A model generated the notes under the pieces. It had not been told where the DNA came from, ran no database searches, and saw only the letters and a list, made by a program, of their open reading frames with translations. Position numbers and translations under genes: made by a program. Positions 1 through 64,000 of a stretch of DNA of 64,000 nt are shown in pieces. Every line of letters begins with the position of its first letter. The stretch's first letter is position 1. The DNA is from Fragilariopsis cylindrus CCMP1102 (lineage: Eukaryota > Bacillariophyta > Bacillariophyceae > Bacillariales > Bacillariaceae): positions 186,001 to 250,000 of the forward strand of contig FMBT01000315.1 in assembly GCA_900095095.1 (NCBI GenBank). The letters run 5' to 3'.

Positions 1-999
1 ATATGCATATATGGAAGGTATCTGGATGTTCAAACCACGACCCAATTGCTTTTTTGATGTTGTGCTGGCCTATTTCTAAATGCCACTTTTGGCATGTTGG
101 CCAGAACATGATGTTGAGGGTTGCAGATGACAACACCTGCCAAGTCAGGTGCACAAGCATCCACATAGTGTACCAGAATATTTTGGTGTGCCTCCTACAA
201 CTTTTCTTTTCCTGTGGTTTGTGACGCACTTGCTGTAATGTATCAAACCATCATCATCAAAAACAACTTGCGCAACTAAAAAGACTAGTTCCACGCAAAG
301 AATTAATCAAGCCTTTCAATAGGTCACCCGGCAGAAAAATTCAAAAGAATGGTATAACAGACCAAAGTGGTACTAGTGATACGCTATACAATTGCATTTC
401 CCTGTCCTAATATTGTTGGGATTCTGCCAGGAGCGTGGTTACAACCTTATAATCTAGTCCCAAAATTAATCCAATTCCCCAGTCACATTGAATTGGTATG
501 CTGTTTTTGCTTTTGTTGATAGTTCCAGGATGTCCAATTCTGTTGTTGCTACTGATGTCAATTGATTGATTGTTTGCACACACTATCTCTATTGTGTAGT
601 GAGTATTTTTGTCATCATTTTAATTTGGGGGAGAAGTGCCCTGTTGCTGTTGAATCTGCTGCTGCTATGTCTGTTGTGATGGTTGAATTTCCTAGTAATT
701 ATTTTTTCTAGTAGTAGTGTTGGTGTATACAATGTTTTGTTGCTCAAGGAATGACATTGTGCTTTGATGTTGATTATAGTTTCTTTACTCTTTTTAAACT
801 ATTTCTACTATTTCAATTATTGTGTCATGCCTCCCGCCTCATCTTGGTCTGGGATGTAACTTATGTATGGATCCATTCAATTTACAGTGTTTGTTACCGT
901 TTTCTTCCTGTTGGTGTTCTCTGTATCCTTGATGTGTCTACAAGTCATACTGGTATGTCTAACATAGAATTCATATGTCCAACAGTAGTTGTCATTATA

Positions 1000-1910
1000 C
1001 CATCTTTGAGTCACTCATACGCCATATTTCCATTGCTGATGTAGCTTTTTCCTCCTTGTTTATTGTTGCTACCATATCCTCCTTCTCCACTTTCAAGTCA
1101 ATTGATTTTGTCTGTTGGTGCTTTGATTGTTGCCACTGTTGTGTCCTGTATACAGTGATTGTTGTGGCTGTTGTGTCATTAAGACTGCATGTAATAATTG
1201 TGCTTCTTGTTGTTTTTCTAATTGTTCAATTTTGTCATTATTTGCTTCTACTGTTGCCTGTGCAAGAATTTGTTGGTTCTCTTTGTTTTGACTGACCCCT
1301 TCTTTTACTGCATTAGCAATACCAATTGCTTTCAATGTACCTGCATCATCACTTCTTTTCTTTGATTGCTTTTTTGTGTAATGGGACTTGAATTTCTTCC
1401 AAATTGATGTCAGATTTTAGCTTGAGGTGTTCTTTGAATTGATTTAATCACTACCAGATGAGGGTTGGTTCATCAATGATTTCATTTAATGATTCAAGAG
1501 TATTACACGTTCCGTGTACTGCTGCTTTGTAATAAACCTGGGACTCTTCATTTGGATCAGTACTATACTGTGTGTGTTTTGGATTTCTGCTATAACTACA
1601 TCCTCTGATTGTACATATTCCAATAGTATGGTGTTTAATAACAGTTCAATTGCTGTGTATCCAACTACCTAGTCTCCATTGTCATCCTGTTTTTTGTATT
1701 TCAAGGAAGTGGTATTCTTTGAATGCGCGCATGGCCATTTTCTTTGTTGCTTGCTTGTGCCAGTTTGTACCGGTTCCATGTTTTGTTGTCTGCCCTATGG
1801 ACTTCTAGCTTTAAGTGTGTTGTCCCATTGTGTGCTCCTAGGTTGATAGGTGGGGCAATTGGTGCTGTTATTGTCTCTTTATGAGCAAACCCCTTTTGTT
1901 CCATTGAATG
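1000..1910 (-). pseudogene. Gag-like retroelement relic, spacer copy 1
   Basis: Minus-strand remnants: a block with HNGTTHLKLEVHRA near 1850-1790, then stops and frameshifts, then a Gln-rich block (EGVSQNKENQQILAQATVEA) around 1300-1100. Same as the better-preserved copies at 11393-12290 and 21784-22680, with extra indels. Confidence 0.35.
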
Positions 1911-2722
1911 TATGATTGTCCATGGTCATGAGTGTGGGGATCGACGCATACCCTTGTTTGCAATTGCCTACTTCTTTCGCCCCTTCCTTTAGTATTAGTA
2001 ATACTAATGAGAGTTGGTGTGCGCCTTTAGCTACTGGCAAGTAATGGTGGCTTTAGTCCCGGCAGGATCTCATCAATACCGCAAGGATGGAATGTATGAT
2101 GATAAGGTAGCACCTACCAGTATGAACCACCTGAATGATTTGTTTGCACAACCTGTTGTACACAAATATCTCTATTATTTACCAATTTAAATGAAGATTT
2201 ATTTAATGTACTTCTATAGCATTCCTTTTCTTCAACACAAATAACAACAGCACATCAATCAATCCATCCATTCAATCATTATCAATGCATCAAATGTTGT
2301 TTACATTATTATGCTTCAAAAAGTAGAGGGGAATTAATTGTTGCAAAAAATTGCTCCTGTTGAATCCAACCCAATAGTGAAAGTTGTTAGACAGAGAATC
2401 ATAGAATGTTAGGGTATATTGTTTTTTGGTGTACTAAGTCCATATTGATGGTGCATCAAGGCCTTGATTGCACACACTTTTGTTATTTTGGGGATTTCAG
2501 TGTGCTTTGAAGTGCTGGGTTTTGACCCAAGACACTCCAAATATATGGTATGGCTTTCTAGAACAATGGTATTATCCAATCCTTCTATAATTAAGATGGA
2601 TCCTTAGCTATTTTATTTGTGATCAGCAAATCTGGTATGGTATGGGCGTGGCACTCTAGCATCTGAAATATTTTTGCAATATCCATAATGATTTTTTTTC
2701 ATCGCGCTCGACTCATTTGACT

Positions 2723-2756
2723 AAATGAAACTCATATCTGAGTTTCATTTTTTTTT
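2723..2756 (+). repeat. Left terminal inverted repeat, copy 1
   Basis: A 34-bp repeat whose core, GAAACTCATATCTGAGTTTC, is itself nearly palindromic and is followed by a T9 run. It is the exact reverse complement of 10199-10232. Confidence 0.85.
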
Positions 2757-3288
2757 AGATCAACGCTTCTTTTTTTTCAAATTGAAGCAATCTCACGTAG
2801 GATTCTACAGGACTTTCAGTACTACAGATCCAATTTATGACAATTTAAAGGGGGTAGTACACAAATTTCATTATTATGTGATTTTTTTCATGTGTCGTCG
2901 ATCGGAAAATTTCGATCCAGGACGGACAAAGAAAAATAACTTGACAATGGCACATACCGTAATCCTTCTTCCCAGGTCTACTCAACAATATTTGAGGTCA
3001 TGCCGATGCTAATGGGAAGCGAAATGGCGCTCAAAGCAATTGAAATGGAGAATAATGATGGACCGGTATGTTTGATTTTGCACCTCTCCCTCCATGGTTC
3101 CATCGTTCCATCGTTCCATCATTCCTCTCTCCTATCATTAAAACTGGTACTGTCGCCGTCATCGTCATTGACGTCGTCATCAAAACGGCTTGTAGTAGTA
3201 GCAGAAGAAGAAGCGACATCTGAAGAAGAAGAAGTGATACTGCGATATCATCACAACGACAACGACGACAACAACAACAACAACAACG

Positions 3289-6200
3289 ATGGATGATTCG
3301 TACGATCCTACCTTCCTTAATGCTGATGTTGATGTGGACTTTGACTTTCTTCGGGCACAGACTCAATATCAGGATGATATTAATAACTGTTGGATCTCAG
3401 AAGGACAAGCAGAAGAAATAACAGATCCTAGTGATTTTCCTTGTGCAGCTGATTGGAAAGACGATGCACCAGATATTATTTCTAATACAGTAGTAACAGT
3501 GGATAAGGGCCGTATTCATATATGGAAACAAGGAAAGACAGAAATCCGAATCATCCGTACTGTATGGGGAGAAGATCATCCTACATTTGATACACTTGCT
3601 ACTAGAATATTTGGACCTAGGAGCAAGTTATTTCATTTATTTGAAGATGAATTATCTTTATCCTATGAAAAATACTGCAGATTTCTTGCTACTTTCTTTG
3701 CCGCATCAAGTAGAAGTTCACCTGCCTCACGACTACTAGCGGACAATCGATTTGATTCTACTGGCATGATGGAAAAGATGGAATATCATAGACTCATCAG
3801 GCAGATAGAAGAACACAGGAGTGGTGATGAATCATTGTGGATGCAGATAGAAGAATTATTTAATTCACTTACTAAAAAGCACTTTCTTTCAGAAAGAGGT
3901 GAAGAAGAACTTTACATCGCATTGGATGACGACAAGCACCATTTCAATTATTCTAAACACGCTGATACGTATGGTTTACAGAGAATGCGTCACATCAAAA
4001 ACCAATAGAATGGGCCATACAGCACATACTGCAGGTTTAAGTGCAACAGGAATGCCTCTCTGTGTTATGTTTCAGAGAGAAGATGAAGCGCAATCACAAG
4101 TGTATGAAAGGATGTGTAAGAAGATGTTTGGTGGTCGAACTGGTAATGGTGATCCAAATCTTCAAGGTACGTTGTTTTGTTTGCTTTGGTTATTGTTCTG
4201 ATTCGATCCGATCCGATCCGACGCGAATTGTACTGTACTGTACTGTACTATATCGATTCGGATCGATTCGTTCCGTTCGGATTCGATTCGATTCGATTTG
4301 ATTTGATTTGATTTGATTTTTATTGGTCAATAATTATTATGTAATTGTTCCTTGCCGAAAACCATTGGCCTGAAATGATAATGTAAATTTTCTTTACCGA
4401 AAATTATTGGTCCAGAATTATTATGTAAATGATCTTTACCGAAAACCTTTGGTAAAAAATAATTATGTAAATGTTCTTTGCCGAAAACCTTTGGTCAAGA
4501 ATCATTATGTAAATTCTCTTTACCAAAAATTGATTGTCAAGATTTAATATGTCAATGTTCTTTGACGACCGGTCATTTTTCTTGACTGATTTCGTTGCTT
4601 ATATATTTATTTTTTAACTTACAGTACATTGTTTCTTTTTTTAATCTAATAAAATATAGGAATCACTTTTGGTTCCGATCGAGGATACTGGACTCCTTCT
4701 CTTCTATTTAAGTTTCTTCTACAGTGTGGAGCCGATGTGGTTGGTACTGTAGCTAGATGCTTCTGGTATCCCTTTACATTCACAAAAGGGAAGGTGACAT
4801 CGATACCAGAAGTTGACACACACAATAGAACTGAAATTAGGATGAAAGGAGCAAAGGATGTATTCTACAAGACATTGAAATGGGGTAGTGCTAAGATCCG
4901 AGCAACATGTTACAGAACTGGCACTGGCACTGCTGTTTCACTTGCTATGTCAACACTTCATCATGGTCCTTTATTTGATTTGAATCTATCATTTCCCAAG
5001 GATCACAAGTGGTATTTTAATCGAACCATAACACAAGATGAACGTAATAGCAAAGCATTTCCTGTTGTGGCTGGATCATCAGATCATTATGATATCATTA
5101 AAGCTCTACCAATCCGTCCTTTGACTCTTGTACAAGGTGATACTGCTTGGTTCATCATGAGACAATTTTCATTAACATCATCTACTGTTGATAAATGTAT
5201 TTCTTCAAGATGTAGAGAGATAACACAAGACCATGCTCTCCGGGAATCATACGAGACTGTTCTACATGCTGTTGATCGAATGAATCTATTACCAAGGGGA
5301 TCTGATTACAATGATGCAAGAAGAAATAATAATAGTAGTAATAATAATAATACTACTACAAACCGGCGAGCAAGAGGAAGGACTGCATTGGATGATATTA
5401 TTGGTGGTGACAGTGGTAGTGATAGTAGTGACGATGAAGCAGAACTACAACCACCCATGGATTGGGCATCGAACTGGATCCGACGCGTCAATGACGGCGA
5501 AGATGGTCTATTCAGAGATAGACTCAACTCTGATAATATGGATCATTCTATTATTAGAGGGATCATTGATAAGCATGATAATGGCAAATCAACAGGAAGC
5601 ATATCAATTTTGAAGAAGAAACTCATAGCATGGTCTGAATTGCCTTCCTATCTCTATAGGAAGTACTACTTTTGTACAAGTCAACAGCTCAAGGATCGAA
5701 TATTAGAATTGGATGGTCAAGCAACAGTAGCAGGGAAGAAAAAGGATGCTTTGGTTGATCTGGTTGTGCGTTGTGAAAGGAAAAGAATCGGTCGCAATAC
5801 AACTTTAAATAATAATCAAGATCCATACGATGGAGAGATGACGATGATGATGAAGATACTGTTGATCCTGTATTACTAGATATATTTAAAGCATCGAAAA
5901 TGAAGCCTTTAAAGGATGAAGCCAAGGCCTATTGCAGACAAGGACACCTTCTAGAACGTCCCATTTTGGAACAGTTCCACCAGCACAGTAAGGAAGGACT
6001 TACACGTGGTTACAAGTCAATTGCTATTCATGAAACACCAGTTGGTACGTTGTTCTATTTGCTTTGTTCTGATTTGATTTGATTTGATTGATTTGATTCG
6101 TTTTGATTGATTGATTCGTTTTGATTGATTGATTCGTTTTGATTGATCCGATTTGATTGATCCGATTTGATTGATCCGATTTGATTGATCCGATTCAATT

Positions 6201-7935
6201 ATTTTTGCACAGATTTAGTCCTAATTTCGATCAGATTTAGTCCTTCCTTGTCTGATTTCGCCACAGATTTAGTCCTTCCTTGTCTGGACCAGTCAATTTC
6301 CGGACTGATTTAGTTGCTAATGTTTCGTAATCGACTATATATTGTCTCACTTTTATCTATCTATCTATTTTCTAATCACTTTGAATACAACCAGTTGAAT
6401 CGACATCAATCACAGGTGCATTGGATTCATCAGATGCTGAACTTATCTACAAGAAAGAAGATCATGCTGCTAATGATAGTGGTAGTGGTAGTGATACCGA
6501 TGATGATGATGATATTGCTATTGAAACTATGCCAATTGAAATCAAAGCTCGTGTTGCTCATTCCACTTTCTATTCTGAAAGATATTTACTTGAAGCTAAT
6601 AGTGGCTTATCTGCATTCGAAAGTGGAGAACCTGTCTATGTTGGAAATCGATGCAGAGGGCGGAGAGCTCCACAAGTGGATTCCAAAGCACAAGGAAAGT
6701 TTTTCAATTACTTCACCATGTTGCTATTCGTGATGCAAGGAAGGGTCTCTTTCTTGTTGGGAACAAGACGAAATTGATGTTTGGTGTGTTTGTTACATAC
6801 AGTGATAATCTTATTGCTTCCTACCGGGCTCTGTTGAAAGATCTTTTTGATCGTGCTTTGAAGCCGTTCTATGAAGACAGTATACAACTACCACAAGTGA
6901 AGATTGAGAAGATTTTACAAGCAAAGGAAATGAAGAAACTTAATATGACCTATCATTCTTTTCAACTGACTTCTATATTTGGAGGCAGTTACGTATCAAG
7001 AAGCATTACCACTACAGTACCCTTGTAATCGGATCCTTCCTTACAATCATTCAGTGTGGAATAACTTGAAGGGTGCTTCCGATACAGCACAAAGCTGATG
7101 TGGAACTGTCAGATCAAGTTTGCTTCTAGTGGTCGGTCTCAAGTGGTTGCTTTTGCTAAATTCTTACAGCTCTATTCTATTCTATTACATAGAGAATATC
7201 AAATTGCTACAGCCAAGCCCGACTTGAACTTCTATGCATCTCTTCATCATTTCCGGAATACAAGAAATCAAAACTATCCTTTCCACAAGACAGTTGATAG
7301 GCTTTCTGTTTGGTTCATCAAGAATGCAGATGATGCAGTGGCTGCTGCTGCGGCTGCTGTACCTCCTACTCCTCCTACCACTGCACTAACTATCGATACT
7401 ACTGGAAGCAACGGTCCTCTTGTTCAATCACCTCCTCCTCGAGTACAACGGAGTAACAGAAGCTCATTCCAAGCGATTAGAAACTATACCACAATCACTG
7501 GTGGTACTCCTGGCAAAGGACGAGCCATAGATCCCAAGAACAAGACAGCTGAATGGGAAGCAGATCAAGATCGTCTGAAGAATTGTAATGGTGTTCTATA
7601 TTATACCAAAAGAAATAAGTGCTGTATTTGTGGTGTTCAATCTAATTTTGTATGTGTTATATGCAAAAGATGGTATTGTTGTAAGAACCAAGATGAAAAG
7701 ATAAATAATATGATCTTAGCTAACGATTCTAGAGTTGCATTTTTGGGTGGGGAACGACCGCCTAGTGAATTAGTAATGAATGGTGTAGCGCTGATGGAAG
7801 TACAAAAGAGTTCTGTACTGTTGAAAATGGATGCTTTCATATGCATCACCGGCAATCAATTTCAAGAAGAATTAACATCCTTGATGGATCACATTCTACC
7901 CCGGCACTAGTGAGTCGATGGCAGTAGAAGAATAA
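3289..7935 (+). pseudogene. DDE transposase / PD-(D/E)XK nuclease fusion, copy 1
   Basis: Same gene as at 13674-18312. Exons are about 3289-4166, 4660-6044 and 6416-7935, with GT-AG introns. The start ATGGATGATTCG matches copy 2. Exon 1 is broken near 3995 by an extra A, and further indels lie near 5838, 6640-6780, 6965-7100, 7450 and 7790. The second acidic motif, GSDRGYW, spans the first splice junction region and is intact here (about 4671-4695), whereas copy 2 has a frameshift there. Each copy keeps frame where the other loses it, so this may be consensus error in a repeat rather than a true pseudogene. Functional status is uncertain. Confidence 0.6.
4285..4581 (+). repeat. Minisatellite module in intron 1, copy 1
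   Basis: A (GATTT)n stretch followed by about five degenerate copies of a ~45-bp unit containing CTTTACCGAAAACC, TTTGGT and ATTATGTAAAT. The same module recurs, in the same orientation, downstream of the gene at about 8090-8372. Confidence 0.8.
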
Positions 7936-8089
7936 AAGTATTCGTATTCGTATACGTGTTGTATTACTACTGCTATTTTAATTTGTAGTATGTAAATAAG
8001 TAATGATAATAATAGTATTTATATTATAAACTTTATCTCTTTGTTATTATACTAGTATTAGATCTATGATTCGTTCCGATCTGATCCGA

Positions 8090-8372
8090 TCCGATTCGAT
8101 TTGATTTGATTTGATTTTTATTGGTCATAATTATATGTAATTGTTCCTTGCCGAAAACCATTGGCCTGAATGGTAATGTAATTTTCTTTACCGAAAATTA
8201 ATGGTCCAGAATTATTATGTAAATGACTTTACCGAAAACCTTTGGTAAAAAATATTATGTAATGTTCTTTGCCGAAAACCTTTGGTCAGAATCATTATTA
8301 AATTCTCTTTACCAAAAATTGATTGTCAAGATTTAATATGTCAACGTTCTTTGACGACCGGTCATTTTTCTA
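8090..8372 (+). repeat. Minisatellite module 3' of fusion gene, copy 1
   Basis: Direct repeat of the intron 1 module, lying after the fusion gene stop. It is shortened by several one- and two-base losses relative to the same place in copy 2 (18470-18760). Confidence 0.8.
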
Positions 8373-8640
8373 CGATTGTATTACTACTGCTATTAGAAGA
8401 ATAAACAACGTATCGTATGTTACATTGTATTTGTATTACTACTGCTATTTGTATTTGTATTTGTATTTGTATTTGTAGTACGTAAATAGATAATAGTAAT
8501 AGTATTTATAACGTTATCTTTGTTATTCTAGTGTTAGATTTATGATTCGATTTGATTCGATTCAATTCATCAATGCAATTCATTTTGATTTTCATTCCGT
8601 CCACAATTCATCATACCGATGATAGTGTTACTGTCGTCTA

Positions 8641-8958
8641 ATGAAATAAAAAAGGTAAATACTTCATCAGCATGAAATAACAGAAGGGAATACAGTAGCT
8701 GTAGAAGATGTGACAGTCATCCTCCCCATCCTGTGATTGTTATTCCTGCTTGTGATCGGCTTGAATCTGATGTTAACACCAAACACCAGTAAGTGAAATG
8801 ACTAATTCTGGGAAGGGAACTGATGGCCACTTAATATCATCATAAACTAGGAGCCTCTTCAAGACGGAATCAATTGCAATACTACCATTAAATCCTAAAC
8901 CAGGCCGACTAGATCTCTCCCACATCGGACACTGCATTCTAATTCGATTGTCGGTCAT
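8641..8958 (-). CDS. Small element-encoded ORF A, copy 1 (frameshifted)
   Basis: Counterpart of 19029-19346. The start and first 58 residues are the same. One extra A in a homopolymer near 8787 then shifts the frame and stops it after 61 residues. The rest of the reading frame is still recognisable down to about 8641. No known domain is seen. Confidence 0.35.
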
Positions 8959-9165
8959 GGTGGTGGTACTTGTTTGTTATAATTTGTTGTTGCTGTTGTT
9001 GCTTTGTTTATTTTCTATTGATAATTTATGAAGATAACAATAATAATAATAATACGTCGTCATGCTTGTATTGGTATTGTTTTCTATTTATAATTTGTTA
9101 GGATAACGTTACTGTAGTAATAATAATAAGAAGAAGAATAATAAAACGAGTTGAGTTGATTGCCA

Positions 9166-9298
9166 ACTTTCTTAAGAGAGGTCTAACAGACAGATTCTCC
9201 ACAAGGAGAGAAGCATTGCTAGAATAATAATTTATTGTTCTAGCAAGGCTTCTCTCCTTGTGGAGAATCGGTCTGTTGGTCCTCTCTTAAGAAAGTCG
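9166..9298. repeat. Long inverted repeat between ORFs A and B, copy 1
   Basis: Arms of about 60 bp (for example TTCTCCACAAGGAGAGAAGC pairing with GCTTCTCTCCTTGTGGAGAA) meet at an AT-rich centre near 9230. Similarity continues outward less perfectly toward both start codons. Confidence 0.9.
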
Positions 9299-9433
9299 GC
9301 GTCGACACAACGACTCAACTTGTTGTACTCACTTATTATTATTATTATTATCATTCTTATTATTACTACAGTAACATTATCCTCATTAATTATAAATAGA
9401 AAATAAACAAAAGCAACAACAACAACAACAAAA

Positions 9434-9877
9434 ATGAAGACATCATTTTCTGTAAAAGTAATCATCGAATCAAATGAAGTTGGTGATGGTGGTGCTGCTG
9501 CTGCCGAAGCTAATGGTGGTGGTAACGACAGTCCTATTGTTTGATTTGTTTCTTGCTCAATGCATGGAAAAATGATCAATGATGCAATCAAGAAGTATGT
9601 CCAAGTCAAGGGTGCTCGTACCATTGAAGAAGAAGAAGAAGAAGATATCTCCAGTCCTCTTCCACAACGTCGAGTTCCTTTAGATGCTGATGCTGATGCG
9701 GATGCGGATGATGATTCTACTGTCGATCCAGACGCTTCGAATGACAATGACGATGAAGATGAAGATGAAGATGAGGTCGGTGATCTACCACCTAACGTCG
9801 AGATTGACAATGAGTTTGAGGAAGACTACCAGCTCTCCCAGAAGATGGGATTGATGAGTCTTCGTCGTCGCGATTAA
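9434..9877 (+). CDS. Small acidic ORF B, copy 1 (two compensating indels)
   Basis: Counterpart of 19820-20263 with the same total length. One extra T near 9540 and one missing A near 9570 offset each other, so about ten residues in the middle are out of frame and contain a stop (TGA near 9542). The start, the Asp/Ala-rich region and the C-terminus match copy 2. Confidence 0.4.
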
Positions 9878-10198
9878 GATAGATAGAGACTACCACCATT
9901 GCCACTATTAATAATAATAATAATAAATAATCAACTCTTTCTAAAATACTTTTTAAACTGAAATTCGATCGAAATGAAGGGCATGGGAAAGTATTTGTTT
10001 TCATCATTCATAATCCAACCCATTGCTTCTACTAGAATTAGAAATAGAACATCTATCTTGATTGCTCAAATCACCCCAAATCGACATCCCTTGGTGTTTT
10101 CATCAGTTTGTTGTCTTCGACGACGAACAATATGTTGTTCCTTATCTTTCCTTGCTTTTTATGTGTCAAAAATTTACATCTTGTTCGTCGTCGATTTC

Positions 10199-10232
10199 AA
10201 AAAAAAATGAAACTCAGATATGAGTTTCATTT
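10199..10232 (-). repeat. Right terminal inverted repeat, copy 1
   Basis: Exact reverse complement of 2723-2756. Fifteen bases further out lies a second, related palindrome (TAAAACTCATATTTGAGTTT, 10247-10268). A separate hairpin sits just inside the end, where TCGACGACGAACAA near 10117 pairs with TTGTTCGTCGTCGA near 10180. Confidence 0.85.
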
Positions 10233-11392
10233 TTTTGAAACGTGGATAAAACTCATATTTGAGTTTTAAAAAATCACCATGGATATGTGTATTTTGGGCC
10301 AATTTGTGTTTATTCTATTGTTCTCTGCCCCATCACACCACAATATGGCTAATGTTCCAGGTATTGTTAGTGTATTTTGATCATATGCATATATGGAAGG
10401 TATCTGGATGTTCAAACCACGACCCAATTGCTTTTTTTGATGTTGTGCTGGCCTATTTCTAAATGCCACTTTTTGGCATGTTGGCCAGAACATGATGTTG
10501 AGGGTTGCAGATGACAACACCTGCCAAGTCAGGTGCACAAGCATCCACATAGTGTACCAGAATATTTTGTGTGCCTCCTACAACTTTTCTTTTCCTGTGG
10601 TTTGTGACGCACTTGCTGTAATGTATCAAACCATCATCATCAAAAACAACTTGCGCAACTAAAAATGACTAGTTCCACGCAAAGAATTAATCAAGCCTTT
10701 CAATAGGTCACCCGGCAGAAAAATTCAAAAGAATGGTATAACAGACCAAAGTGGTACTAGTGATACGCTATACAATTGCATTTCCCTGTCCTAATATTGT
10801 TGGGATTCTGCCAGGAGCGTGGTTACAACCTTATAATCTAGTCCCAAAATTAATCCAATTCCCCAGTCACATTGAATTGGTATGCTGTTTTTGCTTTTGT
10901 TGATAGTTCCAGGATGTCCAATTCTGTTGTTGCTACTGATGTCAATTGATTGATTGTTTGCACACACTATCTCTATTGTGTAGTGAGTATTTTGTCATCA
11001 TTTTAATTTGGGGAGAAGTGCCTGTTGCTGTTGAATCTGCTGCTGCTATGTCTGTTGTGATGGTTGAATTTCCTAGTAATTATTTTTTCTAGTAGTAGTG
11101 TTGGTGTATACAATGTTTTGTTGCTCAAGGAATGACATTGTGCTTTGATGTTGATTATAGTTTCTTTACTCTTTTTAAACTATTTCTACTATTTCAATTA
11201 TTGTGTCATGCCTCCCGCCTCATCTTGGTCTGGGATGTAACTTATGTATGGATCCATTCAATTTACAGTGTTTGTTACCGTTTTCTTCCTGTTGGTGGTT
11301 CTCTGTATCCTTGATGTGTCTACAAGTCATACTGGTATGTCTAACATAGAATTCATATGTCCAACAGTAGTTGTCATTATACCATCTTTGAG

Positions 11393-12290
11393 TCACTCAT
11401 ACGCCATATTTTCCATTGCTGATGTAGCTTTTTCCTCCTTGTTTATTGTTGCTACCATATCCTCCTTCTCCACTTTCAAGTCAATTGATTTTGTCTGTTG
11501 GTGCTTTGATTGTTGCCACTGTTGTGTCCTGTATACAGGTGATTGTTGTGGCTGTTGTGTCATTAAGACTGCATGTAATAATTGTGCTTCTTGTTGTTTT
11601 TCTAATTGTTCAATTTTGTCATTATTTGCTTCTACTGTTGCCTGTGCAAGAATTTGTTGGTTCTCTTTGTTTTGACTGACCCCTTCTTTTACTGCATTAG
11701 CAATACCAATTGCTTTCAATGTACCTGCATCATCACTTCTTTTCTTTGATTGCTTTTTTGTGTAATGGGACTTGAATTTCTTCCAAATTGATGTCAGATT
11801 TTAGCTTGAGGTGTTCTTTGAATTGATTTAATCACTACCAGATGAGGGTTGGTTCATCAATGATTTCATTTAATGATTCAAGAGTATTACACGTTCCGTG
11901 TACTGCTGCTTTGTAATAAACCTGGGACTCTTCATTTGGATCAGTACTATACTGTGTGTGTTTGGATTTCTGCTATAACTACATCCTCTGATTGTACATA
12001 TTCCAATAGTATAGGTGTTTAATAACAGTTCAATTGCTGTGTATCCAACTACCTAGTCTCCATTGTCATCCTGTTTTTTGTATTTCAAGGAAGTGGTATT
12101 CTTTGAATGCGCGCATGGCCATTTTCTTTGTTGCTGCTTGTGCCAGTTTGTACCGGTTCCATGTTTGTTGTTCTGCCCTATGGACTTCTAGCTTTAAGTG
12201 TGTTGTCCCATTGTGTGCTCCTAGGTTGATAGGTGGGGCAATTGGTGCTGTTATTGTCTCTTTATGAGCAAACCCCTTTTGTTCCATTGA
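11393..12290 (-). pseudogene. Gag-like retroelement relic, spacer copy 2
   Basis: Two minus-strand fragments. The upstream one (12287-12066, 73 aa) contains AHKETITAPIAPPIN and EVHRAEQQTWNRYKLAQAAT. The downstream one (11719-11393, 108 aa) is coiled-coil-like and Gln-rich (EKQQEAQLLHAVLMTQQPQQ). Between them the frame is broken by several stops. The layout resembles gag-type proteins I recall from diatom and oomycete LTR elements (a helical domain containing QTWNRYKLAQ, then a Gln-rich tail). No protease, integrase or reverse transcriptase follows. The call is inferred from resemblance only. Confidence 0.4.
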
Positions 12291-13105
12291 ATGTATGATT
12301 GTCCATGGTCATGAGTGTGGGGATCGACGCATACCCTTGTTTGCAATTGCCTACTTCTTTCGCCCCTTCCTTTAGTATTAGTAATACTAATGAGAGTTGG
12401 TGTGCGCCTTTAGCTACTGGCAAGTAATGGTGGCTTTAGTCCCGGCAGGATCTCATCAATACCGCAAGGATGGAATGTATGATGATAAGGTAGCACCTAC
12501 CAGTATGAACCACCTGAATGATTTGTTTGCACAACCTGTTGTACACAAATATCTCTATTATTTACCAATTTAAATGAAGATTTATTTAATGTACTTCTAT
12601 AGCATTCCTTTTCTTCAACACAAATAACAACAGCACATCAATCAATCCATCCATTCAATCATTATCAATGCATCAAATGTTGTTTACATTATTATGCTTC
12701 AAAAAGTAGAGGGGAATTAATTGTTGCAAAAAATTGCTCCTGTTGAATCCAACCCAATAGTGAAAGTTGTTAGACAGAGAATCATAGAATGTTAGGGGTA
12801 TATTGTTTTTTGGTGTACTAAGTCCATATTGATGGTGCATCAAGGCCTTGATTGCACACACTTTTGTTATTTTGGGGATTTCAGTGTGCTTTGAAGTGCT
12901 GGGTTTTGACCCAAGACACTCCAAATATATGTATGGCTTTCTAGAACAATGGTATTATCCAATCCTTCTATAATTAAGATGGATCCTTAGCTATTTTATT
13001 TGTGATCAGCAAATCTGGTATGGTATGGGCGTGGCACTCTAGCATCTGAAATATTTTTGCAATATCCATAATGATTTTTTTTCATCGCGCTCGACTCATT
13101 TGACT

Positions 13106-13139
13106 AAATGAAACTCATATCTGAGTTTCATTTTTTTTT
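13106..13139 (+). repeat. Left terminal inverted repeat, copy 2
   Basis: Identical to 2723-2756 and the exact reverse complement of 20588-20621. Confidence 0.85.
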
Positions 13140-13673
13140 AGATCAACGCTTCTTTTTTTTCAAATTGAAGCAATCTCACGTAGGATTCTACAGGACTTTC
13201 AGTACTACAGATCCAATTTATGACAATTTAAAGGGGGTAGTACACAAATTTTCATTATTATGTGATTTTTTTTCATGTGTCGTCGATCGGAAAATTTCGA
13301 TCCAGGACGGACAAAGAAAAATAACTTGACAATGGCACATACCGTAATCCTTCTTCCCAGGTCTACTCAACAATATTTGAGGTCATGCCGATGCTAATGG
13401 GAAGCGAAATGGCGCTCAAAGCAATTGAAATGGAGAATAATGATGGACCGGTATGTTTGATTTTGCACCTCTCCCTCCATGGTTCCATCGTTCCATCGTT
13501 CCATCATTCCTCTCTCCTATCATTAAAACTGGTACTGTCGCCGTCATCGTCATTGACGTCGTCATCAAAACGGCTTGTAGTAGTAGCAGAAGAAGAAGCG
13601 ACATCTGAAGAAGAAGAAGTGATACTGCGATATCATCACAACGACAACGACGACAACAACAACAACAACAACG

Positions 13674-16600
13674 ATGGATGATTCGTACGATCCTACCTTC
13701 CTTAATGCTGATGTTGATGTGGACTTTGACTTTCTTCGGGCACAGACTCAATATCAGGATGATATTAATAACTGTTGGATCTCAGAAGGACAAGCAGAAG
13801 AAATAACAGATCCTAGTGATTTTCCTTGTGCAGCTGATTGGAAAGACGATGCACCAGATATTATTTCTAATACAGTAGTAACAGTGGATAAGGGCCGTAT
13901 TCATATATGGAAACAAGGAAAGACAGAAATCCGAATCATCCGTACTGTATGGGGAGAAGATCATCCTACATTTGATACACTTGCTACTAGAATATTTGGA
14001 CCTAGGAGCAAGTTATTTCATTTATTTGAAGATGAATTATCTTTATCCTATGAAAAATACTGCAGATTTCTTGCTACTTTCTTTGCCGCATCAAGTAGAA
14101 GTTCACCTGCCTCACGACTACTAGCGGACAATCGATTTGATTCTACTGGCATGATGGAAAAGATGGAATATCATAGACTCATCAGGCAGATAGAAGAACA
14201 CAGGAGTGGTGATGAATCATTGTGGATGCAGATAGAAGAATTATTTAATTCACTTACTAAAAAGCACTTTCTTTCAGAAAGAGGTGAAGAAGAACTTTAC
14301 ATCGCATTGGATGACGACAAGCACCATTTCAATTATTCTAAACACGCTGATACGTATGGTTTACAGAGAATGCGTCACATCAAAACCAATAGAATGGGCC
14401 ATACAGCACATACTGCAGGTTTAAGTGCAACAGGAATGCCTCTCTGTGTTATGTTTCAGAGAGAAGATGAAGCGCAATCACAAGTGTATGAAAGGATGTG
14501 TAAGAAGATGTTTGGTGGTCGAACTGGTAATGGTGATCCAAATCTTCAAGGTACGTTGTTTTGTTTGCTTTGGTTATTGTTCTGATTCGATCCGATCCGA
14601 TCCGACGCGAATTGTACTGTACTGTACTGTACTATATCGATTCGGATCGATTCGTTCCGTTCGGATTCGATTCGATTCGATTTGATTTGATTTGATTTGA
14701 TTTTTATTGGTCAATAATTATTATGTAATTGTTCCTTGCCGAAAACCATTGGCCTGAAATGATAATGTAAATTTTCTTTACCGAAAATTATTGGTCCAGA
14801 ATTATTATGTAAATGATCTTTACCGAAAACCTTTGGTAAAAAATAATTATGTAAATTTCTTTGCCGAAAACCTTTGGTCAAGAATCATTATGTAAATTCT
14901 CTTTACCAAAAATTGATTGTCAAGATTTAATATGTCAATGTTCTTTGACGACCGGTCATTTTTCTTGACTGATTTCGTTGCTTATATATTTATTTTTAAC
15001 TTACAGTACATTGTTTCTTTTTTTAATCTAATAAATATAGGAATCACTTTTGGTTCCGATCGGAGGATACTGGACTCCTTCTCTTCTATTTAAGTTTCTT
15101 CTACAGTGTGGACCGATGTGGTTGGTACTGTAGCTAGATGCTTCTGGTATCCCTTTACATTCACAAAAGGGAAGGTGACATCGATACCAGAAGTTGACAC
15201 ACACAATAGAACTGAAATTAGGATGAAAGGAGCAAAGGATGTATTCTACAAGACATTGAAATGGGGTAGTGCTAAGATCCGAGCAACATGTTACAGAACT
15301 GGCACTGGCACTGCTGTTTCACTTGCTATGTCAACACTTTCATCATGGTCCTTTATTTGATTTGAATCTATCATTTCCAAGGATCACAAGTGGTATTTAA
15401 TCGAACCATAACACAAGATGAACGTAATAGCAAAGCATTCCTGTTGTGGCTGGATCATCAGATCATTATGATATCATTAAAGCTCTACCATCCGTCCTTT
15501 GACTCTTGTACAAGGTGATACTGCTTGGTTCATCATGAGACAATTTTCATTAACATCATCTACTGTTGATAAATGTATTTCTTCAAGATGTAGAGAGATA
15601 ACACAAGACCATGCTCTCCGGGAATCATACGAGACTGTTCTACATGCTGTTGATCGAATGAATCTATTACCAAGGGGATCTGATTACAATGATGCAAGAA
15701 GAATAATAATAGTAGTAATAATAATAATACTACTACAAACCGGCGAGCAAGAGGAAGGACTGCATTGGATGATATTATTGGTGTGACAGTGGTAGTGATA
15801 GTAGTGGACGATGAAGCAGAACTACAACCACCCATGGATTGGGCATCGAACTGGATCCGACGCGTCAATGACGCGAAGATGGTCTATTCAGAGATAGACT
15901 CAACTCTGATAATATGGATCATTCTATTATTAGAGGGATCATTGATAAGCATGATAATGGCAAATCAACAGGAAGCATATCAATTTTGAAGAAGAAACTC
16001 ATAGCATGGTCTGAATTGCCTTCCTATCTCTATAGGAAGTACTACTTTTGTACAAGTCAACAGCTCAAGGATCGAATATTAGAATTGGATGGTCAAGCAA
16101 CAGTAGCAGGGAAGAAAAAGATGCTTTGGTTGATCTGGTTGTGCGTTGTGAAAGGAAAAGAATCGGTCGCAATACAACTTTAAATAATAATCAAGATCCA
16201 TACGATGGAGAAGATGACGATGATGATGAAGATACTGTTGATCCTGTATTACTAGATATATTTAAAGCATCGAAAATGAAGCCTTTAAAGGATGAAGCCA
16301 AGGCCTATTGCAGACAAGGACACCTTCTAGAACGTCCATTCTTGGAACAGTTCCACCAGCACAGTAAGGAAGGACTTACACGTGGTTACAAGTCAATTGC
16401 TATTCATGAAACACCAGTTGGTACGTTGTTCTATTTGCTTTGTTCTGATTTGATTTGATTTGATTTGATTTGATTCGTTTTGATTGATTGATTCGTTTTG
16501 ATTGATTGATTCGTTTTGATTGATCCGATTTGATTGATCCGATTTGATTGATCCGATTTGATTGATCCGATTCAATTATTTTTGCACAGATTTAGTCCTA

Positions 16601-18312
16601 ATTTCGATCAGATTTAGTCCTTCCTTGTCTGATTTCGCACAGATTTAGTCCTTCCTTGTCTGGACCAGTCAATTTCCGGACTGATTTAGTTGCTAATGTT
16701 TCGTAATCGACTATATATTGTCTCACTTTTATCTATCTATCTATTTTCTAATCACTTTGAATACAACCAGTTGAATCGAATCAATCACAGGTGCATTGGA
16801 TTCATCAGATGCTGAACTTATCTACAAGAAAGAAGATCATGCTGCTAATGATAGTGGTAGTGGTAGTGATACCGATGATGATGATGATATTGCTATTGAA
16901 ACTATGCCAATTGAAATCAAAGCTCGTGTTGCTCATTCCACTTTCTATTCTGAAAGATATTTACTTGAAGCTAATAGTGGCTTATCTGCATTCGAAAGTG
17001 GAGAACCTGTCTATGTTGAAATCGATGCAGAGGGCGGAGAGCTCCACAAGTGGATTCCAAAGCACAAGGAAAGTTTTCAATTACTTCACCATGTTGCTAT
17101 TCGTGATGCAAGAAGGGTCTCTTTCTTGTTGGAACAAGACGAAATTGATGTTTGGTGTGTTTGTTACATACAGTGATAATCTTATTGCTTCCTACCGGGC
17201 TCTGTTGAAAGATCTTTTGATCGTGCTTTGAAGCCGTTCTATGAAGACAGTATACAACTACCACAAGTGAAGATTGAGAAGATTTTACAAGCAAAGGAAA
17301 TGAAGAAACTTAATATGACCTATCATTCTTTTCAAACTGACTTCTATATTTGGAGGCAGTTACGTATCAAGAAAGCATTACCACTACCAGTACCACCTTG
17401 TAATCGGATCCTTCCTTACAATCATTCAGTGTGGAATAACTTGAAGGGTGCTTCCGATACAGCCACAAAGCTGATGTGGAACTGTCAGATCAAGTTTGCT
17501 TCTAGTGGTCGGTCTCAAGTGGTTGCTTTTGCTAAATTCTTACAGCTCTATTCTATTCTATTACATAGAGAATATCAAATTGCTACAGCCAAGCCCGACT
17601 TGAACTTCTATGCATCTCTTCATCATTTCCGGAATACAAGAAATCAAAACTATCCTTTCCACAAGACAGTTGATAGGCTTTCTGTTTGGTTCATCAAGAA
17701 TGCAGATGATGCAGTGGCTGCTGCTGCGGCTGCTGTACCTCCTACTCCTCCTACCACTGCACTAACTATCGATACTACTGGAAGCAACGGTCCTCTTGTT
17801 CAATCACCTCCTCCTCGAGTACAACGGAGTAACAGAGCTCATTCCAAGCGATTAGAAACTATACCACAATCACTGGTGGTACTCCTGGCAAAGGACGAGC
17901 CATAGATCCCAAGAACAAGACAGCTGAATGGGAAGCAGATCAAGATCGTCTGAAGAATTGTAATGGTGTTCTATATTATACCAAAAGAAATAAGTGCTGT
18001 ATTTGTGGTGTTCAATCTAATTTTGTATGTGTTATATGCAAAAGATGGTATTGTTGTAAGAACCAAGATGAAAAGATAAATAATATGATCTTAGCTAACG
18101 ATTCTAGAGTTGCATTTTTGGGTGGGGAACGACCGCCTAGTGAATTAGTAATGAATGGTGTAGCGGCTGATGGAAGTACAAAAGAGTTCTGTACTGTTGA
18201 AAATGGATGCTTTCATATGCATCACCGGCAATCAATTTCAAGAAGAATTAACATCCTTGATGGATCACATTCTACCCCGGCACTAGTGAGTCCGATGGCA
18301 GTAGAAGAATAA
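13674..18312 (+). CDS. DDE transposase / PD-(D/E)XK nuclease fusion, copy 2
   Basis: Large spliced gene, probably about 1250 aa once single-base indels are allowed for. Exons are 13674-14550, 15041-16420 and 16791-18312. Both introns (490 and 370 bp) begin GTACGT, end AG, and join in frame across the splice. Domains in order: an N-terminal region and DDE core with LYIALDDDK (first acidic motif), then FGSDRGYW about 85 residues later, a spacing like that in piggyBac/IS4-type transposases; QGDTAWFIMRQF further on; a SAP-like helix (SQQLKDRILELDG...GKKKDALVDLV); a PD-(D/E)XK-like part with GHLLERPFLEQF, SSDAELIY and PIEIKARV (the ExK motif); a QLLHHVAIRDAR block; and a C-terminal finger (CCICG...CVICKRWYCC...CFHMHH) like the piggyBac Cys-rich tail. 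I recall similar large proteins in oomycetes and other stramenopiles. Frameshifts near 15060, 15110, 15340, 15480, 15700, 16120, 17160 and 17835 prevent one continuous frame. Transposase identity is inferred from motifs; the nuclease call is weaker. Confidence 0.7.
14670..14965 (+). repeat. Minisatellite module in intron 1, copy 2
   Basis: Same module as 4285-4581: pentanucleotide GATTT repeats, then five ~45-bp units, ending GACGACCGGTCATTTTTCT. It lies inside intron 1 of the fusion gene and is nearly identical to 18470-18760 downstream of the stop codon. Confidence 0.85.
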
Positions 18313-18469
18313 AAGTATTCGTATTCGTATACGTGTTTGTATTACTACTGCTATTTTAATTTGTAGTATGTAAATAAGTAAATGATAATAATAGTATTTA
18401 TATTATAAACTTTATCTCTTTTGTTATTATACTAGTATTAGATCTATGATTCGTTCCGATCTGATCCGA

Positions 18470-18760
18470 TCCGATTCGATTTGATTTGATTTGATTTTTA
18501 TTGGTCAATAATTATTATGTAATTGTTCCTTGCCGAAAACCATTGGCCTGAAATGGTAATGTAAATTTTCTTTACCGAAAATTAATGGTCCAGAATTATT
18601 ATGTAAATGATCTTTACCGAAAACCTTTGGTAAAAAATAATTATGTAAATGTTCTTTGCCGAAAACCTTTGGTCAAGAATCATTATGTAAATTCTCTTTA
18701 CCAAAAATTGATTGTCAAGATTTAATATGTCAACGTTCTTTGACGACCGGTCATTTTTCT
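18470..18760 (+). repeat. Minisatellite module 3' of fusion gene, copy 2
   Basis: Direct repeat of the intron 1 module at 14670-14965, about 160 bp after the TAA stop. Similarity begins in the GATTT run and ends at the GGTCATTTTTCT boundary, after which the two contexts differ. Confidence 0.85.
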
Positions 18761-19028
18761 ACGATTGTATTACTACTGCTATTAGAAGAATAAACAACGT
18801 ATCGTATGTTACGATTGTATTTGTATTACTACTGCTATTTGTATTTGTATTTGTATTTGTATTTGTAGTACGTAAATAGATAATAGTAATAGTATTTATA
18901 ACGTTATCTTTGTTATTCTAGTGTTAGATTTATGATTCGATTTGATTCGATTCAATTCATCAATGCAATTCATTTTGATTTTCATTCCGTCCACAAATTC
19001 ATCATACCGATGATAGTGTTACTGTCGT

Positions 19029-19346
19029 CTAATGAAATAAAAAGGTAAATACTTCATCAGCATGAATAACAGAAGGGAATACAGTAGCTGTAGAAGATGT
19101 GACAGTCATCCTCCCCATCCTGTGATTGTTATTCCTGCTTGTGATCGGCTTGAATCTGATGTTAACACCAACACCAGTAAGTGAAATGACTAATTCTGGG
19201 AAGGGAACTGATGGCCACTTAATATCATCATAAACTAGGAGCCTCTTCAAGACGGAATCAATTGCAATACTACCATTAAATCCTAAACCAGGCCGACTAG
19301 ATCTCTCCCACATCGGACACTGCATTCTAATTCGATTGTCGGTCAT
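19029..19346 (-). CDS. Small element-encoded ORF A (105 aa), copy 2
   Basis: Encodes a 105-residue basic protein beginning MTDNRIRMQCPMWERSSRP. I recognise no family and see no signal peptide or membrane segment. It lies inside the TIRs, downstream of and convergent with the fusion gene, and is divergent from ORF B. The 470 bp between the two start codons is a long imperfect inverted repeat that could act as a shared bidirectional promoter. The frame is broken in copy 1 by one base. It may be an accessory protein of the element, or a chance frame beside a promoter; codon evidence is thin. Confidence 0.4.
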   Translation of the reverse strand: MTDNRIRMQCPMWERSSRPGLGFNGSIAIDSVLKRLLVYDDIKWPSVPFPELVISLTGVGVNIRFKPITSRNNNHRMGRMTVTSSTATVFPSVIHADEVFTFLFH

Positions 19347-19553
19347 GGTGGTGGTACTTGTTTGTTATAATTGTTGTTGCTGTTGTTGCTTTGTTTATTT
19401 TCTATTGATAATTTATGAAGATAACAATAATAATAATAATACGTCGTCATGCTTGTATTGTATTGTTTTCTATTTATAATTTGTTAGGATAACGTTACTG
19501 TAGTAATAATAATAAGAAGAAGAATAATAAAACGAGTTGAGTTGAGTTGCCAA

Positions 19554-19684
19554 CTTTCTTAAGAGAGGTCTAACAGACAGATTCTCCACAAGGAGAGAAG
19601 CATTGCTAGAATAATAATTTATTGTTCTAGCAAGGCTTCTCTCCTTGTGGAGAATCGGTCTGTTGGTCCTCTCTTAAGAAAGTC
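19554..19684. repeat. Long inverted repeat between ORFs A and B, copy 2
   Basis: Near-perfect arms (19554-19613 and 19622-19684) centred on about 19618. Outside them the two flanks remain related in inverted orientation. TTATAAATAGAAAATAAAC and TACTACAGTAACATTATC upstream of ORF B (19746-19795) match the reverse complement of stretches at 19386-19416 and 19467-19512 upstream of ORF A. The structure is therefore a palindromic intergenic region with mirrored TATA-like sequences. Confidence 0.9.
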
Positions 19685-19819
19685 GGCGTCGACACAACGA
19701 CTCAACTTGTTGTACTCACTTATTATTATTATTATTATCATTCTTATTATTACTACAGTAACATTATCCTCATTAATTATAAATAGAAAATAAACAAAAG
19801 CAACAACAACAACAACAAA

Positions 19820-20263
19820 ATGAAGACATCATTTTCTGTAAAAGTAATCATCGAATCAAATGAAGTTGGTGATGGTGGTGCTGCTGCTGCCGAAGCTAAT
19901 GGTGGTGGTAACGACAGTCCTATTGTTGATTTGTTTCTTGCTCAATGCATGGAAAAAATGATCAATGATGCAATCAAGAAGTATGTCCAAGTCAAGGGTG
20001 CTCGTACCATTGAAGAAGAAGAAGAAGAAGATATCTCCAGTCCTCTTCCACAACGTCGAGTTCCTTTAGATGCTGATGCTGATGCGGATGCGGATGATGA
20101 TTCTACTGTCGATCCAGACGCTTCGAATGACAATGACGATGAAGATGAAGATGAAGATGAGGTCGGTGATCTACCACCTAACGTCGAGATTGACAATGAG
20201 TTTGAGGAAGACTACCAGCTCTCCCAGAAGATGGGATTGATGAGTCTTCGTCGTCGCGATTAA
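19820..20263 (+). CDS. Small acidic ORF B (147 aa), copy 2
   Basis: An intact frame for a 147-residue acidic protein, starting MKTSFSVKVIIES. It has a short predicted helix (FLAQCMEKMINDAIKKYVQV), an E6 run, a DADADADAD repeat, a D/E-rich stretch and a basic end (SLRRRD). It starts just after a (CAA)n leader, about 200 bp from the centre of the long inverted repeat, and ends about 325 bp before the right TIR. No known domain is seen. The acidic composition would suit a binding partner of a basic DNA-binding protein, but that is speculation. Confidence 0.5.
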   Translation: MKTSFSVKVIIESNEVGDGGAAAAEANGGGNDSPIVDLFLAQCMEKMINDAIKKYVQVKGARTIEEEEEEDISSPLPQRRVPLDADADADADDDSTVDPDASNDNDDEDEDEDEVGDLPPNVEIDNEFEEDYQLSQKMGLMSLRRRD

Positions 20264-20587
20264 GATAGATAGAGACTACCACCATTGCCACTATTAATAA
20301 TAATAATAATAATAATAATCAACTCTTTCTAAAATACTTTTTAAACTGAAATTCGATCGAAATGAAGGGCATGGGAAAGTATTTGTTTTCATCATTCATA
20401 ATCCAACCCATTGCTTCTACTAGAATTAGAAATAGAACATCTATCTTGATTGCTCAAATCACCCCAAATCGACATCCCCTTGGTGTTTTCATCAGTTTGT
20501 TGTCTTCGACGACGAACAATATGTTGTTCCTTATCTTTCCTTGCTTTTTATGTGTCAAAAATTTACATCTTGTTCGTCGTCGATTTC

Positions 20588-20621
20588 AAAAAAAAATGAA
20601 ACTCAGATATGAGTTTCATTT
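20588..20621 (-). repeat. Right terminal inverted repeat, copy 2
   Basis: Exact reverse complement of 13106-13139. The outer related palindrome is at 20636-20657, as in copy 1. Confidence 0.85.
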
Positions 20622-20771
20622 TTTTGAAACGTGGATAAAACTCATATTTGAGTTTTAAAAATCACCATGGATATGTGTATTTTGGGCCAATTTGTGTTTA
20701 TTCTATTGTTCTCTGCCCCATCACACCACCAATATGGCTAATGTTCCAGGTATTGTTAGTGTATTTTGATC

Positions 20772-23190
20772 ATATGCATATATGGAAGGTATCTGGATGT
20801 TCAAACCACGACCCAATTGCTTTTTTTGATGTTGTGCTGGCCTATTTCTAAATGCCACTTTTTGGCATGTTGGCCAGAACATGATGTTGAGGGTTGCAGA
20901 TGACAACACCTGCCAAGTCAGGTGCACAAGCATCCACATAGTGTACCAGAATATTTTGTGTGCCTCCTACAACTTTTCTTTTCCTGTGGTTTGTGACGCA
21001 CTTGCTGTAATGTATCAAACCATCATCATCAAAAACAACTTGCGCAACTAAAAATGACTAGTTCCACGCAAAGAATTAATCAAGCCTTTCAATAGGTCAC
21101 CCGGCAGAAAAATTCAAAAGAATGGTATAACAGACCAAAGTGGTACTAGTGATACGCTATACAATTGCATTTCCCTGTCCTAATATTGTTGGGATTCTGC
21201 CAGGAGCGTGGTTACAACCTTATAATCTAGTCCCAAAATTAATCCAATTCCCCAGTCACATTGAATTGGTATGCTGTTTTTGCTTTTGTTGATAGTTCCA
21301 GGATGTCCAATTCTGTTGTTGCTACTGATGTCAATTGATTGATTGTTTGCACACACTATCTCTATTGTGTAGTGAGTATTTTTGTCATCATTTTAATTTG
21401 GGGAGAAGTGCCCTGTTGCTGTTGAATCTGCTGCTGCTATGTCTGTTGTGATGGTTGAATTTCCTAGTAATTATTTTTTCTAGTAGTAGTGTTGGTGTAT
21501 ACAATGTTTTGTTGCTCAAGGAATGACATTGTGCTTTGATGTTGATTATAGTTTCTTTACTCTTTTTAAACTATTTCTACTATTTCAATTATTGTGTCAT
21601 GCCTCCCGCCTCATCTTGGTCTGGGATGTAACTTATGTATGGATCCATTCAATTTACAGTGTTTGTTACCGTTTTCTTCCTGTTGGTGGTTCTCTGTATC
21701 CTTGATGTGTCTACAAGTCATACTGGTATGTCTAACATAGAATTCATATGTCCAACAGTAGTTGTCATTATACCATCTTTGAGTCACTCATACGCCATAT
21801 TTTCCATTGCTGATGTAGCTTTTTCCTCCTTGTTTATTGTTGCTACCATATCCTCCTTCTCCACTTTCAAGTCAATTGATTTTGTCTGTTGGTGCTTTGA
21901 TTGTTGCCACTGTTGTGTCCTGTATACAGGTGATTGTTGTGGCTGTTGTGTCATTAAGACTGCATGTAATAATTGTGCTTCTTGTTGTTTTTCTAATTGT
22001 TCAATTTTGTCATTATTTGCTTCTACTGTTGCCTGTGCAAGAATTTGTTGGTTCTCTTTGTTTTGACTGACCCCTTCTTTTACTGCATTAGCAATACCAA
22101 TTGCTTTCAATGTACCTGCATCATCACTTCTTTTCTTTGATTGCTTTTTTGTGTAATGGGACTTGAATTTCTTCCAAATTGATGTCAGATTTTAGCTTGA
22201 GGTGTTCTTTGAATTGATTTAATCACTACCAGATGAGGGTTGGTTCATCAATGATTTCATTTAATGATTCAAGAGTATTACACGTTCCGTGTACTGCTGC
22301 TTTGTAATAAACCTGGGACTCTTCATTTGGATCAGTACTATACTGTGTGTGTTTGGATTTCTGCTATAACTACATCCTCTGATTGTACATATTCCAATAG
22401 TATAGGTGTTTAATAACAGTTCAATTGCTGTGTATCCAACTACCTAGTCTCCATTGTCATCCTGTTTTTTGTATTTCAAGGAAGTGGTATTCTTTGAATG
22501 CGCGCATGGCCATTTTCTTTGTTGCTGCTTGTGCCAGTTTGTACCGGTTCCATGTTTGTTGTTCTGCCCTATGGACTTCTAGCTTTAAGTGTGTTGTCCC
22601 ATTGTGTGCTCCTAGGTTGATAGGTGGGGCAATTGGTGCTGTTATTGTCTCTTTATGAGCAAACCCCTTTTGTTCCATTGAATGTATGATTGTCCATGGT
22701 CATGAGTGTGGGGATCGACGCATACCCTTGTTTGCAATTGCCTACTTCTTTCGCCCCTTCCTTTAGTATTAGTAATACTAATGAGAGTTGGTGTGCGCCT
22801 TTAGCTACTGGCAAGTAATGGTGGCTTTAGTCCCGGCAGGATCTCATCAATACCGCAAGGATGGAATGTATGATGATAAGGTAGCACCTACCAGTATGAA
22901 CCACCTGAATGATTTGTTTGCACAACCTGTTGTACACAAATATCTCTATTATTTACCAATTTAAATGAAGATTTATTTAATGTACTTCTATAGCATTCCT
23001 TTTCTTCAACACAAATAACAACAGCACATCAATCAATCCATCCATTCAATCATTATCAATGCATCAAATGTTGTTTACATTATTATGCTTCAAAAAGTAG
23101 AGGGGAATTAATTGTTGCAAAAAATTGCTCCTGTTGAATCCAACCCAATAGTGAAAGTTGTTAGACAGAGAATCATAGAATGTTAGGGGT
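20772..23190. repeat. Tandem array unit 3, truncated
   Basis: The third unit matches units 1 and 2 closely up to the sequence ttaggggt at 23190, then changes abruptly to unique DNA leading to the 5S rRNA gene. It contains only spacer sequence (gag-like relic and flanks). About 285 bp of the spacer and the whole TIR-bounded element are missing. This point is the right-hand boundary of the array. Confidence 0.93.
21784..22680 (-). pseudogene. Gag-like retroelement relic, spacer copy 3
   Basis: Nearly identical to 11393-12290: the same 73-aa and 108-aa fragments in the same order. The relic was therefore already decayed before the array was amplified. Confidence 0.4.
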
Positions 23191-23325
23191 GTTACTATAC
23201 TGTATCTAAAGTGTAGGAGAGAGGAGGAGGGAATAAGATGATAGATGATGATGATGAACTAACATGCCCTTCCAAAATAAAAAAGACAAAAATAATATAA
23301 AAAAGATAAAAAAAAAGACAAAAAT

Positions 23326-23330
23326 AAAAA
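23326..23330 (-). terminator. Pol III oligo-T terminator of 5S gene
   Basis: Five T residues on the minus strand directly after helix I of the 5S rRNA. Confidence 0.75.
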
Positions 23331-23448
23331 GAGAACAACACCTGGGATTCCAACGTGGTCCCCCACCGTAGTACTAACCAGGCCCGAACATGCTTAACTT
23401 CGCTGAGCAGACGGGAAGCGGTGCTGTCATGTTGGTATGGTCGTTCTC
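23331..23448 (-). rRNA. 5S ribosomal RNA
   Basis: A 118-nt eukaryotic 5S rRNA on the minus strand. The 5' end GAGAACGACCATACC pairs perfectly (with one G-U) with the 3' end GTTGTTCTC to form helix I. The internal control region is present (GAAGTTAAGCATG... and GGGCCTGGTTAGTAC). A T5 run on the minus strand (23330-23326) directly follows and fits the RNA polymerase III terminator. It is a single complete gene lying 140 bp beyond the end of the tandem array. Confidence 0.95.
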
Positions 23449-23769
23449 TCTATATTGCAAAAATTTAAGGTACATAAACAATCATACGTAGAATTATTGA
23501 ATTGTAGAAATCTAATGCGAACATGATCGTACAAGAAGGTACCGTATCACCATTATCGACTACAGTAACTAGGATCATACTGTTCTCAAAAGCAAGATAG
23601 ATCGACAATACAGTACGTGACACAAAAAAAAAATCAACAACACAACAGCAATAATACAACGCAAGGAAAACTATCGTTTGACTTTTAATACTGTAGACCC
23701 TAAAACCGTTACTACACATACAAGCGAGATCGAGATTGAATTCGAAATCAAAATATCAAAATCAGAGCA
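23449..23769. other. Intergenic, 5S to HA-domain gene
   Basis: Divergent upstream region between the 5S gene (-) and the HA-domain gene (+). AT-rich; TATTGCAAAAATTTAAGG lies just upstream of the 5S start. Nothing else is recognised. Confidence 0.5.
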
Positions 23770-24616
23770 ATGGAAACAGAATCATTCTCGTCTGCTGCCG
23801 AAGCAGTTCTTTCATCATCATCATTAACATCGTCCTCATCTTCATCATTACCACCATTACCCTTTTTATCGTCGTCGTCATCGTCTATTAAGGTTGAAAG
23901 TGGAACCGCAACTGGTGTGAAGAAGAAAGATGATCGAATACATACCAAGGAGGAAGATTGTGATGAGGATGAGAAGGCAGTGTTAGAGGAGGAAGAGGAG
24001 GAAGGTAAAGACGACAATAATGAAAATTATAAGCCCCAAGCTGCTGCCACCGATAATGATTATGCTGGTTGGAAGGTAGGAGATTGGTGTTGGTTATTAT
24101 CTACTACTGGTAGTAATAATAATGATAATGGTATTAAGGACGAGAAGACTACTCATCATCAACAACAGAGGGTTAAGAATGGCAACAACACTGGTTGTGG
24201 TACCCCTGCCTTGAAGTCATCACGACGCCATCATCATCATGAATCCAATGACGACTGTAAAGACGATGAGAAACCACCACCAACAAAGAAAACGAGATCA
24301 TTGTGTCCTCCTTCACATAACAACAACAACAACAGCAGTAGCAACTCCTATCGGAAAAACAACAACAACGACAATAGCACCGATAAAGGCATCACCACCA
24401 AGTCCAGTAGTATTCAACACGAGGAAGATACTAGTTACGACGACGACGATGAGGAGGAGGAGGAGAAGGACGACGAAGATAGTAACTCTACCAGCAGTAT
24501 TACAAATAACTCTATCGACGTTAACGTTAATAGTAGTAGTAGTAGTAGTAGTAATGATGAAGGATATGAATCATGGACGGAAGGGAATTGGTGTTTAGTT
24601 CTACCCAATGTGAATG

Positions 24617-24651
<35 letters not shown>

Positions 24652-25206
24652 GAAACCGAACAACAAGAAACATCATCGGCCGATGAAAAAGTTAATACCA
24701 AAACAACTGCCGTCACTAGACGTGTCCGTACTTCCGGTCGTCCTCACCAGAGTCCTTGTTGGAGGCAGTATTATAATCAAAGATGGAATGCAATGTTCCA
24801 ACGACTTCTTGCATACAAGAAGCAGCATAAGTCTACTAATGTTCCTAGAACATTCGAAGCAGATCCACAACTGGCATTATGGGTCGGTACACAACGAAGA
24901 TATCACAAGAACAAAGAACTTTCCGTAGATCGGACTAGTCTTCTTGATTCGATTGATTTTGTTTGGGCGATACGCGAGATACTGCCATGGGAAGAAATGT
25001 ATAGTACACTGGTAGAGTACAAGAGGCAGTATGGGTCAACGATAGTGCCAATTAAATATACTCGGTTGAGTCAATGGGTCCGTACACAACGAAAAGTTTA
25101 CAATAACGGCGGTTTATTGAAAAAGCGCTACGAACTTTTGAGCTCTATCGGGTTTGCGTGGACAGTAGTGAAGAAAACTACCTTCCTACAAAGATTTAAA
25201 GAATGA
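23770..25206 (+). CDS. Helicase-associated (HA) domain protein
   Basis: A 478-aa single-exon protein. The C-terminal ~150 residues carry two tandem helicase-associated (HA) repeats, a fold common in diatom proteins without any helicase. The first runs from about residue 336 (WNAMFQRLLAYKKQHKSTNV...LALWVGTQRRYH...LLDSIDFVW) and the second from about residue 412 (WEEMYSTLVEYKRQYGSTIV...LSQWVRTQRKVY...LLSSIGFAW). HA domains are thought to bind nucleic acid. The N-terminal two-thirds is low-complexity, with Ser, Glu, Asn and Asp runs. Within it, two copies of a motif W..G(D/N)WC..L occur (GWKVGDWCWLL near residue 99 and SWTEGNWCLVL near 270). The start ATG is the first after a stop and is followed by Ser/Glu-rich sequence. 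A DNA-binding or regulatory role is inferred; the exact function is unknown. Confidence 0.85.
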
Positions 25207-25909
25207 AAAGCTTCTCTATAAATTATTAGTACAGTCCGTACTTCCTTGACATGTCGTTGCTATTCCAGTTTATCTGTATTCTTTTAAATTTCATATAGCC
25301 AAAAATATAACTTTTCGAGATTAATAATACAAATCGAATCGAATCCCTTAATTTCTTGGCAAGGAATAACAATTTGTTATTCAATTTGCACTACGTGCCG
25401 TATTTTGTTTTCTGTCCCGTTTCGTTACCATCAGTAGTCGATATTGTTTATCTTCCTTTCGATGTTTCTAGCATTGCTTTTTGAAATTTCATTGTTTCCA
25501 ACACCATCTTTTTCTTGTTGTTGTACTTGTATTGATAAAGATAGATTGTTTAATCGTAGAATTCAAGTCAACTTCAGTTCATAAAACGTACAAGGCGATT
25601 GATATGCGGAACAACCCGAGCGATATTAGAACTAGCTATAAACGATATTCTGCTTTTTTGATTTAAAATAGATTTTATGTTTTTGATTATCATTTTTACT
25701 ATTATTTAAGATTAATCATAGTTAATTATTTGTGTCGTCAGCTTTTTCTTTCTTCCCTACGCTTCATAATCCCTTCCTCGTCGTCGTCGAGAGGTGGATT
25801 CTGGATGGACGAAGGTTGAACAGCGTATGCATTCATTGTGTATGTATTAGTTAATATATATAAATCTTACTCATCTTGATATTCGTAGTTTCGTCGGTCT
25901 TCATTCCAA
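25207..25909. other. Intergenic, convergent 3' ends
   Basis: AT-rich DNA between two convergent genes. No RNA gene, repeat or convincing reading frame seen. Confidence 0.5.
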
Positions 25910-27061
25910 TTATTTGTGTTTGTTGACACAAGTCTCTTCGATACAATTTCCTTCATGTTGTACCCAAAGACTATCAATGTTACCTTCTAAGTTAGGTGTA
26001 ACAGGTGGCAATTCACATACACCACGAGATGGACCATTCCATGTACGATAAACAGGACCAGTTGGAATACCAAGAATATTTGGTAATTTATGTGGATCAG
26101 AACATAAATTACAACCAACATGACAGAATGCTTTTGTCATAACAAATTCTGGCAATTCATTTGTTGTTGTTGATGGTGGACGGCACTCGGCAACATACCA
26201 ATATCCGTGTGTTGGATCAAAGTTACATTGTCCATCAGCAATTAATGCACGTTGATCAATATCAGATTTAGATACAATAGTTACAGATGATTCACAAATT
26301 CTTTCTTCACCCTTCTTTGATTTGTGAAAAAAATCTAATGATTCTTCGTTACGGAATTTGTATGCACAATCTTCTCCTTCATTGTGTTGTCGTTCTTCAT
26401 CAGTTGATGAGAAAAGATAAGCAGCATTCTCATCTTCATCTTCATAATCTTCGAGAGCATCCATTGCATCATGTGCTTCTTGATCAAATTTTACTTTCAC
26501 AGCATCAAGATCTAATTTCAAACTGTCTTCAATAACGATTCCTTGTTGTAACTTTGCTTGTAATTCAACACGTGACTGAAAGATACGTGTACGTAATTGA
26601 TCAATTTCTTCATTGGACATACCAGTATATCCCCAATCTGTTCTTCCTTGATGATTTAATACAGTATCAAAATTATCATACAAATGTTGCATATGTTTAT
26701 CCATATCAGTCATGGAGTTAAGTACCTCATCACTCTTCTTCTGATTAAGAACAGCATCAAAACTCTTGCGAATACTTGCACGGATATCATCCGCTGACAT
26801 ACCGGTACGATCACCTGGAGTAATAATAGGAGCTTCTTCTTCTTCTTCTTCTTCTTCGTCGTTGGCATTCTTGATTTGAGAAGGTTCATCCTTTGGTGTT
26901 GTGATAAGAATTTTTTGTTCATTCACTTTTGCAACATACTTCATTCCCTTTGAAAGTTGTCCACGAAGTTTACCAACATCACCACAAACAACGCCCAACG
27001 AGATGGCAGTTGTTGTAATGAAAAGAAGTAAGGTACGCGGATTTAATTTGATGAATGCCAT
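25910..27061 (-). CDS. Secreted Cys-rich protein of unknown function
   Basis: A 383-aa single-exon protein. The N-terminus has a basic start and hydrophobic core (LLLFITTTAISLGVVCG) typical of a signal peptide, with cleavage expected near residue 27. An E8 run follows, then a helical acidic middle part (about residues 80-230) with TGMSADDIRASI and a related GMSNEEIDQLRTRI that look like a short internal repeat. The last ~150 residues contain ten or more cysteines (for example CHVGCNLC and CIEETC) and a GQCNFDPTHGYWYVAEC segment, consistent with a disulfide-bonded extracellular domain. I do not recognise the family. Secretion, perhaps to the cell wall or frustule region, is inferred only from the signal peptide and cysteines. 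Confidence 0.85.
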   Translation of the reverse strand: MAFIKLNPRTLLLFITTTAISLGVVCGDVGKLRGQLSKGMKYVAKVNEQKILITTPKDEPSQIKNANDEEEEEEEEAPIITPGDRTGMSADDIRASIRKSFDAVLNQKKSDEVLNSMTDMDKHMQHLYDNFDTVLNHQGRTDWGYTGMSNEEIDQLRTRIFQSRVELQAKLQQGIVIEDSLKLDLDAVKVKFDQEAHDAMDALEDYEDEDENAAYLFSSTDEERQHNEGEDCAYKFRNEESLDFFHKSKKGEERICESSVTIVSKSDIDQRALIADGQCNFDPTHGYWYVAECRPPSTTTNELPEFVMTKAFCHVGCNLCSDPHKLPNILGIPTGPVYRTWNGPSRGVCELPPVTPNLEGNIDSLWVQHEGNCIEETCVNKHK

Positions 27062-27930
27062 TGTATTGATTGTATGGGTAGGGTGGTTTTGTTTTGTTTT
27101 GTCGTGTCAAAAAGAATATTTTTATGTGAAGAAAGAAAACAGTGTCGATTTTGAAACGATTGCAATTTTTTCCTTCTTTTTCCTACTTTTCATCTCTCTT
27201 TTCCTTTTTTGGTGTGGGATGGCTGACGTCGTCTTGAATCAATCGACTCACTCTGAAAGAATTCTTTGCCTTCGCGCTATCATCTAACGCGATACTAGTA
27301 CAGTAGTCATAACGGTCATAAAGTTTGAGTGACGTTGCTTGCTTGATCTGAGAATTCTTAAGCGATGCAAAAGAAGGAATCAATCAATCCAATCACAGAA
27401 CTTCTTGAATTCTGCCCAGGCACGCTACCATACTCGCCGGTCGTATGTAATTTCATTTCTAAATGCTTCGCTTTACCGAGGAGTCGACAAGAGTGTCAAA
27501 ATCAAGAATGACGTGAGACAAAAGAAGGCCCAACCAAAAAAAAAAGGCCAAAAGATAAAGTTTTTTTGAAAGAATGAAAGAAATCAATCACGACTAAAGC
27601 AGCAATTTGTGAGCACTACCATTTTTGAATTTATCGATGACGACTCCCCCGACTCAATCATTTCAAACTTGAAACCTCATCCCATCATGACATCATATGC
27701 GCAGTCAAAAAAAATATGTGCGCATGCATTACTGAAGTTTCAAAAGATAAAAAAGAAACAAAGAAGACCAAACACCAATCTCACATCCGATCACATAAAT
27801 CAGATTTATGATCTGGATACAGTAGTTAGTGGACCCTTGGATCAATTGGATCAAGATCAAATCCTACAGTACCTGATTGGTAATAATTTAGTAAGCGGGC
27901 TCATTGCAACTGACTGACTTTTGTCATACC
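27062..27930. other. Divergent promoter region
   Basis: This 870 bp separates the secreted-protein gene (-) from the mitochondrial kinase gene (+), so both promoters should lie here. A few short frames begin only with non-ATG codons and show no domain. No RNA gene is seen. Confidence 0.5.
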
Positions 27931-30462
27931 ATGATTCTTTCATCAAGAACATTTATGGCGTCAAGAACTCTATTACGAAACCATTCCCACCGACAGCTGC
28001 AGCTACAGCAGCAGCTGCAGCAACCGCAACAACAATCAGTAATATCGCGTTATCTGTTCTCGCACCGGTCCTATTCATTGCTGTCGTCAAGATTACCGCC
28101 GTCATCATCGCCACAGCAGCAGCAGCAGCAGCAGCAGCAATCAATACTATCTCGTTGTCTGTTCTCGCGATCGTCGCTGTCGTCGTCAACATCGTTGCTA
28201 TCGTCTCGGTTTTTAACTCGATCACGAAATAGCCAATCAATTTCACTCCTATCTTCATTCTTCCTGACGACGTCGATGACGACGTTAACGAGACCATCGA
28301 AGTCCATGTCCATGTCAACAGAAATAGGACAAGGTTCAATAAATCATGCAATAGCTGCTGATACATGTAGTATTGGCAAATTGAAAGAAAATCCAGCAAG
28401 AAACAGCAACAAGAATAAAAGATTTAATAAAAGAAAACGTAAATCAACTAAATATAGTAAATATTTACAATCATGGTCATTGAAAAAATTGATAAGTATG
28501 AATGATATATTATTGGATGACAATCCAAATAATGATAGTAGGTATGCAGTATTGATATATGATTTTATTAAACGGATCGAAATTAATTCCGATCGATTAA
28601 CAGACTTACAACAAAAAGTAGAATCATTGTATTCCAGATTACGGAATATACAAAGTAATAATAGTATTAATAACAATATTGATAGTAAGCATAAGCATAA
28701 TGATATACAAGATATGATGCATATATTAGAAGATGAACGTAAAACATTACGTAATTTACAACGATTGCATTATGATACATGGCAAGCAGTATCGTATCAA
28801 CATAAATTATGGGACAATGACTATGACGATGACAATGATGATGAAAGCGATGATGACAATGATGATGAAAGCGATGGCAATGATGAAGAAGAAGATGATG
28901 ATGATGAAGATGGTGCACCACCTTTAATGATGATTGATCCAAAGAAAAGATTAATAAGATGGAATGCATTAGTGGATGTTGCAACAGAAATACAAGCAAG
29001 ACATTCATTAACAATAGAACAAATGTCAGAATTAGTGATTCAATTAAAACCATTATATAATCAACACAAATTCTTTGGTAACGATGATACCAGTACCGAA
29101 GATAATGATATTAAAACCATTGAATTACAATTAAATGATTTATATGATACAGTATGTTCCTTTATGAGATGTCGAATGACACAACAATTATTATGTCAAC
29201 ATTTAATTGCAATGGGGAAAGATGCATTAGGTACAAATGTTGTTACAAATAATACATTGAAACTACAAAAAGAATCAGAACAACAACAATCAGTAGATAA
29301 AGAAGTAGATAAAGAAGTAGATGCAGGTAATAATGAAGAATCAACTCCACCAATACCTATCAGTGATAGAATTATTGGTGCAGTGAATGTCAATACATCA
29401 ATTGTATCTTTAGTACGTTCCTCAATAACAGAAGCATCCCAATTATGCGAGGCAACATATTTAATTTCACCACCTGTGACATTTGTTATAGAATCATCAA
29501 TTCAAGAAGAAATAGAAGAATCAAAATCAGAACCAAGCAAAACTTCTACTAATACTGATGCTGATACTAATAATGAAAATGGAAATGGAAATGAAAATGA
29601 AAATAAAATACATGCTTATGAAAATGTATCAGGTACATTCGTTAGAGCTTGGTTACAATATACACTGATTGAATTATTAAAAAATGCTATGGCCGCAACT
29701 GTGGAAAATAATCCAAACATTGTGAATCGTATTACTACTACTAGTGATGACGATGATGATGATCACGATGATGATCACGATGATGATACGGACTCAAGTA
29801 GCAAATCTCAACAACAACAACAGCAGCAGCAACAACAACAACAATTACCTACTTTGTATGTGCATATCTATGAGGATACAATTGGTGGTGGTAATGTTGT
29901 TATAAAATTACTTGATCAAGGTGGTGGTATTCAAAAAGGTAGTGATGACGACGATTATGATTTGGAATCATTATTTCGTTTTGCACAAAGAGAAACTGTA
30001 TGGGATCGTATGGATGAACAACAAACATATGCTCGTAAGTTTAGTTAGTTTTCTACAATTGACTTTCTCTCTCTCTCTCTCCCATGCTCATTTATTTCCA
30101 TTCCTCACTCACAAAAAATACTGTACCGTAATACTTACCTAATCTACTGTTCCCTTCCCTTTTTCTTTGCCTCACTACGCACACGCTTCATCATTAAACT
30201 TATACGAAAAATTTACTAACATGATACAGAGATGCGTAGTCCATTGAAAGGTTTAGGTGTTGGCTTATCATTAAGTCGTTGGCATATGAGACATTTTGGT
30301 GGTGATTTAACATTAGAAAATCGTAGTAGTAGTAATCCAACGATCCGTGTTCGTGGTGATTCACCAGGTGGTCGACGATCGAAATGGAATTCATTAGATA
30401 AAGGTATGACAGCAACTATACTAATACCTAGAGATGATAACGTACCTGTAGTAATAAGCTAG
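27931..30462 (+). CDS. Mitochondrial PDK/BCKDK-family protein kinase
   Basis: Two exons, 27931-30034 and 30230-30462, with a 195-bp GT-AG intron (GTAAGT donor, TACTAAC-like branch site, ACAG acceptor) joining CAG in frame; product 778 aa. This family phosphorylates and switches off pyruvate or branched-chain ketoacid dehydrogenase in mitochondria. The visible signatures are FMRCRMTQQLLCQHLIAMG and ITEASQLCEATYLISPP, matching the N-terminal regulatory domain, then the GHKL ATPase N-box (LIELLKNAMAATVE), G1 box (LLDQGGGI) and G2 box (GLGVGLSLSRWHMRHFGGDL). The N-terminus is Ser/Arg/Gln-rich and acid-poor, as expected for a mitochondrial targeting peptide; the ATG at 27931 is the first in frame. 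Long Asp/Glu and Gln12 insertions interrupt the domains and make it nearly twice the usual ~400-450 aa. Whether it acts on pyruvate or branched-chain dehydrogenase cannot be decided. Confidence 0.88.
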
Positions 30463-30967
30463 AAACGAAAAGGAAAAAGAAAATTGCCAGCCGCACACAC
30501 CACACGATTTTGTTTTAGCACCAAATTTCTTCCCAAAAAAGAAAGAAAAACTTTCAGAAGAAGTCGCTTTTGACAAGCAATGACCAACAGTGTTTGACCT
30601 ATTTTTATGATATGGCAGTTCTATATTTTTACGTAGAGCACAGACATATAGACACACACTTCGAGGTCTAGTGAAGATGACTAAGGGCGTGGAAAATATA
30701 TATCAATAAGAAATAACCCTCTTTACAGTACATTTTGATTTGCTGAGGGAATGAATCATTAGAGTTGCAATGAATGAATCATATTGACTCTCGTCATCCT
30801 CGTTATTGATATTGTCATCTGAACCATACAAATTATAACATCCGACTCAGATAATAACAATCGACTTCCTTTTATGGTATTTCCTTTTTTGTCTGCATTT
30901 TCTTGCTGCTACTGCTGCTACTATCCGGTCGATCGTTGTCTACAACCGCGATGATGACTGTGTGCAA
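30463..30967. other. Intergenic, convergent 3' ends
   Basis: Lies between the kinase gene and the ankyrin-like gene, which converge. No feature recognised. Confidence 0.5.
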
Positions 30968-32191
30968 TTATAGTTCTTGGTGTTGATCGAGGTAGAGTTG
31001 CAATCGCAATAATGCATCGTAAGGATCCTTACGTAAGAGGGTATACAAACCTTCCAGATGGATTGATTCATCGGTCACTGCCGACATTAGCAGCGAAGAT
31101 TCCATAGTGCTTGGAGAGGCAGAAGCAGCGCAATAGTTCGCTATACAATCGAGAACTTCATTCATCACTTTTTCCTGTCCATGCCTATGGCATGCAAACC
31201 TGAAAGGCGTCTTAGTAAACTTTTTTCTATTGTCTCGGTTCCTTTGAGTACCCTCACAAAAGACGAAACCGAGTTTCTCAGGAAAATATCGTAGTCCAGC
31301 CTGTATCACTATCTTGAATATTTGAAAATCTCTGAAAGGAAAAACAGTCCAGTGAATAGGTAACATATTTCCGTGTTCGGGTTCACATGGTATTGTCAAT
31401 GTCATCGGATCCCAATCAACAAAGTACAAAAGCCTTGTTCCAGAAAAGATTCCAGTGTCAGTCGAGAGCAGTCTCCCAACCAAGTTACATTCTCGAATGT
31501 CTTCTTTTTTTAGGTGATTATTTTGTCTGAGTCGTTTCCAGACTGCTGAAAAACATTCATCAACAAGATTGGTGGTTCTATTTTCAATTCGAACGTAACA
31601 GATAATGAACTGCAAAACGTTCCATCCTTCTCCATCAGTCGGTGTACTCAATAATCCTCCTCTCAATTCTTCATCGAACTGACCCAGCTCAGATCCAAGT
31701 TCTGCCAGCAGTGGAATACGTGATATACTTTTCAAATTATATGCTGGATTTCGACGACGTCCCGCCCACATCCTCATGATAGGATACATTCCACCTCTTT
31801 TTTCCGACAGTACATCGGGAAAATATCGAATTGCCTTCGCTATCTTTCTTTCGTCCTCGTACCAGTCTTCGTCAACGATAGTCTTTGTCAAACCACGCTC
31901 TCTTTCTTCACGTTCCGCTTCTGCTACGTTATCATCAATCATTAATAAGTCTTGAACAGCAGTTCTTACTTTTGAAAGGAATTCATCCGCAATACTATTT
32001 ACGGCCTGATTAATTTGTCCATTGATAAATGGTGTAAACTCTGATTTGGATTTACTTCCAAGGATCGAAAGGACTTTTTGTCCCTCCGGTGACAGCAGGT
32101 GTTCTGCTTGTAGCTGCTGCTGCTGCTGCTGCTGCTGAAGTAGTTCGTCCTCCTGACGACGATGCTCGTTGTTTTCACGATGATCATTCAT
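30968..32191 (-). CDS. Ankyrin-like diatom family protein
   Basis: A 407-aa single-exon protein. The N-terminus has a Gln8 run. After it come segments of a degenerate ankyrin-like repeat type: AIRYFPDVLSEKRGGMYPI, LLAELGSELG, HGNMLPIHWTVF, IFKIVIQAGLRYFPEKLGFVF and TPFRFACHRHGQEKVMNEVL. Proteins built this way, with YFP...G and P(L/I)HW motifs, belong as I recall to a large expanded family in pennate diatoms. They are presumably protein-binding scaffolds, and no enzymatic motif is seen. The start ATG follows a purine-poor leader and is the first in frame. Function unknown. Confidence 0.75.
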   Translation of the reverse strand: MNDHRENNEHRRQEDELLQQQQQQQQLQAEHLLSPEGQKVLSILGSKSKSEFTPFINGQINQAVNSIADEFLSKVRTAVQDLLMIDDNVAEAEREERERGLTKTIVDEDWYEDERKIAKAIRYFPDVLSEKRGGMYPIMRMWAGRRRNPAYNLKSISRIPLLAELGSELGQFDEELRGGLLSTPTDGEGWNVLQFIICYVRIENRTTNLVDECFSAVWKRLRQNNHLKKEDIRECNLVGRLLSTDTGIFSGTRLLYFVDWDPMTLTIPCEPEHGNMLPIHWTVFPFRDFQIFKIVIQAGLRYFPEKLGFVFCEGTQRNRDNRKKFTKTPFRFACHRHGQEKVMNEVLDCIANYCAASASPSTMESSLLMSAVTDESIHLEGLYTLLRKDPYDALLRLQLYLDQHQEL

Positions 32192-32574
32192 CGTTTTATT
32201 AGTATCGATTCGATTCGATTACTTTCTCGACTTGACTCTACTCGACTCGACTCGACTCACTCCTCTAACTAGATTATATTGTTGTAGATAAAATATTTTG
32301 AATTCAAAGTAGAATATTATTTAAAGGATGACACCGAACGAGAAGAGTGAACACAAATGAAATAATAATAATGAAGTGTGAGTGTTGTTTCAAGTTCAAA
32401 GTTGCGCAAAATAATGGATCAGTACAAAACGAGAACTGTAGAATTTGTACGTGAACTGTGCTGGTTTACAAGAACGACAAGAACAACAAAAACGACATGA
32501 ACAACGAACACCAGCACCAGCATGTACACAGCACCGGCACCAGCACCAGCACCAGCACCATCATCGTCGTACCT

Positions 32575-32609
<35 letters not shown>

Positions 32610-32995
32610 TGCTTGTTGTCGCATCAAATGTTTTGAGATGTTATTTACTTTTTGCTTGTTTGTGAACTGTGCTGATTTTCAAATTCTCACAGAACTGCCT
32701 GGTAACGAGTACAGGTAGTAAAAATCCCGTTAGAATCTGGCGCATTCTAAATATCTAGAAAACAAGTTCGACTAAGAACTACTGTTAAGAGTGATATCCG
32801 AATTGCGTTAAGTAAGTCGTACACACTAGCTACTCGTGATTGACTAAGATTGAAGATTCATGACTGAAAAATAAATAGACAGCAAACGCTATCACATCAC
32901 AGCCACACTTCAACCAAACATAAAACATCATCACATATCACACACCGGTTATGCCATAGCAATAAACTTGAATAAAAAAGTAGTCATCAGCGACA
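32192..32995. other. Divergent intergenic region with microsatellites
   Basis: Separates the ankyrin-like gene (-) from the BTB gene (+). It contains TCGAC-rich direct repeats (32219-32260), a CACCAG repeat (about 32525-32562) and a (CT)n run (about 32577-32611). Short frames here are products of these repeats. Confidence 0.6.
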
Positions 32996-34092
32996 ATGGA
33001 GGACGACGACAATCATGCCAAGAAACGCAAACAAGACAACGATCATGATGACGATCATGACGATGACGATCCATCTGTCCTTTGGGAGCGGTGTCAACAA
33101 TCTCATAAAAAAAGAGTAAAAAAAATGAAAGAAGAAAAGGATAATCTTCAAAACGAAATTGAGACTATGAATAATTCTATTGTTGGTAGCACATCTGCTG
33201 CTGCTGCTGCTACAAGTAATGAGGATGTTATTATTGAAATCAATGCCGGTGGAAAAATAATTAGTGCACTCCGTAGTACTCTTACCCTTGCTCCCAATAC
33301 CATGTTTACATACATGTTTAGTGGACGATGGGAAGAATCTATGAAACGAGATGACAATAATCGTGTCTACCTGGATCATGATCCAGATTTAATTGAAATT
33401 ATTGTAAACTTCCTTCGAATGAAGAAGATAGAAGATCCAACGAAACCAGTACAATCCCCAATGGTTCGTATCGAAAAGAGAAACAATTTCGACTATCTTT
33501 TACGATATTTTGGATTAGCAGACTTTTTCTATCCATCCCCAGTTTTTCTTCCTTTGGATACTAGTAAAATTGACGTTGTGCAGCATGGGTCTTCGGTCAC
33601 CGTGACCAAAAGCGATAACAAGATTAAATTTAGAAAAGTAACTGGGGGAAAAAATTCACTTTTGTAGCTTGTAAGCCATCACTCAATGCTACTTCCGACG
33701 AAGGATCGTTCTGGAAGGTGACTATCGACGTATTGGCAGGTAATAGCTGGCTTCTCCTTGGTATTATAGGACATCTCGGTGCTTCTTATAATAGTCATGT
33801 AGATCCAACCAGTTATGGCTGGTCGAATGCATCCCAAGTTTTACATGGAGGATTTAATCGAAATGGAGATTCTGGTTGGACAACATTTACTCAAGGTGAA
33901 TGTCTCCATTTTCATTTGAAATCAAACAAATTGACCATGTTTAGTGTCCAGAAAAGTAAAAAGTTTGTCATTGATATTGATACAACAGTTCCTGCATATT
34001 ATATCCATTTCAATATCTTCAACGCTGGTACCATGCTCACGCTTGAACCATTAGGTGAGACGAACAAACACGCATGCTTGAAAACTAACTAA
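32996..34092 (+). CDS. BTB/POZ (T1-type) plus SPRY-like protein, one frameshift
   Basis: The first part (32996 on) encodes an Asp/His-rich start, a short coiled coil and a BTB/T1 domain: IEINAGGKIISALRSTL, MFTYMFSGRWEES, VYLDHDPDLIEIIVNFLR, FDYLLRYFGLADFF. It runs into a stop at 33665. One base lost in the G5A6 tract at about 33644-33654 would restore the frame. The second part continues with FTFVACKPSL, WLLLGIIGHLGASYNSH, YGWSNASQV and a beta-rich SPRY-like domain ending at 34092. Joined, the product is 365 aa. This BTB plus SPRY-like layout suggests a KCTD-like adaptor that recruits substrates to a cullin-3 ubiquitin ligase. That role is an inference from the family; the frameshift is most likely a consensus error. 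Confidence 0.75.
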
Positions 34093-35554
34093 TTTCAATA
34101 ATAATGAATTGATCATGGCTGGGTAAAAAGATGATTTAAAATAATAGTCATTGGATAGATTATAATATAAACAGCAACAACTACACACGTGCACGCACTG
34201 TTTTGTTTTGCTTGACTCGACTCGACTCACGGGATGGATAATATAATATATAAGTATATATTATGATTCTGTCATTTTACGGTACACTCGTAATAACAAC
34301 AACAACAGCAACAAACATTATGATGGCGAATGTGAATACGAATACGATTGCACCGATGGCTGTTTGTCCCCGATTAACATCCAACTCGTTATTAATAAAT
34401 TTTGCAGCAGCAATATACAGAACAATAAGAAATTGACCTGACCTTGTGGACTGCGTTGTCTAGTACAGTAGTACATTGTTGTACTTAATACGCCAATACG
34501 TTTCTTTAATTTTAAATCGCATTATTATTATTATTATTATTACTATTTCTGGTCGAAGAGCATAGTATTCCGCTTTGTTCCAATATCATATAACAAAACT
34601 CGCGATATTAAGGAATTGACCTGACCTGACCTTGTGGACTATTTATTTTATCTAGTACAGTAGTACGTTGTTGTACTTAAAAAACACCACACATATATAT
34701 TTAATGACTTAAAATCGCATTATTATTATCACTATTTCTGGTCGAAGAGCCTAGTATTCAGCTTTGTACCAAAACCCGCGATATTGATACTTATTGATTT
34801 TTTTCTTCATTCGTTGCTCGTATTCGTGTTAGTGAGTACAGTACTTACTGTACTTTTAGCTATTAGTGGATACACGTACTACGACTCACTCCTCTCCACA
34901 AAGCAAAAACAAAAAGATTTCGCTTTGCTTTTTTGTTCCGAATGAAAACTCTCTATTTTTTAACACGACTACCACCAGTACCTACTTCCTCCAGCGAACG
35001 TTAACTACCCACGAGGCTAGTATAGTGAGGAATTTTGACGCGATAGATACACGCGTATGTAGAGAGTGTTTTATTTTTTAATTTCCCCCTGTCGATTGGG
35101 TAGATTTTAAAGGTTTCTCCATGCGTTTATCGTGCCCGGTACCCAGTTAGCGTTTGCTGGAGGAAAAAGTAGCTCATAGTAGTAGGTCCTAGGAGCAAGC
35201 ATATTTTTTGAAAATCGGATATTTATTTAGAAAATTATTATTTGCGGTCCCATTTGACGTTATGTATTTCACATTACCAACAATGCATAAAATTCATAAA
35301 TCCATAAATCCATAAATAGGAGCTAACACAAGTCAGTGAAGTGATCAAAGAAGAAGGTTGTTGGGGGGATCAAGAAGCGAAAACGCAACAAAGCAGACGA
35401 TACGCTGACACAAGTACAGAACAGTGAAAGCGACGAGGTTACAGGTACTGTACTGTATTGATTATTAGTTAGTTAGTTAGCTAGCTAGCACGGCACGGAA
35501 CGGCAGTAAAGTAAAGTCAAGTATCAGTATCAGTATCAGTATCATCAATCAATC
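34093..35554. other. Intergenic region with local duplication
   Basis: No gene recognised in 1.46 kb. It contains a ~180-bp tandem duplication (separate entry), ATAA-type direct repeats near 35290-35320, and GTATCA repeats just before the PLC start (35520-35545). The 5' leader of the PLC gene is expected at the right end. Confidence 0.5.
34431..34786 (+). repeat. ~180-bp tandem duplication
   Basis: The sequence from TTGACCTGACCTTGTGGACT through CTAGTACAGTAGTAC and TTTCTGGTCGAAGAGC to GTATTC(C/A)GCTTTGT occurs at about 34431-34585 and again at about 34613-34775, with small gaps and substitutions. Noncoding. Confidence 0.8.
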
Positions 35555-38500
35555 ATGAATAGTAGTAGTAACAGTAACAGTAACAGTAACAATAGTAGTA
35601 GTGGTTTAAATCCGATCACATTAGCACGTGCCGCATCCACATCCACAACAGCATCAGTTGATCCACCACCATTAGTATTATCATCATTGTCACTGAAACG
35701 TGCCTCATCGACGGGTACTCAAAATCAAAATAATCAAAATCAAAGAGTATATAAATCTAATTTTAAAAGATCGTTAAAATATGTGACGGTGCCACCATTA
35801 CTACAACAGGGTATACCGGTGATACGTGTGTATGCCAATGGACAAAAACCAAAACAACAATATTTAACATTAAGTCCCGATAAATTTACATTATATATCA
35901 CATCCACACCAATGTTGTATAAGAACGGTGGTGGGGGTGGGGGTGATGACAATAATAATAGTAGTAATCATAAACGAAAAGGTTCATGGTTCTCTAAAGG
36001 CTCTAAAGGAGGAGGATTATTACCATCTGTATTACGAAGAAATTCTTCTGTTGGTAGTACCGGCACTTCTTCATCAGATTCAATTCCTGATAGTTATACT
36101 AATGGCAAAACAGGCACTACAGGCACAACAGAAGGATCGAAACGACGTGCCGCTGCCAATAAAGAAATACGTGCAATTGATATTGGATCCATTCATAGAA
36201 TACAACGTGGTGCGCATAATGCTAACTTAAAAACAACCACCACATCCGCAACAACAGTCCAAAATTTGAAACCAAAAAGAGGACGATCTACCAACAAGAA
36301 TAATGCTAGTATTGCATTCCAACGTCAAGGAGAATCATTTCGATCATCAACAACAACAACAACATCGTCCAATAATAATAATAATATACCATTCGATATA
36401 ACAGATATGATAGATAAACCATTTGATTTTAAAAATCCTAATTATAAAGCAACAGCTGATAATAATAATGGATTTGGATTATTAAATTCATTGATGAGTA
36501 GTGGTGGTAATAGTAATGGCAATGGTAATGATACAACAATACTTGATCCAGGATCATGTTTTTCTATTATATTCCGTGGTGATTGGACACTCGATTTAAT
36601 GATGACAGATTTTGATATTATGACAACAAAATCATCATCATCATCACAACGTGATGGCAACGGTGACGGTGACAGGATAACACGTGATGAAATTTTAGAT
36701 GCATTGGATAAGGTAATACGTACCTATTCACATGCCAAACAACAGGTATCCAATGAAGTATTACTGTTAAGATATGTATGGACCGAATCAGATCAAGATA
36801 AAACAAATACAATTAAAATTAATGAATTAGGAGGTGTATTAGAACGTATTAATTATGGTCTATTAGCCAAGAATGGCGGTAATAAAAAAGCATCCTCTGA
36901 ATTAAATAATATATCTGCATTATATAATAATTTTTGGAAAGTCATTGGATTACAAACAAAAGATAAAAAATTAGGGTTATCATTTGAACAAACCTGTACA
37001 CTCCTTCATAAATTAAAACGTGATTCCTGGATTGTGAAACCAATTAATCAATATTGGAATTCCTTATTTGGTGAAGTGATGAATAATGGTAAACCACGAA
37101 TGACTGTTAGGTACGTGTTTAAGTTGTTGAGATTTAGTTTACTTTCGTTTTTGATTGTCTTGAATCATTCTCACGCGAAATTTTTGTGTTTCTACAACTT
37201 AACTTTTGTTGTTTTCTCTCATATTTTATCTATCATTCAAAAAGTGACAAAACCTTTTTGGAAAAGTTTTTGCATAAAAAACAGGGTGAACGTAATGCAA
37301 CATTAAAGGATGTACAGGAATTATTTCAACGATTAAATGATTTAGAATTACCACATATTGCTGCTTCTTGTGCTACTGCTACTGGTGGTGGTATTGGATT
37401 AGCAAAAGATCCAACACGGATTGATAAGAATCGATTTGAGGTATATCTATTAGGGGAAGATAATGATGCGTATGATCCAATACGTGAATCATTCAATGAC
37501 CGGTGTATGCATCATCCAATATCAGAATATTGGATCAATTCAAGTCATAACACGTATCTGACCGGTGATCAATTCACATCCAGTAGTAGTATTGATATGT
37601 ATTCCAATGCATTATATCGTGGATGTAAATGTTTAGAATTAGATGTATGGGATGGTGGATTTTCTGGTGATGGTGAACCAGTCCCTGTAATATGGCATGG
37701 GTGAGTGTGTGTTTCTTTTTTTTCTCTTTCATCTGGAATATGGATGCTATTGTATCAAAGAATACATACCTCCAAACTCTAACATTCTCCATTCTATTTC
37801 TCTCATATGCGTTGCACCCTACTGTACTTTCTCCCCCCATTTCGCTCCAGACACACGATGACTAGTAAAATATTATACAAGGATATTATCAAAGCCATTA
37901 AATTATATGTAAATTTTCATCCTGATACATTCCCTTTGATACTTTCATACGAAAATCATTGTAGCATACCATATCAGGAAGTAATGGCAGCACAGCTCAT
38001 ACAGATACTTGGTGATTCACTTTACATACCCAAAGAAGACTCATTACTTGGAAGATTACCAACTCCGTCAGAGTAAGTTGTTTTCCCAGAGTAGAAGAAA
38101 AAGAATGACATTCAGCGGTTTTTTGTTCTGTTGCTCAAAATGAAGTTCGTCGTACGTACATAAACTAACCGCGATATGATTTACTTCTTCTACTTCTACT
38201 TCTTCTTCTTCTTATGCACGTCAAAATCTCGTTGTTTGGATTAGCCTTCGAGGCATGGTGGTGATCAAAGGAAGAAGACCAGCTAATTTAGAGATAGATG
38301 ATATCGATGATGGTAATAACTCCGACGATGGTGCGCCATCCACGATTTATATGAGCGACTTGTCATCCCAAGCGAACTCGTCGTTGAACGCATCCCAGCA
38401 TCGCCAAAAAATGGCTCAGCAAAAAGTATGTCCTGCTCTTGCCCGTTTAACACTATTACACGGTACGAAGTTAAAGGGATGGGATGAAAGTGTCATGAAT

Positions 38501-39304
38501 CCTACCCATTATATGCATTCCTTTTCGGAAACAAAGATCAAGTCACTATGCAGAAGAACAGATCGACAGAAATGGGTAATTTATAATCAATCTCATATGT
38601 CTCGATCATACCCGTCGGGGTCTAGAGTCGATTCAAGCAATTATTCTCCCATTTTACCTTGGGCACTGGGAACGCAACTCGTCGCTCTTAATTTTCAGAC
38701 TGTAGATGCTCCACTTTTGCTCAATGATGGTCGGTTTCGAGAAAATGGCGGTTGCGGGTACGTGTTAAAATCTACGAGACTGATCGACATACAAGAACCG
38801 ATCAACGAATTCAATGAGGAAAATCGAGTGCCAGTGAAGCTATCGGTGCGTGTATTGAGTGGATCATGTCTACCCAAACCCAACGATGCCCGATCAGGAG
38901 ATTGTATCAATCCATACGTTAAAGTGTCCGCTTACGACATCCGTAATGGAGACAAAGAAACCTCAACGACTTTTTCTACTGGTGTGGTGAATGGCAATGG
39001 ATTTTTCCCGATATGGAATGGTGAAAAATTTACGTTCCGGATCGAGAATTACGAAACAGCTATGTTACAACTGACAGTCTACGACAAAGGAAGTACGATC
39101 GCTAATGCAACGTATACATCGGGTGGTGATGAATTTGTTGCGTCCGCATCAATTCCGATTTCTTGTCTACGCAAAGGTCTTCGTAGTGTGAAACTCTTCG
39201 ATACAAGCAATACACGTAGTGGTGCCTTCAATTTTTCATCATTGTTGATAGATATCAAAAAGGAAAAAGCAGAAAGAGTTGAATCAACAATGGCGGAGAT
39301 TTAA
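35555..39304 (+). CDS. Phosphoinositide-specific phospholipase C
   Basis: Four exons (35555-37110, 37245-37700, 37851-38072, 38245-39304) with GT-AG introns of 134, 150 and 172 bp that all keep frame; product 1097 aa. PI-PLC hydrolyses PIP2 at membranes into IP3 and diacylglycerol. Domain order: Ser/Asn-rich N-terminus; a PH-like region (about 65-225) interrupted by low-complexity inserts; an EF-hand-like helical region (about 365-590); the X domain with WINSSHNTYLTGDQF, where His620 matches the first catalytic His, CLELDVWDG, where Glu650 and Asp652 match the calcium ligands, WHGH, where His670 matches the second catalytic His, and YENHCS; an acidic linker; the Y domain (VCPALARLTLLHGTKLKGW... 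and GCGYVLKS); and a C2 domain (VKLSVRVLSGSCLPKP...CINPYVKVSAY). All expected catalytic residues are present. The layout is like delta-type PLCs. Confidence 0.95.
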
Positions 39305-39647
39305 GTTACCAAAAGAAGAATCAAACGCAGCTCCGCTGCGTTCATCGAAGCAACAACAACTTTTTCTGAATTAATGCTACAAATAACCGATACTTAATGT
39401 CCCTTTTTTTACTACTTATACTAGATATTATTTCCCCCCTTGTATAATCAAATTATTATCATCATCGCGACTAGAATCATCGCATACTTCCCTCCTTTGA
39501 GATAGATCGGCCATCGCATTCACCATTTGCTTCCCTTATACATTTTGCTGTTGCCTTTTCCGTTTTATTCAAATCTTTTTTTCAATCCCTTCGTTTGGAT
39601 CTATCGTTCTCGACTCATTCCCTGTATATAACGGTTATAAAATCATT
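39305..39647. other. Intergenic, convergent 3' ends
   Basis: Lies between the PLC gene and the MYND gene, which converge. AT-rich, with no feature recognised. Confidence 0.5.
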
Positions 39648-40406
39648 TCATACTTTTGCTTCCGATCCTAACTTCTTGCAATCAATTTTATGTATATGCC
39701 AATGATTAGTTTGGCATTCGCGGTTATGGTATTTCATATATTGACAACCATTACAAAATGAAAGAGTCTTTTTGGAAACTCTTTTTTACAGCCATGACAT
39801 TTACCAACTTTATCCATTTTTTTTGCAATACCCTTTCCTTCATTCATACAATCGCAATGAGTTGCTGTTTCACGAACTAAAACTTTGATTATACCTCTGT
39901 CAGTACCAATATCGCGAACGTACTTATCAATTCTTGGGAGGCGGTATTGTATCGACACGTTAAACCCAAAAAAAGTAGGGCCTGGATAAGTTGACGTTGA
40001 TGCCTAACTTTAAGGTTATTACTTTCAAGATATTGTTTAGTACAAAACGCAAAGATAAATTGACAGAATTCAAGATCTTCAATTAAATGCCTATGATCGT
40101 CAAAGTATTTCATTTGAATGGCTTTCTCCTGTTGATCTTTACTACTATCTTGATTATTCAATAGATTCACTTGATGACGCATACATACAAATTCCTTTGC
40201 ATCCTTCATATATTCATGATTTGGATGAAATTTATCGGCAGTGCTCCCATGGTGACATTGGTTAGTTCCAGAACTAGCGGTATTAGCAGCAGTCGCAGAC
40301 GCAATCGCAATCGCAGACGCAGTCGCAGTCGTAGACGCAGTCGCACTAGCTGCATCGTTTTTTTCCCCCCGGTCTGTCTATTATTCCTTCTACTTTTTTT
40401 CCCCAT
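39648..40406 (-). CDS. MYND zinc-finger protein, three homopolymer frameshifts
   Basis: On the minus strand the frame runs from the ATG at 40406 (MGKKSRRNNRQ) through a 6-bp-periodic Ala/Ser/Thr tract, QCHHGSTADKF, EFVCMRHQVNLL and EDLEFCQFIFAFC to a C-terminal MYND finger: KCHGC, FCNGCQYMKYHNREC and HWHIHKIDC, ending at 39648. Three single-base losses must be assumed to read it through: in G6A7 (about 40363-40375), in T7 (about 39967-39973) and in T4 near 39755. With these, 253 codons fit exactly. MYND fingers bind proline-rich partners, and such proteins are numerous in diatoms. The same direction of error at three homopolymers argues for consensus errors rather than decay, but a true pseudogene is not excluded. 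The copia element lies 100 bp upstream of this start. Confidence 0.7.
40264..40350. repeat. 6-bp-periodic coding repeat in MYND gene
   Basis: Degenerate GCAGTC/GCAGAC/GCAATC units on the plus strand, encoding an Ala-Thr/Ser/Ile alternation on the minus strand. Confidence 0.75.
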
Positions 40407-40502
40407 GATCAAATCAATAATATTTTATTTTTTAATTGGAACAGAGATTTGTTTCGTTTCACTGGCGTGTGTGTTCTGTGTTCGAGTGTTAGATATTGTG
40501 TT

Positions 40503-40507
40503 GTGAC
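40503..40507 (+). repeat. Target-site duplication, left
   Basis: The 5-bp gtgac directly before the 5' LTR, repeated directly after the 3' LTR. Confidence 0.9.
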
Positions 40508-40737
40508 TGTCAAGATGATCGATCTAGTCGAATGAATCATTACGTCACTCTTCTTTATTAAGAGGTCCTATTTACTAGACCTTGAGATCATATATCCTAT
40601 CAATCAGAAGATGTCCTCATACATCTGATGATTGTTCTTTATTAATTCATATCATAATTCTATAAATATATAATATAAAACACTACTTACATGTACTCTT
40701 CGTGATATATCTTACTTTTACGTCGTACATCATCGCA
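40508..40737 (+). repeat. 5' LTR (230 bp)
   Basis: Begins TGTCAAGATG and ends CATCATCGCA, the usual TG...CA ends. AT-rich TATAAATATATAATATAAAA at about 40661-40680 could be the promoter TATA region. Identical to the 3' LTR apart from one GAAT repeat unit. Confidence 0.95.
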
Positions 40738-40754
40738 GGTTATGAGCCCAAATC
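40738..40754 (+). promoter_or_regulatory. Primer binding site, half-tRNA-iMet type
   Basis: GGTTATGAGCCCAAATC directly follows the 5' LTR. It closely resembles the primer site of Drosophila copia (GGTTATGGGCCCAGTC), which pairs with the 5' half of initiator tRNA-Met cut in the anticodon loop. Similarity is from memory of copia; pairing with this organism's tRNA is inferred. Confidence 0.75.
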
Positions 40755-41112
40755 ACTCGATTTAACCACTGAGCAACTGACTTTAACAATACATTAGTAC
40801 ACACTTTCGAGAACACCCCAAATAACTTCAAATAAACTATTGATTTCTAACAATAAATGCACTTTAACGCATTCTCCTTGACATTAAATCAATCACACAT
40901 TGGTGTTCTCCGTGTTCTTTATATCTTGACTCTATATCTTGACTATCGAATTGATCTATACAGATACGCGATAAACTACGCGTTATTTCTGTCAAATCTA
41001 TCAAACCGATTAAGAGTTCACTACGCGATAAACAACGCGTTAACTACTATAAATCATACTCTATCTTAAACTTTCTTAAGATTTAACCTCCCTGTTGATT
41101 CTTCTATCAACG

Positions 41113-42902
41113 ATGGCAAGAGACGATTCTGATTCAGATACAGATATAATCGCCTCTACAACTACTCCTACTCCTAATCCTGTTCTTCAAGCCTCAGCTG
41201 CAAGTCTCATTCAACGAATCATTCGTGGTAACATCAGCCGTGCTCAACTATCTGCAACCATGACAAGTAAAAGTACCACCACCTCCTACGAATTTCCTGG
41301 TGGTTTCAAGGTTGCTATTGACGTAGCTAAACCAATCACTAATACAGACGGTGATAATGCTGGTCGACTTTATAAGAAAGAAAATCGTCCTGTGGAAGGT
41401 TCGAAAGAAGAGAAGGAACTATTAACCGATATCAAAGTTAATCGCTATCCAAAATACAAAGTACTAAACGTCTCTCTCAAGGACCCTGAAAAGCTAGCGA
41501 GCAATCTCTCCATCTTGGACAATCTTAACTATACTGAGCAGTTCATGATCGAGTTCAACATGGAAGATCCCTTTCGCACCTGTTTTCCTGACAATGCTGC
41601 TCTCCCAGCAAGTCTTGAAGTCGATTCTAAAGGCATACCTAAAACCAAGAATCTCTTTAAAGAACATCGAGACATATCTGTTGAAGAAGTAGGAAAATCA
41701 AATCGCTGGTACAGTCGCTATGCTATCTTTACTGACGCTACTGCAAAGGATCGATCTTTTGCTAAAGAATTGGAGTGGAGTCTCATTCATTTCCGCAATC
41801 ATGTTGATCAAGAGCTCTACAATGTTGTCCATTCTGAATACATTTCATTTCCTCCTGAGGAACGTGGTGGTCCATTATTTCTCAAACTACTATTACTTCA
41901 TCTTGTCTACTCCAATGAAGCCAATTTGGAAATATTGATCAATACAGTGAAGACCTACAAGATCAATGAAAATGTAGAAAACGAAGATATGGATAAAGTA
42001 ATCCGGCTTCTAAAGGCGGTTACAGACACTATTCTTCATCTTCGTAATACTAAAAACTCCCTGAGAAATATACTGAACATTTATGTACTGCACTTCAAAC
42101 TACAAGCTGTGCTGCGTTTAATGAGGAGATTGCAGGTCTTGAAAAGGATGTAACAACATCTCGCCGCATTCGCACTGCTAATCAGTCTCCTGCAATGCGT
42201 CGTCATTCAAGTGCAGCCTCTGTCGCTCCTACCTTGACTGGCCTCATCCTCGAAAACACCCCTCAAGGTGTTGACTTTATCTTCAGCTTTGCTCAATCCA
42301 CTTATCGTGATTTAAAAGATAGTGGTAAATGGGACGCCGCAATGCGACCAGCACCTGGTGGTGCCGGGGCTGATGGAACCTTTATGGCTCTTGGTGATAT
42401 TAATGGTCCGTTCTGTTGGAATTGTGAATCAACAGATCACACCTATCTAAACTGTGACAAACCTCGAGATCAAGCTACTATAGCAAAGAATCGAGCTCTC
42501 TATCGTGAGCACAAGGGTGACTCTCGCGATACCTCTGGTGGTAGAGGAACACGTGAAAATAGATGGACAAAGTGGAAGAAACCAAAGCAAGATGAGAGTA
42601 ATAAGCGTATCATCAATAGCGCACCATATACTTGGAATCCAACAACGAAGCGTTGGGATAAGGACGACACGCCCCCTAGTGGCATGGCAGCCGGCACTCC
42701 TGCTCCAGCCCAGTCTCCTGCCGAAGATAACGCATCTCGTCGTCAAAGTGGCAATCCGTTCCCACCATCTATGATTAAAACTGGTGGTGACGATACTTCT
42801 GTCACTGACACTGTCTCCCAAGCAGAGATCTCAGCTCTTCAATTGCAGATGGCAAACTTAGCTAACAATTTCAGCTCCATGGCCACCAAGTTTAGTCCCT
42901 GA
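41113..42902 (+). CDS. Copia gag protein, one frameshift
   Basis: Frame opens at ATG 41113 (MARDDSDSDTD) and encodes a helical capsid-like region to about 42050. A break at the A5 run (42052-42056) then shifts the frame. The -1 frame continues smoothly (EKYTEHL...CAAFNEEIAGLEKDV) into the C-terminal part with a perfect CCHC zinc knuckle, CWNCESTDHTYLNC (42414-42455), and stops at TGA 42900-42902. Adding one A restores one frame of about 596 residues. Gag forms the virus-like particle that packages the RNA. The break could be a base lost from a homopolymer or a ribosomal -1 shift; the T-AAA-AAC site is not a canonical slippery heptamer, so the former is preferred. Confidence 0.85.
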
Positions 42903-42929
42903 AATGCAGGAGCTGGACTTCTTAGTAGC

Positions 42930-45900
42930 ATGTTTCGCATGTTCCACAATACGTTCAATACAATCGAATTTATTTACTATCGATTGCTATGGAACCTTGT
43001 TGAACTCGCTACTTCAGTCCTCTACGGTCTATTTATTCCAACCATTGAACAGATTTTCACAGTAGAATCAATCGTAACATTGATTCTTGCTTTCGCATTT
43101 CCACTGTGGTTCATATACCTTGTTCTAATAAATATATCAAGTCTAACAAACAAATTTCTAGCTCCAATCTCTGTTTGTTTTACACCTAATTCATATACAT
43201 TTATCACTACGCCTCACTACTCAAGTTCAACAACGAAGAAACCAAGATGTTTTAGACGGTGCTACTTCCAAAAGCGTAAACAACGTCCATCCAATCACTG
43301 CTCTAGTTCTCGCAGTCGAACTGGATGTCGCTTCGATCGCTCATCATCAAGAATTCCTTGTGGTGGTGGTGGCTGCAAATCCAAATCTCCATTTACGTCT
43401 GGTTCAACACTACGCAAATCAAATAAGTGGAAGAAGTCTGGTTCAACACGACGCAAATCTGTAGTTGGAACCTCTACTCCTACGATTACTTCTCCAGATT
43501 CATCAACTCTCTTTCTTCAAGCTTGCACTAAATCCAAGGAACTCTATTTCTTTGATGCACTCGATGATATAGATAATATTATCTTTCATGATGCAGTCAC
43601 TACTATTTCAGACGAATTCTTCCATAACTGTTTCGACTATTGTAATGAGGACTACTACTTCAATCGATATAAAGAAACATGTACTGATCAATTCTTTGAT
43701 ACGTTACCATCTAAACCACTACCATCAACCTTATTAGAAGCCATCACCATCGATACTCTATTACAAAACAATCTCTGGATGACTGCGTACAAGGCTGAAG
43801 TTCATTCCCATTTAACTAATGGCAATAATGTCTTAATTCCTTCATCAACCTCATTTCATGTCTATAATGGAATCTTTAAGGTTCGAATAGGAGCTGCTTC
43901 TGATGATCAAGTCACGCTAAATCGTGCCCTCTTTGATCGTCCGGCATTTATTCCATCATCAACTAGCATTAACTGTTTTCTACAGTCGTTTGATATACTA
44001 GCACATTCTCATATGCTATCAACGCTCCTACCATCAGTTACTATCTCTCCTTCCTACAAGTTGCTTTCAATTGCAGATCCTCGATATCATACGGTGTTAC
44101 TTGAAGCACGTCGTCTACAACTGAGTTTATCGAACTATGACGACAGGGTAACAATGCCGTTACACTCTCCTGCTGTTTATCACTCTAATAAGCCAGACGA
44201 ACTGCCAATTGTCATCGATACTGGAGCATCATGCTCTATCTCTCCAGTTCATTCCGATTTTATAAGCAATATACTACCAGCAGATGTACCATCGCTTAAT
44301 AACATTAGTGGTACAACTGCAGTAGTTGGACAAGGTACAATAGAATGGCGTATTCAAGATGCGAAAGGCATTGTTAAGCCAATTCAAACATCCGCTTATT
44401 ACGTTCCTACAGCAACCATTCGTCTTTTCTCTCCTCAAGTTTATATCAAGAATGACACCAGTGGAACCTCAGAAATGTTACTTCAACGAAATGGAATACA
44501 TCTTGTTCTTTCCTGTGGCTCTCGCCTCTTCTTTCCGATCAACAGGAACTCGAATCTACCAGTTATGCTAACCGAAACAGCTCTGAATAAAGGGAACAAA
44601 CAAGGAACCTTTACTTCCTTTCATCTTCAAGACAAGTACTCCTTTCAACCATCAGCTGATCGTGTCAACCTACAACTACTATCTGATCAATTGTCGGTCT
44701 TTCAATCAACCATATTGGATAAAAGTCTTCTAACTCGCGACAATATTAATCTATCACCTGGATCAAAAGAGCTTCTTCTCTGGCACTGTCGTCTTGGTCA
44801 TGCTGACTTTCAACGTATTCTGTCCATACTTGCTAAGCCTGAATCATCAAGAGGCTCTGTAGAAAAGGGTGAACTAGTACGACGCAAGATCTATCCAGGA
44901 ACCAAGGTTTCAAATGCGCTTGTACCCAAGTGTATTGCCTGCTCTGTAGCTAAACAGAAACGTGTGACGCCCGCCTCAACGACTGTTATTAAAAACAAGC
45001 CAGAAGAGGGTGCAATCCTCAACAATACACTCTATACTGGTGAGAAGATTTCATGTGATCATTACATGTCGACATCGCTTGGACGACTAGCTCATACTCG
45101 TGGCAAAGAAGATAAATCGAATCAATATGTCGGTGGTACTCTGTTTGTGGACTTCGCTACAAACTATATCTTTCATCAACATCAAGTTAATCTCACAGCT
45201 GCAGCTACTGTCCGAAGTAAACATGCATGCGAACGTCATTTCATGGAACATGGTTACAAGATTCAAGGTTATTGTGCTGACAACAATCCTTTCCAATCCA
45301 AACTATGGACAAATGATTGCAAACTTCAACAACAACAACATACTACGTTCTCTGGTGTTGGTGCTCAACATCAAAATTATGTGGAACGTCATCAACAAAC
45401 TATATTTAATTGGTCAAGAGCAATGCTTCTTCATTTTGTACTTCATTGGCCTCAGCAAGCAAATGAAAACCTATGGCCCTTCTTTGTTGACCATGCCGTC
45501 TACTTATGGAACTCATTACCATCTCGTAATGATGCTCAAGTTGCACCAAAAGAATTATTCACTAACGTCTCGTTTGAAGACTATCGACACCTGCAAAGAT
45601 CCCATATTATAGGTTGTCCAGTATTTGTACTGGATGCTCGTTTACAAGATGCGAAGAAAATCCCCAAGTGGTCAATGAGATCGCGTCGTGGCGTATATTT
45701 AGGTGTTAGTAAACATCACTCTACGACAGTACACTTAGTTCTCAATCCAGCTACTGGTAATATATCACCTCAATATCATGTTCTATTCGATGATCATTTC
45801 TCAACTGTCTTTTCTAACGGTGACTTCGATCCTACAGTATGGGAATCCTTAGTCATATCAAACAAGGAACTTGAAACTACATTCATACAAGCAACTGATG

Positions 45901-48092
45901 GTACAATTATTGAACCACCCGATCATCAAAACTTCGATGCTACACCCGTAGAACCTTCTGATCGGTCCATACCTCAAGAAAAGGGACCTCCAACCTCAAT
46001 TTCAGAGGGTGTTGGTATACCATTAAAACCTGAACCAACAACTGAAATAGAGGGTGATGCGGAACCACAATTTCCTCCTTCACCATGGGAGGCTGTTCGA
46101 CCTACTACTACACCTGTCGCCTCCTCTCCATCTCCAGAACTCCGTCGATCCTCACGACGTAATAGAGGACAACATAGTGAACGTCTTATTGAATCAAGTA
46201 ATGTTGCTTCTTATCTATCTGCATTCAACATCAAAATACCAAATTTATCACTATATGGCTCTTCGCAAACTTCTTACACCAGTGATAATAATACTAATCG
46301 ACTACCGAAAATACCGACTGAACGTCTCAATGCAAGTTATATATCATCACTTAAATGGGATCATCTTACCAATCTATGTCACGATAACTTAGGAACATTA
46401 GGATCATTCATTATCGAACATCAACAGTTTCTTACTGTATTATCATCTGGCATTCAATTAGTAGAGTACCTGAATCCAGCACTTTATATCACTGTTGCCA
46501 ATCAAGACGATACTCCAACTTTAACGGAAGCAATGAATGGTACAGATGCTGCAGGATTCTTCAAAGCAATGGAACTTGAACTAGCCACGTTAATCGAAAT
46601 GGAAGTATTTACAGTAGTGGATCGTAAACCCTGGATGAAAGTGATTTCATCCATGTGGGCATTTAAAAGGAAACGGTTTCCAGATGGATGTATTCGTAAA
46701 CTCAAGGCTCGTCTCTGTGCTAGAGGATTTGAACAAGTTGAAGGCAGAGATTATTTTGAAACATATGCACCTGTTGTTCAATGGCTAACAGTACGTCTAA
46801 TATTAGTAATGACCATAATAATGGGATTAGAAAACAAACAAATCGACTATACTGCAGCCTTCGTGCAAGCACCAATTGATACAGAAGTATATATTGATAT
46901 GCCGAAGATGTTCTCAGTACCAGGAAAGGTTTGGAAACTACGTAAATCAATCTATGGATTGAAACAAAGTCCACGAAATTACTTTCTACACATGAAACAG
47001 AAGCTTGAGAAATTGGGATTTACTCAGTCCAATGCAGATTCATGTCTATTCATATCAGCAACCGTTATATGCCTTATTTATGTTGACGATGCTTTATTAG
47101 TCTATAAAGATCAATCAGCAGTTGATGACTTAACAAAACGCATGACAAAAGAAGGAATGCTATTCAATGTTGAATCAGATGTAGCCGGCTACCTAGGTGT
47201 TCTCATCGACCGTAATACTGATGGTACAATCATTATGCGACAATCAGGTCTAGCAAAGCGAATTGTAGAAGCTTTACATTTGGATGATTCCTCTATTGCA
47301 CCTACTGAAACACCATGTACTGCCTTTCTACCAATAGATGCTGATGGAATTCCAGCGCTCGGTACATATAATTACGCCTCTGTTGTCGGAATGCTTACTT
47401 ATTTAACAGGTCACTCTCGTATGGATGCTTCGTTAGCTACATCACAAGTGGCTAGATTCGTACATCATCCGAAGCGTTCACATGAAGAAGCTTTGGAACG
47501 TATTGGTCGATATCTCAAAGGAACACTCGAAGAAGGATTAATATTACGTCCTGATAAACTTGAGAATCAATTTAACTTAGACGTATACGTCGATGCATCC
47601 TTTGCTTGTGGCTGGGGAACAGAACTTGGTACAAACCCTGATTCAGTTAAATCTCGTACTGGATATATAATTGAAATAATGGGATGTTCCGTATTATGGA
47701 AGTCTCAACTACAAACGTCTATTGCAACTTCGACTATGGAATCCGAATACATTGCATTGTCAATGGCATTACGAGCAGCTATTCCATTACTCGATATTTG
47801 TGTTTCTATTAACCATGGCTTAGGAATAACAAAAGACAAATTACTAACCTTCAAGACAACAATTCATGAAGACAATATTGGAGCATTAACACTGGCAAAA
47901 TTAGAACCAGGTCGACACACTCCAAGATCAAAATTTTATGCACTTCGATTACATTGGTTTCGATCATGGCTGAAACCTAGAGAAATTGAAATTGTTCACG
48001 TTGCCACCAAAGACCAGAAAGCTGATTACTTGACAAAGCCATTAACGGCTCAATTGTTCAAGAACTGTCGACTTCTCTCAATGGGTTGGTGA
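42930..48092 (+). CDS. Copia pol polyprotein
   Basis: A 1720-aa intact frame with all enzymes needed for retrotransposition. Order: an N-terminal extension of about 300 residues with hydrophobic stretches and a basic Ser/Arg/Lys-rich part; aspartic protease with VIDTGAS (Asp430); gag-pre-integrase LWHCRLGHADFQ and CIACSVAKQKR; integrase with catalytic Asp in SCDHYMS (about 710), Asp in CADNNPFQ and Glu in NYVERHQQ; reverse transcriptase with KLRKSIYGLKQSPRNY and YVDD (from 1384); RNase H with VYVDAS (Asp1555) and STMESEYIALS; then DQKADYLTKPL. The ATG at 42930 lies in the same frame as the gag C-terminal frame, separated only by its TGA and nine sense codons. Pol may therefore be made by readthrough rather than from its own start. 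No inactivating change is seen. Confidence 0.95.
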   Translation: MFRMFHNTFNTIEFIYYRLLWNLVELATSVLYGLFIPTIEQIFTVESIVTLILAFAFPLWFIYLVLINISSLTNKFLAPISVCFTPNSYTFITTPHYSSSTTKKPRCFRRCYFQKRKQRPSNHCSSSRSRTGCRFDRSSSRIPCGGGGCKSKSPFTSGSTLRKSNKWKKSGSTRRKSVVGTSTPTITSPDSSTLFLQACTKSKELYFFDALDDIDNIIFHDAVTTISDEFFHNCFDYCNEDYYFNRYKETCTDQFFDTLPSKPLPSTLLEAITIDTLLQNNLWMTAYKAEVHSHLTNGNNVLIPSSTSFHVYNGIFKVRIGAASDDQVTLNRALFDRPAFIPSSTSINCFLQSFDILAHSHMLSTLLPSVTISPSYKLLSIADPRYHTVLLEARRLQLSLSNYDDRVTMPLHSPAVYHSNKPDELPIVIDTGASCSISPVHSDFISNILPADVPSLNNISGTTAVVGQGTIEWRIQDAKGIVKPIQTSAYYVPTATIRLFSPQVYIKNDTSGTSEMLLQRNGIHLVLSCGSRLFFPINRNSNLPVMLTETALNKGNKQGTFTSFHLQDKYSFQPSADRVNLQLLSDQLSVFQSTILDKSLLTRDNINLSPGSKELLLWHCRLGHADFQRILSILAKPESSRGSVEKGELVRRKIYPGTKVSNALVPKCIACSVAKQKRVTPASTTVIKNKPEEGAILNNTLYTGEKISCDHYMSTSLGRLAHTRGKEDKSNQYVGGTLFVDFATNYIFHQHQVNLTAAATVRSKHACERHFMEHGYKIQGYCADNNPFQSKLWTNDCKLQQQQHTTFSGVGAQHQNYVERHQQTIFNWSRAMLLHFVLHWPQQANENLWPFFVDHAVYLWNSLPSRNDAQVAPKELFTNVSFEDYRHLQRSHIIGCPVFVLDARLQDAKKIPKWSMRSRRGVYLGVSKHHSTTVHLVLNPATGNISPQYHVLFDDHFSTVFSNGDFDPTVWESLVISNKELETTFIQATDGTIIEPPDHQNFDATPVEPSDRSIPQEKGPPTSISEGVGIPLKPEPTTEIEGDAEPQFPPSPWEAVRPTTTPVASSPSPELRRSSRRNRGQHSERLIESSNVASYLSAFNIKIPNLSLYGSSQTSYTSDNNTNRLPKIPTERLNASYISSLKWDHLTNLCHDNLGTLGSFIIEHQQFLTVLSSGIQLVEYLNPALYITVANQDDTPTLTEAMNGTDAAGFFKAMELELATLIEMEVFTVVDRKPWMKVISSMWAFKRKRFPDGCIRKLKARLCARGFEQVEGRDYFETYAPVVQWLTVRLILVMTIIMGLENKQIDYTAAFVQAPIDTEVYIDMPKMFSVPGKVWKLRKSIYGLKQSPRNYFLHMKQKLEKLGFTQSNADSCLFISATVICLIYVDDALLVYKDQSAVDDLTKRMTKEGMLFNVESDVAGYLGVLIDRNTDGTIIMRQSGLAKRIVEALHLDDSSIAPTETPCTAFLPIDADGIPALGTYNYASVVGMLTYLTGHSRMDASLATSQVARFVHHPKRSHEEALERIGRYLKGTLEEGLILRPDKLENQFNLDVYVDASFACGWGTELGTNPDSVKSRTGYIIEIMGCSVLWKSQLQTSIATSTMESEYIALSMALRAAIPLLDICVSINHGLGITKDKLLTFKTTIHEDNIGALTLAKLEPGRHTPRSKFYALRLHWFRSWLKPREIEIVHVATKDQKADYLTKPLTAQLFKNCRLLSMGW

Positions 48093-48314
48093 CATGAGGT
48101 AACGCTTCTTCTTCTTTATTTTGAATATTTATTTTCTTATTTTGATTTTAAGTTAAACTATTTTCAAATATTGAAGAATTTGAAGCTCCTGGTACAAAAT
48201 TCCTGTAGAAATCTACACAGGAATTGCTTTTCAAAGGGGTTTATGTTTGAATATTTCAAACTTTCATTCTCCTATTATCAATCATTCGAACCACGGTATT
48301 ACTACTGTCAGTTC

Positions 48315-48321
48315 GAGAGGG
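48315..48321 (+). promoter_or_regulatory. Polypurine tract
   Basis: GAGAGGG just before the 3' LTR, in the position where plus-strand DNA synthesis is primed. Confidence 0.6.
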
Positions 48322-48323
48322 TG

Positions 48324-48549
48324 TGTCAAGATGATCGATCTAGTCGAATCATTACGTCACTCTTCTTTATTAAGAGGTCCTATTTACTAGACCTTGAGAT
48401 CATATATCCTATCAATCAGAAGATGTCCTCATACATCTGATGATTGTTCTTTATTAATTCATATCATAATTCTATAAATATATAATATAAAACACTACTT
48501 ACATGTACTCTTCGTGATATATCTTACTTTTACGTCGTACATCATCGCA
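48324..48549 (+). repeat. 3' LTR (226 bp)
   Basis: Same sequence as the 5' LTR minus 4 bp (GAATCATT against GAATGAATCATT). Preceded by the purine run GAGAGGG. Confidence 0.95.
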
Positions 48550-48554
48550 GTGAC
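48550..48554 (+). repeat. Target-site duplication, right
   Basis: The 5-bp gtgac directly after the 3' LTR, matching 40503-40507. Confidence 0.9.
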
Positions 48555-49052
48555 CGACCTAGCTATTGTTCAACTCTAACTACTGATAGAGATACACGCA
48601 AATTGAATAGAAGTGGAAGTAGTCACAAGAATATAAATCCTTTTAGTACTGTCACTTGTTTTGATACTATTATCGCCTTTTCTATTCTTATTCTTTCAAT
48701 GTCCGCTACGGTCTGTACGCTGTACGTTCAACATCATTTACGAGCGTAACAGCGCGTGAAAATTTAAAATAATTTTTAAATGACAGCGAAGAGTACCAGT
48801 ACGGTACAGTAGACAACATCAACATCCTGCAAACAACAACATCACAGCTTTGTCTAACTTACTGTATTAGCAAACACAATATTTAGTACATTTTTGGGAG
48901 TTGATTATTACGGCAGCAGTATAGTATCGAAACTACCGAAAGGCATCGGTTCGAAGATAAAAAGAGAAAGAGCGTAGATAAGACATAATTGCAGGTGTTT
49001 GAAAGCTCTTGAGCCTTGCCCCCTCCCCCCCCCCCCTGGACGTTACGCTAAT
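48555..49052. other. Upstream region of APC6
   Basis: Noncoding DNA between the right target duplication and the APC6 start. It includes a C15-like tract (about 49019-49036), which is a difficult place for sequencing. Before the copia insertion this was part of the shared upstream region of the MYND and APC6 genes. Confidence 0.5.
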
Positions 49053-52000
49053 ATGGCTAATGTTAATAGTAATGATGTTGATAGTGAGGGCGAGGATGGT
49101 GACGACTACAACACGTATGACTCAACGACACCCAATAACAATAACAGCAATGCTAATAATGACCATGACGCAAGTATTGCAGCATCTTCCACAATACGAT
49201 CACCCTATCCAACCAGAAGTCGTAGCCGTCGTCGTCAATTACATCAACAACGTCAATTACAAGATGATTTAACAATTGATCCACTGGGTTTAATTGCACG
49301 AACACAATCGGGAGGAGGAAGTGCTGGAGCAAGTGCAGGAGCAGGAGATATATCATCACCAACAGCAGCAGCAGCAGGCACTACATTGGGTGGTATTGGT
49401 GCAGTTGCGTCGTTATCAACTTCGACAACTCCAACTCCAATGCCAGTAGTAGCAGCAGCGGGGGGAGGACAGCAGCAACAACAACAACAACTTCATTCGA
49501 CCGTAACCCAACGACGAAGACGACGTCAACAAAATCAACAACAAATGATGGCAGGTTCCTCATTGGAATTATTTTCTACTCCAATGTACACTGGTGGTAG
49601 TGGTAGTGGTAGTGGTGCAGCAGCAGCAGCAGCAGCAACTGGACGACCTACCAGTACTGCTGCTCATCATCAAAGAACTACTAATGCATCACCACGTTCT
49701 ACTAGTAGTGATTATATGATTGGTAGAAGTATTGTACAAGCAAGGATTTCTCCAATGATGGCTGGTAGTGGTAGCAGTGGTGCCGGTACCACCAGTATGG
49801 GAAGTGGAAATGGAAATGGCGGTAGCGGCGGGGTAGGTAGTGGAAAAAGTAGTAGTTCCTCTGCTAAGAATTCAAATTCAAATTCAAATTCACAACGAAG
49901 AAATCGACGTTTTTTCCCACCTAGTCGTCGATCTTTTCCCGGTAGTTCTCCTTCATCAGCCTCAGCCTCAGCCTCAGGTGGTCAACCAACGAATGCAAAT
50001 GCAAATGCAAATGCAAATGCAAATGCAAATGCAAATGCAAATTCTGGAACTACTACTGCTAATACCAGTGCCGCGTCTACTACTATTACTGGCAACGTTA
50101 GTAATAATGAGGTTAAAACGAATAGGAACATCAATGGTACATCATCAGCAACAACAACAACAGTTGACGGGACCACGGCGGCGGCGGCAGTGAAGGATGG
50201 TATTCATGATAATGATAACAATGATAATGACAAACATCAACATCAACAACAAGGGAAGAAGAATTTCGATAACATCGATGAAGTTGAGAATAAAAATAAC
50301 AACAACATCAAGAAGAGCAACAAAGATTTTATATTACATGGAATGAATATAACAAAATTACGAAATTTAACATTATCATGTTTGGGTATGGGTACGATGA
50401 ATACTGGGACAACAAAATCAACATCAACATCAACAGCAACAATGATGACAACATGTACCACAACACCATCCCCAAAAATGGCAGTATTCTTTGCTGGGAT
50501 TGTACATTCCAAAACTGTACATCCATATGATGCCTACATATATGCAAAAGCATTATTAGTAAATGATCAACCAAAACGTACAGTGAAATGGATCACAGGT
50601 GAACAATCCAATTTATTACGTTGTTATTATGACTACACTCAAAATCAACATCAACATCAAAATCAAAACTTTGATTTTAATCACGAAGAACTTAAATCGT
50701 TACAAGTTGAATCATTACTATTAGCAGCACAATCATTAGTTGGATTGCATGATTGGACAGCTGTCTTGCAATTATTGGAGGATACAAATCATTATACCTT
50801 TCCAGACCAACCAGCATTATCAGAAACAATGATGATGGACGACCACCATGATGATAATACCGAAAATAATCATAATACTGCTAATTTCCATCAACAATAT
50901 CATCATCACCATCAACAACAGCATCAAAAACATCACGGTGGTATGACTATTACTGTACCACCACCACCTCCACCATCCTCAACGATTCCATTCCATATGG
51001 ATGACGATGATGATATCGCATGGCAGCAGTTGGCAGAATCATTGCGTCCTACTACCACTGCAGCAAATACCACCACAAGTAGTAGTAATACTCCGAACAA
51101 TATACATCCATTATCCAGGATTTGTCAATTACGTGCACGTGCCTATTCGGAATTAGGTCATCCATTACGTGCAAATTTGTACTGGAATAGAGCATTACAA
51201 ATTGATCCTTGGTGTGTATTAGCATTGGAAGGTTTATTAGAAACATCAATCCAATCACCGATGTGTGTTGTGGAAAGTGTCCTATCAGCTATGTCATCAA
51301 CGATGTCTTCTAATGATGATACTACTAATAATAATGGCGACGACGACGACGACAACATTGAAAACGAAAATGATGATGCAGAATGGTTACGAGCTTTGTA
51401 TTTAGCACGGGTATGTACAGCGGCTCCGAGTACAGCGAATGCGCCCTCTAATGCTGCTGCTGCTGCTGCTGGTACGACCAACACTGCTGCTACTATGAGG
51501 AGTAATGCTGGAGGAGGAATCAAGACGTCGTCCGATGCTGCAGATGATCCAATGGAAGACGACGACGATGATGATGATAATGAGGATGGTAATGGAGATG
51601 AAACTATGGGACAAAGAGGAGGAAGTTCTTCTTCATTCGCAACGACACCCCATAATTTTCCTACGATGTCGTCAACATCATCACGACCTCGCACGAGGAG
51701 TCGTACTACTACAAACAGTGATGGTAATGGTGATGATGGTGAGGCCGACGACGATGATGGTATTGTTGACGATCGCAACGATCCTTCGTTTTGGCAAGAC
51801 GCATCATCGATTCAACTCCTTACACCGATTCCACAACAACAATCTATTGCTGATATGTCTGCGGCATCGACGAGTTTATTCTTTCCTCAATCAAATAATA
51901 ATACTGCGAGCGGAGGTGGTAACAATAAAGATTATTACCATCAATCATCGTCGACGATGAATAGTGATCAATCGACGGTCGTTGCAAATACATCTAATGT

Positions 52001-53494
52001 TACCTCCGCTGCTGATGCTGCTGTTGCAATTGGATCGGCTCTTGATACGTTATGGAATAAATTCCAACTTCGACATTCGCCTGAAGTATTAGCCATGGCG
52101 GCGCAGAATGCGTATCGACGATACGATTGGGATGCTGCATTGCAGTATTGTGAGGAACTTGCCGACGTCGATCCGTTATCTTCTAACACGAATAAGGCAG
52201 CATTTTGTCATGTTAGTACATTGGTTCAACTTAATCGGAAACGTCCATTATTCCGTTTGGCACATGATTGGGTTGAAACTTCTCCGAAAGAGGCACGGTC
52301 GTGGTTTGCTGTTGGTGCATACTATTATGCATGTGAACGGTACCACGTCGCACAACGTCATTTTTGTAGAGCAACACGACTCGATCCACATTGCGTCGAA
52401 GCGTGGATTGCTTTTGGTGCATCATTTGCGGCATGTGATGAATCAGATCAAGCCCTTGCAAGCTTTAGAGCCGCACAAAGATTAGCACCTGGTAATCATA
52501 CAAGTTTGTTATATATTGGGATGGAATATTTAAGAACAAATCATTTGGTACTAGCACAGCATTTCTTAAAGGCAGCGAATGATTCCTCTGGTGGAACCGA
52601 TCCACTAGTGAAAAGTGAAACGGGTGTATTGAAATTAAATCAAAAGAAATTCTCTCAAGCTATTACATGGTTCTTAATGGCATTGGGTGCCGATCAAGAA
52701 TGGGTATCGTCCGTGTCCAAGTTATGGACGAAAAGCAGTCATAATAATAACAACAATAATAACACGCAATACCTCGATGCTATTGCTAGATTAGTTGAAA
52801 CCATTCAAGACATATATTGGGAACCAACCTTGTTCAACTTAGCACACGCCTATCGAAAGGAACGCATGTACGATGCCGCTGTCATATGTTTAGAACAATG
52901 TCTGGCATTGAAGGAATCAGCGAGTGCACATTCCGCTCTCGGGTATTGCTTACACCTCCAAAGCATGGTAGTATTAACGAATCATCGAAATGTACATTCT
53001 CATCATCCCAAGGACGATCGTGATCGTAGCAACCGGCTATTGCACCGATCTATCGATGCCTATCATCAATCACTTGCGAAAAAACCAGACGATCCATTTG
53101 CATCCGAAATGTTGCAAAAAGCATTAGGAGATGCATTGGAACAAACTGATTTCTTTTTTAATGACGACGATATGGTAAACGTCAACAATAATAACGAGCT
53201 ACACGATAGTAGTGCGATGTCAGCGTTGCCATCACCTGCTGGCGCACTTTATGGAAATACCCCCACAAACACGATGAGTAGCCGACGCCAGAATCATCAT
53301 CATCATCACCAACACCAACAAACTGCTACGACTGATACAGCGCGTCGTAGCTCATTGGGATCACATACCTCATTATCAACAACAAATACGGGATCGGTGG
53401 TGGTGGTGGTGGTGTCGATCAATCATCTTTATGGACCGAAGATGGTTTGTCCCTGTCAGTAGAAAGTAACGACGACGTCGATATGATGACTTAA
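49053..53494 (+). CDS. CDC16: Anaphase-promoting complex subunit 6 (CDC16)
   Basis: A TPR protein of about 1480 aa, twice the usual ~620-840 aa because of long Ser/Gly/Ala/Asn/Asp/His-rich insertions. APC/C ubiquitin ligase drives exit from mitosis, and CDC16 is one of its TPR scaffold subunits. The N-terminal conserved part (YIYAKALLVNDQPKRTVKWI, LLAAQSLVGLHDWTAVLQLL) and the TPR block are typical: ARAYSELGHPLRANLYWNRA, FAVGAYYYACERYHVAQRHF, EAWIAFGASFAACDESDQAL, LYIGMEYLRTNHLVLAQHFL, WEPTLFNLAHAYRKERMYDA. The first ATG in frame is 49053; earlier in-frame codons lack ATG. The open frame ends at 53462, but after the GGT-repeat at about 53396-53416 the -1 frame gives SLWTEDGLSLSVESNDDVD, a more natural C-terminus ending at 53494. 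One base lost in that repeat is likely. Confidence 0.88.
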
Positions 53495-53979
53495 AAAGAG
53501 AAAGAAGTTACAATATCCAATACAAGCAAAAGATAAGAAACAAACATAACAGTATGACGAGCGAGCAAGGCTACAAAGCATATTATGCTTTTCTTATGGG
53601 ATAAATTCATAGAGCAAAAATAGTTGTTGTTGTTGATAGCTTTAAGGTTTTACATTTTTATTACTTAGAAAAGTAGTTAGTAGTTAGTGTGCTGTATTAC
53701 GTTTCAAAAGGTTTTTTACTTATTTTTAGATTATATAAAAGTAAGACATTGTTATTTATTCCCCACGAACGAAAACGTATTGAAATATCGAAATATCGAA
53801 ATACCATACCATTCCATTTCATTTTTGTTGCTTTCTTAATTTCCTGCTATTATTTCTCTTTCTCTTTTTTTCTTCATTCTATTTCATTTTTGTTTTTTCA
53901 AGTTATTTTTATACATAACACCTACACTTCTAGATGTTATTACTTTACTTTACTTTTTACCCTTTACTTTTCAGTCTTT
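53495..53979. other. Intergenic, convergent 3' ends
   Basis: T-rich DNA between APC6 (+) and ATG3 (-), with no feature recognised. Confidence 0.5.
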
Positions 53980-55290
53980 TCATTTGCTTGTATCAGCAGT
54001 AACTTCCATAGTAAAATCATAATTGATGGTTGGTATCATGGATGACACAAATTTTAAAAAGATGAATAAATATGTTTCTACGGATGGACCTTGTTGTTGA
54101 TGTTGTTGTTCATTACCATCGTCATCAACATCACTCTTCTTTGAATTTGAACTTTTTGTACTACTACCTTTAATTAAATTTTTAATTATAGCTTTCATTA
54201 CCTTTGCATGTTGACATGGATGGATGGAGGCATGTGGACAGGACGAGGTAATATGTGGATGTATTTCAATGGTGACCGTCTTATAGGCATAATCACTAAT
54301 GACATCTTCCATCATTTGTTTACTTGTTAATGGTTGATTTGTTTCCGATCGACCCACCATCCATACTCTTGGTACTTGATAATATTTATCATATGTGATA
54401 GATAAATCATAGGTACGTGTTTTAATTATATTACTTTTACTGGTAGAAGAATTAGCGGTGGTAGTGGCAGGTGTTGTTGCTGCAGCAGTAGCAGCATCCT
54501 CATCAATAAGAATGTCATTATCTTCATAATCATCCATATCGTCATATTCATCATCATCGGTGGTTTTATCTGCTTCAACTGCTGCTGCTGCTGCTGCTGC
54601 CACTGCCGCCGGATCTTTGTTGTCTTTTTTATCTTCTTCTTGTAGATCTAATGCTTTTGTTTTCTCAACAATTGTTTCGCCATCTTCATCTAATATATCA
54701 AAATCATCTTCAATATTATCTTCGCCATCATTTTCATTTTCATCATCTTCACTATCTTTAGTAGCTAAAATAGAGGATATCATCCATTCATCAATATCAT
54801 CATCATCATCATCACCACTATTATTATCACCTTTTTCATATCTCATGTCTAAATTAGTTTCTAATGAGGATACACGATTTTGACATGGTACATTTCGTGT
54901 AATTAAATATTGTTTAGTTGATGGTAAATAGGATTTAGTTTTTTCGATTGACGATGCGGAACTCCATTCCCATGTTGGACAACGAAAGACTAATTCATCA
55001 CCTATATTAGAAGATAACACAACAACAACAACAACAACAAAATAAGACAAAACACCGTTAGTAAGTACGGGCATCAACACAAGCCAAGAGAAATAAACAA
55101 TGGAATTAAAACACAAAAAGGAAGTAACACTGTAAACATCATGTAAAACATCATGTAAAATAAATATAAACTTACCAGCAATAATAAATTCTTCTGGTGT
55201 TAATACACCCTTCTCAAGAAATGCGGAGGATGTTAATTGTGGATATGCCCATTCTCTTGCACGACGGAAGGAACCTAATACTGATGACAT
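53980..55290 (-). CDS. ATG3: Autophagy-related protein 3 (E2-like)
   Basis: Two exons on the minus strand (55290-55176 and 55001-53980) separated by a 174-bp intron, GTAAGT...TATAG, joining GCT-GGT-GAT in frame; product 378 aa. ATG3 is the E2-like enzyme that transfers ATG8 to phosphatidylethanolamine on the growing autophagosome membrane. The signatures are the N-terminal amphipathic start and FLEKGVLTPEEFIIAG, then DELVFRCPTWEW, YLPSTKQYLITRNVPC, a long acidic flexible region with added Asp/Ala runs, TYDLSITYDKYYQVPRVWMV, and the catalytic site ASIHPCQHAKVMK with Cys301. The C-terminal IPTINYDFTMEV is also as expected. All key residues are present. If the intron is read through, 14 false residues and a hydrophobic stretch appear, confirming the splice. 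Confidence 0.95.
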   Translation of the reverse strand: MSSVLGSFRRAREWAYPQLTSSAFLEKGVLTPEEFIIAGKFIFILHDVLHDVYSVTSFLCFNSIVYFSWLVLMPVLTNGVLSYFVVVVVVVLSSNIGDELVFRCPTWEWSSASSIEKTKSYLPSTKQYLITRNVPCQNRVSSLETNLDMRYEKGDNNSGDDDDDDIDEWMISSILATKDSEDDENENDGEDNIEDDFDILDEDGETIVEKTKALDLQEEDKKDNKDPAAVAAAAAAAVEADKTTDDDEYDDMDDYEDNDILIDEDAATAAATTPATTTANSSTSKSNIIKTRTYDLSITYDKYYQVPRVWMVGRSETNQPLTSKQMMEDVISDYAYKTVTIEIHPHITSSCPHASIHPCQHAKVMKAIIKNLIKGSSTKSSNSKKSDVDDDGNEQQHQQQGPSVETYLFIFLKFVSSMIPTINYDFTMEVTADTSK

Positions 55291-55848
55291 ATTATAACTC
55301 TACTACCTGTATAATTTGCTTTACGCTGCTTTACGTTGCTTTACTTTGCTTTACTTTGCTTGACTTGTTTGTTACGGTAGTATGGGGTGTTGTGTTGTGA
55401 ATGAAGGAATCAATCAATCGAAGGAATAAATCATCTTCGACGATCGCAAACAACAACCACTGCGTGACTTAATTTGCCATGTTCTTGTTATCATTTTCTC
55501 GTTGCTTTTTTGTCTTCAAAGAAGTTGTTCTGTTGACTTGTTTATTATTCTGATGTGACTAGACTGACACGAGAACTTTAAAAAGAGACTTCCATAGTAC
55601 TTTGTAAGTTCGTTTTATTCAGTCATCCACGATTCGATTCATTCATTCGATTCAGATTCATTCGATTCAGATTCGATTGATTATTCATTCGTTCGATTCT
55701 CAAATTAAATTAAATCTTCATATCATTTCATTTCATCATTCGTCGCACTTTTGTCGACTTTTGTTGTTACCACAAAATAAAAGTTCATGGGGGAGCATTC
55801 TCATAAATACAACGACTATGACTATCGCAAAATGTTTTCGTTCCTATA
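55291..55848. other. Upstream region of ATG3
   Basis: Contains TTTGCTTTAC/TTACGCTGC direct repeats just upstream of the ATG3 start (55316-55358) and ATTCGATTCAGATTC repeats (about 55625-55700). No gene recognised. Confidence 0.6.
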
Positions 55849-56258
55849 ATGGATGACATAAGAATCGAAACTAGAAAGAAGACTTTCGTGGGAGGTCGAC
55901 TCGCTTACAGCAATCGGGATGACTATTGTTCATCATCGTTCACATTTGACAATATTTCGGGGAATTCTAGCAAACAATCCGATTATGATATCACCATAAT
56001 AAATCGTTCGACGGAATGGATAATGCTGTCGGTTTCTACGAAGATATAAAACGAAATATATTATTCGGGGAAAAATATGGTTTTACGCTAACAAGACATA
56101 CACCAACGACGTCCGTTTTTCCTATGAAGGATGAACTCAGAATTGGCCATTGTCAGAACAATAACTATGGGTGTAATGGATGTGTTATCTCTCATGATGA
56201 GGCAGACCTATCAAAGTATTCGAAATGTGCTGCGATATATGGTGAAATACGCATTTAA
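55849..56258 (+). pseudogene. Possible small gene or remnant
   Basis: Two overlapping ATG frames in different phases: 55849-56049 (66 aa, MDDIRIETRKKTFVGGRLAY) and 56016-56258 (80 aa, with FYEDIKRNILFGEKYGFTLT and CQNNNYGCNGCVISHDEAD). The composition looks protein-like, and a single frame break could join them. No family is recognised and there is no homologue in the window. It may be a short gene with an error, a remnant, or chance. Confidence 0.25.
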
Positions 56259-56509
56259 TAAACTTTGGATAAATACAGAAGACACATATCGACGCTACAG
56301 CGTAGAGTACACTATCTACTACACTAGTGAGTAGTGTTGCTTGTTTGTAAACATAAAGTTGAAAGGATGATTGAAATTAAAATATGAATGTTATAGAATT
56401 TAAAAATTACGAAAAGTTTTCTGCTCGCAATGTTATTAGATTTTCATGAAAGAGGAATTAGTCAGAGGAATACTATAGTATTAGAATGTTTCAACACCGA
56501 AAAATGAAT

Positions 56510-59500
56510 CTAAACGCCGATTTTACATCCACATTTTTCAAGTATCGCTGTTTGATCTTGCACAATTGCACATCCACCTGGACTGATTGTTCCATCAAAT
56601 CGACCAATTCTTTCCAGATCGCCACACGTGGTATCCGGTGGATAGCCAAGAAAAGGAGGCAAGTTTAGAAGTTCATCAGGATTAGAAGTCGTATCGGACT
56701 CGGAACCTCCACACCAATAGCAGGGTGGAAAGCTCTCAGATACTTCGTCTCCTACTCCAGCTGGTGGTCCTCCTGTTACTACTCCTGGTGGTGGTCCTCC
56801 TACGCCAGCTGGTGACTCTCCTGCTTCTACTCCCGGAGGAGGTCCTTCGGCTCCTACTCCAGCTGGTGGTCCTCCTGCGTTCGGAGGTGGTGCTTCTTCA
56901 TCTAAGTTACTGCAACCACAAATGACTTCAGTCTGCTGTTGTAAGATAGCACAACCTCCAGGATTGATGGTACCATCAAAGCGCCCAATTCTTTCAATGT
57001 CTGCGCATGTTGTCCCTGGAGGGTAACCAAGAAATGGAGGCAATTCAAGAACTATATCTGGATTAGAAATTGTAGCAGATTCCTCCCCGCACATGAAACA
57101 TGGCGGAAAGATTTCAGATACTTCTTCTCCTACTCCAGCTGGTGGTCCTCCTGTTACAACTCCCGGTGGAGGTCCTCCTACGTCAGCTGGTGGCCCTCCA
57201 GCTCCTACTCCCGGAGGAGGTCCTCCTACGCTTGCAGGTGGTCCTCCAGCGTTCGGAGGTGGTGCTACTTCATCTAAGTTACTGCAACCACAAATGACTT
57301 CAGTCTGCTGTTGTAAGATAGCACACCCTCCAGGATCAATAGTTCCATCAAAGCGCCCAATTCTTTCAAGGTCTGCACATGTTGTCCCTGGTGGGTAACC
57401 AAGAAAGGGAGGTAATTCAAGAATAGTACCCGGATTAGAAATAGTAGCAGATTCCTCCCCGCACATGAAACATGGCGGAAAGCTTTCAGATACTTCTTCT
57501 CCTACTCCTGTTACTACTCCTGGTGGAGGTCCTCCTACGTCAGCTGGTGGCCCACCTACTCCTACTCCCGGAGGAGGTCCTCCTACGCTTGCTGGTGGTC
57601 CTCCAGCGTTCGGAGGTGCAATATTACTGCAACCACATAAGGATTGAATTTGAGACTGCAAGATACCACAGCCTTCAGGATCAATAGTTCCGTCAAAGCG
57701 CCCAATTCTGTCAATATCACCACACGTTGTACCAGGTGGGTAGCCGAGGAAAGGAGGCAACTGAAGTACAAAGTCTGGATTAGAAATTGTATCGTCAGAC
57801 CCTCCACACGTAAAGCAAGGGGGTTGTGGTGGAGGGACAACATTCTCGCAGCCGCATTGTGTCTTGATGAAGTCGTTTGATGCCATTATATCACACTCAA
57901 ATGGGGTGATTACACCAGAAATACCAGCTTTATTTAAAGTATCACATGTAGCACCCGCATCACTGAATCCCAAACTTGGAGGAAGTGACTGAAGCACAAA
58001 TTCTGGGTTTCCCAAAACGACTTCTGCTGATCCACAAGTGTAACATGCAGGATTCTGTACATCTTCTGGAGGTGTATCAACAATGATATTACTGCATTCA
58101 CATAGGGCTTGAATTTGTGATTGCACGCTATTGCACAAATCAGGAGTGATGGTACCTTCAAAGCGCCCGATTCTATCAATATCACCGCATGTTGTCCCTG
58201 GTGGATATCCAAGAAAGGGAGGCAAATTGAGAACCAAATCTGGTCTAGAGATAGTATCATCAGAACCCCCGCACAAAAAGCAGGATGGTTGTGTTTGGGA
58301 TGGAGGCAATTCTTTCGCTTCTGTCGGGGGTGGTGATGGAGTTACGTTGTCAACAACAATGTTACTACAACCACAAAGGACTTCAGTCTGCTGTTGCAAG
58401 ATAGCACACCCTGCAGGATTGATAGTGCCGTCAAAACGTCCGATTCTTTCAAGGTCTGCACATGTTGTTCCCGGTGGGTAACCAAGAAAGGGAGGCAATT
58501 CAAGAGCAAAATCCGGGTTAGATATTGTAGCGGATTCCTCTCCACACATGAAACAGGGTGGTTCTTGCGGTTGGGACGGAGGAACTTCTTCTGGTTCTAT
58601 TGGAGGTTCATCAGGCACTTGTTGTTGTTGTTCTTCTTCTTCTTCTTCTGGTTCTATTGGAGGTTCATCAGGCACTTGTTGTTGTTGTTGTTGTTGTTGT
58701 TCTTCTTCTGGTTCTATTGGAGGTTCATCAGGCACCTGTTGTTGTTCTTCTTTTTCGTTCTCGTCTTCTTCGTCTTCTTCTTCTTCTTCTGTTGAAGGTG
58801 CCTCCACGTTCGTCGTCGGGATTGATACTTGGGGAACAATATTACTGCAACCACATTGTTGTAACATTTCAGTCTGTGATTGCATGATATTACACCCAGT
58901 TGGACTGATAGTACGATCAAACCGTCCAATATCATCAAGACCTTTGCAGGTAATGTCATTAGGATACCCTAAGAATTCAGGCAAATCAAGAATCAAATCT
59001 GGATTAGAAATCGTTGCGAACTCTTCGCCGCACAAAAAGCAAGGTGGTTGCGCTTCGGACACGTCTCCTGTCGCCGTCGTTGTTGATGTATCAACGTCAC
59101 TACTGCTACTACTTCTACATCCACATTGATCTTTTATCGATGTCTCATTTTGTATTTCAAGACATGCGGATGGTGATATAAGACCTGTAATTCCAATTGC
59201 ATCGGCGACTTGACATGTCACTGAATCTCCATAACCTAATAAAGGTGGGAGGGACAGTGCAGCTTCGGGAACGGATAATATAACATCTCGCGATCCACAT
59301 ACGTAACAACTTGGGAATGATTCTTCTTCCTCGTCCTCGTTTTGTTGTTGTTCTGCTTGAATACCACAACCACATGTTTCGATAATAGTATCTTGTTGTT
59401 GTATGAACGAACATGCGCCTTCAGAGATATAACCAGTTAAACCAAGCGCATTGACAGCTTCACATGGAGCACTGTCACCGTATCCTAATCCACTTGGTAG

Positions 59501-61507
59501 ATTTAGGACAGCTTTTGGATACGCCAATCGTTTCGAACCACAAAGAGAACAGCTAGGAAAATCGACTCTGATAACTGGAGCAACTTCGTCCACAACACCA
59601 CAACCACAATTATCAATAATTTCCTTTTCTTCTTGTATAATAGTACATGCACCTGGTGATATATAACCAGTAACACCAACTGCATTAACATCTTGACAGG
59701 ATGCATTATCACCGAATCCTAATGCTGATGGTAGAGATAATATAGCATCTGGATTACCCACTAATCCATTATTTGATCCACCACAAATGAAACAACTTGG
59801 AAAGTTTGGTTGAATGACGACCGCCGGATCTTCTTCGTCTTCTTCTACAATCAATGTATTCGAACATCCACATTGTTCCATAATTTCTTTTGATTGTAAT
59901 GCAATACAACCATCTGGTTGAATAAAACCACTAACACCAACAGCATTGATATCTTGACATGTTGCTGTATCACCAAAACCTAAAATAGATGGCAACGTTA
60001 AAATATTTGAAGGTGTCGTCAATGTACCAATTTTAGGTGATCGAACATTAGAAACAACAAAACTAGAACCATCAGAACTTGTACTAGTACTAGTACCACC
60101 GTTACTGTTCATGTTATCATCATCACCACATATGTAACAAGGTGGAAATGAAGCTAATGCAAAATTCGAACCATTATTCTCTCCATTGTTGGTAGTTGCA
60201 TCGACGCCATCTTGTCCTTTAACAGCGCCGCTACTACTACCAGTACCAGTAGAAGTACCACTACCAATAATATTACTACAACCACATTGAATTAAAATCT
60301 CAGTTTGAGACTGTAATATACCACAACCAATCTCACTAATACTATTACCATAATTAAATCGACCTAAACGATCTAAATTTGAACATGTAAAGTCATCAGG
60401 ATAACCTAAAAAATCTGGTAATACTAATATCGAATCTGGATTTGATAATGTTGCATCTTCCTCGCCACATAAATAACATGGTATATCTGATTTTTCAATT
60501 GTTGTTGTTGTTGTTGCAGGTACCGTAGTAGCAGCAGCAGCATCAGTAGTAGATCCCGAAGTATCAGTTGTTGAAATTGATGCAGAAACAATAATATTAC
60601 ATCCACATCGTTCTTTCATTGATAATTGATTTTGTAAATTAGAACATGAATCAGGATCAATGAAACCATATAGTCCTGCAATACGTAATGAATCACATGA
60701 TACATCAGTTTCAATACCACCACTTATACCATTATAATTATTAGCACTAATAAATTCCATACTATTTTGTGGTGAAATATATACTAATGCTTTAGGATTG
60801 GACATACTTTGTTGTTGAACTACCACTTCTTGATTATTATTATCACCACAAACGAAACAGGTTTCATATGCAGCAAGTGATTCTGGTAATTCAACAGTTG
60901 ATGGATCATAATCTGCTAATGCTGGTGGTCTTGTCATAATCAATGGAGCTTCAACGGGTGACATGGTTCCACTACTTCCACCCCCGCCTGAATTTTCTGC
61001 TTGATTTGATTTAATTTTTACATATGCAAAGAAACCACCAACAGCTAATCCCCATAATGTAAGTAAACAACAAATGCAACCACTAAATATCCATGCACAA
61101 CGTTTTGCCAGACGGAATCTTCTCTCTACTGGATCTACCCAACTATCATCATCATTATCATCATTATCTTCATCATAAAAGTTATCGCCGTTCTTGACTT
61201 CGACATACATAGATTCATCATCAATAGTTTTCAATGTATTCGTATCTTTTTTCTTCAATTCTTCACCGGCATAATGGAAGCTATAACTCTGATCGTCATC
61301 ACTACTGTCATCATCACTATCATCACTACTACTGTCATCACTACTGTCATCATCAGAGCTGCTGATAACGTCCTCTAATTGTCTTTCTAAATCATCACCA
61401 GAAGAATCAGAATCGATACTGCTATCGTCGTCTGATGATGAAGAAGGATCAGAATCTCTCGGTGCTTGATCGTCACTACCACTTTTCAATTTGAACATTT
61501 TTAACAT
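56510..61507 (-). CDS. Membrane protein with 14 six-Cys repeats
   Basis: A 1665-aa single-exon protein. Residues 1-130 are highly acidic (Ser/Asp runs) and presumably cytosolic. One membrane segment follows at about 134-160 (IFSGCICCLLTLWGLAVGGFF), giving a type II topology. The rest, outside the cell or in a vesicle lumen, has 14 copies of a ~60-residue domain. Consensus: PPCFxCGxxxxxxSNPD, LxLPPFLGYPPGTTC, IGRFDGTIxPxGC, ILQxQTEx, CGCSN, with six cysteines (CxxC, C, C, CxC). Linkers are Gln/Glu/Pro-rich in the middle and Gly-Pro-Pro-rich near the C-terminus (PPASVGGPPPGVG). The last repeats and linkers are nearly identical in DNA, showing recent expansion. I recognise no named domain. Surface, cell-wall or adhesion roles are possible but inferred. 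The first ATG is 61507; a second ATG lies two codons later. Confidence 0.88.
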   Translation of the reverse strand: MLKMFKLKSGSDDQAPRDSDPSSSSDDDSSIDSDSSGDDLERQLEDVISSSDDDSSDDSSSDDSDDDSSDDDQSYSFHYAGEELKKKDTNTLKTIDDESMYVEVKNGDNFYDEDNDDNDDDSWVDPVERRFRLAKRCAWIFSGCICCLLTLWGLAVGGFFAYVKIKSNQAENSGGGGSSGTMSPVEAPLIMTRPPALADYDPSTVELPESLAAYETCFVCGDNNNQEVVVQQQSMSNPKALVYISPQNSMEFISANNYNGISGGIETDVSCDSLRIAGLYGFIDPDSCSNLQNQLSMKERCGCNIIVSASISTTDTSGSTTDAAAATTVPATTTTTIEKSDIPCYLCGEEDATLSNPDSILVLPDFLGYPDDFTCSNLDRLGRFNYGNSISEIGCGILQSQTEILIQCGCSNIIGSGTSTGTGSSSGAVKGQDGVDATTNNGENNGSNFALASFPPCYICGDDDNMNSNGGTSTSTSSDGSSFVVSNVRSPKIGTLTTPSNILTLPSILGFGDTATCQDINAVGVSGFIQPDGCIALQSKEIMEQCGCSNTLIVEEDEEDPAVVIQPNFPSCFICGGSNNGLVGNPDAILSLPSALGFGDNASCQDVNAVGVTGYISPGACTIIQEEKEIIDNCGCGVVDEVAPVIRVDFPSCSLCGSKRLAYPKAVLNLPSGLGYGDSAPCEAVNALGLTGYISEGACSFIQQQDTIIETCGCGIQAEQQQNEDEEEESFPSCYVCGSRDVILSVPEAALSLPPLLGYGDSVTCQVADAIGITGLISPSACLEIQNETSIKDQCGCRSSSSSDVDTSTTTATGDVSEAQPPCFLCGEEFATISNPDLILDLPEFLGYPNDITCKGLDDIGRFDRTISPTGCNIMQSQTEMLQQCGCSNIVPQVSIPTTNVEAPSTEEEEEDEEDENEKEEQQQVPDEPPIEPEEEQQQQQQQQVPDEPPIEPEEEEEEQQQQVPDEPPIEPEEVPPSQPQEPPCFMCGEESATISNPDFALELPPFLGYPPGTTCADLERIGRFDGTINPAGCAILQQQTEVLCGCSNIVVDNVTPSPPPTEAKELPPSQTQPSCFLCGGSDDTISRPDLVLNLPPFLGYPPGTTCGDIDRIGRFEGTITPDLCNSVQSQIQALCECSNIIVDTPPEDVQNPACYTCGSAEVVLGNPEFVLQSLPPSLGFSDAGATCDTLNKAGISGVITPFECDIMASNDFIKTQCGCENVVPPPQPPCFTCGGSDDTISNPDFVLQLPPFLGYPPGTTCGDIDRIGRFDGTIDPEGCGILQSQIQSLCGCSNIAPPNAGGPPASVGGPPPGVGVGGPPADVGGPPPGVVTGVGEEVSESFPPCFMCGEESATISNPGTILELPPFLGYPPGTTCADLERIGRFDGTIDPGGCAILQQQTEVICGCSNLDEVAPPPNAGGPPASVGGPPPGVGAGGPPADVGGPPPGVVTGGPPAGVGEEVSEIFPPCFMCGEESATISNPDIVLELPPFLGYPPGTTCADIERIGRFDGTINPGGCAILQQQTEVICGCSNLDEEAPPPNAGGPPAGVGAEGPPPGVEAGESPAGVGGPPPGVVTGGPPAGVGDEVSESFPPCYWCGGSESDTTSNPDELLNLPPFLGYPPDTTCGDLERIGRFDGTISPGGCAIVQDQTAILEKCGCKIGV
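56725..57660. repeat. Recent intragenic tandem duplications
   Basis: About 370-bp units (starting near 56725, 57095 and 57467) each holding one six-Cys domain plus a Gly-Pro-Pro linker. They match each other closely in DNA, with linker length differences in steps of 12-36 bp. Confidence 0.8.
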
Positions 61508-62476
61508 CTTGTTTGTTTATATCGCCTCTCTCTCTCTCTTTCTTTCTTCCTCTCTTTCTTTCTCTCTCTTGCTCTCTTTCTCTCTCTTTCTCTCTTTCTT
61601 TTACTATGGGTTGGCTTTTGTTTTGTAACATGTCTTCACAAAACTATTACTTTCTTTCGATCATAAGCGTAAATTTGAAATACAATAGATTTGTCGATTG
61701 TTTGGACTAGTGCAAATATCGCCAGAGAAGGATAGCTAGCATCTGTAACAAGCAAATCACATTCCAAGCATCAAGCAAGGAAAAAATCAGGATACAGCAT
61801 ACCGGTAGGTAAAAAAACAACTTCTTCAACAGGCCCTTACGAATCGCTTTTGAGTAGTTAGTCGTATGAGTCGTGTTAGATCCAGAAAAAAATCATTAAA
61901 AAGATAATTTTTCGAGTCGTGCATAATTTAAAGGGCGCCAACCGAAAAACAGATCACAGCACATAAGTAAGTGCCCCATCCGTGCGGAATATGCCAAAGA
62001 TGTACTAGTATGTATACGACAACAGGGAAGATGGGATCTGGTCATCTGTATTCTGTAGAAAATTGACCAAATGAAACTATGATTGAGATGAATACAATGA
62101 GAAAAGGTTGGAACGGGATGATTTCATATGCATTGTCCTGCTGGTATTATACTGACTTAAACATCAATTACAGCAAATGATTTTCACAGGTACAGTTTTG
62201 GAACATGCAGAGCACTGGGTCAAGTACTACTGATAATAGTCATCAAAATCCTGTTGGTTGGTAGATGGCAAATACTGGTCTAAATTACTACTTCTATTAC
62301 TTCAGCTAGGACTACCTTTCAACTGCATTTCTATAGAGTGTTAGTTGAAGTAAGGGTGTAACTTTGCACTGTCCCCCAATCATAAATTCAAAAAAATGCG
62401 TATTATTATCACACAAGCTGCTGTAATTGGAAAAATTGTAACAGAATGCTAAGGAGAACATGATGATCAACGATAT
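61508..62476. other. Upstream region of six-Cys repeat gene
   Basis: Begins with a (CT)n/(TTTC)n tract at 61527-61600, which is a GA-rich leader on the minus strand. The rest is AT-rich with no gene recognised. Confidence 0.6.
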
Positions 62477-62804
62477 ATGGCATTTGGTTTCTGGACTGCT
62501 AACGAAGAAAAAGGAAGAAAGAAAGTGTTTGCTTCTCTACTCCAAATACAAACACAAAATGAACTCAGTAGACAAAGGGAAAGAAAAGAATTTGTTGGAA
62601 AATTGGTTCCCTCCCTTCCCAATAAAATTAATAGGGTAGAAGTTACCAATTTTCTAAGGCTGCTGTATCAAAAGGGAAAATTACATGACCACTTAGAAAC
62701 AATTGCTACTGCTGATGATGACGAAGAAATATGAACTCGCTTTTGATGAGGAACTGGAGGATATAGACATCATGATTGATCCTATGCTTCAAAGAAAAAA
62801 TTGA
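62477..62804 (+). CDS. Small hypothetical protein, possibly frameshifted
   Basis: Starts ATG 62477 and reads 85 aa (MAFGFWTANEEKGRKKVFAS... ending TADDDEEI) to a TGA at 62732. Another phase then continues with protein-like sequence (YELAFDEELEDIDIMIDPML) to a stop at 62804, so one indel near 62725-62730 may split a frame of about 109 aa. Charged and mainly helical, with no signal peptide. Family not recognised; it could be a fragment of a mobile element gene. Confidence 0.35.
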
Positions 62805-64000
62805 GTCTTCATATGTGATTTATGTGCTTGTAGTCTCGTGTTTTAACTTCTTCTCATTGCCAACAATATTCGCCAATTGTATACTATGCCATTAACTGAT
62901 AACATGACAAAACAAATCTGCTGCTGGTGATCATACAAAATCTCAATAAGACTATCATGTTTACTTACTATCCAATAGAATTATAGTAACAGCTGCTTGA
63001 TGAGCTCCTTAAATCTGTGAGCTGTGTGTGAGCTTGTCATTGTTAAGATTGGAAAAGAAAACAGAAGAACTTCAAAAAAATAATCTGCGATGGAGGGAAG
63101 GGGAAATCTTATTTTTATTGTTTTGTTAATTTTTTCTTAGGAGGGGGGGAGTGGGTAAAGAAAATATTGTGTTTTCGCTCAATTTTTAAAAAATATATCT
63201 TTTTCAATCGTGCACCTGGCGACGGGTCGCGCGACGCGAAAAGATTCTGAATTCGATTTCAGCAAACAAAGCAAACAAGAAAGAGTCAGAAAACGATATT
63301 TGAAGAACGAAGAACACATGCCTCACACACGCACATACACATCAAAATACGCATACCGGTAACCATACACATCATTTCTGACTCTGGGGATGGATCAATG
63401 CGATACGGTACTTAGTATTCTTTTATGTTCTTAAGATTTAGCTGTGCCTTACTAGATTGTTACGTGCTTCGCTCACGATTAAAAACGTGTAATATGAGTC
63501 GACGCGAGCAAGCTTAATGTTATGTTATGTGATGTTAAAATAAAAAAACCTACGATGACGATGAAAAGACGCGAATGATGTCATTGAGTAAGAAGGATTG
63601 AATCAGGACAACGCATCGTCCTCTCATTATTGTTGTGTCTGGCTAATCTGGTCAATTACTCCCATGTGGGATTAAAATTAGGGTGTTTCTTATTGGGTCA
63701 AACAAAATTTACTTCGACGATAAAAACAACCGTTAGAAGCGAACGAATGAATCTGACTAGTAGAATCAATCGCCACAACGTCGACGAATCGTCACTTGAT
63801 CGTCATTAACATATCTCATGTACTGTATGCAGTAATGATATCCAATTAAAAAGCCTCCTGTTGACGATGAAACAACAAGGGATTGAATCTCGTCACTTTG
63901 ATCGTCATTATTGTATCATGTATGCAGTCATGATAGATTAAAAAAAGCCTACGTCGATGATGATAAAGCATGGGATTGAATCAGATATACATGGCCAACG
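62805..64000. other. Right-end intergenic DNA
   Basis: No gene recognised. A G7-rich purine tract lies near 63141-63156, and the far end holds diverged tandem repeats (separate entry). Confidence 0.5.
63535..63985 (+). repeat. Diverged ~95-bp repeats
   Basis: The pattern TTAAAAAAGCCT, ACGATGATGA, GGGATTGAATC, GTCACTTTGATCGTCATTA and ATGTATGCAGT.ATGATA occurs at about 63785-63887 and 63888-63982, and more weakly at 63535-63610. Seen by eye; divergence not measured. The repeat may continue beyond the window. Confidence 0.6.

Follow-up and report, generated by a model that had tools for sequence, protein, structure and literature searches.

A piggyBac-like diatom transposon with a possible nuclease nested in its transposase and matched classes of Cys/His tail and end palindromes

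Does a single gene of the diatom Fragilariopsis cylindrus encode both a transposase and a nuclease, and if so, how are the two parts arranged? The question was raised by a preliminary description of the window (the whole stretch of 64,000 nucleotides analysed here), which took positions 13674..18312 for one spliced gene joining a DDE catalytic core, a SAP-like helix, a nuclease-like region and a piggyBac-like Cys/His tail. Our best explanation, to which we give a probability of roughly 45%, is a piggyBac-like cut-and-paste transposon with a nuclease nested in the core of its transposase. The best-supported new fact is another one: the classes of the Cys/His tail match the classes of the palindromes near the transposon ends, which points to recognition of the latter by the former.

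The interval first described is indeed the coding part of the gene, whereas the mobile unit is larger (13066-20670; Table 1). This 7.6-kb DNA transposon has the terminal sequences CCAT..ATGG and moves with a 4-bp ATAT duplication, whose length is proven by the empty site of a small family copy: when the two flanks of a 211-bp copy are joined, keeping a single ATAT, they align to contig C679 without gaps over 304 positions (297 identical, 7 mismatches). A second empty site, in C360, has 7 mismatches plus a 4-bp difference at another place. Small complete copies of 194-213 bp were found at five of the seven places examined, all with ATAT on both flanks, and the 20-mer of the terminus has 130 matches in the genome at up to three mismatches, against 27 for the reversed pattern. 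Termini, target duplication, small copies and empty sites all bear out the identification of a transposase gene.

Table 1. Positions of the transposon and its parts in the window.
Feature	Position	Strand	Remarks
Tandem copy of the same transposon	2683..10282	+	unit 3/4 on the window's contig
ATAT target duplication, left copy	13062..13065	.	
Whole transposon	13066..20670	+	7605 bp; termini CCATAATG...ATGG
Left subterminal palindrome	13106..13133	.	class A
Exon 1 of transposase gene	13674..14550	+	open in window
Candidate first catalytic Asp	14310-14318	+	exon 1; LDDDK
Intron 1	14551..15040	+	GT-AG; 42-bp repeat array 14704-14951
Exon 2	15041..16420	+	broken frames in window; open in L017, L018, L019, L020
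Candidate second catalytic Asp	15058-15060	+	exon 2; then GTVAR
First YqaJ-like motif	~15505-15564	+	exon 2
SAP-like stretch	~16051-16150	+	exon 2; unsupported
GxxLE	~16318-16341	+	exon 2
Intron 2	16421..16790	+	GT-AG
Exon 3	16791..18312	+	broken frames in window; open in L017, L019, L020, L064; ends in stop
Nuclease motif D (GALDSSD)		+	exon 3
Nuclease motif ExK	16913-16921	+	exon 3
Nuclease motif Q	~17078	+	exon 3
Likely third catalytic Asp	17456-17458	+	exon 3
Cys/His tail	~17954-18228	+	exon 3
42-bp repeat, second block	18498..18741	+	97% identical to intron 1 block
ORF2	19029..19346	-	~120 aa in open copies; frame changes near end in window copy
Large inverted repeat	19390..19818	.	separates divergent starts of ORF2 and ORF3
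ORF3	19820..20263	+	147 aa; second half acidic
Right subterminal palindrome	20590..20625	.	class A
Second right palindrome	20636..20657	.	nearer end
ATAT target duplication, right copy	20671..20674	.	

The single spliced gene proposed at the outset is upheld, with three predicted exons and GT-AG introns; search strings for the splice sites, applied to eight copies, found donor 1 in seven, acceptor 1 in three, donor 2 in six and acceptor 2 in four. The repeat array of intron 1 was not found in copy L021. Nine gene copies lie on six contigs, i.e., the window's contig with four tandem units, C375, C80, C742, C240 and C640 (in the last, the searches run recovered neither exon 1 nor the beginning of exon 2), in addition to short partial matches. 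All three exons are open in C80 and C742, giving proteins of 1248 and 1251 aa that are 88% identical, and the C240 copy has many stops. The window copy has frame changes in its second and third exons. It keeps LDDDK, PIEIKARV and the Cys/His tail as originally read, but SDRGYW is out of frame at 15058; L017-L020 and the other copy in the window have this motif in intact form. Between the four tandem units there are 7 substitutions versus 85 indel columns, 69 of them in or beside a run of at least two identical bases (a loose test). Because substitutions are few and indels at base runs many, the broken frames of the window are probably read or assembly errors. Other copies are open and under purifying selection: across 16 comparisons between open exons, dN/dS lies at 0.11-0.31 (L021 and exon 3 of L018, whose frames are broken, were excluded).

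The transposon carries two more genes. ORF2 has no family match and a dN/dS of 0.14-0.53, a range that includes the L018 copy although its ORF2 ends at 49 aa. ORF3 has no family match above the cut-off, and its AF2 model, of low confidence (mean 58.4), has a long helix (34-60) and a second, short helix (126-137); five ORF3 ratios with unit 2 of C72 (0.55-1.62), where a frame change cuts the product at 49 aa, are outside the stated dN/dS range.

What kind of transposase is this? By eye, the order of protein motifs follows piggyBac (D..D..YN..D, then a Cys/His tail), and the Asp in YN..KGASD is likely the third catalytic one. The two share the order D, D..GTV.R, YN..K-G-x-x-D (again by eye), a CxxC..CxxC-x4-C tail and palindromic repeats inside the ends. 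In the C742 protein, the candidate catalytic residues of the core lie around positions 213, 299 and 968, and the putative nuclease residues are E786 and K788. The termini of piggyBac are 5'-CC, as here, and T. ni piggyBac and piggyBat likewise have a 4-bp AT-rich palindromic duplication, but the target is TTAA in piggyBac and, from the empty site, ATAT in the diatom transposon. The distance from N to Asp is 12 residues in the diatom protein versus 7 in piggyBac, where Y439 and N440, immediately ahead of D447, contact the TTAA loop (PMC7351741, partial text). Pfam searches with the whole protein and six pieces of it returned nothing at E up to 10, the DDE_Tnp_1_7 (piggyBac) profile did not match the transposase, and a PDB sequence search gave no relevant match. 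Fragments from the window had weak unrelated Pfam matches only (MAPEG 0.015, Tra1_ring 0.2), and the catalytic pieces get no support from two- and three-sequence piggyBac profiles. The genome has at least 53 PF13843 (piggyBac) matches, none at loci of this family. An AF2 model of window exon 2 alone had a mean pLDDT of 31.8, too low to judge RNase H-like or PD-(D/E)XK folds.

Motifs of the lambda-exonuclease/YqaJ type (Q..W...R...TSS, GxxxE, D, ExK, Q) occur in their usual order between the second and the presumed third catalytic Asp; since they precede the latter, the nuclease would sit inside the core instead of being attached to it. The PD-(D/E)XK-like region of the preliminary description is supported by its motif order, less firmly than the transposase gene and the Cys/His tail are, and its place after a complete core is probably wrong. 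Its first motif (QGDT.WF..R..SLTSST) is found upstream of the stretch first named and is separated from the second by a long insertion, with low-complexity and SAP-like parts, that distinguishes it from lambda exonuclease and YqaJ. The SAP domain itself has no support: neither the whole protein nor two pieces matched it in Pfam, searched to an E of 10. A five-motif ordered pattern, written after the sequence had been seen, occurs in 4/5 family sequences (the fifth is without its N-terminal part), in 11/13 lambda-exonuclease sequences and in 0/20000 shuffles. The nuclease piece, excised by hand, scores 5.7 bits (one shuffle in 2000 reaches this; -2.0 when reversed), with 6.1 for C72 and 4.7 for L019, and the unexcised protein scores 1.9 bits (8/1000 shuffles as high). 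By part, the first motif scores 4.7 bits and the core without it -1.3. The sole hhalign alignment to a 13-sequence lambda-exonuclease profile, LVQGDTVWFIMRQFSLTSSTVD, falls on this N-terminal motif (probability 0.3%, E 0.21) and is by itself not significant. This dependence of the profile score on one motif limits our confidence in the nuclease, which we slightly favour, and in the best explanation. The piece has no match in NCBIfam, PHROGs or Pfam (PF09588 included). At least four PF09588 (YqaJ) matches exist at two genome loci, none of them a locus of this family; one YqaJ gene elsewhere in the genome (L169), away from this family's loci, has the usual motifs and broken frames.

The strongest competitor retains the piggyBac-like transposase and takes the middle 500 residues for a non-catalytic DNA-binding insertion with a coincidental ExK. 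That no library recognises the nuclease, and that its C-terminal core alone has no score, would be expected from such an insertion; the five lambda-exonuclease family motifs in order would not, nor would purifying selection in the region (dN/dS of 0.23 in one pair of copies, L019-L020, compared with 0.10 in the third-Asp part and 0.30 in the tail). We regard this alternative as possible, if somewhat doubtful.

The piggyBac-like Cys/His tail has fared better, being supported by its Cys spacing and by its co-segregation with the end palindromes. The spacer of the piggyBac tail is x11; hhalign of the tail against two sequences gave E 0.046 (probability 1.2%), and its best PDB match is an insignificant zf-HIT finger (0.21). 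In piggyBac, a dimer of the Cys-rich domain binds a palindromic 19-bp repeat (PMC7351741, partial text). The diatom palindromes are kept by two-sided changes: in the 10 end pieces used, of 19, 99 of 100 cells pair (97 without T-G), slid versions drop to 35-47%, changes on both sides occur in 7/10 pairs (3/500 shuffles as high), and no shuffle of 500 reaches the covariation score; the tally of further pair types is matched or exceeded in 159/500 shuffles. The pieces left aside either repeated a core or class already included (win_R, L020_L, C640_R, L071_R) or had no palindrome at that place (L065_L, L067_L, L067_R, L068_L, L071_L). Of six right ends, three pass the test for the second right palindrome.

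In the copies read, tail class and palindrome class co-segregate: three tail classes match three subterminal palindrome classes on the left and on the right, in conflict with how the copies are related elsewhere in the element. The window copy is close to L018 in exon 1 (identity 0.98) and not in the tail (0.77) or palindromes (0.75/0.72), whereas with L020 the values are 0.90, 0.98 and 0.95/0.98. Over 10 pairs from five copies, one with its left end cut by the contig end, tail identity correlates with palindrome identity (r 0.90 left, 0.96 right; 3/120 relabellings as high at each end). Among 11 other segments, correlated without C640 (which has its 3' part alone in the alignment), only the linker beside the tail tracks the palindromes (0.65, 0.79), the rest ranging from -0.55 to 0.42. 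It is this match on both sides, at odds with the remainder of the element, that points to tail-palindrome recognition. Palindrome arms can convert each other, and the pattern could be neutral if gene conversion or recombination between copies had moved 3' parts, since the tail and the right palindromes share the 3' half and the copies are mosaics. Yet the left palindrome, ~5 kb from the tail, also tracks it, and the 5' leader, exon 1, ORF2, ORF3 and 20264-20589 do not, so that we consider a neutral origin unlikely.

Two further readings concern the gene as a whole. It could encode a KolobokE-like transposase, with the nuclease after a complete DDE core and a non-catalytic YN..KGASD. KolobokE encodes a lambda-exonuclease-like PD-D/ExK nuclease together with its transposase, which by its description comes after the transposase domain and not within it; Kolobok elements have TTAA duplications and 5'-RR termini (PMC9587614, partial text). 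In what that text describes, the nuclease follows the first catalytic parts, as the putative one does in the diatom protein. Kolobok transposases also have a C/DxxH motif between the second D and the E. But by the same published description ATAT and 5'-CC speak against a place in Kolobok for the diatom transposon, and its tail and palindromes resemble piggyBac; we find this reading quite improbable. Far less credible still is a decayed relic or host gene, to which the broken exons 2 and 3 of the window and the many stops of C240 lend some colour; it has to contend with the open copies at other loci, the purifying selection, the empty sites of small copies, and tandem units with few substitutions versus many indels.

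No relatives were found in viral contigs (family alignment, a 51-aa piece, two degenerate DNA patterns), in the genome contig collection or in plasmids, and none of the genome's other YqaJ gene in viral contigs (with a query containing one wrong letter). A DNA pattern for SDRGYW has 12 matches in the diatom's own genome, seven at known family places and five elsewhere, two of which were examined and are unrelated. A divergent stretch with stops (C760:119757-120023; 32% over 88 residues, E 2.9e-5) gave no match to the nuclease region up to an E of 10, and C662 and C714 have weak partial matches to exon 1.

If the piggyBac-like transposase with a nested nuclease is the right reading, transposition might proceed as follows: 1) a dimer of the ~1250-aa protein would bind the subterminal palindromes through its C-terminal Cys/His domain; 2) it would cleave at the CCAT end, next to ATAT, and then join a new ATAT; and 3) a lambda-exonuclease/YqaJ-type PD-(D/E)XK domain, lodged between the second and third Asp of an RNase H-like core, would most likely trim the ends of the donor break (5' resection), favouring repair from the sister copy and raising copy number, or may alternatively process flanking flaps or hairpins. 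More tentatively, one polypeptide would cut, join and resect through a nested nuclease that replaces the insertion domain, and Cys/His and palindrome classes would be interchangeable, reshuffled jointly by recombination into mutually insulated families. This would raise the question whether the nuclease steers donor-site repair towards copy gain. The matched classes amount to natural variants in end specificity built on a single scaffold, and could show how families sharing a genome avoid cross-mobilisation and which residues read the ends.

How does this compare with known systems? In piggyBac an insertion domain interrupts the core after the fifth strand (PMC7351741, partial text). It is a small beta domain only, at the position of the putative nuclease, whereas the diatom transposon has ~500 extra residues ahead of the likely third Asp and two more genes. 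In ISL2EU, a YqaJ nuclease also accompanies a DDE transposase, but as a separate ORF, with AT duplications at an A|AT|T target (PMC4482050, partial text); the diatom duplication is ATAT and the nuclease motifs are in the transposase's own gene. The available part of PMC12730594 contains nothing on a transposase-nuclease pairing. That two such activities on one polypeptide would be unusual was overstated, as KolobokE is, from the portion of its description available, a precedent for the pairing. If our reading is right, the diatom transposon would represent a third way of joining lambda-exonuclease-type nucleases to eukaryotic transposases, nested in the core rather than fused downstream or encoded by a separate gene.

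The gene that the preliminary description had placed at 13674-18312 of the window is real; it encodes, in three exons separated by GT-AG introns, the transposase of a DNA transposon. Search strings run over eight copies recovered the first donor in seven, the first acceptor in three, the second donor in six, and the second acceptor in four, and every splice site so recovered shows GT or AG. The reading frame of the window copy shifts within exons 2 and 3. This copy belongs to a tandem series of four ~10.4-kb units on C72, the window's own contig, two of them inside the window. The alignment of the four transposons contains 7 substitutions versus 85 indel columns. Of these columns, 84 each set a single unit apart from the others, and 69 fall within or next to a homopolymer, by a loose test that accepts any stretch of two or more identical bases. 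More substitutions would be expected from decay, so read or assembly errors most likely account for the broken frames. The array spans C72:167616-209190 (window part 2417-23190), each unit comprising a transposon and ~2.8 kb of the same flank, and it seems to start and stop at equivalent positions within the unit (window 12800 and 23190). Our search of the genome (67.9 Mb, 818 contigs), in which the silicic acid transporter family gave 27 matches (best 1.1e-226) that mark it as a diatom's, found further gene copies on contigs C375, C80, C742, and C240, and one on C640 without the 5' part. All exons are open in the C80 and C742 copies (1248 and 1251 aa, 88% identity), and dN/dS is 0.11-0.31 across 16 comparisons of open exons. 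An array of 42-bp repeats (core ATTATGTAAATGTTCTTTACCGAAAACC) occurs twice in the same gene, at window 14704-14951 in an intron and at 18498-18741 after the stop codon; the two sites are 97% identical, and the arrays are present also in the C375, C80, and C742 copies (L018, L019, L020), with no match in a frame-broken copy (L021). Two relatives on C108 (L022, L023) have the exon 1 start, L023 also keeps the right end, and both look internally deleted. A broken, diverged relative of the second-Asp region lies at C760:119757-120023 (32% over 88 residues, E 2.9e-5), and no nuclease part was found near it.

The limits of the mobile unit come from copies in other surroundings: alignments begin at 13062 in two of the three copies with a left flank and at 13049 in the third, and end at 20674 in three copies. 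The element ends in 5'-CCATAATG and, on the opposite side, in 5'-CCATGGTG or similar, with ATAT on both flanks. The terminal 20-mer has 130 genome matches at up to 3 mismatches, versus 27 for the pattern read backwards, and five of the seven places fetched hold a short but complete copy, 194-213 bp long. An empty site on C679 carries the joined flanks of one short copy and a single ATAT (304 positions, no gaps, 7 mismatches), and a second, on C360, carries the same joined flanks apart from 7 mismatches and a 4-bp difference at another place. The element is therefore mobile, its target is ATAT, duplicated over 4 bp, and it spans 13066-20670. The left flank of a small copy (L070) has 12-13 bases resembling, by eye, the window copy's flank at ~20780-20800; the two insertion sites may belong to the same family of repeats, or the likeness may be chance. 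Two further genes, ORF2 and ORF3, diverge from a large inverted repeat, as if one symmetric promoter served both; the remaining 5 of the 15 ORF3 comparisons have a dN/dS of 0.55-1.62, and all involve a frame-cut copy. The repeat has 69-nt arms, 91% complementary and one base apart, plus outer arms. Elsewhere, the window holds a Ty1/copia-type retrotransposon frame of 1729 aa at 42903-48089 (RVT_2, 2.9e-40).

Features of the transposon in window coordinates, of its transposase in residues of the C742 copy, and classes of tail and palindrome by copy
Feature	Position or copies	Strand	Detail
Exon 1	13674-14550	+	
Exon 2	15041-16420	+	
Exon 3	16791-18312	+	
ORF2	within element	-	dN/dS 0.14-0.53 over 15 comparisons, of which five use a 49-codon piece
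ORF3	within element	+	dN/dS 0.27-0.63 in 10 of 15 comparisons
Large inverted repeat	19390-19818		
LDDDK	212-216		
GSDRGYW	297		
GTVAR	from 321		
MSTIHH	389		
VQGDTVWFIMRQFSLTSST	from 450		
SAP-like stretch	~625-655		
GHLLERPF	713		
GALDSSD	747		
PIEIKAR	784		
FQLLHH	840		
YNHSVWNNLKGASD	955-968		
Cys/His tail	1147-1223		
Class A	window, C742, C640		half-sites TGAAACTCA; tails nearly the same, 98-100% DNA identity
Class B	C80		half-sites ATAATTCTCA; own tail, 82-83% to class A
Class C	C375, C240		half-sites TGAAAACYG; tails, pieced together across stops, 87% alike, 77-79% to class A

The strongest functional evidence of our analysis concerns the ends of the element and the C-terminal Cys/His tail of the transposase. 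A palindrome of at least 24 bp is present on all 11 ends examined of gene-bearing copies and begins 31-47 bp from the tip in the 10 of them where the tip is present. By the same test, a second palindrome lies nearer the tip in three of six right ends (window, C80, C640); small or unplaced copies have the palindrome at the same place in 3 of 8 ends. Across 10 ends the palindrome is kept despite differing letters: 1) pairing holds in 99 of 100 cells, or 97 if T-G is not counted; 2) two-sided changes occur in 7 of its 10 base pairs, a value as high in 3 of 500 shuffles; 3) none of 500 shuffles reaches the covariation score; and 4) pairing drops to 35-47% in slid versions. The count of further pair types in these ends is not unusual (159 of 500 shuffles). 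Copies fall into three classes by tail and palindrome, and the rest of the element is grouped differently. Against C375, the identity of the window copy falls from 98% for exon 1 to 77% for the tail and 72-75% for the palindromes. Against C742 it stands at 90% for exon 1 and 76% for the 5' leader, yet the tail reaches 98% and the palindromes 95-98%. Over 10 pairs from only five copies, with the C80 left end partly missing, tail identity follows palindrome identity with r of 0.90 on the left and 0.96 on the right (each value reached by 3 of 120 relabellings), while other segments give -0.55 to 0.42, with the exception of the linker adjoining the tail. Hitch-hiking of a single 3' block does not account for this, because the left palindrome, which also tracks the tail, lies ~5 kb from it. 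The co-segregation strongly suggests that the tail reads the palindromes. A symmetric palindrome is the kind of site that a dimer would bind, and the ends of piggyBac contain a palindromic 19-bp repeat to which the Cys-rich domain binds as a dimer (PMC7351741). The tail has the pattern CxxC-x7-CxxC-x4-C .. C-x5-C-x-H, compared with CxxC-x11-CxxC-x4-C .. CxxCF in piggyBac; hhalign between the two tails gives E 0.046 and a probability of 1.2%, and the best match of a PDB search with the tail is the zf-HIT finger of ZNHIT1, which is insignificant (0.21).

The motifs of the core point to a candidate catalytic triad. PF13843 (piggyBac) has at least 53 matches over the genome; this family accounts for none of them, and the transposase goes unrecognised by small piggyBac profiles. 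Those matches, on C63, C420, C648, C354, and other contigs, are to the ordinary piggyBac family and include open frames of up to 938 aa; the C63 match, read in part, has the usual piggyBac motifs. With motifs matched by eye, residues 955-968 correspond to piggyBac Y439 N440 and D447 (labels partly from PMC7351741), the N-to-Asp spacing being 12 here versus 7 in piggyBac. If this is correct, the nuclease-like region would be nested between the second and third Asp. According to PMC7351741, the RNase H-like fold of piggyBac is interrupted at the corresponding place by an insertion domain of three strands, and other DDE/D transposases have their insertion domains at the same topological position.

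The preliminary description had proposed a PD-(D/E)XK nuclease-like region within this protein. The proposal gains from the presence, in order, of all five lambda-exonuclease/YqaJ motifs, and loses from the lack of any nuclease match in Pfam, NCBIfam, PHROGs, or among PDB sequences; PF09588 matches at least two other loci over the genome, none at this family. Against a profile of 13 phage lambda-exonuclease sequences, hhalign aligned only residues 449-470, to the N-terminal motif (probability 0.3%, E 0.21, not significant). For the uncut protein the score is 1.9 bits, a value reached by 8 of 1000 shuffles; for the nuclease piece without the linker and SAP-like part it is 5.7 bits (1 of 2000 shuffles as high; reverse -2.0). 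The first motif contributes nearly all of the latter (4.7 bits), and the C-terminal core by itself scores -1.3. The ordered motif pattern, written post hoc, is found in four of five family sequences (the fifth is partial), in 11 of 13 lambda-exonuclease sequences, and in none of 20000 shuffles. On these motifs, from which the putative fold is also read, we put the probability of a lambda-exonuclease/YqaJ-type nuclease in the transposase slightly above one half (about 0.55). Such a nuclease might resect the donor break or else process flaps.

Among the best-ranked papers of literature searches that covered a minority of subscription journals, Repbase aside, we found none describing this family or a piggyBac-like core with a nuclease nested in it. 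The diatom element lacks the target and termini of Kolobok (as given in PMC9587614) and the AT target and separate YqaJ gene of ISL2EU (PMC4482050). The view that both activities on one polypeptide would be unusual must be tempered, since KolobokE offers a precedent for pairing a transposase with nuclease activity (PMC9587614). The element resembles piggyBac in how its motifs are ordered, in having a palindromic 4-bp target of A and T, in its CC termini, and in its Cys/His tail. The target is not TTAA and the piggyBac profile does not match, and we therefore do not file the element as a member of piggyBac. In most respects visible from DNA it nevertheless appears to work like piggyBac, and it probably adds a nuclease to a piggyBac-like machine.
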